Below, in pieces: positions 1-45,402 of a stretch of DNA of 45,402 nt. This DNA comes from an uncultured Desulfosoma sp. (lineage in GTDB: Bacteria; Desulfobacterota; Syntrophobacteria; Syntrophobacterales; DSM-9756), in NCBI GenBank assembly GCA_937960435.1, contig CALGPN010000001.1, positions 1 through 45,402 of the forward strand, written 5' to 3'. Position numbers and translations under genes: made by a program. How positions within the stretch are numbered: the first letter of the stretch is position 1; each line of letters starts with the position of its first letter. The notes under the pieces were generated by a model, which saw only the letters and a list, made by a program, of their open reading frames with translations, did no database searches and had not been told where the DNA came from.

Positions 1-206
1 AGCGAGGGTACCGGCCCAGATGGTACCATGGAACCCGATGGTCCAGCTTCGGGGCCTCAGGCCTAGCCGGCCTCAGTAATAGTCTCGGCGGCGGCCTCTC
101 GAGCGCCATCGCGTCGGCCTCCACACCGCCGGGTTCTCGATCCGGCTCGGGAGGCGGAGGCTCGTCGGGTGGGGGCGGCGGAGGCGGAGGCGGCAGCGGG
201 TGGTAG
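1..206 (+). CDS. C-terminal fragment of a DUF2207-type (YciQ-like) membrane protein, 5' end outside window
   Basis: The frame beginning at base 3 is open to a TAG at 204-206 and encodes about 67 residues. It starts with an Arg/Tyr/Trp-rich stretch, continues with a Ser/Ala segment of the form LSSAIASASTPPGS, and ends in a tail made almost only of Gly and Ser closed by Gly-Trp. From memory this ending is characteristic of bacterial DUF2207/YciQ membrane proteins, whose last residues are a glycine run finishing in Trp. TPM-domain proteins can end similarly, so the family call is probable rather than certain. No function is established for the family. Everything upstream, including the start and membrane segments, lies outside the window. 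Confidence 0.62.
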   Translation, partial: RGYRPRWYHGTRWSSFGASGLAGLSNSLGGGLSSAIASASTPPGSRSGSGGGGSSGGGGGGGGGSGW

Positions 207-279
207 GATTCAAAAAAATCGAAATGAGTTTGTGGAGCGCCTTTCACGGATATTCCGAGCCGGTCTCGGAGAACTTCGA

Positions 280-310
280 TTGAAGGGCGGGACTTGATCT
301 CATCAATAAT
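280..310 (+). promoter_or_regulatory. weak candidate promoter for the aminopeptidase gene
   Basis: TTGAAG at 280-285 and AATAAT at 305-310 resemble sigma-70 boxes, but the spacer is 19 bases, longer than ideal. A small hairpin (TCCGAG/CTCGGA, 254-270) lies just upstream without a T-run. The placement 50 bases before the ATG is plausible. This is pattern matching only. Confidence 0.25.
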
Positions 311-358
311 ACGTTTGGCTCCGATTTGTCGCGGCAGAGCATATGAGGAGGAAAACGG

Positions 359-1876
359 ATGGAATGGAAACATGTGGAAGGATCTTTTTCCCGCTGGACG
401 GGCGATGTGATTCTCTTTTTCGCATGGCAGGATGAAGACTCCCTACCTGACGGGTTGCTTCGATGGGGAGACTCGGAAGCGCCCTGGCTCAAGGACAACC
501 GGGCCCTTAAGGATTTCCGCGCCAAGAAATCCGAGCTGCTCCTGCTCTACTCGCCTACCGAGGCGCGTTTTCCCCGCGTGCTTCTCGTGGGATTGGGAAA
601 ACGAAAGGATTGGTCGCTAGAGGTCTTGCGGCATGCCACGGCCATGGCGGTGCGCCGATGCCGAGATCTGTCCCTGGAGCGGGTGGCTTTGCCCGTCTTG
701 GCCTTCGATGGGATGCCGGAAGACCAAGACGTTCTTGTTCGAGAGGCGCTAATGGCGGCGGCCCTTGGCTTGTATCGTTACGATGAGCTGAAAACCCGGG
801 ATGTGGAAAAATCCGATTGTCCCAAGGCCTTGTTCGTCTGTTCCGAAGGTCCCCTGCCCTTCGTCCACGAGCTTTTTCACGAAGTGGATGCGGTTTCGAA
901 CGGCATCCGACTGGCTCGCGATCTCGCCACAGCCCCTGCCAACCTGGTCACCCCTACCCGAATGGCTCAGGAAGCGGCCCGCATCGCGTCCGCTTACGGC
1001 ATGGCTTTTGAAGTCTTTGATCTGGACAAGGCCAGGGAATTGGGCATGGGAGGTTTTGTGGCGGTGGCCCAAGGATCCCGAGAACCCGCTCGATTCATCG
1101 TTATGGAACACTGCCCAAGGGGCTTGGAAAATCAAGCGCCGTTGGTTCTCGTGGGCAAAGGGATCACGTTCGACACGGGAGGGATTTCCATCAAGCCGGC
1201 GGCCAAGATGGAAGACATGAAACATGATATGGCCGGAGCCGCCGCCGTTTTGGGAACTCTGGAAGCCGTCGGCCGTCTCAAAATCCCGAGACGGGTCGTG
1301 GGTGTCATGCCCTGCACGGAAAACATGCCGGACGGCCGAGCCTATAAGCCGGGCGACGTCATCAAGACCCACGCGGGCCTCACCGTTGAAGTCATCTCCA
1401 CGGACGCCGAAGGGCGCATGATCCTGTGCGACGCCCTCAGTTACGCCGTCGCCCGCTACCAACCCGCCCTCATGGTGGATTTGGCTACGCTCACCGGCGC
1501 CTGTGTCATCGCCCTGGGAGATCGGGTGGCGGGCCTTCTGGGAAACAACGATGCGCTGCTCACGACGATCCAAAACCTTGGGAAACCCTTGGGCGAGCTG
1601 TACTGGCCTTTGCCGCTTTACGATTTCTATTTCGAGGACATCAAGAGCGATGTGGCGGATTTCAAAAACGTGGGGGAGCGCAAAGCGGGAACCATTATCG
1701 GGGCCATGTTCTTGAAGCAGTTTGTTCCCGAGAGCGTCCCGTGGGCTCATGTGGACATCGCCGGAACCGTCTGGGCGGACAAAGACCTGGGGTGGATTCC
1801 CAAAGGGGCCAGCGGCTTCGGGGTGCGCACCTTAGTGCAGTTGATCCGGGCATGGAAGCCGGACAAGGGAGCCTGA
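359..1876 (+). CDS. pepA: leucyl aminopeptidase (M17 family, PepA-like)
   Basis: Cytosolic two-metal exopeptidase removing N-terminal residues from peptides. The 505-residue length is normal for bacterial PepA. The C-terminal catalytic domain is intact: Lys267 and Asp272 in the VGKGITFDTGG block, Asp290 in the HDMAG block, then Asp349, Glu351 and Arg353 in the STDAEGR signature, which together supply the metal ligands and the bicarbonate-site Arg in characterised homologues. The less conserved N-terminal domain occupies roughly residues 1-165. The ATG at 359 follows GAGGAGG at the right spacing. It is transcribed alone and is followed by two hairpin repeats rather than a classical terminator. 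A link to the peptide importer 3.4 kb downstream, as a peptide-using scheme, is inference. Confidence 0.96.
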   Translation: MEWKHVEGSFSRWTGDVILFFAWQDEDSLPDGLLRWGDSEAPWLKDNRALKDFRAKKSELLLLYSPTEARFPRVLLVGLGKRKDWSLEVLRHATAMAVRRCRDLSLERVALPVLAFDGMPEDQDVLVREALMAAALGLYRYDELKTRDVEKSDCPKALFVCSEGPLPFVHELFHEVDAVSNGIRLARDLATAPANLVTPTRMAQEAARIASAYGMAFEVFDLDKARELGMGGFVAVAQGSREPARFIVMEHCPRGLENQAPLVLVGKGITFDTGGISIKPAAKMEDMKHDMAGAAAVLGTLEAVGRLKIPRRVVGVMPCTENMPDGRAYKPGDVIKTHAGLTVEVISTDAEGRMILCDALSYAVARYQPALMVDLATLTGACVIALGDRVAGLLGNNDALLTTIQNLGKPLGELYWPLPLYDFYFEDIKSDVADFKNVGERKAGTIIGAMFLKQFVPESVPWAHVDIAGTVWADKDLGWIPKGASGFGVRTLVQLIRAWKPDKGA

Positions 1877-1905
1877 AAAGGCCGAAAGGCGGGGCCGGAG
1901 GTTGT

Positions 1906-1936
1906 GTTGGGGTTCGCTGCGCTCACCCCAACCTAC
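1906..1936. repeat. 31-base palindromic interspersed repeat, copy 1
   Basis: Begins GTTGGGG and ends CCCCAACCTAC around a TTCGCTGCGCTCA centre, so the arms form a 7-bp hairpin. The same 31-base unit occurs at 42229-42259 and 45153-45183, and a near-identical one at 1974-2004. Intergenic placement and a hairpin core are typical of REP-like elements. It sits 29 bases after the pepA stop and may help protect or terminate that transcript (inference). Confidence 0.85.
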
Positions 1937-1973
1937 AGGAGGTCCCCATCCGCGGGGTGGCGCCGGTGGTGGC

Positions 1974-2004
1974 GTTGGGGTTCGCTGCGCTCACCCCAAC
2001 CTGC
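1974..2004. repeat. 31-base palindromic interspersed repeat, copy 2
   Basis: Second copy, in the same orientation, 37 bases after copy 1. The palindromic core is identical and only the last bases differ (CTGC instead of CTAC). The pair forms a direct doublet in the pepA-to-ftsH-remnant gap. Confidence 0.85.
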
Positions 2005-2050
2005 GGGGGCTCTAAAAGGCGGCGGAGGAACGGCGCTGCGGGAACTTTCC

Positions 2051-2219
2051 TTATTCGGCCCGCACGTGCCGTTCCAGTTCCCTTAGGGCTTCGCCTTCCA
2101 GAACTTCCCGCTCTAGGTCGCCGAGCTAGACATTTGGAACGAGGATCACACCCCAATTGGCCTCAAAGGCATCCATCTCAAGCAAAATCTTGTCGAAAGA
2201 GCGTTCCCTTTCGTCATGG
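2051..2219 (-). pseudogene. decayed, internally deleted ftsH fragment
   Basis: Bases 2047-2116 match 3185-3254, the 3' end of the intact ftsH, at 65 of 70 positions. On the minus strand they encode the last ~20 FtsH residues up to a TAA at 2051-2053. Immediately upstream in the same frame, 2150-2217 encodes a diverged version of the FtsH segment between Walker B and the second region of homology (DERE...LLEMDAFEAN, compare [20 protein letters not shown] at FtsH residues 300-319). An in-frame TAG separates the two parts, and about 280 codons between them are missing. No start codon or N-terminal domain remains. The divergence of the internal part suggests an old paralogue, while the near-identical tail suggests later gene conversion or a younger duplication. 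Confidence 0.8.
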
Positions 2220-2257
2220 AATCGATCGATCGTCGGTGTCCTTTTTCGGAAACGAGA

Positions 2258-2644
2258 TCACCAAAGAACTTGTGCCTCGTACTTGGCGATATTCGGGTCT
2301 GCGGTTACCAGAACAGCCTCTTCAACAATCGCCTGCGCCACAAGGAGGCGATCAAAAGGATCTCTATGGTGGAAGGGCAAGTTCTCCAATGCAAGCACAT
2401 GGGCCAGCATGATGGGCAGGATCTCAATGTTGTTGATCTGTCGTTGACTTTCGACAATTTCCCTCAAGGGCAGAGCTAGCCTGAGTTTACCCAAGTGGAG
2501 TTTGATTTGCATTTCCCAGACGCTGGCAACGCTGAGCAGCAGGATATTTTGCCGGTCTTGGCAGAGTGTCAATACCTGGGGAGAAAGTTTGGCAGGATCA
2601 CTATCCCACCAAATAAACGCATGTGTATCCATGAGCAACTTCAT
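2258..2644 (-). CDS. vapC: PIN-domain ribonuclease toxin (VapC family)
   Basis: 128 residues, full length for a PIN-domain toxin, which cleaves specific RNAs using a cluster of acidic residues that bind metal. The expected acids are present: Asp6 in the MDTH start motif, Glu44 in SVWEMQIK, Asp95 and Asp98 in the DPFDR motif, and Asp116 in TADPNI. Its ATG overlaps the antitoxin stop by four bases (ATGA, 2641-2644), the coupling normal for antitoxin-toxin operons. It lies between an ftsH remnant and the intact ftsH, and its base composition looks less G+C-rich than its neighbours. The catalytic set looks intact, so it is probably active unless bound by its partner. Confidence 0.9.
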   Translation of the reverse strand: MKLLMDTHAFIWWDSDPAKLSPQVLTLCQDRQNILLLSVASVWEMQIKLHLGKLRLALPLREIVESQRQINNIEILPIMLAHVLALENLPFHHRDPFDRLLVAQAIVEEAVLVTADPNIAKYEAQVLW

Positions 2645-2865
2645 GCGTTACCTGCCCAGAATTCTTCGGGTAGGGTTTCGTCAAAATCCGCACTGGTCCA
2701 AATGGCTCCCGAGTGTAAACCTGGCGAACGGGAAGATACAGGCCCAAGGCGAGCCACAGGTGTCATGCCGTCTGTAAGAATCCATTCGACTCCCAGGGGG
2801 ATCTGGGAAAGTAGCTCGTGTAATCGTGCCTGAGCCTCCTTCACGTCAATCTGTTTTGTCGACAT
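2641..2865 (-). CDS. antitoxin of the VapC pair (Phd/YefM-type)
   Basis: 74 residues when started at the ATG at 2865, which follows GGAGAAGG at good spacing; a longer frame from 2898 has no ribosome site. The N-terminus (STKQIDVKEAQARLHELL) has the short beta-strand plus helix pattern of Phd/YefM DNA-binding antitoxins. The C-terminus (TSADFDETLPEEFW) is the acidic toxin-wrapping tail typical of partners of PIN toxins. By family behaviour it neutralises VapC and, with it, represses its own operon. A palindrome 43 bases upstream fits an operator. Confidence 0.85.
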   Translation of the reverse strand: MSTKQIDVKEAQARLHELLSQIPLGVEWILTDGMTPVARLGPVSSRSPGLHSGAIWTSADFDETLPEEFWAGNA

Positions 2866-2907
2866 AAGCCCTTCTCCCCATGTCCCTTTCGGTGCCAAAT
2901 GGTGACG

Positions 2908-2931
2908 GCTGAAAACCTGCCCGTTTTCTGC
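2908..2931. promoter_or_regulatory. palindromic candidate operator of the toxin-antitoxin operon
   Basis: GCTGAAAAC at 2908-2916 and GTTTTCTGC at 2923-2931 form an inverted repeat with 8 of 9 pairs and a 6-base centre. It sits upstream of the antitoxin start, where Phd/YefM antitoxins usually bind. No protein-binding evidence exists in the sequence itself. Confidence 0.4.
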
Positions 2932-3188
2932 AACGACCAGAATGCGACGAAGCCGTCCGGCTGCAAGAGCATTTTAAGCTCAAAGACCGACACGGCGACA
3001 TCTTCCGTCCGCATATCACAACGGCGGCCAAGACGGTATCACCTGCACAACGCCGCCTTTCAAACCAAGCGCTAGGCAAGGCCAAGGCGCCAAAGCCGAC
3101 TTTCGCGAGCAACAAGCCCCCCATAAATGCTCATTGTCTCTAAAGTTCCAGGGCGGGAACGGGTGCTGGCCCTCACTAGGAACATTCC
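2932..3188. other. intergenic stretch between toxin-antitoxin operon and ftsH, no gene recognised
   Basis: Together with the operator this makes a gap of 323 bases. Short open frames exist on both strands (for instance minus strand 3124 leftwards) but none has a ribosome site, a recognisable motif or sensible composition. It may hold the antitoxin promoter and the end of the ftsH transcript. I found no hairpin followed by a T-run. It could be debris from the rearrangement that left the ftsH remnant. Confidence 0.4.
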
Positions 3189-5081
3189 TTACTCGCTCCG
3201 CACGTGCCGTTCCAGTTCCCTTAGGGCTTCGCCTTCCAGAACTTCCTGCTCCAGAAGGGTTTCCGCCATCCGATCCAGGAAGTGGCGCTTTTTCGTCAGG
3301 ATTTCCCGGACTCGGGCATAGGATTCTTCGATCACCCTTCGGATTTCATCGTCGATTTCCTGGGCCGTCTTTTCGCTGTACTCTCGGGGTCGAGGGGCCA
3401 TGCCCATATCGAGGAAAGCCGATCGAGGTTCCCGGGTGAAAGTGACCAGCCCCAGTTTTTCGCTCATGCCGTATTCCATGATCATGCTGCGGGCGATGTC
3501 GGTGGCCCGTTGCAGATCGTTTTGGGCCCCCGTGGACACATCCCCGAAAACCAGTTCTTCGGCAACCCGCCCGCCCAGAAGCACGCACAGCCGGTCCAGA
3601 AGCTCTTCCCGGGTCATGAGGTAGCGGTCTTCGGTGGGCATCTGTTGGGTGTAGCCCAGAGCGGCGATCCCTCGAGGAATGATGGATACCTTGTTCACCG
3701 GGTCGGCGTGCGGGACGTTCATGGCCACCAAGGCGTGTCCTGCTTCGTGAAAGGCCACAATCTTCTTTTCCTTGGGATTCATGGCCCGGTTTTTCTTTTC
3801 CAGTCCCCCGATGATGCGGTCGATGGCCTCCTGGAATTCGGCCATGCCCACGCGGTCTTTGTTTCGCCGAGCCGCCAGAAGCGCTGCTTCATTGACCAGG
3901 TTGGCCAAATCGGCCCCCACGAACCCCGGCGTCATGGCCGCCACCTTCTGGAGATCCACATCGTCGTCCAGTTGCACATTTCGAACATGAATCCGAAGAA
4001 TCGCTTCCCGCCCCCGGATGTCCGGTTTGTCCACGGCTACATGGCGGTCGAACCGTCCCGGGCGGAGCAAGGCCGGGTCCAGAATTTCCGGCCTGTTGGT
4101 CGCCGCCATGATGATCACCCCGGAATTGGCTTCAAAGCCGTCCATCTCCACCAACAGCTGGTTCAGCGTCTGTTCCCTTTCGTCATGGCCGCCCACAGGG
4201 TTGAGGCCCCGAGCCTTCCCCAAAGCGTCCAACTCGTCGATGAAGATGATACACGGGGCGTTTTGCTTGGCTTGGGCGAAAAGATCCCGCACCCGAGCCG
4301 CGCCCACTCCCACGAACATCTCCACAAAATCGGAACCGCTCATGCTGAAAAACGGCACACCCGCTTCCCCGGCCACCGCTTTGGCAAGCAGGGTCTTGCC
4401 GGTACCCGGAGCCCCCACCAGGAGGACCCCCTTGGGAATCTTTCCGCCGAGTCTCTGGAATTTCTCCGGGTTTTGCAGAAATTCCACGATTTCTTGTAAC
4501 TCCACCTTGGCTTCATCAATGCCGGCCACGTCGTCAAAGGTGATCCCCACCTGTTTTTCCGCATAGATCTTGACGCGGGCCTTGCCGATGGACAGAACCC
4601 CCTGAGGCCCCCCGCCCATGCGGCGCATGAGAAAACCCCAAAACAAAATGAAAAACGCCATGGGCAGAAGCCACGACAGAATGGCTTCGAGGATGCGGTT
4701 TTCCAGACGGCCCGTGTAGGGAATGCCTTTTTCGTCCAGCAGCCGGACGAGTTCGGGATCTTCCACCCGCACGGCCGCAAATCGGCGATTGGCCAGTTCC
4801 CCTGCGGTAATCTCCCCCGTCACGCGATTGGGTTCGATCACCACGTTTTTGACGGAGCCCTGCTGCACCAGCTGTTTGAATTGGGAATAGGGAATCTGGA
4901 CGCGCTGCTGTTGGACCATGACATCGTGGATCCACGAGATGACCATAAGAGCGATGAGGAAATACCAAAAGGAAAAATGCACCTTGCGTTTGTTGGGATC
5001 CTGGCCCCCCCCCATGGACTGCCTGACGCGATCCATAAGATCTTGGAGACCTGCGGGCTCTCGCTCTGATTTTTGCGCCAT
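3189..5081 (-). CDS. ftsH: ATP-dependent zinc metalloprotease FtsH
   Basis: Membrane-bound AAA+ protease that extracts and degrades membrane and regulatory proteins. The 630 residues include TM1 at about 36-56, a small periplasmic domain, TM2 at about 130-152, Walker A 223-230 (GAPGTGKT), the FVG pore loop 256-258, Walker B 278-283, the arginine-finger region 319-347, the zinc site HEAGH 445-449 and a third ligand Asp522. The last segment is the usual helical tail. I start at the ATG at 5081, behind GGAAAGGA, rather than the ATG seven codons upstream. It is monocistronic and divergent from the peptide importer. A degraded partial copy of its 3' region lies 1.1 kb away on the same strand. Confidence 0.97.
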
Positions 5082-5121
5082 CCGCTTTCCTTTCCGTATC
5101 ATCGTTCATGGGATCGATTTT

Positions 5122-5150
5122 TTGACATCTTACACAAGATCTGCTACCTG
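5122..5150 (+). promoter_or_regulatory. candidate promoter for the peptide-importer operon
   Basis: A perfect TTGACA at 5122-5127 is followed after 17 bases by TACCTG at 5145-5150, which has a TG extension two bases upstream (TGC). The -10 box is poor, so this is a tentative call. It is the only good -35 box in the divergent gap ahead of the binding-protein gene. Confidence 0.3.
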
Positions 5151-5169
5151 TGCATCAGTTTTCGTAGGC

Positions 5170-5198
5170 ATAGTAAGATGTTCGCCTGTGTTCGACAA
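5170..5198 (-). promoter_or_regulatory. candidate ftsH promoter
   Basis: Read on the minus strand: TTGTCG at 5198-5193, a 17-base spacer, and TACTAT at 5175-5170, each matching the sigma-70 box at four positions. It would give a leader of about 80 bases before the ftsH ATG at 5081. It overlaps the 5' leader of the divergent importer gene. Confidence 0.4.
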
Positions 5199-5221
5199 CG
5201 GGACTCGAGGAAGGGACAGGG

Positions 5222-6832
5222 ATGAAAAAGTACGGCGTGTGGATTCTGGCTTTGGGAATCTTGTGGGCGTCGGGGGCTTTGGCCGCGACCCCGAAAACAG
5301 GGGGGACTCTGGTGTTCGGCCGGGGCGGCGACAGTGTGGGGCTGGATCCGGCATTCGAAACCGACGGCAATTCCTTCATGATTTGCGACAATCTTTATGA
5401 TCAGTTGGTGCTCTACGCCGACGAATCCACCGACATCGTCCCCGGACTGGCCACATCCTGGGAGGTGTCACCCGACGGGCTCACCTACACGTTCCATTTG
5501 CGCAAAGGGGTGAAATTTCACGACGGGACAGATTTCAACGCCGATGCGGTGGTGTTTTCCCTGGGGCGCATGATGAAGGAAAAGAAAGTGAAATTCTTCA
5601 AAACCCAATGGGAGTTCCCCAAAGAGCAGCCTCCTGCGGAATACTGGTTGTCCATGGAAATGGATAAGATCGTTGGTGCCATCGAAGCTGTGGATGATTA
5701 TACCGTGGTGTTTAAGCTGCTCCGGCCCGAAGCGCCCTTCATCGCCAACATGGGGATGGATTTCGCCGCCATCGTGAGCCCGACGGCGGTGTTGAAACTG
5801 GGTCCCGACTTCAAAAGCAACCCCGTGGGCACGGGACCTTTCAAGTTCGTCAAATGGATCAAAGACGACCGCATCATCCTCCAGGCCAACCCCGATTACT
5901 GGGACGGCAGGCCGTATCTGGACCAGGCCATTTTCCGCACGATACCCGACAATTCCGTTCGTTTTCTGGAACTGAAAACCGGCAACATCGACATCTGCCA
6001 GTTCCCCAACCCGGAAGACATCGAACTGGCCTCCAAAGACCCCAACCTGAAGCTCGTGTCGCAGCCGGGGATGAATATCGGTTATGTAAGCTTCAACCAC
6101 ACCAAGCCCCTGTGGCAGGACAAACGCATCCGCAAAGCCATTGCCTACGCCGTGAACAAGAAAGCCATCGTGGACAATATCTATTACGGCCTGGGCCAGG
6201 TGGCCAAGAACACCATCCCCCCCACCATGTGGGGCTATAACGACGATATCCAAGATGAGCCGTACGATCCGGAAATGGCGAAAAAGCTCCTGGCCGAAGC
6301 CAAGTTTTTCGAAAAGCTCAAAGAAGCGGGTCAGAGCAAGATCACGCTGTGGAGCATGCCGGTGCCCCGGCCCTACAACCCCAACGGCATGAAGGTGGGC
6401 GAAGCCATCCAAGCGGACCTCAAGAAAGTGGGGATCGACGTGGAACTCGTCACCTTCGAATGGGGGACTTACCTCAAGAAGCAGCGGGAACAAGATCCGT
6501 CCATGGATCTTTTCCAACTGGGCTGGACCGGTGATAACGGCGATCCGGACAACTTTCTGGCGGTGCTTTTGGACGGCTACGCGGACCCCAATGTGCGGAC
6601 GCAATGGAAGAACGAAGAGTATCACAATCTTATCATCAAAGCCAAACAGGCCTCCAGCAAAGAAGAACGAATCAAGCTGTATCGCAGGGCTCAGGAACTC
6701 ATCCATGAAGAGGTGCCTTTGATCAACCTCGCCCACTCTTTGGTGGTGTGCCCCATGAAAAAGTCGGTGATGAACTTCAAGCTTCACCCCACGGCCAGTA
6801 TTCGGTTGCACAAGGTGTGGATTGAATCCTAG
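5222..6832 (+). CDS. ABC transporter periplasmic peptide-binding protein (family 5, DppA/OppA-like)
   Basis: 536 residues. A Sec signal peptide (Lys-Lys, hydrophobic core, cleavage near residue 21 after ALA) precedes a mature family-5 solute-binding protein, with the typical start (GGTLVFGR...LDPAFETDGNS) and the YTFHLRKGVKFHDG motif of dipeptide and oligopeptide binders. It would capture peptides, or possibly nickel or glutathione, in the periplasm and deliver them to the two permeases encoded next. There is no lipobox, so it should be soluble. The ATG at 5222 follows a GGAAGGGACAGGG stretch. It is the first gene of a five-gene importer operon; the substrate cannot be fixed from sequence. 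Confidence 0.93.
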   Translation: MKKYGVWILALGILWASGALAATPKTGGTLVFGRGGDSVGLDPAFETDGNSFMICDNLYDQLVLYADESTDIVPGLATSWEVSPDGLTYTFHLRKGVKFHDGTDFNADAVVFSLGRMMKEKKVKFFKTQWEFPKEQPPAEYWLSMEMDKIVGAIEAVDDYTVVFKLLRPEAPFIANMGMDFAAIVSPTAVLKLGPDFKSNPVGTGPFKFVKWIKDDRIILQANPDYWDGRPYLDQAIFRTIPDNSVRFLELKTGNIDICQFPNPEDIELASKDPNLKLVSQPGMNIGYVSFNHTKPLWQDKRIRKAIAYAVNKKAIVDNIYYGLGQVAKNTIPPTMWGYNDDIQDEPYDPEMAKKLLAEAKFFEKLKEAGQSKITLWSMPVPRPYNPNGMKVGEAIQADLKKVGIDVELVTFEWGTYLKKQREQDPSMDLFQLGWTGDNGDPDNFLAVLLDGYADPNVRTQWKNEEYHNLIIKAKQASSKEERIKLYRRAQELIHEEVPLINLAHSLVVCPMKKSVMNFKLHPTASIRLHKVWIES

Positions 6833-6906
6833 GGAAAAAACCGGACCGGGTTTGTCGGGGCACGGTGCGGCCGTGCCCTGAAAATTTGGTTCCCAAAGAG
6901 GAGGAT

Positions 6907-7911
6907 ATGCTTTCTTTTATCGTGCGGCGTCTTCTGACGCTCATCCCCACGGTGTTCGGCATTTCCGTGTTGGTGTTTTTCATGATCCATCTGGTTCCCG
7001 GAGACCCGGCCGAAATGATGCTTGGGGAGCGGGCTTCCAAACAGGCCCTGGAGGAACTTCGGGAACAGCTCGGTCTCGACAAGCCCCTACACGTTCAATA
7101 CGGGCGTTTCATCACCCGGTTGTTGCGGGGCGATCTAGGACGAGCCTTGCGCACCAATGAAAAGATCACCGCCGAAATCGCCCAACGCTTCCCGGCCACG
7201 GTGGAGCTGGCCCTTGCCGCCATGGTTTTTGCGGTCACATTGGGGATGTTGGCAGGCGTGATTTCCGCCACGCGCCAGTATTCCGCCTTTGATTATTCCA
7301 GCATGGTTTTGTCCCTCGTCGGCGTTTCCATGCCCATCTTCTGGCTGGGCTTGATCCTCATGATCATCTTCTCCCTTCATTTGGGCTGGCTCCCCTTGTC
7401 GGGAAGGCTAAGCTACGATGTGCACATTCACACGGTGACGGGGCTCCATCTCATCGACGGAATTCTTACCGTCAATGGGAAAGGTTTTCGGGATGCCTTG
7501 TGGCACATCATCATGCCGGCCTTTACGCTGAGCACCATCCCCATGGCCATCATCGCCCGCATCACCCGATCCAGCATGCTTGAGGTTCTGCGGCAGGATT
7601 ACATACGCACGGCCAAAGCCAAGGGGCTGCCGCCCCGGCTGGTCCATTACAAACACGCCTTGAAAAACGCCCTGATTCCCATCGTCACCGTCATCGGCCT
7701 CCAATTCGGGATTCTTTTAGGCGGGGCTATCCTCACGGAGACCATTTTCGCATGGCCCGGCATCGGCTTGTGGCTCCTGAACGCCGTCTATGCCCGAGAT
7801 TTCAACGCCGTCCAGGGCGGCACCATGCTCATTGCCACCACGTTCGTCACCATCAATATGATTGTGGATGTGCTCTACGCATGGATCAACCCGCGGATCA
7901 AGGTGTCGTGA
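6907..7911 (+). CDS. peptide ABC transporter permease (DppB/OppB-like)
   Basis: 334 residues with an N-terminal membrane helix (IVRRLLTLIPTVFGISVLVFFMI) typical of DppB. Several further hydrophobic segments follow, and the EAA-type loop contacting the ATPases is near residues 220-250 (YIRTAKAKGLPPRLV). It ends in the usual YAWINPRIK-type tail. The ATG at 6907 follows AGAGGAGG; a longer frame from 6865 lacks support. It forms a heterodimeric channel in the inner membrane with the next gene product, whose start lies one base after this stop. Confidence 0.94.
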   Translation: MLSFIVRRLLTLIPTVFGISVLVFFMIHLVPGDPAEMMLGERASKQALEELREQLGLDKPLHVQYGRFITRLLRGDLGRALRTNEKITAEIAQRFPATVELALAAMVFAVTLGMLAGVISATRQYSAFDYSSMVLSLVGVSMPIFWLGLILMIIFSLHLGWLPLSGRLSYDVHIHTVTGLHLIDGILTVNGKGFRDALWHIIMPAFTLSTIPMAIIARITRSSMLEVLRQDYIRTAKAKGLPPRLVHYKHALKNALIPIVTVIGLQFGILLGGAILTETIFAWPGIGLWLLNAVYARDFNAVQGGTMLIATTFVTINMIVDVLYAWINPRIKVS

Positions 7912-7912
7912 C

Positions 7913-8839
7913 ATGAGTTCGCAAGCGAGTCGAAGCCTTCTCGAGCTTAGCGCCCTTTACGGCACAAGCGGGGAAAAACCTCAGAGCCCTTCGGTGGAAG
8001 CGTTGAGGCGCCTGAGGAAGAACAGGACGGCCGTCGCCGGCTTGTTCATTATTGTCCTTTTTCTGCTTATGGCCCTCTTCGCTCCATATCTGGCCCCTCA
8101 TAACCCGTTGGAACAATCCCTCTACGCCAAGCTCAAGCCTCCGGTGTGGCAACCCGGGGGATCTTGGGCCCATGTGCTCGGAACAGACGACTTCGGCCGA
8201 GATCTCCTGAGCCGCCTTATTTACGGCGCCCGCATTTCCATGGTCGTCGGGGTGGTGTCCGTGTCCATTGCGCTGTTTTTCGGCACCCTGGCCGGATCCG
8301 TGGCCGGCTTTTACGGAGGGCTTCTGGACAATGCGATCATGAGGTTCATGGATCTCCTTCTTGCTTTTCCCAGCATTCTTTTGGCCATTGTCATCGTCGC
8401 CTTCCTCGGGCCGAGCCTCCAGAATGCCATGATCGCCATCGGTGTGGTGAGCATCCCCCGGTACGCCCGGCTTGTGCGGGGGTCGGTCTTGGAAGAATAC
8501 GCCAAAGATTACGTGCAGGCGGCACGGGCCCTGGGCGCGAGCGACGGGCGTTTGATCTTTCTTCACATTCTCCCCAATTGTCTGGCTCCCCTCATCGTTC
8601 AGACGACGCTGGGCTTTGCTTCGGCCATTTTGGAAGCAGCCGCTTTGAGCTTCCTTGGTCTGGGCGCCCAACCGCCCACGCCCGAATGGGGGGCCATGTT
8701 GGCCAACGGCCGGGCGTTGATTCTTCGGGCATGGTGGGCGGTCACGTTTCCGGGCCTCATGATTCTCTTTTCCGTCTTGGGCTTCAACTTGATGGGGGAC
8801 GGGCTTCGGGACGCCCTGGATCCCCGGTTGCGCGAATGA
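7913..8839 (+). CDS. peptide ABC transporter permease (DppC/OppC-like)
   Basis: 308 residues. An N-terminal cytoplasmic stretch leads into TM1 (about residues 42-62), then the conserved block HVLGTDDFGRDLLSRLIYGARIS of DppC proteins at about 99-121, and an EAA loop (YVQAARALGASDGRLIFLHILPN) at about 200-222. The ATG at 7913 is one base past the upstream stop, implying translational coupling; the longer open frame reading into dppB is not credible. It pairs with the DppB-like protein. Confidence 0.94.
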   Translation: MSSQASRSLLELSALYGTSGEKPQSPSVEALRRLRKNRTAVAGLFIIVLFLLMALFAPYLAPHNPLEQSLYAKLKPPVWQPGGSWAHVLGTDDFGRDLLSRLIYGARISMVVGVVSVSIALFFGTLAGSVAGFYGGLLDNAIMRFMDLLLAFPSILLAIVIVAFLGPSLQNAMIAIGVVSIPRYARLVRGSVLEEYAKDYVQAARALGASDGRLIFLHILPNCLAPLIVQTTLGFASAILEAAALSFLGLGAQPPTPEWGAMLANGRALILRAWWAVTFPGLMILFSVLGFNLMGDGLRDALDPRLRE

Positions 8840-8854
8840 CAAAGGATAGTGCCC

Positions 8855-9835
8855 ATGCCCCCACTCCTTAGCGTGGAACACCTCTCCACCCATTTCCACA
8901 CGGACCGCGGGACGCTCAAGGCCGTGGACGACGTGAGCTTTTCCCTGGAGGCCGGCAAAACCCTCGCCTTGGTCGGCGAATCGGGATGCGGCAAGAGCGT
9001 CACGGCCCTTTCCATCATGCGCCTCATCCCCGTTCCACCGGGAAGAATCGCCTCAGGACGTATTCTTTTCGATGGCACGGACCTTCTCCAGATCAGCGAG
9101 GCGGAAATGCGCCACGTGCGCGGCAACAAGATCTCCATGATTTTTCAAGAGCCCATGACATCCCTCAATCCCGTGTTTCGTGTCGGGGACCAGATCGCCG
9201 AAGTTTTGGAACTGCACCAGAAGCTTTCCAAAAAAGAGGCCATGGATCGGGCCGTGGAGCTCTTGCGTATGGTGGGCATTCCTTCGCCCGAGACGCGCAT
9301 TCGGGATTATCCTCATCAAATGAGCGGCGGGATGCGCCAGCGGGTGATGATTGCCATGGCTTTGGCATGCCACCCGCGACTTCTCATCGCCGACGAACCG
9401 ACAACGGCCTTGGACGTGACCATCCAAGCCCAAATCCTGGAACTCATGGACGAACTGCGCCGCACCACGGGCACCGCCGTGCTCCTCATCACCCACGACC
9501 TCGGAGTCGTGGCGGAAACGGCCGAACACGTGGTCGTCATGTACGCGGGTCGTGTGGTGGAAGAGGCGCCCGTGCGGGAACTGTTTCATCACCCCAAGCA
9601 TCCGTACACCCAGGGGCTCTTGAGGTCCATTCCCAGCCTGGCGGAAGACGAAAAGCAGCGCCTGGAAGCCATTCCCGGCGTGGTGCCCAGCCTGCTGGCT
9701 TTACCCCCCGGGTGCGCGTTTCATGACCGCTGCGGCTTCGCCATGGAGCGCTGTCTCCAAGAGGATCCTCCTTGGGAAGAACTCAAGCCGAAACACGGCG
9801 TGAGGTGTTGGTTATATGAGTCCCAACGCTCATAG
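8855..9835 (+). CDS. peptide ABC transporter ATPase (DppD/OppD-like)
   Basis: 326 residues. Walker A GESGCGKS lies at 41-48, the Q-loop near [10 protein letters not shown], the signature is MSGGM (a common DppD variant of LSGGQ), Walker [13 protein letters not shown] and an H-loop His in ITHDLG. The C-terminal oligopeptide-transporter extension carries the Cys-containing segment [14 protein letters not shown], which in some family members binds an Fe-S cluster. I start at the ATG at 8855 behind AAAGGA; a GTG at 8849 is too close to that site. It powers transport with the next protein. Confidence 0.94.
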
Positions 9836-9909
9836 GCGGAGGATGCCCGACGCCGAACTTAATGAGTTGAAGCTTTGAGGAACGCCAAATCAGAACAAGG
9901 TGAGACCCT

Positions 9910-10914
9910 GTGGGATCGGTTGAATCACGACAGAAACTGGTGGTCCTGAAAAACGTCAAAAAGCATTACCCAGTAACCGGCGGTCTGTTGCGACGCCAGG
10001 TGGGTCTGGTCAAGGCCGTGGACGGGGTTAGCTTGGATATTCATAAAGGGGAAACCGTCGGACTTGTGGGAGAAAGCGGCTGCGGAAAATCCACCTTGGG
10101 GCGGGTGATCCTGCAGCTGGAAAAACCCACGGCGGGGTCCATCCTGTTTTCCGGCATGGACATCATCGCCCTGAATCGAGCCCAACTGCGTCCCCTTCGG
10201 CGCCGCATGCAGATTATCTTCCAGGATCCCTACGCCAGTTTGAACCCGCGCCAGACCGTGGGGCGAATCATCGGCGAAGGGTTGGTCATCCACAAGGTGG
10301 GGACGCCGGCCGAAAGGCAGGAACGGGTCCGCCACCTCATGGAAGTCGTCGGGCTCCGACCGGAACAGATCAACCGGTACCCGCACGAATTCAGCGGTGG
10401 CCAACGCCAGCGCATCGGAATCGCTCGAGCCTTGGCGCTCCAACCGGAACTGATCGTCTGCGATGAACCCGTCTCGGCATTGGACGTATCCATCCAGGCC
10501 CAAGTCATCAACTTGCTCATGGACCTTCAGGAACAGTTCGGCCTGACCTATTTGTTCGTCTCGCACGACCTTTCCGTGGTGCGCCACATCAGCGATCGCG
10601 TGGCGGTCATGTATCTCGGGCGCCTTGTGGAATCCGCCGCAAAAAAAACCCTCTACGAGGACCCTCTGCACCCTTACACGCAAGCCCTTTTGGAGGCGGT
10701 GCCTTTTCCGGATCCCGATCGGAAAAAAGCACGCAAGGGTCTCACGGGCGACCTGCCCAGCCCCCTTCGTCCCCCCGAAGGGTGCCATTTCCATCCCCGA
10801 TGCCCCAAGGCCATGGACATGTGCCGCCATCTTGTGCCATCCTTGGAACCCTATGGAGAAGGTCGGTTCGTCCGGTGTTTTTTGTACCACGACAAAGCCG
10901 AAAACGGTTCCTGA
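9910..10914 (+). CDS. peptide ABC transporter ATPase (DppF/OppF-like)
   Basis: 334 residues, starting with GTG behind AAGGTGAG. It has Walker [10 protein letters not shown], the Q-loop [13 protein letters not shown] motif characteristic of DppF, signature FSGGQ, Walker [14 protein letters not shown]-loop His in VSHDLS, and the C-terminal [13 protein letters not shown] segment. It completes a DppABCDF-type importer. The 74-base gap from the previous gene contains nothing recognisable. Its stop overlaps the ribosome site of the dCMP deaminase gene, so the next four genes may be partly co-transcribed with the importer. Confidence 0.94.
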
Positions 10915-10922
10915 AGGACGCT

Positions 10923-11510
10923 ATGCCTCGCAAACGCCCCAGCTGGCACGAATACTTCATGCTCATCGCCAAAATCGTGAGCACCCGATCCACATGCAAT
11001 TCCCGGCCCACCGGCGCGGTTATCGTCAAGGACAACCACATCCTGTCCACGGGCTACAACGGCGCCATGCCGGGGGCGCCTCACTGCATCGACCAGCCCG
11101 ACATGGAAGACGGCCGGCCGTATTGCCACCGGCGCGCTTTGGGGATTCCCGACGTGGATAAATACAACTTCTGCAAGGCCAGTCACGCCGAAGCCAACGC
11201 CATCGCCCAGGCCGCCCGATACGGCATTTCCGTCGAAGGGGCGACCCTCTACACCACCTTGGCCCCCTGCTACGTGTGCTTGAAACTCATCGCCACGGCA
11301 CGCATTCAGGCTGTCTATTACGAACAGAGCTACGACTCCGCCTCTCCCGAACGCGACCGCTTCTGGCAAAACGCCGTTCGGGAAGCGGGCATTCACACCT
11401 TTGAAAGGCTTTTGATTTCCCCGGAAACCTACGACTACATCCTCTCGGACATTCGCAACATCACCTCCCGACGCCGCACTCCGGCGACGGATTTCATTAC
11501 GGCCCCATGA
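10923..11510 (+). CDS. dCMP deaminase (ComEB-like cytidine/deoxycytidylate deaminase)
   Basis: 195 residues. Converts dCMP to dUMP, the substrate of thymidylate synthase. The zinc site is complete: His88-Ala-Glu90 and Pro115-Cys116-x-x-Cys119. The GYNG block at 44-47, followed by the insert with CHRRALGIP and NFCKASHAE, matches bacterial dCMP deaminases of the ComEB type rather than cytidine or tRNA deaminases. The ATG at 10923 follows GAAGGA that overlaps the preceding stop. Its own stop overlaps the ATG of the thymidylate-synthase-like gene by four bases, strong evidence that the two act in sequence to make dTMP. Confidence 0.92.
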   Translation: MPRKRPSWHEYFMLIAKIVSTRSTCNSRPTGAVIVKDNHILSTGYNGAMPGAPHCIDQPDMEDGRPYCHRRALGIPDVDKYNFCKASHAEANAIAQAARYGISVEGATLYTTLAPCYVCLKLIATARIQAVYYEQSYDSASPERDRFWQNAVREAGIHTFERLLISPETYDYILSDIRNITSRRRTPATDFITAP

Positions 11511-12976
11511 GACTGCGTTTCGAACCGATCCACTGCCGAGAACACCTGAACATCATCAACCCCTACGGAACCGTGGGGCTCATCACCTTGTGGTCCCGTC
11601 CCGACGTGATCCTTGAGCGGCTGCGGCGCCGCGGCCTCAATCTCGATCCCTCAACCAGTCCCATTGCCGCCTTAGGCACCCTCTACGGCAACGGCTTGAG
11701 GGAGTTGCTGCGCAATCTCCTTTATAACCCGCAAATCGACACCCTGGTGGTCTACGGCCGGAACCGCTCCGGCTCCCTGGAAGAATTGCAGGCCTTTTTC
11801 GAACGGGGACTCGAACCTTACACCGAGGCTCCCGTCACCTATGAGCCTACCCCGCTGGGAACGCCCGCTCCCGTGCGGATCGGGAACACCCGGCGCGTCA
11901 TCGACAATTTGGTGAGGCCGGAATTGTTCGAACGAGCGCCCGTCATTCATTACTTTGGGTCCCCTGAGGACAATCCCAATGCAGACGATCTCGTTTCCTT
12001 CCTGAAAGACTACCGGCCGGAGCCGCCGCCCGCGGGCCGCCGTGTGCGCATTCCCCTGCCGCACGTGCGGGTTTCCTGCTTTCCCAGCAACCCCCGGGGG
12101 CACACCATCATCGCCGATGACCCCCTCACGGCATGGAAAGACCTCGTGGCTGCGATCCACCGATTCGGCGTCCCTGTCATTTTGGCCAAGGGGGAGCGGC
12201 GCGAACTGCAAAATGTGAAAGTCATCGTGGAAAAGCCTGCAGCCGTGCCCGATCCTCTTTTGGGCCGGTACGGCTTCGACCCGGAACGGCTCCGACGGTA
12301 TCAACACGATATTCTGAGCGGGTCCATCGAACAGGACGAAACCTACAACTACGGGAATCGGTTGAGGGCCTACTTCGGAGTGGACAGCATCGCCGAAGTT
12401 GTCCGCCGCCTTCAAAGCGACCCTCAAGACCGCAAAGCCTATGCCGTGCTCTGGGATCCGCGGCGGGACCTCAGTGCTCCGAGCGGCCATCCGTGTCTTG
12501 TGAGCCTCTTTTTTCGAACGTTTCAAGGGGTTCTCACCCTGACCGCCGTGTTTCGAACCCATAACGCCCTGGACGCCTGGCTGGTGAACTTTTACGGACT
12601 CATGGCCGTTCTCGATTCCGTCAGCCGGTCGGTGCCCTTGCGGCCCGGCCCCATTACGGTCTTCAGTCATTCCATTTCCATCGACCCGGGCCAGATGGAC
12701 CGCGCCGCCCTCATCGCCGCAGAAAAGACGTGCCGATATCGGGAAGACCCCATGGGCTACTTCCGCATCACGCTGGACGGGGATGCCATTCTGGTCGAAC
12801 ACCGGCACGGCGATGTGACGCTCAAGACCTATCGGCACGCCAAGGCTTCACGCATCCAGCACGAACTGGCGCGGGACACCGCCCTTTCGGACATCAACCA
12901 TGCCTTGTACCTGGGCCGCCAACTGGAAAGAGCCGAACGCTGTCTTAAGGACGGCACGCCTTTTGTTCAGGAATAG
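11507..12976 (+). CDS. long thymidylate-synthase-family protein with extra N- and C-terminal regions
   Basis: 489 residues, well beyond the ~220-320 of ThyA proteins. The middle, about 275-400, looks like thymidylate synthase: YGNRLRAY, a nucleophile candidate Cys330 (GHPCLVS), the phosphate-binding candidate Arg350 (FRTHN) and Asn361 (LVNFYG) at the position that selects dUMP over dCMP. The first ~130 residues (GTVGLITL... IAALGTLYGNGLRELLRNLLYNP... VVYGR) recall, from memory, MtrA-type methanogen methyltransferase sequences. The last ~75 (GYFRITLDGD... ALYLGRQLERAE) recall DUF4346 proteins. The 4-base overlap with dCMP deaminase supports dTMP synthesis. A different pyrimidine C5 alkylation cannot be excluded. 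Confidence 0.75.
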   Translation: MRLRFEPIHCREHLNIINPYGTVGLITLWSRPDVILERLRRRGLNLDPSTSPIAALGTLYGNGLRELLRNLLYNPQIDTLVVYGRNRSGSLEELQAFFERGLEPYTEAPVTYEPTPLGTPAPVRIGNTRRVIDNLVRPELFERAPVIHYFGSPEDNPNADDLVSFLKDYRPEPPPAGRRVRIPLPHVRVSCFPSNPRGHTIIADDPLTAWKDLVAAIHRFGVPVILAKGERRELQNVKVIVEKPAAVPDPLLGRYGFDPERLRRYQHDILSGSIEQDETYNYGNRLRAYFGVDSIAEVVRRLQSDPQDRKAYAVLWDPRRDLSAPSGHPCLVSLFFRTFQGVLTLTAVFRTHNALDAWLVNFYGLMAVLDSVSRSVPLRPGPITVFSHSISIDPGQMDRAALIAAEKTCRYREDPMGYFRITLDGDAILVEHRHGDVTLKTYRHAKASRIQHELARDTALSDINHALYLGRQLERAERCLKDGTPFVQE

Positions 12977-12996
12977 GGCCGGGGAGAGCCTACGCT

Positions 12997-13692
12997 ATGG
13001 AGAAAACGGTCTTTTTTTTCGATATCGGACACACCCTGGTCACGGGCGCCCAAGCTTCGCCACGGCGTCTTCTCGGCGCCGCCTTGAACCTGGACGAAAC
13101 GCAGACCAAAACCGTGGGCCGACTCCTTATGACCCTTCCGGCCACGGAGCCGGAGACGGTCGCGCGGGCGGTTTCGGCCTCACTGCCCACCTGCGATCCG
13201 GCGGTGATTCTCCGAGAGGTCCGGCGCCTTTGGGATGATCAAATGGAGTGTGTCCGTGAAATTCCCGGAGCGACCCGGCTCGTTCAGCGCCTCAAAGCCG
13301 CCGGACACGCCGTGGGGCTCATCTCCAATATCTGGCATCCCTTCTTCGTGGGTTTTCAGAGAAGCTGTCCGGAAATCGAGAGCTCGGCGGATTACCGGTT
13401 TTTGAGCTACCGCGAAGGGATAAAAAAACCCGCCGAAGCTTTGTTCGGAAAAGCCCTTTCCGCCGCTCGAAGGGACGGCTTCGCACAGATCTGGATGGTC
13501 GGAGACTCGTACGAACTGGACATCGAGCCGGCCCGCAACGCGGGGATGCTCGGCCTTTGGGTTCTATGCCGTCCCGAGCGCGAGCGCGGCCTTCTGGCCG
13601 ACATTCTCAACGGGACAAAGCCAGCCCCGGAAGGCTGTGTGCCGGATCTTGGGGAGGCGGCCGACTTTTTCCAAAAGAAAGGGCTCTTGTGA
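12997..13692 (+). CDS. HAD-superfamily hydrolase with a DxG motif I
   Basis: 231 residues, most likely a small-molecule phosphatase. Motif I is FFFDIGHTL: Asp9 is the nucleophile, but the usual second Asp is Gly11, as in a subset of HAD proteins that start FDIGNTL. Motif II is in GLISN, the motif III Lys in KKPAEALF, and motif IV is MVGDSYELDI with the acidic pair. An alpha-helical cap lies between motifs I and II. The missing second Asp, which normally acts as the acid/base, leaves the activity uncertain. The ATG at 12997 follows GGGGAGAG. It sits between dTMP genes and a lipase; a nucleotidase role is only a guess. Confidence 0.8.
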   Translation: MEKTVFFFDIGHTLVTGAQASPRRLLGAALNLDETQTKTVGRLLMTLPATEPETVARAVSASLPTCDPAVILREVRRLWDDQMECVREIPGATRLVQRLKAAGHAVGLISNIWHPFFVGFQRSCPEIESSADYRFLSYREGIKKPAEALFGKALSAARRDGFAQIWMVGDSYELDIEPARNAGMLGLWVLCRPERERGLLADILNGTKPAPEGCVPDLGEAADFFQKKGLL

Positions 13693-14558
13693 TGGTGTGG
13701 ATTCTTGGCTTCTTCGTCTTTGTCTTTCTCTTTGCCGCTCTAACCTATGCCTTCTATTGGTATGATACGACCAACGGGCCGGCTTTTGAAGAACTGACCC
13801 TCCTTTCCCATGGGCGTCCCTCACGGTGGGTGCTTCGCGGGCTTTTTTGGGCGACGGCTGCTCAAGCGACGGCGCTGCTCACTTTTCCCCTGGGCTGGTT
13901 CCCTCAGCGGAAAGCCGCCGCTCAATCTTTCGGAGATTCGGATCCCATCGTCGTGACCATTCACGGCCTCTATCACAACCGCAGCGCCTTCTTCTTTCTT
14001 GAATATGCTCTCAAACGCTCCGGAATCCGCGATGTTCGACCCTGGAGCTATCCCAGTTGGAACGAAGAATTTTTCCCTTTGGCCCAAAAGCTTCGCCGAG
14101 ATCTCGAAGCTTTGCATCAAAGCGCTCCGTCGCGGCCACTTTTTCTCGTCGGCCACAGCCTGGGGGGACTTCTTGCCCGCCATGCCGCGTCAAGCGCCAA
14201 GGAAGGAACCGTTTCGGGCTGCCTCACCTTGGGCACCCCCCATCAAGGCAGCCGGCTCGCCGTGTTCGCCTTGGGAACCTTAGGGAAATCCCTCGGGTAC
14301 CGAAGTCCCCTGATCGAAGACCTCGAAAGGGAAGAAAAACTTCGGCCTGTGCCACGCTTTCCCTGCGTGGCTCTGGCCTCCCCCGTAGACAACATGGTGC
14401 TCCCCAAGGAGGCGCTCATCCCGAACGCCGAGGCCTGGCAAGTTCAATGGACGCCGCCCATCAGCCATGTGGCCATGCTCTACCACCCGGGCGTGCTCCG
14501 CACCGTGGTCTCTTGGATCAAAGATGCCTCTTCTCCAAAGCGACAGGATACGGCCTAG
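13692..14558 (+). CDS. membrane-anchored alpha/beta hydrolase (lipase/esterase-like)
   Basis: 288 residues starting at an ATG that overlaps the preceding TGA (TGATG). Residues 3-22 form an N-terminal membrane anchor, and a second hydrophobic segment is at about 49-70. The hydrolase core has an HG oxyanion motif (TIHGLYHN, His91-Gly92), the nucleophile elbow GHSLGG with Ser156, and a likely catalytic His near 262 (ISHVAML). The TLGTPHQGS block resembles triacylglycerol lipases and PGAP1-like esterases. The natural substrate is unknown; acyl esters at the envelope are likely. A hairpin CCCCGC/GCGGGG just after the stop lacks a T-run. Confidence 0.85.
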   Translation: MVWILGFFVFVFLFAALTYAFYWYDTTNGPAFEELTLLSHGRPSRWVLRGLFWATAAQATALLTFPLGWFPQRKAAAQSFGDSDPIVVTIHGLYHNRSAFFFLEYALKRSGIRDVRPWSYPSWNEEFFPLAQKLRRDLEALHQSAPSRPLFLVGHSLGGLLARHAASSAKEGTVSGCLTLGTPHQGSRLAVFALGTLGKSLGYRSPLIEDLEREEKLRPVPRFPCVALASPVDNMVLPKEALIPNAEAWQVQWTPPISHVAMLYHPGVLRTVVSWIKDASSPKRQDTA

Positions 14559-14642
14559 GGACATCCCCGCCGCTTTCGGTCCCATGAGCGGGGTCTCACA
14601 GGGAAACAACCGAACATGTGGAAAAGAACGCAAAATTCGACG

Positions 14643-14820
14643 GGCGTGCCTGAGGGTGGAATGGGTCGTGGAAGGTCTTGTGGGCCCGGTAATCCTCCGT
14701 GGAAGTGTCGCCCAAAGGAGCCGATGTGCCGCAGGGGGCTTGGCAACCACCGCCAAATCCCCGAGGAGAGTCCGAATCGGACGGGAAAGCGGCCCATCAA
14801 GGGGTTTCCTGCACGATGCC
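14643..14820 (+). other. possible structured RNA in the lipase-sdhE gap
   Basis: The 388-base gap 14559-14946 has no credible gene but pairs unusually well with itself. GGCGTGC (14643-14649) can pair with GCACGATGCC (14811-14820) around a bulge, and an AGG/CCT extension lies inside. CTCC...GGAG with flanking CGG/CCG forms an inner arm. GGGG..TTGGC pairs with GCCAA..CCCC (about 14735-14764), and GTCCG/CGGAC follows. A ~180-base RNA with a closing stem and several inner hairpins would be in the size range of 6S-type RNAs, but I recognise no family signature. Orientation is assumed from the neighbouring genes. Confidence 0.3.
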
Positions 14821-14946
14821 TAGGCCTATAGGGGACCATGAAAAACGACCGACCGTTACGTCTCAGAAGCAAAAATTTTCCTTGAGATCCATGAAGCCTT
14901 CCAAAAGAATGCTTCTGGCAATGGAAACCCCAAAGACCGTTACGGC

Positions 14947-15210
14947 ATGAAGACAATGGAATCCGTTGATCTCCTGAGAAGGAAACTGCGCTACCTGTGC
15001 CGACGTCGGGCCACCCAGGAACTGGAACTTATCCTCACCCGGTTCTGGGAAACCCACGGTCAGGGGCTCGATGAACGAGAGCTTTACGAACTGGAAGCCA
15101 TCCTTTCCATAGACGACATGGACCTCCTGGCCATGTGCCTCGGACAAAAGCCGTTTCCGCCGCATTTCCACCGGGATCTGACAAGCCGCCTCGTCCGCGT
15201 CCCCGGTTAA
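14947..15210 (+). CDS. SdhE-like FAD assembly factor (DUF339/COG2938 family)
   Basis: 87 residues, the size of SdhE/YgfY proteins, which help attach FAD covalently to succinate dehydrogenase or fumarate reductase. The pattern fits: an N-terminal helix, an Arg-rich turn followed by QELELILTRFWE, then DERELYELEAIL and the DDMDLLAMCLGQ helix that typify the family. The key RGxxE motif reads RATQE at 21-25, with Gly replaced by Ala, so flavinylation activity is uncertain. The ribosome site is weak; the ATG at 14956 is an alternative start. No sdh or frd gene is in the window. A terminator follows 158 bases downstream. Confidence 0.75.
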   Translation: MKTMESVDLLRRKLRYLCRRRATQELELILTRFWETHGQGLDERELYELEAILSIDDMDLLAMCLGQKPFPPHFHRDLTSRLVRVPG

Positions 15211-15367
15211 CCCCTCACCGATTCCTTGGAGACCCGAGGTCGCTCGAGAAAACCACCTCGGCCCTCACACAAAGGCAGGCGTGACGTGAAGCGGCGCCGG
15301 AATGACCGGAGGTTTTCCTCCTTCCATAACGTGAAGGCGAACTTTGTGTGAACATCCCTCCTTGGGC

Positions 15368-15414
15368 AACGGCGGCCGGATTCCGCGAAGGGGTCAAAGC
15401 GGCCGCCGTTTTTT
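15368..15414 (+). terminator. Rho-independent terminator after the sdhE-like gene
   Basis: AACGGCGGCCG (15368-15378) pairs with CGGCCGCCGTT (15400-15410), followed by a T-run to 15414. The U-tract is on the plus strand, so it stops rightward transcription before the convergent TRAP permease gene. An additional inverted repeat, TCACACAAAG/CTTTGTGTGA (15265-15274 and 15342-15351), lies upstream in the same gap. Confidence 0.85.
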
Positions 15415-15438
15415 AAGCTCGTCATCCCCCGACGAACT

Positions 15439-17520
15439 TCATCCCGCTGGCTGCCCCTTGCGCCGAGTGATCCAGGCATTGACGGCGACCACCAAGGCGA
15501 CGGCTCCCAAGGCGGCGTTGAGCCCAAAGTGTGGATAAAACAACAAAAGGCCGCACACACCCGTAATCCAGCGCTCCACTTGGGAAAGCCTTCGGAAGAG
15601 GTATCCCACCACGCCTACGTTGAGGAAAACCACCGCCCCCACGGAGGCGAGATACCTCAGGGCGATCATGCGGAACGCCTCGAAGCCCGACAAAGTTTCT
15701 GTGATGGGCACAATAAGCAAGGCGGTGCCGCTGAAGGAAAGGATGAAGGTGAGCCCGATGAAATATTTGGGCAAAGCCACACGGGCGGCGAAAACCCCTG
15801 TTTTGATGGGGTCCGTCCCCATGACGGCGCTTGCCGCATAGGCCGACAGAGCCACCGGCGGGGTGACCTCAGCCAGCACGGCAAAATAAAAGAGGAACAT
15901 GTGCGTCGCTAAAAGGGCCGGCCCTTCGGGAATGCCGGTCATAATGGCCAGCTTCTGGATGGTCGGAGCCGTAAGGGCCGACGTGAGCACATACGTCGCG
16001 ATAGGCGGAACGCCCATGCCCAGAATGAGGCTGAAGACGCCGGTAAACAACGTGGCCACAAGCATGCTGGATCCGCTGATTTTGAGCATGACGATGGAAA
16101 ATTTTGACGCGAGCCCGCTCAAGACCATCATGGACATGATCATATTCGCCGCAATGACCGCACTGGCAATGGGCAAGAGAGAGACAAGCCCCTCCTCCAA
16201 GGCTTCCCAAACCTTTGCCACCGGAGGCCGGACGGCGCGGTCGGCATAAGCGAAGAGCAGAAAAAGGCCGATGGCGATGGAAACCGTGAGGTTAATGGAC
16301 ATCCCGCGGTAAATCAAAGCGATGATGAACAGGATCGGCACAAAAATGTAAGAGTACCTTCGGAAGTAGGCCCATGTGGTCGTCGTGGCCACCTGCAGGT
16401 GGGGAAGGCCTTCCCGAAGGACGTAGAGCTCGTTGTAGAACATGATGCCGGCCAGATAGAGAAGCATGGGGCCCGTGGCCATAACGATGATCATGGAATA
16501 CGGGATGGACAAAAGTTCCACCATGATGAACGAAATGGAGCCCATGACCGGCGGTGTGATGTAGGCGATGGACCCTACAGTGGCAATGATTCCCGCGGCC
16601 ACCAGGCGGTTGTATCCCACCTTATCGTATAGGGGCTTGGTCAGGGTGGCCACAAATTGGGTGTCGGCGGCGCCGGATCCGGAGAACATCCCCATGAGCA
16701 CCGCCATGACGGAACTGGCCCGACCGGGAGAGGCCGGGCTGCGCCCCACCAGAAGCAGCGCGATATTGGCGATGATCTTCCCGAAGCCCATCTGGGTAAC
16801 CACCGCACCCAAGGTGGTGAAATAGATCAAATACTTCAGGGAAACACCGGTAATGGACCCGAAAATGCCCGCTTCCGTTTCGCAATAAAGCTTGCCCAAG
16901 AGCATGTCCACGCTGAAACCGGGATTGGAGAACACGCCCGGAATATGATGCCCGTAGATGTTATAAAGCACGAAAATCATGACCAGCGTGGGCATGATGG
17001 GACCGCTCAAGCGGAAAATCACTCCCAAGACCAAAAGAATTTCGGACAGGGACATCATGAGGTCCCACGGTTCCGGCATGATGGCCCGGTAGATGAGCTT
17101 TTCATAGGTGGAAACCAAATACAGGAAAGGAAAGAGGCTGAGGAGGCCGCAGAGCACGTTGGCGATCTTGCCCGCGGAGGGGATCGTGACGGAAAGCATG
17201 GTCAAAGCCCATACCCCGCAGGCCAGGGCCTTCATGTAAAGCGGCACATCCAGACGCAAGAATTCGAAGGTCAGCAGCCCCGTCATGACCAAAAGCGGCA
17301 GAGCCCCCCAAAAGCTTCGACTCTTGAGCCGATAGACACACACCCAATAGCCTAACAGAGCGACGAGGCACACGTGGGTCGCCCTTTGGACCTGGGTCAG
17401 ATCCAACACGGAAATCCTCAGAGAGGCCAGGGGCGTGTGCGGATGGACGACCAGGTAGAGATGGTAGAGCGTTCCCAGGATGGCCAGCACATGCACCAGT
17501 CTTCGAATCAAAACGTCCAT
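15439..17520 (-). CDS. TRAP transporter fused permease (DctQM fusion, TAXI type)
   Basis: 693 residues from the ATG at 17520, which follows a strong GGAGGTGA site. The sequence is almost wholly hydrophobic, with well over a dozen membrane segments: an N-terminal DctQ-like part, then the DctM-like core containing GSGAADTQFVATLTKP and GMGVPPIATYVL, as in fused 4TM/12TM permeases. It imports organic acids driven by a sodium or proton gradient, using the TAXI binding protein encoded two genes upstream. The start lies 13 bases inside the DUF1850 gene, so they are coupled. Adjacency to a glutarate-type catabolic operon suggests a dicarboxylate substrate (inference). Confidence 0.93.
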   Translation of the reverse strand: MDVLIRRLVHVLAILGTLYHLYLVVHPHTPLASLRISVLDLTQVQRATHVCLVALLGYWVCVYRLKSRSFWGALPLLVMTGLLTFEFLRLDVPLYMKALACGVWALTMLSVTIPSAGKIANVLCGLLSLFPFLYLVSTYEKLIYRAIMPEPWDLMMSLSEILLVLGVIFRLSGPIMPTLVMIFVLYNIYGHHIPGVFSNPGFSVDMLLGKLYCETEAGIFGSITGVSLKYLIYFTTLGAVVTQMGFGKIIANIALLLVGRSPASPGRASSVMAVLMGMFSGSGAADTQFVATLTKPLYDKVGYNRLVAAGIIATVGSIAYITPPVMGSISFIMVELLSIPYSMIIVMATGPMLLYLAGIMFYNELYVLREGLPHLQVATTTTWAYFRRYSYIFVPILFIIALIYRGMSINLTVSIAIGLFLLFAYADRAVRPPVAKVWEALEEGLVSLLPIASAVIAANMIMSMMVLSGLASKFSIVMLKISGSSMLVATLFTGVFSLILGMGVPPIATYVLTSALTAPTIQKLAIMTGIPEGPALLATHMFLFYFAVLAEVTPPVALSAYAASAVMGTDPIKTGVFAARVALPKYFIGLTFILSFSGTALLIVPITETLSGFEAFRMIALRYLASVGAVVFLNVGVVGYLFRRLSQVERWITGVCGLLLFYPHFGLNAALGAVALVVAVNAWITRRKGQPAG

Positions 17521-17915
17521 AGCAGAGTCACCTCCAAACAGCCGTCTTGAATCTCCCACCTGTCGTCACCAACGGAGAGTGCGATGCCTTGGATGCTGCA
17601 CAGTTTCAGCGCGGAAGTCTTCTGGCGGGAAAGGACAGGGTCGATGGCATAAGTCCCCGATGTGTAGTAGTTTCGCGTTTCCTCGTCGGTTTCCATGGAA
17701 AAGTCGCGAAAAACCGAACCCACTCGAAAGCGAATGGTCACGGGCTTCAATGTGACCGAATTGACGAAGCGAATGGAGCCTTCCTGAAAACGCCGGAAGA
17801 AGACCAGGGACGAACGCTCGTCCTTCATGATCCGGGCGGGTTTCAGGAAAAACCCCACGGCGACCAGGACGATCCCAACAAGTGCGCACGCGATCACCGT
17901 GGGGCGTTGTTTCAT
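17508..17915 (-). CDS. DUF1850-family protein linked to TRAP-TAXI
   Basis: 135 residues with one N-terminal membrane segment (about 8-25) followed by a small beta-rich domain (IRFVNSVTLKPVTIRFRVG). The pattern of a conserved F/H-x-N/H-S-V segment in a short protein between a TAXI binding protein and a fused TRAP permease is that of DUF1850, whose role is unknown but which recurs in this gene order. It overlaps the permease start by 13 bases. It is likely an accessory or assembly protein of this importer. Confidence 0.75.
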   Translation of the reverse strand: MKQRPTVIACALVGIVLVAVGFFLKPARIMKDERSSLVFFRRFQEGSIRFVNSVTLKPVTIRFRVGSVFRDFSMETDEETRNYYTSGTYAIDPVLSRQKTSALKLCSIQGIALSVGDDRWEIQDGCLEVTLLWTF

Positions 17916-17930
17916 GGCGTCTGACGGCCT

Positions 17931-18926
17931 TTACTTCACAAGGCCCTTTTCCTTGAAATAGCGCGCGGCCCCCGGATGGAAGGGAATGGCCGTCTGGCCC
18001 ACAAAGCGTGCCGTATTTTCCGCCGTGGTGTCCTTGGACGGTTTGACCGAGGCGTGGAGCGTCTCCAGATTTTCAAAAACCGCCTTGGTGACTGCGTAGG
18101 CCAGATCTTCGGGCAGAGACTCAGGAGCGACGAACATGTTCCAAAAAGCCAAGGTGGGCACGTCGTCGCTCAAAGAATAAACTTCTTTTTTCACCACCAT
18201 GGGGTCCACAAGACCTTTGAACTCGTTCATGAAAGCCGCCACCCCCGGATCGGTCGCCGGCAGCGGCACCAACGCCAAATCCAAGCCTTTTCGCTTCAGG
18301 GTGTTGGCCAATTCCACGATACTTCCCGTCGGCAGACCGCCCGACCAGAAATAGGCGTCCAGCGTGCCGTTGGCCAAGGCCTCATCGGATTCCTTGGCGC
18401 CGAGCTTTTCCCATTTCTTGAATTTTTCGGGTTCGATCCCGGCCGCCTTCAAAAGATTCAAAGCCGTAAACTCCGTGCCGCTTCCCGGAGCGCCCGTGGA
18501 CACGCGTTTGTCCTTCAAATCCGCCAAGCTCTTGATGCCCGCCTGGGCGGTTGTGACTACATGCAAGTAGTTGGGATACATCATCCATAAAATGGTCGCT
18601 TTGACGGGCTTTTCGGCAAACTTTTCATGCTTTCCGGTCACGGTGAAGTAGGCCGTATCCGGCAGCACCGTCGCCAGGAAGTAAGTTTTCTTATCCGGTT
18701 CGGTCTTGTCTCGAATGAGAAGCATGTTGTCGACCGAGGCGGCCGTTTGGATCGCCGTCGAGGGCAAGACGTTGGCCTTGGTGAGGATTTCGGCGATCTG
18801 CGTCCCGTAATAATAGTAGACCCCGCCGATGCCCCCGGTGGCGATGATGGCCTTGGCCGATTGGGCCTGGGCCTGTCCGGCACAGAGACACAACACCAAG
18901 AACCACAGCACGATCACTTTCTTCAT
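17931..18926 (-). CDS. TAXI-family TRAP solute-binding protein
   Basis: 331 residues from the ATG at 18926 behind GGAGAGGAG. A signal peptide of about 20 residues (KKVIVLWFLVLCLCAGQAQA) precedes the TAXI start, with the GIGGVYYYYG motif typical of the family (compare TGGTGGVYYPLG). Conserved GAPGSGTE follows at about 172-179. It binds the substrate in the periplasm and hands it to the fused permease. TAXI proteins are associated with glutamate, 2-oxoglutarate and related acids. Upstream lies a terminator that separates it from the carboxyltransferase gene, so it probably has its own promoter, although none was obvious in the 130-base gap. Confidence 0.92.
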   Translation of the reverse strand: MKKVIVLWFLVLCLCAGQAQAQSAKAIIATGGIGGVYYYYGTQIAEILTKANVLPSTAIQTAASVDNMLLIRDKTEPDKKTYFLATVLPDTAYFTVTGKHEKFAEKPVKATILWMMYPNYLHVVTTAQAGIKSLADLKDKRVSTGAPGSGTEFTALNLLKAAGIEPEKFKKWEKLGAKESDEALANGTLDAYFWSGGLPTGSIVELANTLKRKGLDLALVPLPATDPGVAAFMNEFKGLVDPMVVKKEVYSLSDDVPTLAFWNMFVAPESLPEDLAYAVTKAVFENLETLHASVKPSKDTTAENTARFVGQTAIPFHPGAARYFKEKGLVK

Positions 18927-19056
18927 ACTCCTCTCCTTTCTGTTCAGCCCACATCCATCCCTACACTCCAAACCAACCAAGCGTTCGGGGCCCATCCTCC
19001 GACCCTCGGACTAGCCGTACAATTTTTGCGGAGCAGAAACAACCTTTTTAGCCAAC

Positions 19057-19094
19057 AAAAAAGGGGAAGAAGCCCGTCAGCGGCTCTTCCCCTT
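19057..19094 (-). terminator. Rho-independent terminator after the decarboxylase operon
   Basis: On the minus strand AAGGGGAAGA (19094-19085) pairs with TCTTCCCCTT (19070-19061), followed by a T-run (19062-19057). It is ten bases past the carboxyltransferase stop, so it ends the IclR-to-carboxyltransferase operon before the TAXI gene. Confidence 0.85.
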
Positions 19095-19103
19095 CTCTGG
19101 TCG

Positions 19104-20660
19104 TCACACCGGCGAGATCCCATGCTTTCGGTCGGGGGCCTCTTCGTCCTTCTCAAGGGTCATCTCCAAGGCCCGGATGAGTTTTCGCCGCAACTCGCCG
19201 GGAAGGATGATATCGTCCACGTGCTGCAACCCGGCGGCGTAGGTGGGGTTGACGTAGCGTTCCATGAACTCCGCTTCCCGCTCGGAGCGCACCTTTTCGG
19301 GATCCTGGGCCGAGGCAATTTCTTTGCGGAAGAGGATATTCACGGCGCCTTGGGGGCCCATGAGGCAGATTTCGGCCGTCGGGAGGGCGAAGACCACGTC
19401 CGCACCCAAATCCTTGCTGCACATGGCGAGATAGCCCCCGGCGTAGGCTTTGCGCACCACGCAGGTGATCTTGGGTACGGTGGCTTCCGCGTAGGCGTAA
19501 AGCATCTTGGCACCGTGACGGATGATCCCGTTGTGTTCCGAGCGCGTGCCGATGAGGAACCCCGGCACATCTTGTAAATTGATGAGCGGGATGTTGAAGG
19601 CGTCGCAAAAGCGGATGAAGCGAGAACCTTTGTCCGCGGCGTTATAGTCCAGGGAGCCGTTGTACTTCATGGGATTGTTCGCCACAACGCCCACAACATG
19701 TCCGTTGAGACGGGCAAAACCGATGATCAAGTTTTGAGCGAATTCCTTCTTCAGCTCAAAGAAAGACCCTCGATCGAACACCACGTCGATGACGCGCCGC
19801 ATGTTGTAGAGCTTCTTTTGGTCCGTGGGAATGATCTCTTCCAGTTCGGAGGTGTCCCGGTCGGGACTGTCCTCGGGCACTTCATAAGGCGGCAGATCCT
19901 TGTTGTTCAATGGAAGGTACGACAGGAGCCGACGCGTCTGTTCCAAACACTGGCGATCATCGGCCATGGTCCCGTCGGAAACTCCGGTGATCTTGCCGTG
20001 GACCTTGGGACCGCCCAGAGACTGCTCGTCGGTCTTTTCGTAAACCACGGCTTCCACCAAAGGCGGCCCGGCGATGAACATGGAACTGGTTTTGTCCACC
20101 ATGAAGATGAAATCCATGAGGGCCGGCGAATAGGCCTGCCCTCCGGCGACGGGACCCATGATGAGCGCGATCTGGGGCACGACACCGGAAGCCGCCACAT
20201 GGCGATAAAAGAGCTGGCCGTATTGAGACAACGCCCCCATCTGTTCCGTCACCCGGGCCCCTCCGGAATCGTTGATCCCCACCACGGGGTAACCGTACTT
20301 TCGGGCCATGTCGATGATCTTGCAGATCTTGCGGCCGTGCCGCTCCCCAAAGGTACCGGCCACCACCGTAAAATCCTCCGCATAGACCATACAGCCTCGG
20401 CCGTTCACTTCCCCGTAGCCGATGATGACGCCGTCGGCGGGCAACTCCCTCTTGTCCAACCCGTAGTCACGCCCGATGTGCTTGGCGAAAAGATCCAGTT
20501 CCTCAAAGGTTCCGGGATCGAACAGCAAATCGATCCGTTCCCGGGCCGTGAGCTTTCCCTTGGCGTGCTCCTTGGCCTGCAAATCGGCCCCGCCGCCGGC
20601 CCGCAGCCGCTCTCGCTCCCGTTCGAATTTCTCCGTCAGGTCTTTCCACTCCGGTGCCAT
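19104..20660 (-). CDS. acyl-CoA carboxyltransferase subunit, probable glutaconyl-CoA decarboxylase alpha
   Basis: 518 residues of the propionyl/methylmalonyl-CoA carboxyltransferase family (MmdA/PccB type). It contains the acyl-CoA pocket GGARVTEQMGALSQYG, the GPVAGGQAYSPAL loop, and in the second half the carboxybiotin site NNPMKYNGSLD and RKAYAGGYLAMCSKDLGAD. It would move CO2 from an acyl-CoA to biotin on the small carrier protein. No biotin carboxylase gene is nearby, while a membrane beta subunit is, which points to a decarboxylase. Glutaconyl-CoA is preferred as substrate because of the adjacent dehydrogenase; methylmalonyl-CoA is the alternative. It differs from the longer classical GcdA of Acidaminococcus. 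Confidence 0.85.
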   Translation of the reverse strand: MAPEWKDLTEKFERERERLRAGGGADLQAKEHAKGKLTARERIDLLFDPGTFEELDLFAKHIGRDYGLDKRELPADGVIIGYGEVNGRGCMVYAEDFTVVAGTFGERHGRKICKIIDMARKYGYPVVGINDSGGARVTEQMGALSQYGQLFYRHVAASGVVPQIALIMGPVAGGQAYSPALMDFIFMVDKTSSMFIAGPPLVEAVVYEKTDEQSLGGPKVHGKITGVSDGTMADDRQCLEQTRRLLSYLPLNNKDLPPYEVPEDSPDRDTSELEEIIPTDQKKLYNMRRVIDVVFDRGSFFELKKEFAQNLIIGFARLNGHVVGVVANNPMKYNGSLDYNAADKGSRFIRFCDAFNIPLINLQDVPGFLIGTRSEHNGIIRHGAKMLYAYAEATVPKITCVVRKAYAGGYLAMCSKDLGADVVFALPTAEICLMGPQGAVNILFRKEIASAQDPEKVRSEREAEFMERYVNPTYAAGLQHVDDIILPGELRRKLIRALEMTLEKDEEAPDRKHGISPV

Positions 20661-20672
20661 GAATCCCTCCTT

Positions 20673-21830
20673 CTAGCGGTTCGGTTGATGCCCGCAGGTG
20701 ATGCCCGCAATGATCATCTTCTGGACGTTGCTGGTGCCTTCCACCACCTGGTAGGACTTGGCATCCCGATAGTACCGCTCGATGGGGTATTCCGTGGAAA
20801 AGCCGTAGGACCCGAAGATCTTCATAGCTTCGTTGGCCGCCTTCACCGCCGCTTCCGAAGCGAAAAACTTGGCGATGGACGTCTGAAGCTGGTTCGGTTT
20901 TCCTTGATCTTTCAGATAAGCGGCATGGTAGACGAGCCACTTGGCCGCTTCATGCTCCGCTGCCATTTCGGCGATCTGGGCTTGAATCATTTGGTAGGTG
21001 GAAATGGGATTGCCGAACTGGGTCCGTTCGTTGGCGTACTTCACCGCCAGCTCCAAACACGCTCCGGAAACGCCCAAAGCCCCGGCGGCACAGCTGAGGC
21101 GCGTGTTGTTGAGCATCCACATGCAGATTTTGAAGCCGTCGCCGACCTGACCCAACACGGCGTCCTTGGGAATCTTGGCCCCGTCGAAGATGAGTTCGCC
21201 CGTCGGGGAACAATGCAAACCTAGCTTGGATTCGATGGCCCGCCGTTCGATGTTGGGGTTATTGGCCACGTCCACGATGAAACAGGTCATGCCTTTGTAT
21301 TTCTTTTCTTTGTCCGTGTAGGCGTACACCAACCCCACATCCGCCACGGGGGCGTTGCTGATCCACATCTTCTGACCGTTCAGTTCCCAGTGGTCCCCCA
21401 TGTCCTTGGCCGTGGTGCGCATCCCGGCCACGTCGGATCCGGCGTTGGGTTCCGTGATGGCGAAAAAGCCGATCTTCTCCCCGGAAACCCACCCGGGAAT
21501 GTAGGCTCTCTTTTGCTCTTCCGTGCCGAACTGGTTGACGGTGATGGCCGGGCCGATGTTCTGCATGTTGAACGGCACGCGCCAGGACGGAGAAACCTTG
21601 GCGATCTGTTCGGTCATGAGCACCGATTCCACTAAGCCCATGCCGTTTCCCCCGTATTCCTCCGGGATGGCGCAGCCGAAAAAGCCCAGTTCTCCCATCT
21701 TTTTCAGCCTCTCCCGGTTGAACACATGTCCCCGTTCCTCCTCTTCCACCGTGGGAAGAATCTCTTTTTCCGCAAAACGGCGCGCCTGTTCCTGCACCAT
21801 GCGTTGCTCTTCAGTCAATTCAAACTGCAT
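20673..21830 (-). CDS. acyl-CoA dehydrogenase, probable non-decarboxylating glutaryl-CoA dehydrogenase
   Basis: 385 residues from the ATG at 21830. Standard FAD-dependent acyl-CoA dehydrogenase, with the ITEPNAGSD and MWISNA blocks and catalytic base Glu364 in VVEGTSN. Two residues suggest glutaryl-CoA. Arg84 (PSWRVPF) aligns with the Arg that holds the glutaryl carboxylate in human GCDH (GYRSAMS). Val363, just before the base, replaces the Tyr of decarboxylating enzymes and most relatives (YEGT); that Tyr-to-Val exchange defines the Desulfococcus multivorans enzyme, which releases glutaconyl-CoA. The start has a G-rich site (GAAGGGGGG). It lies between the biotin carrier and carboxyltransferase genes, as needed to feed the decarboxylase. 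Confidence 0.88.
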   Translation of the reverse strand: MQFELTEEQRMVQEQARRFAEKEILPTVEEEERGHVFNRERLKKMGELGFFGCAIPEEYGGNGMGLVESVLMTEQIAKVSPSWRVPFNMQNIGPAITVNQFGTEEQKRAYIPGWVSGEKIGFFAITEPNAGSDVAGMRTTAKDMGDHWELNGQKMWISNAPVADVGLVYAYTDKEKKYKGMTCFIVDVANNPNIERRAIESKLGLHCSPTGELIFDGAKIPKDAVLGQVGDGFKICMWMLNNTRLSCAAGALGVSGACLELAVKYANERTQFGNPISTYQMIQAQIAEMAAEHEAAKWLVYHAAYLKDQGKPNQLQTSIAKFFASEAAVKAANEAMKIFGSYGFSTEYPIERYYRDAKSYQVVEGTSNVQKMIIAGITCGHQPNR

Positions 21831-21850
21831 GCATGCCCCCCTTCGGATGT

Positions 21851-22066
21851 CTATTCGATCACGGCTAAAACATCGTCTTCTTCCACGCGGTCGCCTTCGG
21901 ACACTTTGATTTCCTTGACGACCCCGCTGCACGGCGCATGAACGGACGTTTCCAGTTTCATAGATTCCATGACGATGATCTCGTCGTCTTCCTGCACCGC
22001 GTCGCCGGGCTTGATCTTGATCTTGAGGATTTTGCCCACCATGGGGGCCAGGACCTCTTCTGCCAT
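21851..22066 (-). CDS. biotin carboxyl carrier protein of the decarboxylase
   Basis: 71 residues, a bare biotinyl domain. The start ATG at 22066 follows AAGGAGG. The hairpin holding the biotin site reads VMESMKLE, with Lys37 as the biotinylated residue. Unlike GcdC or MmdC it has no Ala/Pro-rich linker and no N-terminal extension, so it must reach both the carboxyltransferase and the membrane subunit as a free shuttle. The 111-base gap upstream contains three near-tandem GAATCGT heptamers of unknown meaning. Confidence 0.92.
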   Translation of the reverse strand: MAEEVLAPMVGKILKIKIKPGDAVQEDDEIIVMESMKLETSVHAPCSGVVKEIKVSEGDRVEEDDVLAVIE

Positions 22067-22177
22067 GGGATGCCTCCTTGTGCTTCGTTGGATGGGTTTC
22101 GTTTTTACGAATCGTTTTTCGAGAATCGTGAATCGTCCCTCATGAAAACCGAAACAACGCCGCTTCGTTGCCACGGC

Positions 22178-23296
22178 TTACTTCAGCATGGAAAGAAAGA
22201 CCCCGGCGGCCAAAATGGTCCCAATGACCCCGGCGATATTCGGCCCCATCGCAAACATGAGCAAGTAGTTCTTCTTGTTGGCTTCGCTCCCAACTTGGTG
22301 GACCACCCGGGCCGACATGGGCACGGCCGAAACCCCGGCCGCCCCGATGAGGGGATTGATTTTGTCTTTTAAAAACAGGTTCATGAATTTGGCGAAAAGC
22401 ACGCCGGAAGCGGTGCTCACGGCGAAAGCCAGCAACCCCAAGATGAAGATGAAAATCACCTTGGGTTGCAAAAAAGTCGCAGCGTTCATGGTCGCCCCGA
22501 CGGACAGGCCGAGAAAGATCGTCACGATGTTCATGAGTTCGTTTTGGGCGGCCCCGGACAACCGTTCCACGACGCCCGATTCCCGAAACAGGTTTCCCAG
22601 CATGAACATGACCATCAGGGGCGCCGACGCGGGCACCACAAGGACCGTGACCAGCGTGGCCACGATGGGGAAAAGGATCCGCTCCAGTTTGGGAACCTTG
22701 CGGGATTTTTTCATGACGATGGCCCGTTCGGCCTGGGACGTCAAAAGCTTCATCACCGGCGGCTGAATGATGGGCACCAAAGCCATGTAAGAATAGGCGG
22801 CTACGGCGCAGCTTCCCAGCATGTGCGGGGCGAGCCGTGTGGCCAGATAGATGGTGGTGGGCCCGTCGGCCCCGCCGATGATCCCCGTCGTGGCGGCTTC
22901 CGGCAGCGTCATGCCCAGCAATCGCGCGACGAAAAAAGTGATGTACACACCCACTTGGGCGCCGGCTCCGAGAAAGATCAGCGAAGGGCGGGCCAGCATG
23001 GGGCCGAAGTCGGTGAGTGCCCCCAACCCCAGGAAAATGACGGGCGGGATGACCTCCCATTGCAGCCCGTAATGATAGAAGCGCCAGATCAGGCCTTCCC
23101 CGGGTTCCATGAGGCCCGTAAGCGGCAGATTGGCCACGAGGATCCCAAAACCGATGGGCAGCAAAAGGAGCGGTTCAAACTGCTTTGCTATGGCGAGATA
23201 CAAGAGCAGCCCGGCCACAACCCACATGAAAACCATCCCGGGCGTGACCGCCAGAATGCCCATTTGGGCCAACAAATCCAGCGGCCCTCCGTTCAT
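22178..23296 (-). CDS. sodium-pumping decarboxylase beta subunit (GcdB/OadB/MmdB family)
   Basis: 372 residues, about ten membrane segments. It contains the conserved GGADGPTTIYLA stretch near 140-151, whose Asp is required for Na+ transport in OadB, and the C-terminal IGAAGVSAVPMSARVV segment. It decarboxylates carboxybiotin and couples this to Na+ export across the inner membrane. The start ATG at 23296 follows AGGAG, two bases after the stop of the small subunit. Its presence, without biotin carboxylase, is the main evidence that this operon decarboxylates and conserves energy. Confidence 0.95.
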   Translation of the reverse strand: MNGGPLDLLAQMGILAVTPGMVFMWVVAGLLLYLAIAKQFEPLLLLPIGFGILVANLPLTGLMEPGEGLIWRFYHYGLQWEVIPPVIFLGLGALTDFGPMLARPSLIFLGAGAQVGVYITFFVARLLGMTLPEAATTGIIGGADGPTTIYLATRLAPHMLGSCAVAAYSYMALVPIIQPPVMKLLTSQAERAIVMKKSRKVPKLERILFPIVATLVTVLVVPASAPLMVMFMLGNLFRESGVVERLSGAAQNELMNIVTIFLGLSVGATMNAATFLQPKVIFIFILGLLAFAVSTASGVLFAKFMNLFLKDKINPLIGAAGVSAVPMSARVVHQVGSEANKKNYLLMFAMGPNIAGVIGTILAAGVFLSMLK

Positions 23297-23298
23297 GG

Positions 23299-23421
23299 CT
23301 ACTCCTCCTTGGTCGCCCGTTTCACCACATAAGCCAACAAATGCATCGCGCCGTAGAGAACGCTCATGCCTAGAAACACACCCAGGACTCCGTTGGCGAA
23401 AATGATCAAGGCTTCACCCAT
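23299..23421 (-). CDS. small membrane subunit of the decarboxylase (OadG/GcdD-like), 40 residues
   Basis: Only 40 residues from the ATG at 23421 behind GAGGCGG. One membrane helix (about residues 5-31, ALIIFANGVLGVFLGMSVLY) is followed by a short basic/acidic tail. Single-helix OadG-type gamma/delta subunits anchor the carboxyltransferase to the beta subunit; this one lacks the extended cytosolic tail of longer homologues. It is positioned immediately before the beta subunit, as in related operons. Confidence 0.75.
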   Translation of the reverse strand: MGEALIIFANGVLGVFLGMSVLYGAMHLLAYVVKRATKEE

Positions 23422-23428
23422 AGCCGCC

Positions 23429-24631
23429 TCAAATGACCCCCTGTTCCCGCAATCGGCGGATCTCTTCGTGCGAAAAGCCCAGCTCCTCCTGGAGGATCTC
23501 TTCCGTATGTTCGCCGAGAAGCGGCGGATGTCGCTCGATGACACACGGGGTGTCCGAAAACTTCATGGGGCTGGCCACAAGTTTCACCGACCCGGCCGCG
23601 GGATGGGGCACTTCGGCGACCATTTCGCGCGCCAGCACCTGAGGATCGGAAAACACACGATCCAGCGTATTGATGGGACCGCAGGGGATCTTCAGCCGGT
23701 CCAGGGCTTCGAGCCACTCGTCGCCCGTCTTCTGAAGCATGGCCTGAGCCACCAAGGGGATGAGTTCCTTTCGGTGGATGACCCGTTGAGGGTTCGTGGC
23801 GAAGCGAGGATCGTCGGCCAGAGAGTCGAGACCCGCCAAGCGGCAAAAATCCTGCCATTGGCGATCGTTTCCCACGGCAAGCGCGATGTAAGTCCCGTCT
23901 CTGCACTTGAAGGGCTCATAAGGGACGATGTTGGGGTGGGCGTTGCCGTATCTTTTGGGAATTTCACCGGAAACGAGATAGTTGCTGCCCACGTTGGCAA
24001 GCCACGCCACCACGGCGTCCAAAAGAGCTACATCGATGTATTGGCCCCGTCCCGTGACCGTTCTATGGTAAAGGGCCGCCAAGATGGCGCTGCAGGCAAA
24101 AAGGCCCGCCGTGATGTCCACAATGGCCACCCCCACCTTCATGGGCGGCCCGTCGGGGTCCCCTGTAATGCTCATCACGCCACCCATGCCCTGGATCATG
24201 AAATCGTAGCCGGGCTTATCCTTGTAGGGGCCGTTTTGGCCGAACCCCGTGATGGAACAGTAAATCAGACCCGGGTTGATCTTTTTCAGGTCCTCGTACC
24301 CCAAACCCATCTTGGGGAGGGTGCCGACCTTATAGTTTTCGATGAGGATATCGCTTTTGGCGGCGAGGGACCGGATGATCTCCCGCCCTTGTTCTTTCTT
24401 GAGGTCCACGGTGATGCTGCGCTTGTTTCGGTTGACGCACAAGTAGTAGGCGGCTTCCCCGCCCGCTTCCGGAGGTCCCCACTGGCGGGTGTCGTCCCCC
24501 GCACCGGGGCGCTCCACCTTGATGACATCCGCCCCCATGTCTCCCAGCATCATGGAACAATACGGCCCGGCAAGAACCCGGGAAAGATCCAACACCTTGA
24601 TGCCGTTCAGCGCCCTGGACCCATTCGTCAT
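23429..24631 (-). CDS. class III (CaiB/BaiF) CoA-transferase, probable glutarate CoA-transferase
   Basis: 400 residues from the ATG at 24631, 20 bases after the IclR stop; another in-frame ATG is eight codons upstream. The catalytic Asp lies in KPGYDFM. The overall pattern recalls human SUGCT (succinyl-CoA:glutarate CoA-transferase): VERPGAGDDTR, then WGPP, YYL-VNRNK-SI, MGLGYED, IYCSITGFGQ, and a KRYGNAHPNIVPY block. It would transfer CoA from succinyl-CoA or another donor to the imported acid. CaiB-family specificity is hard to read from sequence alone, so glutarate rests on this resemblance plus the dehydrogenase residues. Confidence 0.86.
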   Translation of the reverse strand: MTNGSRALNGIKVLDLSRVLAGPYCSMMLGDMGADVIKVERPGAGDDTRQWGPPEAGGEAAYYLCVNRNKRSITVDLKKEQGREIIRSLAAKSDILIENYKVGTLPKMGLGYEDLKKINPGLIYCSITGFGQNGPYKDKPGYDFMIQGMGGVMSITGDPDGPPMKVGVAIVDITAGLFACSAILAALYHRTVTGRGQYIDVALLDAVVAWLANVGSNYLVSGEIPKRYGNAHPNIVPYEPFKCRDGTYIALAVGNDRQWQDFCRLAGLDSLADDPRFATNPQRVIHRKELIPLVAQAMLQKTGDEWLEALDRLKIPCGPINTLDRVFSDPQVLAREMVAEVPHPAAGSVKLVASPMKFSDTPCVIERHPPLLGEHTEEILQEELGFSHEEIRRLREQGVI

Positions 24632-24651
24632 CACAATCCCCTTTTTCCTCG

Positions 24652-25476
24652 TCATCGGCGATGTTCCGATTCCCCCCCCATGTTTCCGACAAAAGGCTTG
24701 GGGTACGGGCCGCGCCAACCCATGCGCACGGACAGTTCCCGACCTGCCTCTAAAAGATGCTGCAGACAATGTTTTCGATGCTCCGAATTTCGAAAGCGCA
24801 ATTCCGGCACGGCAAGACTCAAGGCAGCCAAAAGATGGCCGCTGTGGGAAAAAACCGGCACACTCAAGGACCCCAATCCCAAAGTCCGCTCCGCCAAACT
24901 TTCCGCGTAACCGCGTTGACGGATCACGGCGATTTCCGCCTCCAGCATCTCTTTGTCCGTGATGGTGCGATCCGTCAAAGGTGCCGGGGAAAGGTCGGCG
25001 AGGTAAGCGCTAATGAAAGCGTCCGGGGAAAAGGCGAGGAGGCATTTGGAGGAAGCACCGGCATAGAGCGGCGATCGGTTTCCCACGGGCATCCCGGCCT
25101 TGAGCGACTGCATGGATTCCACACTGTCGATACACAACCGTTCCCGACCGTCCACCACGTTCAGATGCACCGTCTCCCCGGTTTCCAAACTGAGCCGCCG
25201 CATGATGGGCCCGGCTTCCTGAACCACCGCATGCTGACTCTGGAGCACTTCCAAAAACCGGTAATACACGCGCCCCAGCTGATACTGCAGAGTCTGAGGA
25301 TCCTGATCGACAAATTGGTATGCCTTAAGACTCTGCAGGATCCTCTGAATCGTCGCCGGACTGAAACCCAGATGGGCGGCAAGTTCGCGCACACCCCAGC
25401 GGGGTCGGTCCACTTGAAAGGCCAAGAGGACCTGGAGCGCTTTTTCTATGGCATTGGGCTGTCCGGTTCGTTTCAT
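24652..25476 (-). CDS. IclR-family transcriptional regulator
   Basis: 274 residues from the ATG at 25476 (a GTG at 25488 would add four residues). The N-terminal winged helix-turn-helix (IEKALQVLLAF... GVRELAAHLGFSPATIQRILQSL) occupies about 8-60, and the ligand-binding IclR domain about 80-250, with the typical TGETVHLNVVDGRERLCID segment. It is the first gene of the minus-strand catabolic operon, so it is likely autoregulated and senses a pathway intermediate. A palindrome at its own start is a likely operator. Confidence 0.93.
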   Translation of the reverse strand: MKRTGQPNAIEKALQVLLAFQVDRPRWGVRELAAHLGFSPATIQRILQSLKAYQFVDQDPQTLQYQLGRVYYRFLEVLQSQHAVVQEAGPIMRRLSLETGETVHLNVVDGRERLCIDSVESMQSLKAGMPVGNRSPLYAGASSKCLLAFSPDAFISAYLADLSPAPLTDRTITDKEMLEAEIAVIRQRGYAESLAERTLGLGSLSVPVFSHSGHLLAALSLAVPELRFRNSEHRKHCLQHLLEAGRELSVRMGWRGPYPKPFVGNMGGESEHRR

Positions 25477-25477
25477 A

Positions 25478-25500
25478 AAATAAAACACCGTTTTTTATTT
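25478..25500. promoter_or_regulatory. candidate IclR operator
   Basis: AAATAAAAC (25478-25486) and GTTTTTTATTT (25490-25500) form an imperfect A/T-rich inverted repeat around ACC, directly before the iclR-type gene and downstream of a good promoter. Regulators of this family often bind such sites by their own start. Confidence 0.4.
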
Positions 25501-25505
25501 GGTTT

Positions 25506-25533
25506 CCTATCAGATCCTCGGGCTCCCTGTCAA
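25506..25533 (-). promoter_or_regulatory. candidate promoter of the IclR-led catabolic operon
   Basis: On the minus strand a perfect TTGACA (25533-25528) is followed after 16 bases by GATAGG (25511-25506), a moderate -10 box. It is placed just upstream of the palindrome, so repressor binding there would block transcription. Confidence 0.45.
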
Positions 25534-25625
25534 GCCTTTCCAGAAAGCGAGGCCTACGCCCGTTCCCACCTCCATATGGCGACTCGAAGCCAGGCACGAT
25601 CGTCCCTCCCAAGGAGAACCATGCG

Positions 25626-25654
25626 TTGAACTTGCCTCCATTGTGCGTTATAGA
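25626..25654 (+). promoter_or_regulatory. candidate secA promoter
   Basis: TTGAAC at 25626-25631, a 17-base spacer and TATAGA at 25649-25654. It gives a leader of about 50 bases before the secA ATG. Confidence 0.45.
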
Positions 25655-25661
25655 ACCGAGG

Positions 25662-25682
25662 CGGCGGCCTCCATGGCCGCCG
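25662..25682 (+). promoter_or_regulatory. perfect hairpin in the secA leader
   Basis: CGGCGGCC (25662-25669) and GGCCGCCG (25675-25682) enclose a five-base loop. There is no T-run, so it is not a terminator. It ends 12 bases before the AAGGAG ribosome site and could affect mRNA stability or translation of secA. No SecM-like upstream gene is present. Confidence 0.45.
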
Positions 25683-25710
25683 TTCAAATTCGACAAGGAG
25701 CAAAAACACC

Positions 25711-28233
<2,523 letters not shown>

Positions 28234-28243
28234 GGCGGCGGCA

Positions 28244-29479
28244 ATGACGGGTCACGAAACGGAAGGGAACGTGCAGCGGGGATCTTTCCATGTGCCGGGA
28301 TTTCGGGCGGCGGCGGCCGCAAGCGGCATGCGCTACAAGAATCGTCTCGACTGTGCCCTCATTGTCAGCGACGGTCCGGCGGCGGCGGCCGGCGTCTTTA
28401 CGCGGAACCGGTTTTCGGCCGCCCCGGTCATCTTGTGCAAGGAACATCTTGCGGCGAGCCGCGGAACGGCCCGAGCGGTTCTCATCAACGCCGGCATCGC
28501 CAATGCCTGCACAGGGGAGGAAGGGCTTCGCCGGGCTCGGCTCTGCGCCCAGCATGCAGCCTCCGTTCTCGGCATCGCCCCGGAACAGGTGCTTTTGGCC
28601 TCCACGGGCGTCATCGGCCCCCAGCTGCGGCTGGAACCTTTAGAAAGCGTTTTGCCGGGGTTGGTTTCCGCGCTTCGCCCCGACGGGTGGCTCGAGGCCG
28701 CCACGGCCATCATGACCACGGACACTGTGCCCAAAACGGCCTGGGCTCGGGCCGAACTCGGCAGGACATCCGTCACATGCGGCGGCATGGCTAAAGGATC
28801 GGGCATGATCGCCCCCGATATGGCCACCATGCTCGCCTTTGTGGCAACCGATGCCCGGGTGACGTCGGATGTCCTTCGTTTCTGGCTCGGAGAAGCCGTC
28901 GCCCGGTCCTTCAACCGGATCACCGTCGACGGCGACACGAGCACCAACGACACCGTTTTGGTCTTGGCAAGCGGCGCGGCGGACCATACGATCATCTCCG
29001 ATCCCACCTCTTCGGAGGGTGCCGCTTTCGGGCGCGTGCTCACCGACGTGTGCCTCGATCTCGCCCACCAGATCGTACGAGACGGCGAAGGCGCCACAAA
29101 GTTCGTGTCCGTGACCGTTTGCGGCGCCAGGAATCGCGAGCGGGCCGCGCGGGTGGCGCACACCATCGCCACCTCCCCCCTGGTCAAGACCGCCGTGTTC
29201 GGCGGGGACGCCAATTGGGGCCGGATTGTGGCCGCCGCCGGACGCGCCGGAGTGGATTTTCACCCTGAGGGCGTCAGCCTCTATTTTGACAACGTGTGCA
29301 TCTTCCGAAACGGCCGACCCGTGGAGGACGACGACGTGGAAGAAAAGGCTTCCGCCGTCTTTCGTCAAAAAGACATCCACGTCCGGCTGGATCTCGGGGA
29401 AGGAGCGGAAGAAGACACGGTGTATACGTGCGATTTTTCTTACGACTATGTGAAAATCAATGCCGACTACCGATCATGA
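28244..29479 (+). CDS. argJ: bifunctional glutamate N-acetyltransferase / ornithine acetyltransferase
   Basis: Arginine biosynthesis: it transfers the acetyl group from N-acetylornithine to glutamate and often also makes N-acetylglutamate from acetyl-CoA. 411 residues. The self-cleavage site is intact, Ala194-Thr195 within KGSGMIAPDMATML; Thr195 becomes the nucleophile of the beta chain. Other conserved blocks are FTRNRFSAAPV, NAGIANACTG, STGVIG, VDGDTSTND and FGGDANWGRI. The ATG lies ten bases after secA with a GAGGCGG site, implying co-transcription. Whether it is mono- or bifunctional cannot be decided by eye. Confidence 0.96.
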   Translation: MTGHETEGNVQRGSFHVPGFRAAAAASGMRYKNRLDCALIVSDGPAAAAGVFTRNRFSAAPVILCKEHLAASRGTARAVLINAGIANACTGEEGLRRARLCAQHAASVLGIAPEQVLLASTGVIGPQLRLEPLESVLPGLVSALRPDGWLEAATAIMTTDTVPKTAWARAELGRTSVTCGGMAKGSGMIAPDMATMLAFVATDARVTSDVLRFWLGEAVARSFNRITVDGDTSTNDTVLVLASGAADHTIISDPTSSEGAAFGRVLTDVCLDLAHQIVRDGEGATKFVSVTVCGARNRERAARVAHTIATSPLVKTAVFGGDANWGRIVAAAGRAGVDFHPEGVSLYFDNVCIFRNGRPVEDDDVEEKASAVFRQKDIHVRLDLGEGAEEDTVYTCDFSYDYVKINADYRS

Positions 29480-29493
29480 AAGGAGTCGAAACC

Positions 29494-29985
29494 ATGACCG
29501 CGTCCAAAAGTGCTGTTCCTTTATCTCCGGGGGATCCCGTCCCGTCCTTTTCCCTGCTCGATCAAGACGGCACCGTGGTGCGCCCCGAAGATTTCCTGGG
29601 ATCCAAACTTTTTATCTTCTTTTACCCCAAAGCCAATACGGGCGGTTGCACGACGCAAGCCGTGTCGGTGCAGGAAGCCCTGGAGAAACTGGATGCTCTG
29701 CAGGTGCGCGTCCTGGGGATCAGCCCCGATTCCCCTACAGCGCAAAAGCGGTTCGCGGAAAAGCACGGCTTGCGGTTTCCCCTGCTTTCCGACTCGGATC
29801 ACCTGGTGGCGCAAGCCTTCGGCGTGTGGGGGGAAAAGCAGGTTCGCGGGAAAACCGTCCAGGGAATCGTTCGCTCGGCCTTTCTCTTCGACCCCTCGGG
29901 AAAACTTGTCCAGGCCTGGTCCCCTGTGTCCCCCAAAGACACCGTCCCCAAACTCATGGAGGCCCTGGAACCCCGCTCTTCATAG
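29494..29985 (+). CDS. peroxiredoxin, Bcp/PrxQ family, single-cysteine form
   Basis: 163 residues from the ATG at 29494 (AAAGGAG site). It reduces peroxides in the cytosol. The active-site motif is YPKANTGGCT with peroxidatic Cys52; the usual Pro before Gly-Cys is Gly here. The resolving Cys that many Bcp proteins carry five residues later is absent, and Cys52 is the only cysteine in the protein, so it must rely on an external thiol for reduction. It follows argJ by 14 bases and converges on the phosphorylase gene. Confidence 0.92.
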   Translation: MTASKSAVPLSPGDPVPSFSLLDQDGTVVRPEDFLGSKLFIFFYPKANTGGCTTQAVSVQEALEKLDALQVRVLGISPDSPTAQKRFAEKHGLRFPLLSDSDHLVAQAFGVWGEKQVRGKTVQGIVRSAFLFDPSGKLVQAWSPVSPKDTVPKLMEALEPRSS

Positions 29986-30027
29986 CCCGGCCGAGGTTTC
30001 GGGCGAGAACGGAGGCTTTCAGGTTTC

Positions 30028-31644
30028 CTACAAGTAATACTTGTGGAGATACTCCAGCACCATGCGATGCGTGTTGAAGACGGGGGTGACGTCGGCGATG
30101 GAATTTTTCATGATCTGCACCCAGTGTTTGGGGCTGGCATAATAGGTCGTCACCATGTCGTCGATGTCTCGATAGAGGTCGGCGGCGGCTTCCTCGTCGC
30201 TTTGGTCTTCATCGTCGCCCACAGCCCAGCCGTTGACCCTGTCCCGGCACGCCTCCCGCCACCAGCCGTCCAGAACGCTCATATTCACCCCCCCGTTGAA
30301 GCAGACCTTCATTCCACTGGTGCCGCACGCTTCACGGGGACGACGCGGCGTGTTGAGCCACACGTCGGTCCCTTGGGTCATGAGGGCGCCGAGCCACATG
30401 TTGTAGTTGGGCACATAGACGATGCGCAACTTTTCTTCGTATCTTTTGGCGATCCGAACGATTTCCGTAATGAGCTCCTTGCCCGCCCCGTCTTGAGGGT
30501 GGGCCTTGCCGGCAAAAATGTACTGGACCCGATCGTAGGACAAGTTGACCAAGTATTCCAAATCCGTGAGGATCAGGGTCGCTCGCTTGTAGGAAGCGGC
30601 ACGCCGGGCGAAGCCAACGGTGAGCAATTCTTCGCTGAAGCCTGCGCCGGAGATGGCGTTGATGTAACTGATGAGGCGCTTTTTGGCGGCCCGTTTGGCC
30701 TCACGGACTTCGTCGTCGGGAATCTCCCGAGCCTTGGCCAGGTTTTGAGGCTGCTCGCGCCATCCCGGACAACGACGATCGAAAAGCGCTTGGAACTCGG
30801 GGCCGGTCCATGTGAGATGGTGCACCCCGTTGGTAATGTGGCCGATGTCAAAACCCGGAAACATTTCCCGAGACACTTCCCCGTGGAGCTCGCTCACCCC
30901 GTTGCTCGCCCGAGACAGGTTCAATGCCAAAAGGGTGGTGTTGAGGGCCTCTCGGCCGGCCAGATCCCGGATATTGGGCGGCATGTAGTCTTGGAGGACC
31001 GCTTCGGCCATGCCGTAATCAAAAATGTCGTGCCCGGCCGGAACCGGCGTGTGTGTGGTGAACACGCACTTTTCGCGAACCCGCTCCACGTTGCCCCCGA
31101 AGTCCTTCAGCAAGGCGAGGGTGAGAAAGACGGCATGGCCCTCATTCATGTGATACGTGGTCACGCCCGGCTCCAATTTCTTGAGCACCATGTAACCGCC
31201 GATGCCCAGAACGGCTTCCTGGCAAATTCGGGTGTGCTTGTCCCCGCCGTAGAGGTAATGGGTGATCATGCGGTCTTCGAGCCGGTTCCCCGGCACGTCG
31301 GTATCCAGAAAATAGACGGGAACCCGGCCTTTCTGACCCACCTGAGTGTATTTCCACACCCCCACATGGACGCTGCGACCCTCCATGGGCACCGTCACCT
31401 TGAACGGCAAAGGTTCCATGAAGGCCCGGGGGTCAAAATAGGGATAGAGTTCCTCCTGCCGCCCCATGGCGTTGATTTGCTGGATGAAATACCCGCGTTT
31501 GTAAAGGAGGGTCACGGCGACCAAGGGGATGTTTAGGTCCGCCGACGACTTGATATGATCCCCCGCCAAAATGCCAAGCCCGCCGCTGTAGGTCGGGATG
31601 TGCTCACTCAGGCCCACTTCCATAGTCAGATAGGCGATTTTCAT
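30028..31644 (-). CDS. glgP: alpha-glucan (glycogen/maltodextrin) phosphorylase, short type
   Basis: 538 residues from the ATG at 31644 behind GGAGG. It releases glucose-1-phosphate from alpha-1,4-glucans (GT35, PLP-dependent). The PLP Lys is Lys446 in CGTSGMK, and the conserved blocks EYGLSEHIPTY-like, HMNEGHA, FTTHTPVPAGHD and VYVPNYNMWLG are present. The short form, lacking the N-terminal regulatory extension of animal and E. coli enzymes (800+ residues), is common in anaerobes and thermophiles. It stands alone; no other glycogen gene is in the window. Confidence 0.93.
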   Translation of the reverse strand: MKIAYLTMEVGLSEHIPTYSGGLGILAGDHIKSSADLNIPLVAVTLLYKRGYFIQQINAMGRQEELYPYFDPRAFMEPLPFKVTVPMEGRSVHVGVWKYTQVGQKGRVPVYFLDTDVPGNRLEDRMITHYLYGGDKHTRICQEAVLGIGGYMVLKKLEPGVTTYHMNEGHAVFLTLALLKDFGGNVERVREKCVFTTHTPVPAGHDIFDYGMAEAVLQDYMPPNIRDLAGREALNTTLLALNLSRASNGVSELHGEVSREMFPGFDIGHITNGVHHLTWTGPEFQALFDRRCPGWREQPQNLAKAREIPDDEVREAKRAAKKRLISYINAISGAGFSEELLTVGFARRAASYKRATLILTDLEYLVNLSYDRVQYIFAGKAHPQDGAGKELITEIVRIAKRYEEKLRIVYVPNYNMWLGALMTQGTDVWLNTPRRPREACGTSGMKVCFNGGVNMSVLDGWWREACRDRVNGWAVGDDEDQSDEEAAADLYRDIDDMVTTYYASPKHWVQIMKNSIADVTPVFNTHRMVLEYLHKYYL

Positions 31645-31837
31645 GTATGCCTCCATTGCGTTCGTCCAATGCCGAAACCAAAGGGGGACCACCGTTTTCA
31701 TTTACCCGAGAAGCCCAGGTCGACGCAAGGCGCAATGCCGCTCAAAAGTTCATAGGCCGCCGGGGCATCGAAGCTGCCGCTGACGTGCTTCTGAACGCCT
31801 CGCCTCGAACCCACTTGCACAGCCCTGAGGCAAGTTG

Positions 31838-31866
31838 TTGACAAGGCCATTTTCTCCATTTATGTA
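31838..31866 (+). promoter_or_regulatory. candidate promoter of the Nfn-Hdr operon
   Basis: Perfect TTGACA at 31838-31843, a 17-base spacer, then TATGTA at 31861-31866. A small inverted repeat ACTTGC/GCAAGT lies just upstream (about 31813-31835) and could be a regulator site. The 360-base divergent gap 31645-32004 otherwise shows only an A/T-rich leader; no gene was recognised in it. Confidence 0.45.
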
Positions 31867-32004
31867 TTAACGACTTCGGAAAAGGGCGTCGTCCCCGACG
31901 GGAAGCCCGTGAAGAAGTGGATTTCATTTATTTTTTGGCCCTTTAATGTGATTTTTTTCTCTTGATCCGGCTCATGTCACGATGAAACGAAACAATCAGG
32001 GGTC

Positions 32005-34608
32005 ATGATGAGCGACATCAACATTTGGATCAACGATGAGCAAGTCAAGGCAAGGACGGGTCAGACGATCCTCCAGGCCGCCGATGCCGCCGGAATCTAC
32101 ATTCCTCGGCTGTGCTTCCATCCGGCCCTGGAACCCAGTGGATCCTGCCGCCTGTGCGCCGTGGAGATCGAAGGCCAAAGAGGCCTTCCGGCGGCGTGCA
32201 CGACGCCTGTGACCGAAGGGCTTCGCGTGCAGACCCAGTCTTCCAAGGTTATCGATTTTCGCCGCGAGATGCTGCAACTGATTCTTCGGGACCATCCGCG
32301 GCACTGCCTGGGATGCCCCCGTAACGGCACGTGTGAACTCCAAGAGCTGGTCGCGGCCGTAGGGATCGATTTCCCCTATGCCGCCCCGGACGTCACGCGG
32401 CCGGAACCACTGCCCGGCGGCCCCTATTTCGAAAGGGACTACAGCCTGTGTGTGCGCTGCGGCCGCTGTGTGCGGGTGTGTCACGAAGTGCGGGGCGCCC
32501 GCACCATCGTTTTTCGGGAATCCAAAGACGGGCGCCAATCCGTGGGCACTCCGTTCGGAAGGAGCCTGGAAGAGTCCGGCTGTCAGTTCTGCGGGGCCTG
32601 CGTGGATGTGTGCCCCGTCGGGGCGCTGCGGGAAAACCTTTCGGATTTCCACGGCGAGACCCGCTCGGCCATGGATGCCGTGTGCAGCGCTTTGACCGCC
32701 ATCGTCACAGACCTTTACAAGAAAGAACTGGAAACCCAATGGTCCACGGCCATCTGCCCGGTGTGCAGCGCCGGCTGTCGGCTCATGCTGGAAAAGACCG
32801 CCGATGAGTGCATCGTCCGGGTAAAGCCCAGTGTGGAGGGGCCCAGCAACAACGGGCAAGCGTGCGTGCAGGGCCGCTTCCTCCTCAAGCGTTACATCTC
32901 GCGACCCGAACGCATTCGTCAGCCTGCCGTGCGCACGGCCGACGGCTGGAAACCCCGTTCGTGGGACGAAGCTTTGAAGCACGTTGCCGAGACGCTCAAG
33001 GGCTACGCCCCGGAGCAAATCGCCGTGCTCACAGACGGCCGCTTGACCAACGAAGAACTCTATGTTCTGAATCGCTTGGCTCGAGAGTCGCTCAAGACGC
33101 CCCACGTGGGCCTCGTGGGGTCTGCAGGGTTGACCGCCTTCGAGAAAGCGGTCCGGCACCAGTTGGGAACAATGGCCGCCACCAACAGCCTCAAGGATTT
33201 GGCCCAAGCCCCGGCCATCTTCGCCATGGGGTGCAACCCCGCGGCATCGCATCCCATTGCGGGAACCGCGGTCCGGCAGGCGGTCCTTAAAGGCGCCAAA
33301 CTTGTGGTGGCCAATCCCTATGATGTCGCCATTGCGCGCTACGCCCACGTGCACCTGCGGTACGTGCCGGGATCCGAAACCGCTCTGGTCCTGGGACTGT
33401 TGCGGATCCTCTTGGATGAAAAAGGCGCGGACAAAAACGCCGGGCCGGATCTCCTGGCAGCGCTCAAGGACCTCACGGCCCCTTACGATGTGGAAACCGT
33501 CTCGCACCTGACCGGCATCCACGACGAAGAACTGGTGGAAGCCGGGTGCATGCTCGCGGCGCGAGACACCGTCGCCATACTCGCCGGACTCGGTGTTTTG
33601 GAATCTCCCGAGGTGGGCGACCTCACCCAGGCGCTCCTTTCTCTCGGCTTCGCCAAAGGAAGTTTCGGAAAACCGGGAGGAGGCCTCTGGCCGCTTTTCG
33701 GATCCTCCAACGCCCAAGGCGCCAGGGACTTAGGTTGGGACGCAGCCGTCATGGAAACCCTCGCTACCGGTCAGGTCAAGGCGGTCTTTGTGGCGGCGGA
33801 ATCCTACGACGAAGAATGCTGGCGGGCCTTGGGGGCTTACCGAGACGCTTTCGAATTCGTGGTGGTCCAAGACGTGGTGCCTCCCCCGGAATCTTTCCAG
33901 CCCCATGTGCTGCTGCCTTTAACGCCTTTATGGGAAAAGGAGGGGTCCTTGACCAACGCCGAGCGTCGTGTCCAATGGACGGAGAAGGCCCTGGCCCCCA
34001 TCACGGGATCCCATACGGTCATCCAAACGGCGGCGTCGCTGTCTCGGTTCCTCGGGGGAGCAGCCATCGGCGAGGAAGAACCTGGCGTAATCCTGAAAAC
34101 CCTGGCCGCCCAGCTGGGATCCTACGCAGGTATCGACCGAAGCCGCGCACGATACGAGGCGGTGCAGGTCCCCTGCCCTTCTGCAGACCATGGGGGAACG
34201 CCGATCCTTTTTGCCGATTCGGCCCCGGATTTTAAACCCTGGAAACCGTCCCGGCCGCCTCGGGCTCCCGAACCGGCCGAAGTGCGCCAGGAATTCCCCT
34301 TGCAATTGACGACCCAGGAAGCGCTGTACCCCAGCTATTTCGGTCCGCTGTTGGCCCCGGAGGCCAAAGCCGTCATGGCCTGTAACGGCGTGATCGAAAT
34401 GAACCCGGTCGATGCGTACCGTGTGGGAGCCATGCCCGGGGATACCGTGGCGGTGGTTTTTGACGGCGGTGAAGTGACGGGGCAACTGGCCCTGAACATC
34501 CACCTTCCCCTGAAGGTCGTGGCCGTCTCGGCGGAACATTTGCAGAGCGTCCTTGAGGCGCGCCGTCTATCGGGCACATCGCTGGCCGCAAAAGTGGAGA
34601 AGAGATAG
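32005..34608 (+). CDS. NuoG / formate-dehydrogenase-like iron-sulfur protein without recognisable Mo ligand
   Basis: 867 residues. Domains: [2Fe-2S] ferredoxin (Cys37, 48, 51, 65); His/Cys cluster region (His97/His100, Cys101, 104, 110); two [4Fe-4S] sites (Cys149/152/155/159 and 193/196/199/203); the Mo-oxidoreductase cluster (Cys251, 254, 258, 287); a long molybdopterin-like domain; and the C-terminal dinucleotide-binding domain. In formate dehydrogenases a Sec/Cys-His pair lies about 80 residues after the last cluster; here that segment (VGLVGSAGLT, about 368-377) has neither, and the Lys after the fourth cluster Cys is Gln (CVQGR). It is therefore probably an electron conduit, as NuoG or SfrA, not a formate dehydrogenase. 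First gene of the operon, with a TCAGGGG ribosome site. Confidence 0.85.
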   Translation: MMSDINIWINDEQVKARTGQTILQAADAAGIYIPRLCFHPALEPSGSCRLCAVEIEGQRGLPAACTTPVTEGLRVQTQSSKVIDFRREMLQLILRDHPRHCLGCPRNGTCELQELVAAVGIDFPYAAPDVTRPEPLPGGPYFERDYSLCVRCGRCVRVCHEVRGARTIVFRESKDGRQSVGTPFGRSLEESGCQFCGACVDVCPVGALRENLSDFHGETRSAMDAVCSALTAIVTDLYKKELETQWSTAICPVCSAGCRLMLEKTADECIVRVKPSVEGPSNNGQACVQGRFLLKRYISRPERIRQPAVRTADGWKPRSWDEALKHVAETLKGYAPEQIAVLTDGRLTNEELYVLNRLARESLKTPHVGLVGSAGLTAFEKAVRHQLGTMAATNSLKDLAQAPAIFAMGCNPAASHPIAGTAVRQAVLKGAKLVVANPYDVAIARYAHVHLRYVPGSETALVLGLLRILLDEKGADKNAGPDLLAALKDLTAPYDVETVSHLTGIHDEELVEAGCMLAARDTVAILAGLGVLESPEVGDLTQALLSLGFAKGSFGKPGGGLWPLFGSSNAQGARDLGWDAAVMETLATGQVKAVFVAAESYDEECWRALGAYRDAFEFVVVQDVVPPPESFQPHVLLPLTPLWEKEGSLTNAERRVQWTEKALAPITGSHTVIQTAASLSRFLGGAAIGEEEPGVILKTLAAQLGSYAGIDRSRARYEAVQVPCPSADHGGTPILFADSAPDFKPWKPSRPPRAPEPAEVRQEFPLQLTTQEALYPSYFGPLLAPEAKAVMACNGVIEMNPVDAYRVGAMPGDTVAVVFDGGEVTGQLALNIHLPLKVVAVSAEHLQSVLEARRLSGTSLAAKVEKR

Positions 34609-34610
34609 CC

Positions 34611-35456
34611 ATGTATCCAATTGTCGACCATGAAGTATTGGCTCCCAGGGTCCATCGGCTCCGCGTCAAAGCCCCGGTGGTCGCAGAAAAGGCCAAGCCC
34701 GGCCAGTTCGTGATCCTCATCATCGACCAAAAAGGGGAGCGCGTGCCGTTCACCATCAGCGACTGGGATACGGACGCCGGGACGGTGGATTTCGTTTTCA
34801 TCGAAGTGGGGAAAACCACTCGGCAGCTGGCCACTCTCCAACCCGGAGACACCCTGTTGAGCTTCATCGGCCCCTTGGGTCGCCCCGCAGAAGTGGACCA
34901 CTACGGTCATGTGGTGTCGGTCCTCAGCGGATACGGCATTGCGGCCATGGTTCCCATCCTCAAGGCGCTCAAAGAAAAAGGCAACACCCTGACCACCATC
35001 GTGCAGGCGCCGGATGCCGAGCGTCTCTTCGGTCAAAAGCCGCTGGAAGAGCTGAGCGACACCGTGATTTGGGCTTTGGGCACCAAGGGCGACGGGATGA
35101 TGGAAAGCACCACGGTGGCCATGCGAAAACTGCTCAACCAGCACCCCAAGCGGCGCATCGACCGCGTGATCGCCATGTGTTCGTTGTGCCTCATGCGGGT
35201 GCTGTCGGAAATGACCCGCCCCTATGCCATCAAAACCATGGTGCACCTCACCCCGGTGATGGTGGACGGCACGGGAATGTGCGGCGCCTGCCGGTTGAGC
35301 GTCGGGCGCACCAACCGATTTGCCTGCGTGCACGGTCCGGAATTCGACGGCCACGAAGTGGACGGGTGGGAAGTGTTGATGGCCCGCCGGTGCACTTATG
35401 CCGATGAAAGCATCCTTCAGCAGGGATTCCAGTGCCGCGGATGTTCCCAATGGTAA
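34611..35456 (+). CDS. NfnA/SudB-like FAD and [2Fe-2S] flavoprotein subunit
   Basis: 281 residues, two bases after the preceding stop. Ferredoxin-NADP reductase-like fold: an FAD-binding beta barrel in about 1-100 (RVPFTISDW), an NAD-binding region (SGYGIAAMVPILKAL), and a C-terminal [2Fe-2S] site in VDGTGMCGACR with Asp219, Cys224, Cys227 and Cys239, where NfnA uses one Asp and three Cys. In NfnAB it pairs with the larger subunit, encoded next, to couple NADH, NADPH and ferredoxin by flavin-based bifurcation. In Pyrococcus the same pair is called sulfide dehydrogenase. The exact acceptor here may differ, because extra partners are encoded in the operon. Confidence 0.88.
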   Translation: MYPIVDHEVLAPRVHRLRVKAPVVAEKAKPGQFVILIIDQKGERVPFTISDWDTDAGTVDFVFIEVGKTTRQLATLQPGDTLLSFIGPLGRPAEVDHYGHVVSVLSGYGIAAMVPILKALKEKGNTLTTIVQAPDAERLFGQKPLEELSDTVIWALGTKGDGMMESTTVAMRKLLNQHPKRRIDRVIAMCSLCLMRVLSEMTRPYAIKTMVHLTPVMVDGTGMCGACRLSVGRTNRFACVHGPEFDGHEVDGWEVLMARRCTYADESILQQGFQCRGCSQW

Positions 35457-35522
35457 AATCGCCTCGGCACCAGCCCCATCGGCGTCGACAGGGATGTGCG
35501 GTTTTTTTAAGGAGAAGAGGCA

Positions 35523-37004
35523 ATGACGGATGAAAAAGAAACCAAGGGCGCCCCGGAGAAAAAACCGAAGCTCAACTTGAACCGGGTGGAGATGCCCAAA
35601 CAGTCGGAACATGAGCGCCGCCACAATTTCGATGAGGTGGCGTTGGGATACACGTGGGAAATGGCCAAGGAAGAGGCGTCCCGGTGCATCCAGTGCAAAA
35701 AGAGACCCTGTCAGCAGGGCTGTCCGGTAAACATCGACATTCCGGATTTCATCGCCGCCTTGCAGCGTGAGAATATGGAAGAAGCCGCCAAGGTCCTGAA
35801 GCGGAAAACCTCTCTTCCGGGGGTGTGCGGGCGGGTTTGTCCCCAGGAGCTTCAGTGCGAAAACGCGTGCACTCTCAATAAGAAGGGGGCGCCCGTGGCC
35901 ATCGGCCGTCTGGAGCGCTTCATCGCCGATTGGGAACGCACGCAAGGCTCGGCCACCATGCCGGAGATGGCGCCGTCTACGGGAAAGAAAGTGGCGGTGG
36001 TGGGGTCCGGCCCATCGGGCCTTACGGTGGCTTCGGACCTGGCCATTTTCGGGCATCAGGTGGTGCTTTTCGAAGCCTTGCATGTGGCCGGCGGGGTGCT
36101 CATGTACGGCATCCCCGAGTTTCGGCTCCCCAAGGAAATCGTCCAGCGGGAAGTCCAGTACGTGCAATCCTTGGGCGTAGATCTGCGGCTCAACACGGTC
36201 ATCGGCATCAACTACAGCCTGGACGAGCTGTTGCGGACAGACTACGACGCCGTCTACCTGGCCCCCGGTGCGGGTCTTCCGAAGTTTCTGGGCGTCCCCG
36301 GGGAAAACCTGAACATGGTTTATTCGGCCAACGAGTTTTTGACGCGCACCAACTTGATGAAGGCCTACCTCTACCCCGAATACGCCACCCCCATCAAAAT
36401 GGGCAAAAAGGTCGCGGTCATCGGCGGCGGCAACGTGGCCATGGACGCGGCGCGTTGCGCTGTGCGCCTGGGAGCCCAAGAAGTTTACGTGATTTATCGC
36501 CGGACCCGCGCCGAAATGCCCGCGCGGCTCGAGGAAGTGGAAAACGCCGAAGAAGAAGGGATCCAATTCCATTTCCTTTGCAACCCGACGGCGTTCCTGA
36601 GCGACGGCCGAAATAACGTGGCCGCCATGGAACTCATCCGCATGAAACTCACCGAACCCGACGAAAGCGGTCGGCGCCGCCCCGTGCCCATTCCCGGCAG
36701 CGAATACATACTGGATGTGGATACCGTGGTGGTTTCTCTGGGAACTTCCCCGAACCCGCTGATCCCGTCCACGACGCCGGATCTCAATGTGACCCGGTGG
36801 GGTACCGTGGTCATCGACGAACGCGGCCGAACCTCGAAAGCCCGTGTGTGGGCTGGCGGCGATATCGTTTCGGGGGGGGCCACAGTGATCAGTGCCATGG
36901 GGGAGGGCCGCATCGCCGCGGCGTCCATGCATGAGTACCTGTCCAACGGGCAGAAAAAGATCATTCCTCCCAGTCCCCAAAAGGACGACGACAAAACGGA
37001 ATAA
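35523..37004 (+). CDS. NfnB/SudA/GltD-like FAD-dependent oxidoreductase
   Basis: 493 residues, start behind AAGGAGAAGAGG. Two N-terminal [4Fe-4S] motifs (Cys55/58/63/67 and Cys102/106/112/116) precede an FAD Rossmann motif GSGPSGLT at 161-168. An NAD(P) motif GGGNVAMDAAR near 300 is followed by YRRTRAEMPAR, whose Arg pair favours NADPH. The conserved GGDIVSGGATVISAMGEGR ends the FAD domain. In NfnAB this subunit holds the bifurcating FAD and the NADPH site. Homologous small subunits of glutamate synthase look alike, but no glutamate synthase large subunit is nearby, while NfnA and HdrA are. Confidence 0.9.
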   Translation: MTDEKETKGAPEKKPKLNLNRVEMPKQSEHERRHNFDEVALGYTWEMAKEEASRCIQCKKRPCQQGCPVNIDIPDFIAALQRENMEEAAKVLKRKTSLPGVCGRVCPQELQCENACTLNKKGAPVAIGRLERFIADWERTQGSATMPEMAPSTGKKVAVVGSGPSGLTVASDLAIFGHQVVLFEALHVAGGVLMYGIPEFRLPKEIVQREVQYVQSLGVDLRLNTVIGINYSLDELLRTDYDAVYLAPGAGLPKFLGVPGENLNMVYSANEFLTRTNLMKAYLYPEYATPIKMGKKVAVIGGGNVAMDAARCAVRLGAQEVYVIYRRTRAEMPARLEEVENAEEEGIQFHFLCNPTAFLSDGRNNVAAMELIRMKLTEPDESGRRRPVPIPGSEYILDVDTVVVSLGTSPNPLIPSTTPDLNVTRWGTVVIDERGRTSKARVWAGGDIVSGGATVISAMGEGRIAAASMHEYLSNGQKKIIPPSPQKDDDKTE

Positions 37005-37028
37005 GGATCGAACAAGGGAGAAATCATC

Positions 37029-40000
37029 ATGACCAATGCGACGCGACCCACCCCTTCGAACCCCATCGGATCCGTCATGGTGGTTGGTGGAGGCATCGCC
37101 GGCGTCCAGGCTGCTTTGGATTTGGCCGATTCAGGGTATTTCGTCCATCTCATCGAGAAAAGTTCGGCCATCGGCGGCGTCATGGCCACACTCGACAAGA
37201 CCTTCCCCACAGACGACTGCTCCTTATGTATTTTGTCGCCCAAATTGGTGGAAGTGGGACGGCACCTCAACGTCCAACTGCACACCTTGGCCGAAGTCAA
37301 AAGCGTGGCCGGGGAAGCCGGAAATTTTAAGGTGACCGTTTTTCAGAAAGCCCGGTTCATCGATATGGAAAAATGTATCGGGTGCGGCACCTGTGCGGAA
37401 AAATGCCCCCGCAAAGTTCCGGACGAATACAACGCGGGCTTGGGCAAGAGAAAAGCCGCCTACGTCAAATTCCCCCAGGCCGTGCCGTTGAAATATGTGA
37501 TCGACAAAGACCACTGCATCTATTTCGAAAAGGGCAAATGCCGGGCTTGTGAAAAATTCTGTCCCACACAGGCGGTCAATTTCGATGACCAGGACCGTGA
37601 GTTCACCTTGGATGTGGGCAGCATCATCCTAGCGCCCGGCTTCGAACCGTTCGATCCCAGGATTTACGACACTTACAACTACGCGAAACTGCCCAATGTG
37701 GTCACCTCCATGGAATTCGAGAGGATCCTCTCGGCTTCCGGCCCCTTTGAAGGTCATCTCGTGCGCCCCTCCGACCACCAAGAACCCAAGAAGATCGCGT
37801 GGCTGCAATGTGTGGGTTCTCGGGATATCAACCGGTGCGACAACGGGTATTGCTCTTCGGTGTGCTGCATGTACGCCATCAAACAGGCCGGGATCGCCAT
37901 CGAACACAGCGGGCCGGATCTAGATACGACGATCTTTTTCATGGATATGCGCACCCCGGGCAAGGACTTCGACAAATACTACGAGCGGGCTCGGCGGGAA
38001 AAGGGCGTCCGGTTCATTCGCTCGCGCGTCCACAGCATCGAAGCGGTGCCGGGAACCGACGACCTGGCCATCCAATATGTGACGGATGACGGTCGAATCG
38101 CGGAAGAAACCTTTAACCTGGTGGTCCTGTCGGTGGGGCTTCAGATCTCCAAAGATACCCTGGAGATGGCCGAACGGCTCGGGATTGAAATCGGCGACGG
38201 GCGTTTTGCCGCCACCTCACCGTTTGAACCCGTCCAAACCTCCCGAAGCGGCATCTACGTGTGCGGCGTCTTCCAAAGCCCCAAGGATATTCCCCTTTCG
38301 GTCATGGAAGCCTCGGCCGCCGCGGCGGATTCCGCCGCTTTGCTCGCCCCCGCTCGAAACAGCCTGACCCGAAAACCGCCGATCCTTTCCGAAAGGGACG
38401 TGGCCGCCGAGGAGCCTCGAGTGGGCGTTTTCGTCTGCCATTGCGGGATCAACATCGCCGGGGTCATCGACGTGGCGGCTGTGGCCGATTATGCGGAAAC
38501 CTTGCCTTCGGTGGTTTACGTGGAACGCAACCTCTTCACCTGCGCCCAGGACACGCAGGACAAGATGAGAAAGGTCATCGAGGACCACAAGCTCAATCGC
38601 ATCGTCGTCGCCGCATGTTCCCCGCGCACCCATGAGGCGTTGTTCCAGGAAACCCTGCGTCAGGCGGGACTGAACAAGTATCTTTTTGAAATGGCGAACA
38701 TCCGCAACATGGGCTCCTGGGTGCACATGAACGAGCCGGAAGCCGCCACGGAAAAGGCCAAAGACATGGTCCGCATGGCCGTGGCCAAAGTGGCGCTCCA
38801 GCAGCCCCTGGGCGAAATTCAACTGAATGTGACCAAGTCGGGGCTCGTGGTGGGAGGCGGTATCGCCGGCATGACGGCCGCCTTGACACTGGCCGACCAA
38901 GGCTACCCCGTCACCTTGGTGGAACGTAAGGACGTCCTGGGCGGGCACGGGCGAAAACTCTATTCCACATGGGACGGCCAGCCCATCGCCCCGTACCTGG
39001 ATGAACTCATCAACCGCGTCATCGAGCACCCCAAGATCACCGTGCTCACCAATGCGAAAATCCAAGACGTGCAGGGTTTTGTGGGCAACTTCCACACGGT
39101 GATCGACGTGGCTGGAACGCGCAAGGAAATCGACCACGGGGTGGCGATCCTCGCCATCGGGGCCCATTCCCTCAAACCCAACGAATACGGCTACGGACAA
39201 AGCGACCGGATCTTCCTCAACCTGGATCTGGACAAGGCCATCAGCGAACGCGACCCGCGGATCATCAACGCCCGCTCGGCCGTCTTCATCCAGTGCGTGG
39301 GATCGCGCGAACCCGAGAGACCTTATTGCAGCCGTGTCTGTTGCAGCCATTCCATCGAAAATGCGCTGCGACTGAAAAAACTGGACCCCGAGATGGATGT
39401 CTACGTTTTGTACCGGGATATCCGCACCTTCGGGCTCAGGGAAAATCTCTACAAGGAAGCGAGAGCCCGGGGAGTCCTCTTCATCCGGTTCGACCTGGAA
39501 AAGAAACCCGACGTCCAGGTCGCTTCGGACGGCTCTTTGACGGTGACGGTGGTCGACCACGTCCTGCAACGTCCCATCGTCCTCAAGCCCGACATCCTCA
39601 CTCTGGCCTCGGCCGTCGTCATGCGCGCGGCGGAAGCGGATGAACTGGCCAAACTGTTCAAGGTACCGCTCAATGCCGAGGGCTTTTTCCTGGAAGCCCA
39701 TGCGAAACTTCGCCCCGTGGATTTCGCCACGGACGGCGTCTTTGTGGCAGGTCTCGCCCATTATCCCAAACCTACGGAAGAATGCATCGCCCAAGCCAAG
39801 GCCGCGGCCGCCCGGGCGGCAACGGTTTTGGCCAAGGATTCTATCCTGGCCGGCGGGGTCGTTGCCCTGATCAACAAGGATCTGTGCTGCGGCTGCCAAG
39901 GCTGCGTCCAGGTCTGCCCCTTCGGGGCCATCTCCTATCTGGAACAGGAAGCCAAGTGTGAGGTGAACCAGGCCTTGTGCAAGGGTTGCGGCACCTGTGC

Positions 40001-40088
40001 GGCCACATGCCCTTCGGAAGCCATCACGCTGCTGGGATTTTCACATCTGCAGATCTACACCCAGATCGACGAGGCCTTGACGGCTTAG
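37029..40088 (+). CDS. double-length HdrA: two FAD domains and several [4Fe-4S] sites
   Basis: 1019 residues, AGGGAGA site. Two HdrA-like halves are fused. The N-terminal half has FAD motif GGGIAGVQAA at about 20-29, ferredoxin cysteines from about 116 (CIGCGTCAEKC) and 167-182, and the CVGSRD...YCSSVCC signature. A junction at about 468 (VCHCGIN) starts the second half, with FAD motif GGGIAGMTAA near 604 and a second CVGSRE...YCSRVCC. The C-terminus has two ferredoxin motifs near 953 and 985 (CCGCQGCVQVC and CKGCGTCAATC). HdrA carries out flavin-based electron bifurcation in heterodisulfide reductase complexes. Here there is no hdrB or hdrC; the neighbours are MvhD and Nfn genes. Confidence 0.92.
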   Translation: MTNATRPTPSNPIGSVMVVGGGIAGVQAALDLADSGYFVHLIEKSSAIGGVMATLDKTFPTDDCSLCILSPKLVEVGRHLNVQLHTLAEVKSVAGEAGNFKVTVFQKARFIDMEKCIGCGTCAEKCPRKVPDEYNAGLGKRKAAYVKFPQAVPLKYVIDKDHCIYFEKGKCRACEKFCPTQAVNFDDQDREFTLDVGSIILAPGFEPFDPRIYDTYNYAKLPNVVTSMEFERILSASGPFEGHLVRPSDHQEPKKIAWLQCVGSRDINRCDNGYCSSVCCMYAIKQAGIAIEHSGPDLDTTIFFMDMRTPGKDFDKYYERARREKGVRFIRSRVHSIEAVPGTDDLAIQYVTDDGRIAEETFNLVVLSVGLQISKDTLEMAERLGIEIGDGRFAATSPFEPVQTSRSGIYVCGVFQSPKDIPLSVMEASAAAADSAALLAPARNSLTRKPPILSERDVAAEEPRVGVFVCHCGINIAGVIDVAAVADYAETLPSVVYVERNLFTCAQDTQDKMRKVIEDHKLNRIVVAACSPRTHEALFQETLRQAGLNKYLFEMANIRNMGSWVHMNEPEAATEKAKDMVRMAVAKVALQQPLGEIQLNVTKSGLVVGGGIAGMTAALTLADQGYPVTLVERKDVLGGHGRKLYSTWDGQPIAPYLDELINRVIEHPKITVLTNAKIQDVQGFVGNFHTVIDVAGTRKEIDHGVAILAIGAHSLKPNEYGYGQSDRIFLNLDLDKAISERDPRIINARSAVFIQCVGSREPERPYCSRVCCSHSIENALRLKKLDPEMDVYVLYRDIRTFGLRENLYKEARARGVLFIRFDLEKKPDVQVASDGSLTVTVVDHVLQRPIVLKPDILTLASAVVMRAAEADELAKLFKVPLNAEGFFLEAHAKLRPVDFATDGVFVAGLAHYPKPTEECIAQAKAAAARAATVLAKDSILAGGVVALINKDLCCGCQGCVQVCPFGAISYLEQEAKCEVNQALCKGCGTCAATCPSEAITLLGFSHLQIYTQIDEALTA

Positions 40089-40112
40089 GCCACAGAGGCG
40101 GGAGACAGAATC

Positions 40113-40553
40113 ATGGCAGAACGTTTCGAACCGAGAATATTGGCGATCTTGTGCAACTGGTGCAGCTACGCCGGAGCGGACCTGGCCGGGGTCAGCCGTT
40201 TTCAATATCCCCCCAATGTACGTGTCATCCGCGTCATGTGCTCGGGAACGGTGTCGCCCCATCACGTGATCCACGCCTTCCAACGGGGTGCCGATGGGGT
40301 GTTGGTCGCCGGCTGCCACATCGGTGACTGCCATTACCTCAAAGGAAATTACATGACGTTAAAACGCATGAAATTCGTCCAGGAACTCATCCGCTTTGCC
40401 GGCTACAACCCGGAACGGTTCCGCTTGGAATGGATCTCCTCGGCCGAAGGGGTGAAATTCGCAGAAGTCATCCGAGACTTTACGGAAAAGGTCCGATCCC
40501 TGGGCCCCGCCCCGTCCTTCGAGGCGAGCCCGCGTTTGGCCATGGGACTGTAA
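40113..40553 (+). CDS. MvhD/FlpD-like [2Fe-2S] electron-transfer subunit
   Basis: 146 residues, full length for MvhD, which passes electrons between a dehydrogenase or hydrogenase and HdrA. Five conserved cysteines: Cys14 and 17 (LCNWCSY), Cys43 (VMCSG), Cys68 and 73 (GCHIGDC), the set that binds a [2Fe-2S] cluster. It follows hdrA by 24 bases, the order seen in Hdr clusters. With no hydrogenase in the operon, its partner is probably the NuoG-like/Nfn module or the following iron-sulfur protein. Confidence 0.92.
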   Translation: MAERFEPRILAILCNWCSYAGADLAGVSRFQYPPNVRVIRVMCSGTVSPHHVIHAFQRGADGVLVAGCHIGDCHYLKGNYMTLKRMKFVQELIRFAGYNPERFRLEWISSAEGVKFAEVIRDFTEKVRSLGPAPSFEASPRLAMGL

Positions 40554-40593
40554 CGGCGAAAAATCGACTCGCTTATCGCACAGGATGGATCTC

Positions 40594-41385
40594 ATGAAGA
40601 CCAAAGTCCGACAATTGCTGGAAGAAGGTCGCGTGGACGCCTTCATCGCTTACAAAACGGTCCACGGCCTGCCTTTCCCGACGGTTTTCACCAAAGCCGA
40701 TGTGGGGGTGCTGGAAACGTGGCAGCCGTTCAAGGCTCGATATCCCGTCACCAAGCTCCTCCTTGCCCAAGCGCGGCAAAACCCCGACAAGACCTTCGGG
40801 GTGCTGGTGCGGGGCTGCGAGGAGCGCTCCCTTTATGAACTCTTCAAATGGAACCAGCTGCATCCGGACAAGGTTGTGGTTCTCGGACAGGCCTGCCCGC
40901 AGGACCTGGCTTTCTACTGCGAGTGCCCCAAACCCTATCCGGACCATTTAGACTACGGGGAAGCCCCGAAGCCGGTGCAGGAAAGCCGGCGGCTCGGCGA
41001 ACTCCACGGCATGCCGGAAACGGATCGGCTCGCCTGGTGGCTCGGCCACTTCAACCGCTGTATCCGTTGCTATGGCTGCCGTGATGTGTGCCCGGTGTGT
41101 TTCTGCACCGAATGCAGCCTGGAACACAAGGAACTCATCCCGACGGGGAAACTACCGCCCGATACATCTTTTCATCTGGTTAGAGCCGTCCACATGGCGG
41201 GCCGCTGCATCGACTGCGGGCTGTGTGAAGAAACATGCCCGTCCCATATCCCGCTCCGGGCCCTTTACAAACACGTCAACAGCCTGGTGGAAGGGATTTT
41301 TCAGTACAAAACGGGTGTGCCCGACGGCAAGTCCCCCTTCACCATGCTGGGCGAGGAAAGTTTTCTTCCCACGGGCGTTCGATAG
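40594..41385 (+). CDS. iron-sulfur protein with two cysteine clusters (HdrC/FdhB-like), last gene of the Nfn-Hdr operon
   Basis: 263 residues from the ATG at 40594, which has AGGATGG at good spacing; an ATG at 40585 adds three residues but lies within that site. The N-terminal ~120 residues (FTKADVGVLETW, GVLVRGCEERSLYELFKWNQL, GQACPQDLAFYCEC) resemble the FrhB/FdhB family of F420-type beta subunits. The C-terminal half has two cysteine clusters, one near 152-172 (CIRCYGCRDVCPVCFCTEC) and one near 207-217 (CIDCGLCEETC), giving two [4Fe-4S] sites as in HdrC. It probably takes the electron-carrier role next to HdrA. The physiological partner is unknown. Confidence 0.8.
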   Translation: MKTKVRQLLEEGRVDAFIAYKTVHGLPFPTVFTKADVGVLETWQPFKARYPVTKLLLAQARQNPDKTFGVLVRGCEERSLYELFKWNQLHPDKVVVLGQACPQDLAFYCECPKPYPDHLDYGEAPKPVQESRRLGELHGMPETDRLAWWLGHFNRCIRCYGCRDVCPVCFCTECSLEHKELIPTGKLPPDTSFHLVRAVHMAGRCIDCGLCEETCPSHIPLRALYKHVNSLVEGIFQYKTGVPDGKSPFTMLGEESFLPTGVR

Positions 41386-41417
41386 CAATTCGATGTCATC
41401 GAAGATGCGTTTTTTGC

Positions 41418-41450
41418 GTCGGGGCACGAGATCCGTGCCCCGACTGTTTT
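41418..41450 (+). terminator. Rho-independent terminator of the Nfn-Hdr operon
   Basis: GTCGGGGCACG (41418-41428) and CGTGCCCCGAC (41434-41444) form a perfect 11-bp stem with a five-base loop, followed by TGTTTT. It lies 33 bases after the last operon gene. Confidence 0.93.
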
Positions 41451-41493
41451 ATTGAGGGACCTCAGCCAATCCGGAGGCTTTCCCAAGGAGTTC

Positions 41494-41652
41494 CTACTTG
41501 CCGCCCCCGGCCGATCTTTCAATGGCGCTACCCAACGATCGAATGTCTTTGCCCATCCCCTTGACCGTGTTGCAGCCCCAAAAACCGCTCAGAAGAACGC
41601 TGAAAACCATCACCCCTATGCAAAACCGCCCGATCCCTTTGGCCTTATGCAT
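41494..41652 (-). CDS. entericidin-like small lipoprotein (EcnA/B family)
   Basis: 52 residues from an ATG at 41652 behind AAAGGAAG. A basic N-terminus and hydrophobic core (IGVMVFSVLLSG) lead to a lipobox-like FWGC, with Cys27 the likely lipidated residue. Mature CNTVKGMGKDIRSLGSAIERSA matches the entericidin pattern (CNTxxGxGxDI...GxAIExAA). Family members are small envelope lipoproteins in antidote/toxin pairs, with unclear roles outside enterics. The lipobox has Phe and Trp at -3 and -2, which is unusual. A TATAAC -10-like box lies at 41788-41783 on the minus strand. Confidence 0.75.
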   Translation of the reverse strand: MHKAKGIGRFCIGVMVFSVLLSGFWGCNTVKGMGKDIRSLGSAIERSAGGGK

Positions 41653-42064
41653 CGTCCGCTTCCTTTCCGTTTGTTCGTGGCCACGTCCGGGTCCGGAGTC
41701 GCCCTCAGCCCCAAAGGCCTGAAGTTCGCGACTGGACCGGAGCCGACCCTCATTTTTTGACTCCGCAAGTATTTTTTTGAGAGTTATACACCCAAGAGGA
41801 TTTTCACTTACAGTCCCATCAAGCAGGCCTTTTCCCCGCTGTGCGTCGAGTGTTGCCGAGCGGGGACCCCACCCGGTCGGGTGCGGTTTTGACCAACCCG
41901 TCCCAAGAGTGCCAAGCATCACCGAACGAGTCCTTTCCGGGCAAGCCATTTGAGAGCTGCGAACAGACCCGCATGAGCAGGCCCGCACCACGGTCGGTTT
42001 TTCCTTTGGCGGGACGCGCTGAAGTTTTTGGGAACCCAGAGATGTGGCCGCCCTGTAGGGGCTG
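41653..42064. other. non-coding stretch before the repeat block
   Basis: Contains the probable upstream region of the entericidin-like gene and a small hairpin CACCCG/CGGGTG (about 41870-41883). The open frames here have no ribosome site and run into repeat sequence, so I call no gene. Confidence 0.4.
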
Positions 42065-42182
42065 GCCTTGTGCCCGCCCGTGGGTTTTTACGGGCCGGCC
42101 GATGTGCCCGCCTGCAGGTTGGAACGCTCCTCGGCATCCACCCGTAGGGGCGGGCCTTGTGCCCGCCCGTGGGTTTTTGGGG
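42065..42182. repeat. 118-base G+C-rich repeat, copy A
   Basis: Identical over all 118 bases to 44991-45108 and in the same orientation. It contains hairpins, for example GGGCGGGC/GCCCGCCC around CTTGT, and two GTGCCCGCCCGTGGGTTTTT units, so it is itself built from smaller repeats. A similar ~46-base spacer and the 31-base palindrome follow in both copies. Confidence 0.9.
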
Positions 42183-42228
42183 GCGAGCTTTGTGCCCACC
42201 CATGGCTTGCCCCGGGCCGGGTGTTTGT

Positions 42229-42259
42229 GTTGGGGTTCGCTGCGCTCACCCCAACCTAC
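42229..42259. repeat. 31-base palindromic interspersed repeat, copy 3
   Basis: Identical 31-base unit (GTTGGGG...CCCCAACCTAC) to copy 1, placed 46 bases after the 118-base repeat. Confidence 0.88.
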
Positions 42260-42652
42260 CCGTACTTGTAGCGACATGTTGGCACACCCGTAAGCTCGTC
42301 GCTCCGAATCGCTTCCTCATTTTCTTTTAGCATTGCCGATAAGCCCTCGTGCAGGGCGATTCAAATGGCTGCGAAGGCCCTGAGGACTCCAAAAGCCTTT
42401 ATGGCGAAGAAGGTGCCTTCCCATAAGCCCACTAGCCCCTAGAGTTCGGGAATCGTATGCGATGGCGATAACGAATAGTTTGCTGGAGTTGTCCACTCCC
42501 TCAACGATCTCGCTAGGCAACTTGTGTTCAGTCCTGACCCCGCCGGTGCCTCCAGCGGCTCCGCTACCACCGAAAATCACAGGCCGAAATGTTTTGAGAC
42601 CTCCATGGAGAGGATCACGCTTTCAGTCGCGAAAACTCGGTTCGTTTATGCT
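42260..42652. other. intergenic region left of the chemoreceptor, no confident gene
   Basis: The only sizeable open frame is on the minus strand, 42580-42317 (GTG start, 87 codons, Gly-rich first 15 residues). It has no ribosome site at proper distance and no recognisable family, so I do not call it. No terminator was found after the chemoreceptor gene. Confidence 0.35.
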
Positions 42653-44551
42653 CTATGCGGATGGATGAGCCTCGCCGTCTATTTCCCTTGCCGCCAATTT
42701 TGCCATTAAGCTTTGCGGCATCTTAAAAAGACGAGGAGTTTCCTTGCCCCGGCTCTGGTCGTGGATTTTCATCATCGCCTCTTCTTCCCGACGTCCCACC
42801 AGGCTTTGAAGTTCTTCCACTAAAGATCGGAGCTGATCGGCATGAGCGGTCAATTCCCTGGCTGCCGAGGCCGACTCGTCCGCATGTGCTGAGGTTTGCT
42901 GCACTGTTTTGTCCATAGCGGCAACGGCCGAGTTGACCTGGACAATCCCCTCGCTTTGTTCATGGCTTGCCGAGGCGATCTCGTTCATCAGCTCCGCCAC
43001 TTTGGTCACGCTTTCGTGCACCGTGACAAAAGCCTGGTTACTCGACTCCGTAAGGTCCTTCCCTTGCTTGACCCGTGTGACCGTCCCCTCAATCAAGTCG
43101 GCAGTCGTTCGGGCCGCCTCTGCCGCCCGCATGGCAAGATTGCGGACCTCATCGGCCACCACCGCGAATCCGGCTCCTGCTTCCCCCGCCCGGGCGGCTT
43201 CAACGGCTGCGTTGAGGGCAAGGAGGTTCGTCTGGAAAGCAATTTCGTCGATGGTCTTGATGATTTTGTGTGTTTCTTGGCTTGACCTGTTGATTTCTTC
43301 CATGAAACGCAACAACTCGGACATGATTTGTCGAGCCTCTTGGGTCGCTTTAGCGGCTTGTTTCATGAGCGCGTCGGCGTGGGCGCTATTGTCCGCATTT
43401 TGCCGAGTCATGGAAGCCATCTCTTCCATGGCCGACGAAGTTTCTTCGATGGCCGCCGCTTGTTGGGAAACGTTGTCGGCAAGCACCTGGCTTGCCGATG
43501 CCACGTGATTGGCTACGTGGTATATCTCTCCAGAGGTTTGGGAGAGCACCCCCACACTATGGTGAATGGGACGAAGCAGTAGCCGATTGGTGAAAAAAAG
43601 ATTAACTATTAAGACCAAGACAGCAACAATGCCTCCTAGGACGCCTGCGATCGTCAAAGCGCCCAGGAGAGCATGGCGTTCCCTTTCGGGCATGGCTATC
43701 AATATATTGAAATCTCGAATTTTTTCTTCTCCGATAGTCAAAGCGACTTTCTTAAAAAGAAACCTTTGGCCGCCTAAGGTCATTGATCGCGGTTCCTCCC
43801 CGAGAGTGGCCCAGACTTTCGAGACCGCAGCGTGATCGATGGTCGCCCCGTACACAAGAAGCTTCAGGTCAGGATAAAAGGTGCTCTTTACTTCATATTT
43901 TTTCATGATATCTTCGGGCAAGCCCGCATTTCGGTTTTCCATAACCACAGCCACATCGGCGTCGAGGATCTCTTTGAGTTCCGAGAGGTTTTGGGTTTTC
44001 GGGTAGGACCCGACTTTGACAAGCCCCACCAAGGCATTGTCGATAAAAATTGGTGCCACGGCGTCAAGGCTGAGCAGTTGAGATCCTGGCGACACTTCGA
44101 TACCGGACTGCTTGGTTCTGGTCTGTAATGCTTTGCCGAAAATCCGGGTTTTGGACTTGTCGTCCCCGTATTTGGTTGGGTTATGCCCTCTCATCAAAAT
44201 AATGCCTTGAGAGTCCGTCACTTCAACAGAGTTAATTTCGCTGTCTCTTCGACGCATATCGGCATAGACTGACGTTAACATTTTTTCCAAAGATTCTCTA
44301 TTCTTCTGCTTCACGGTTTCAGCGAGCGTTCGGTTTTCCGCCAATTCAGCGGCGTAGTTGACAAGCTTAAGAAGTTTTTCGGAATAGTAATATTCAGTCA
44401 TCTTTTGGAGTCTCGGAACCCGATCGCGATAGATCTGATCTATGGAACGCATGGCCATCACCAAAAGAATGCCAAGCGTCATGGTGACAACGACACAAAT
44501 GGAGGCTGTGGAGAGGATGAAGGACGTTTTCCGAAAACTTGCTTGTTTCAT
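42653..44551 (-). CDS. methyl-accepting chemotaxis protein
   Basis: 632 residues from an ATG at 44551 behind AAAGGAGATGA; the 94 extra upstream codons have no support. TM1 at about 11-33, a periplasmic ligand domain of about 260 residues (Cache-like by layout), TM2 at about 296-320, a linker, and a cytoplasmic signalling domain whose hairpin tip ([22 protein letters not shown], about 436-457) is the CheA/CheW contact. There is no C-terminal NWETF-type pentapeptide. It senses an external ligand and modulates flagellar or twitching behaviour. The sensory half looks less G+C-rich than the neighbouring operons. No che or fli gene is nearby, and the gene is bracketed by long direct repeats. Confidence 0.95.
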
Positions 44552-44627
44552 CGGGTCATCTCCTTTCACGCAAAAGCTTTGATATCGAACCCGAAAAACG
44601 AAATTTCGCTGTGTTCCCTCTCGCGTC

Positions 44628-44655
44628 TGATCGGCCGAAAAGATCGACTCCCTTA
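44628..44655 (-). promoter_or_regulatory. candidate sigma-28 (FliA) promoter for the chemoreceptor gene
   Basis: On the minus strand TAAG (44655-44652), 16 bases, then GCCGATCA (44635-44628), which matches the FliA -10 consensus GCCGATAA at seven of eight positions. The leader to the ATG would be about 75 bases. Chemoreceptor genes are commonly in the FliA regulon. Confidence 0.55.
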
Positions 44656-44990
44656 AATAAAAATTGAAACCGACGAAGTGATCAGAAAGCCGGATAATTT
44701 CGACGCACACTTTGAAACGTTCGACGATGGTTCTAGTTGGCGCCGAAACACCACCATTCCAAGATGGCTGATGGCAAGCTCTGGAAACACCGCATCGACA
44801 GCTCTCAGTGCCCTCAAGGGCGCACTCACCCATGGTGACGAGGCCATCGGCGACGCGCTGCTCTTATCCGTGGGGATCGTTCAGATGCTCAGAGTCGGCC
44901 CCGGATAAAAGAATCAAACAACGCGATTGGCACCCCCGCGAAGACTCGGCGGTCGTCACATGAGCCCGTGCCGCCTGCCTGGTGGGGCAA
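44656..44990. other. intergenic stretch between chemoreceptor promoter and repeat block
   Basis: Contains a plus-strand open frame 44678-44908 (76 codons) without a ribosome site or recognisable motif; it may be debris of a lost gene. Nothing else was seen. Confidence 0.35.
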
Positions 44991-45108
44991 GCCTTGTGCC
45001 CGCCCGTGGGTTTTTACGGGCCGGCCGATGTGCCCGCCTGCAGGTTGGAACGCTCCTCGGCATCCACCCGTAGGGGCGGGCCTTGTGCCCGCCCGTGGGT
45101 TTTTGGGG
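44991..45108. repeat. 118-base G+C-rich repeat, copy B
   Basis: Same 118 bases as 42065-42182, same orientation. Together they bracket a ~2.8 kb segment carrying the chemoreceptor gene. Confidence 0.9.
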
Positions 45109-45152
45109 CAGGCCTTGTGCTTGCCCGTTGTTCGCCCGGGGCGGGTGCTTGT

Positions 45153-45183
45153 GTTGGGGTTCGCTGCGCTCACCCCAACCTAC
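45153..45183. repeat. 31-base palindromic interspersed repeat, copy 4
   Basis: Fourth copy of the GTTGGGG...CCCCAACCTAC unit, 44 bases after copy B of the long repeat, mirroring the arrangement at 42065-42259. Confidence 0.88.
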
Positions 45184-45260
45184 GTTCTTACAGCCTTGTG
45201 CCCGCGAGAAGAAAATTGTTTCGGGTGGAGAGATGTGCCCGCCCGTAGGTTGGGATGGCC

Positions 45261-45327
45261 CATCCACCCGTAGGGGCGGGCCTTGTGCCCACCCGTGGGT
45301 TTTTACGGGCCGGCCGATGTGCCCGCC
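45261..45327. repeat. partial third copy of the long repeat units
   Basis: A 67-base stretch built from the same parts in permuted order: CATCCACCCGTAGGGGCGGG, the CCTTGTGCCC unit with one base change, then GTGGGTTTTTACGGGCCGGC and GATGTGCCCGCC. This shows the long repeat is a mosaic of smaller modules. Confidence 0.75.
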
Positions 45328-45355
45328 CGAAGGGATGCGCCCGTACCGCGCGCAC

Positions 45356-45383
45356 AAAAAAAGCTTCGGTGTTGCCGAAGCTT
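45356..45383 (-). terminator. terminator for a leftward gene beyond the window
   Basis: AAGCTTCGG (45361-45369) pairs with CCGAAGCTT (45375-45383); on the minus strand the stem is followed by a run of seven T. It should end transcription of a minus-strand gene whose body lies to the right, outside the window. Confidence 0.75.
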
Positions 45384-45402
45384 GGCTGCAGGGTGGTGGG
45401 CG

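Follow-up and report, generated by a model that had tools for sequence, protein, structure and literature searches.

In methanogens, an electron arm that runs from FDH through FdhB and MvhD to HdrA is known from two complexes, Fdh-Hdr and Elp-Hdr (PMC12350162 for Elp-Hdr). Fdh-Hdr is described as FdhAB-MvhD-HdrABC (7bkb), with a bacterial form HdrBCA-MvhD-FdhBA (PMC5736913), whereas Elp-Hdr is described as a purified ElpABC-HdrABC complex in which ElpA is a dead FdhA (PMC12350162; PDB 8rvu). In the Stn transhydrogenase, StnABC, an NfnB-like module is joined to a chain that resembles NuoG and whose terminal FDH domain is inactive (PMC10482914). In HdrL, an NfnB-like domain is fused to HdrA, and both HdrL/MvhD clusters (PMC2702500) and FdhAB-HdrL-MvhD clusters (PMC12142623) have been reported. 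Two serial bifurcating modules, the second being HdrA, were proposed for the Bam complex of class II benzoyl-CoA reductase (PMC9304861). Among the open-access papers listed in our searches, none was found to describe the six-gene combination presented here, in agreement with the sequence-only reading, which knew of no characterised complex of exactly this composition.

The window, a 45,402-nucleotide stretch from an uncultured Desulfosoma sp. related to the sulfate reducer Desulfacinum, carries at 32005-41385 six uninterrupted ORFs on the forward strand, with gaps of 2, 66, 24, 24, and 31 bases. The ORF check confirmed all frames, the strand and the span of the electron-transfer cluster as originally reported. 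In order, the genes encode an FDH/NuoG-like protein, NfnA, NfnB, a double HdrA, MvhD, and an FdhB-like protein, followed by a terminator-like hairpin on the same strand (41418-41444; 11 pairs, 9 of them GC, with the T-rich tail TGTTTTATTG). The hairpin is present and its description as a strong terminator is fair wording, but not a certainty, as the terminator scan found 25 such sites versus 19.1 expected. Matches to NiFe-hydrogenase (PF00374) and to the HdrB/CCG domain (PF02754) were found elsewhere in the genome but not on the window contig; a hydrogenase-linked complex was thus ruled out, and the HdrBC of Elp-Hdr and Fdh-Hdr has no CCG-type counterpart on this contig. The cluster had been said to lack both hydrogenase and HdrB. 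Both are missing within it, but the lack of HdrB is not absolute, since an HdrD-like gene comes directly after the cluster at three of the 12 loci described below. An HdrD homologue also occurred elsewhere in the window's genome (C9:47588-48907), and others in genomes without the cluster, the latter being counted against a single complex. We infer, with a probability of roughly 0.55, that the six products form one physical assembly, in which an NAD(P)H-linked NfnAB is wired via a dead FDH to HdrA as an Elp-like bacterial complex.

A gene-order search across genomes recovered the collinear six-gene order at 12 loci, window included, in three families, and hence beyond close relatives, as the sequence-only reading required for its proposal to stand. 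Subunit 1 was just 40-49% identical in relatives sharing this order, indicating conservation beyond chance. Two further loci (L046 and L050) carried the cluster with HdrL in place of HdrA, and in two genomes the cluster was divided by contig ends, G006 being among the HdrL cases so divided; within this cluster, the NfnB-HdrA fusion was confined to these three cases, the window having separate genes. The FdhB-like orthologue was detected in 18 of 55 genomes of the class, and each of these 18 also had the NfnA orthologue; the two shared a contig in 15 genomes and lay on different contigs in 3. Named organisms with the cluster are Desulfacinum infernum, Desulforhabdus sp. TSK, and Desulfoferrobacter suflitae; one full locus probably belongs to Syntrophobacter fumaroxidans, and D. 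hydrothermale has the cluster in two pieces, with HdrL. Nothing on Desulfacinum together with HdrA was found in the open-access literature. No seventh gene was common to all clusters in the flanks examined, which reached 6 kb or, where shorter, the limit of the available stretch; shared neighbours there were limited to the window's family or to two to four loci.

Subunit 1 (32005..34608, 867 aa) contains a [2Fe-2S] and NuoG-type 4Fe-4S region followed by an inactive FDH domain, and the family search identified Fer2_4, NADH-G_4Fe-4S_3, Molybdop_Fe4S4, and Molybdopterin domains. Its first description as NuoG/formate-dehydrogenase-like held for both resemblances, with nearly equal NCBIfam scores (287 and 271 bits); in PDB searches, however, FDH alpha chains outscored NuoG, so that a plain NuoG was rejected. 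FDHs rely for catalysis on a Cys or Sec and on the Lys of a CxKG motif. Alignment with live FDHs placed Gln289 (32869..32871) at this Lys and Gly375 (33127..33129) at the catalytic Cys/Sec. The CxKG position was Gln in 17/17 dead rows, window included, versus Lys in 6/6 live rows and 5/5 more, and the catalytic position was Gly in 14, Ser in 1, Glu in 1, and Asn in 1 of the dead rows, versus Cys, or Sec inferred from an in-frame stop, in 6/6 and 5/5 more comparison FDHs. Both residues were kept in 11/11 other FDH-like genes, two of which (L115 and L120) lie directly upstream of NfnAB. These live neighbours, together with a fold and domain order as in NAD-dependent FDH alpha chains, would suit a functional FDH that is NAD(P)H/ferredoxin-dependent and works together with HdrA; yet the catalytic Cys/Sec and the CxKG Lys were present in 0/17 rows, which makes such an enzyme extremely improbable, and an active formate dehydrogenase was rejected for subunit 1. 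Judged from these residues, subunit 1 is a pseudo-formate dehydrogenase whose active site is gone, an assignment new in this analysis. Furthermore, 20 positions reading as Fe-S ligands were invariant in 13/13 dead FDH rows, and a dead site combined with invariant ligand positions is the pattern expected for an electron wire.

NfnA (34611..35456, 281 aa), assigned by family search and alignment, is of the DHODB type and has the conserved motif VDGTGMCGAC; in NfnA, Asp is counted as a ligand. Its C-terminal tail (35391..35453), with three Cys and a terminal SQW, was invariant in 13/13 rows; the three Cys also occurred in L113, L115, and L116 and were absent from L119, L120, and L121. NfnB (35523..37004, 493 aa) matched TIGR01316 above its cut-off and has two 4Fe-4S motifs as well as FAD and NAD(P) domains. 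Glu131 (35913..35915), at the position of StnC Lys170, was Glu in 17/17 NfnB of this type and is taken as a ligand of the proximal 4Fe-4S cluster. Arg201 (36123..36125), equivalent to T. maritima Arg187 at N5 of the bifurcating FAD, was likewise Arg in 17/17. With the [2Fe-2S] motif of NfnA also in place, the pair resembles the NfnAB transhydrogenase (4ylf, 5jca) in both subunits and key residues, and differs by the extra NfnA tail and four further operon subunits.

The same positions bear on whether NfnAB merely admits electrons from pyridine nucleotides while bifurcation takes place at HdrA alone, as HdrL-type fusions suggest. StnC, an NfnB-like domain on a NuoG-like chain, is described as having lost bifurcation (PMC10482914), and the StnC-type Lys stood at the cluster-ligand position in six aligned HdrL domains, which come from the window's genome, where an NfnB-like domain is fused to HdrA, and from its relatives. 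NfnB, however, retained Glu131 and Arg201 in 17/17, and its partner NfnA is complete and carries the conserved motif. The Arg was also kept in HdrL and StnC-like domains, so that only the Glu discriminates, and we regard an input-only NfnAB as quite unlikely. Stn shares with our cluster an NfnB-like module with a NuoG-like chain and an inactive FDH domain; as described, it has HydBC-like StnAB, Lys at the cluster ligand, no NfnA, and no HdrA, whereas the six genes include NfnA, the Glu ligand, and HdrA in place of StnAB (PMC10482914). HdrL clusters are alike in combining an NfnB-like domain with HdrA and an adjoining MvhD, and FdhB/FdhA at some loci, but the domain lies inside the HdrA chain, and the cluster descriptions name no NfnA (PMC2702500, PMC12142623). 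NfnB-like domains fused to NuoG-like chains (StnC) and to HdrA (HdrL) were counted in favour of one complex, as were the two loci of this cluster in which HdrL replaces HdrA.

The double HdrA (37029..40088, 1019 aa) consists of an FAD half with an inserted ferredoxin domain, then an HdrA N-domain, a second FAD half, and a 2×4Fe-4S region; NF040770 matched it in three stretches, under its cut-off. Lys285 (37881..37883), equivalent to Lys409 of HdrA in 5ODC at N5 of the bifurcating FAD, was conserved in 12/12 six-gene rows, while the second half had Glu in 11 and Gln in 1, leaving the Lys at the FAD in the first half only. The proposal of two bifurcation modules, NfnB and HdrA, is supported at residue level, the linked residues being kept in 17/17 and 12/12 rows. 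The HdrA genes of L041, L043, and L044 each contained one in-frame stop, at a Cys position, which we would read as Sec; pseudogenes were rejected on this ground, as were frameshifts in the L051 and L052 genes, whose stops lay at or near the C-terminal end. MvhD (40113..40553, 146 aa; PF02662, E=1.6e-55) is a [2Fe-2S] connector.

Subunit 6 (40585..41385, 266 aa) has an FdhB-like start and two 4Fe-4S motifs, the latter alone being found by the family search. It is 114-148 aa shorter than the matched FdhB/ElpB chains (380-414 aa), and the FdhB middle stretch has no counterpart in the alignment. The predicted structure matched ElpB 8rvu_E (TM 0.37) and FdhB 7bkb_E (TM 0.35), although the model had low confidence in the Fe-S half (pLDDT below 50 for residues 157-221), a weakness counted against one complex. 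Of the earlier label HdrC/FdhB-like, FdhB-like stood, whereas HdrC was ruled out by the FdhB/ElpB matches in sequence and structure.

FdhA-type chain, FdhB, MvhD, and HdrA hence occur together as in the Fdh-Hdr and Elp-Hdr arms, with a dead FDH site of the Elp type. Elp-Hdr likewise has dead FdhA, FdhB, and MvhD homologues feeding a bifurcating HdrA; it differs in that Elp takes in F420H2 via FAD in ElpB, where the window cluster would use NfnAB, in having HdrBC, a longer FdhB, and no double HdrA, and in that ElpA is reported without a pterin domain, which the window's FDH keeps, its active-site residues gone (PMC12350162). Fdh-Hdr shares FdhB, MvhD, and HdrA, whereas the cluster has an inactive FDH, added NfnAB, and no HdrBC (PMC5736913). 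MvhD had been taken to join Nfn and HdrA; it is probably not the sole link, being part of a dead-FDH/FdhB/MvhD arm like those of Fdh-Hdr and Elp-Hdr.

The halves of the cluster were found apart at other loci. At L120, the 10 kb examined contains FDH-NfnA-NfnB but lacks HdrA, L122-L127 have HdrA-MvhD-FdhB without the NfnA-NfnB pair, and in L090, which ends at the contig end, dead FDH-NfnAB and FdhB are convergent; FdhB immediately follows NfnAB in L113 and L114, and G039 has NfnAB without FDH in the 3.1 kb upstream. All of these counted against one complex. The trees, by contrast, were counted in its favour: 16/17 rows labelled six-gene grouped as a single clade in both the HdrA tree (100/99) and the FdhB tree (99/98), G039 falling outside both; window-type HdrA was sister to HdrA of seven HdrA-MvhD-FdhB loci, 2/9 rows so labelled being placed elsewhere, one of which (L052up) has no MvhD or FdhB alongside. 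Two co-transcribed but separate enzymes could account for such halves, namely a transhydrogenase made of NfnAB, to which the dead FDH would be an accessory, and a module of HdrA, MvhD, and FdhB paired with FDH, HdrD, or another donor encoded elsewhere. Either half exists alone in other genomes, they are separate convergent units in L090 as far as the contig reaches, NfnAB is described as a two-subunit enzyme (PMC6405883), and the window's NfnA is the sole close NfnA match in its genome (95% complete), the next best being 30% identical. Order and co-occurrence are nevertheless conserved over three families, the position of FdhB directly behind NfnAB in L113 and L114 ties both halves together, and the sole FDH-fold protein of the operon is the dead one. 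We therefore consider two enzymes rather unlikely.

A single complex would be soluble, electron-bifurcating, and NAD(P)H-linked. NfnAB would exchange electrons with NADH and NADPH, and the dead FDH would dock on NfnB, an arrangement mirrored in StnC, whose NuoG-like and GltD-like parts are fused. Following the path known from Fdh-Hdr and Elp-Hdr, electrons would pass along the dead-FDH Fe-S chain to the FdhB-like subunit, then to MvhD, and finally to HdrA with its bifurcating FAD. There they may be split between, or merged from, ferredoxin and a partner of high potential provided in trans, which might be a disulfide reductase of the HdrD type. More tentatively, and with the odds somewhat against it, NfnAB and HdrA may be two genuine serial flavin bifurcation sites of one enzyme, linked via the pseudo-FDH in a four-way exchange among NADH, NADPH, ferredoxin, and disulfide; a live FDH-NfnAB would have met an HdrA-MvhD-FdhB enzyme before its FDH site decayed. 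In the Bam complex, the first module is described as HydBC-like (BamGHI) instead of NfnAB, and a tungstopterin active site is present (PMC9304861).

If the six products form one complex, a bacterial dead formate dehydrogenase would have been kept as the electron arm of HdrA, fed by pyridine nucleotides and not by F420H2, and would offer a direct case of two serial bifurcation sites. The presence of the cluster in named organisms makes this testable, and the finding bears on how sulfate reducers and syntrophs balance their NADPH, NADH, ferredoxin, and thiol pools.

Six plus-strand genes at 32005-41385, separated by intergenic gaps of 2, 66, 24, 24, and 31 bases and followed by a terminator-like hairpin (41418-41444), encode in order a formate dehydrogenase (FDH)/NuoG-like protein, NfnA, NfnB, a double HdrA, MvhD, and an FdhB-like protein (subunits 1-6), as the sequence-only reading had described for six genes closed by a terminator. 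The nearest 5′ neighbor, an alpha-glucan phosphorylase gene, is divergently oriented. Pfam/NCBIfam assignments matched the earlier identities of subunits 1-5 but not that of subunit 6, which had been called an HdrC/FdhB-like iron-sulfur protein. A profile search with 15 subunit 6 relatives retrieved FdhB of F420-linked formate dehydrogenases (9t1s_M, 8rvu_E, and 7bkb_E; E 1.2e-35 to 5.6e-32), and for its predicted monomer structure, the iron-sulfur half of which was poor, 8rvu_E and 7bkb_E were the only matches at E <= 0.001 (TM 0.37 and 0.35). The FdhB-like part of that identity was thus retained and the HdrC part dropped; subunit 6 has 266 aa versus 380-414 aa for the matched FdhB-type chains. 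Dispersed GC-rich repeats with a 136-nt unit lie at 42047-42259 and 44973-45397, other copies being 96% and 60% alike; their 21-nt hairpin core occurred five times at <=2 mismatches and never in 100 shuffles.

FDH alpha chains (9wxb and 6tg9) headed the PDB profile matches of subunit 1, and FDHs also led for its monomer model (pLDDT 75.6, low at 161-240), with 7bkb_D at TM 0.78 normalized to the target. However, none of 17 subunit 1 sequences, window included, carried Cys or Sec at the catalytic position, which was Gly in 14 and Ser, Glu, or Asn in the others, and the CxKG Lys was replaced by Gln in all 17. All six comparison FDHs, hand-picked by us, retained this Lys together with either Cys or an in-frame stop taken to encode Sec, as did five of five further FDH-like genes (L054, L057, L086, L092, and L093), the region being beyond the reach of L091. 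Judged by these residues, subunit 1 is a dead formate dehydrogenase. Meanwhile, 20 Cys/His positions reading as Fe-S ligands were invariant in 13 of 13 dead FDH rows, which fits an electron wire that would have lost its chemistry and kept its clusters.

The 17 dead and 6 live FDH rows split at 100/100 in the tree; one dead row, L090, ends before HdrA could appear. A live FDH lies immediately 5′ of NfnAB at two loci, L115 (stop/Sec; the contig stops within NfnB) and L120 (Cys; no HdrA across the 10 kb read). Two loci from the genus of L115, L113 and L114, have NfnA-NfnB-FdhB with neither HdrA nor MvhD, and at L083, on the contig of L113, the stretch 5′ of NfnA looks by eye like an FDH C terminus. 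Because the other nine live FDHs include neighbors of HdrA-MvhD-FdhB (L058, L087, and L123), nearby HdrA alone is not tied to the dead FDH; it is the combination of NfnAB and HdrA that the dead FDH accompanies.

Among 15 relatives' loci, each with a subunit 6 at least 56% identical, the full collinear order was found in 10, HdrL (an HdrA with an internal NfnB-like domain) replaced HdrA in otherwise unchanged order in 2, and contig ends interrupted 3 (G003, G006, and G039), the genomes being partly drafts. In two of these three, G003 and G006, another contig ends with dead FDH-NfnA-NfnB and the beginning of an HdrA or HdrL gene. In G039, NfnAB lacks an FDH within the 3.1 kb on its 5′ side, and neither HdrA nor FdhB of this genome joins the six-gene clades. 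Another full cluster in uncultured Desulfobacterium sp. TRIP AH-1 (L078, same place as G183) brought the collinear total to 12, window counted. Across 55 class genomes, the window's counted, 18 encode the FdhB-like orthologue (E <= 1e-120) and 19 encode NfnA (E <= 1e-130); every genome with the former also has the latter, within 10 kb on one contig in 15, of which two (G040 and G041) have NfnAB-FdhB without HdrA, and on different contigs in 3. By family, counting HdrL forms and contig splits, the six-gene type was present in 8/8 (f1), 7/26 (f3), 0/5 (f2), 0/3 (f5, FDH type), 0/12 (f6), and 0/1 (f4) genomes. With at most six candidates scored per genome, the cluster's NfnA type (E <= 1e-115) appeared in 10 of 395 sampled phylum genomes, one of them outside the class. 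A pattern scan requiring exact short peptides found at least 24 loci, including Desulfacinum, Desulforhabdus, and Desulfoferrobacter. Hence the gene order extends beyond close relatives, and these locus, class, and phylum counts indicate a cluster conserved across three families yet narrow in distribution.

In the HdrA tree, 16 of the 17 six-gene-labelled rows formed one clade (100/99) whose sister group (99/99) comprised seven HdrAs from HdrA-MvhD-FdhB loci; the FdhB-like tree likewise united 16 of 17 (99/98), G039 lying outside in both. NfnA of 17 rows grouped at 90/85, under the tool's strong-support mark. The simplest reading would be a single joining of an FDH-NfnAB unit with an HdrA-MvhD-FdhB unit, followed by loss of the FDH site. 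HdrL-type rows (L046, L050, and L045) were scattered in the HdrA tree, so the extra domain was either gained on separate occasions or transferred through recombination.

Both NfnB and HdrA had been proposed as flavin-bifurcation modules, and the residues fit this. According to PMC6405883, the bifurcating FAD has Arg187 (Thermotoga maritima NfnB) or Lys409 (HdrA) at its N5; these map to Arg201 of NfnB and Lys285 of HdrA in the window. Arg201 and Glu131 were kept in 17/17 NfnB of the cluster type and Lys285 in 12/12 six-gene HdrAs, the second FAD half having Glu (11) or Gln (1) there. At the Glu131 position, Lys is found in six HdrL NfnB-like domains and in a StnC-like protein from the window's genome; counted along the alignment match, it corresponds to Lys170 of StnC, whose flavin is described as non-bifurcating in PMC10482914. 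Since the Arg is also kept in the HdrL and StnC-like domains, only Glu discriminates, and by residues the window NfnB is of the bifurcating kind. An NfnA tail with three invariant Cys, a possible site of docking or metal binding, occurred in the cluster type and its FDH-type and G039 kin and was absent from three other NfnA proteins. In each HdrA of L041, L043, and L044, a single in-frame stop stands at the position of Cys67 in the window protein, a probable Sec/Cys exchange in these close relatives.

Several further loci were observed. HdrL-form clusters (L046:3305-14480, L050:3244-14219, and L118:4014-10437, the last ending at a contig edge) carry two NfnB-type domains per operon, the HdrL domain with Lys and the separate NfnB with Glu. 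The StnC-like protein (G000:C45:19549-23208; L069:5550-9209) is a 1220-aa fusion of NuoG-like, NfnB-like (Lys ligand), and FDH-like parts; its adjoining ORFs, by eye from their first residues, are unlike StnA/StnB, and it is possibly an orphan StnC. A second Hdr cluster of the window's genome (G000:C15; L065:6086-15129) has HdrL and an HdrA-like gene beside two small genes, HdrB-like (CCG matches) and HdrC-like (by eye). In the window, 19104-25488 encodes glutaryl-CoA dehydrogenase, Na+-pump decarboxylase beta and carboxyltransferase-like subunits, a CoA-transferase, and an IclR-type regulator, likely for glutarate/glutaconyl-CoA use, and 11507-12976 a 489-aa protein resembling methanogen-type thymidylate synthase below the cut-off (122.1 versus 174.55 bits), with a weak MtrA match.

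Directly 3′ of the cluster in L051, L052, and L078 lies an HdrD-like gene with 4Fe-4S dicluster and CCG parts, and a separate contig of the window's genome encodes a homologue 76% identical to the L052 protein. Such homologues (E <= 1e-60) are present in 39 of 40 genomes searched, whether the cluster is there or not, so the link to this candidate acceptor is weak. In Fdh-Hdr and Elp-Hdr, as covered in PMC12350162, FdhA/ElpA, FdhB/ElpB, and MvhD/ElpC form the arm feeding HdrA; ElpA is there described as lacking the pterin site and Elp-Hdr as driven by F420H2. The arm is present here too, with a dead FDH and a shorter FdhB. NfnAB is the sole pyridine-nucleotide enzyme in the six-gene operon, and electrons would pass reversibly from NAD(P)H through NfnAB, dead FDH, FdhB, and MvhD to HdrA. 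NADPH (~-380 mV) lies near H2 (-414 mV), the donor of Mvh-Hdr (PMC9304861), and that paper had already put forward serial bifurcation for benzoyl-CoA reductase.
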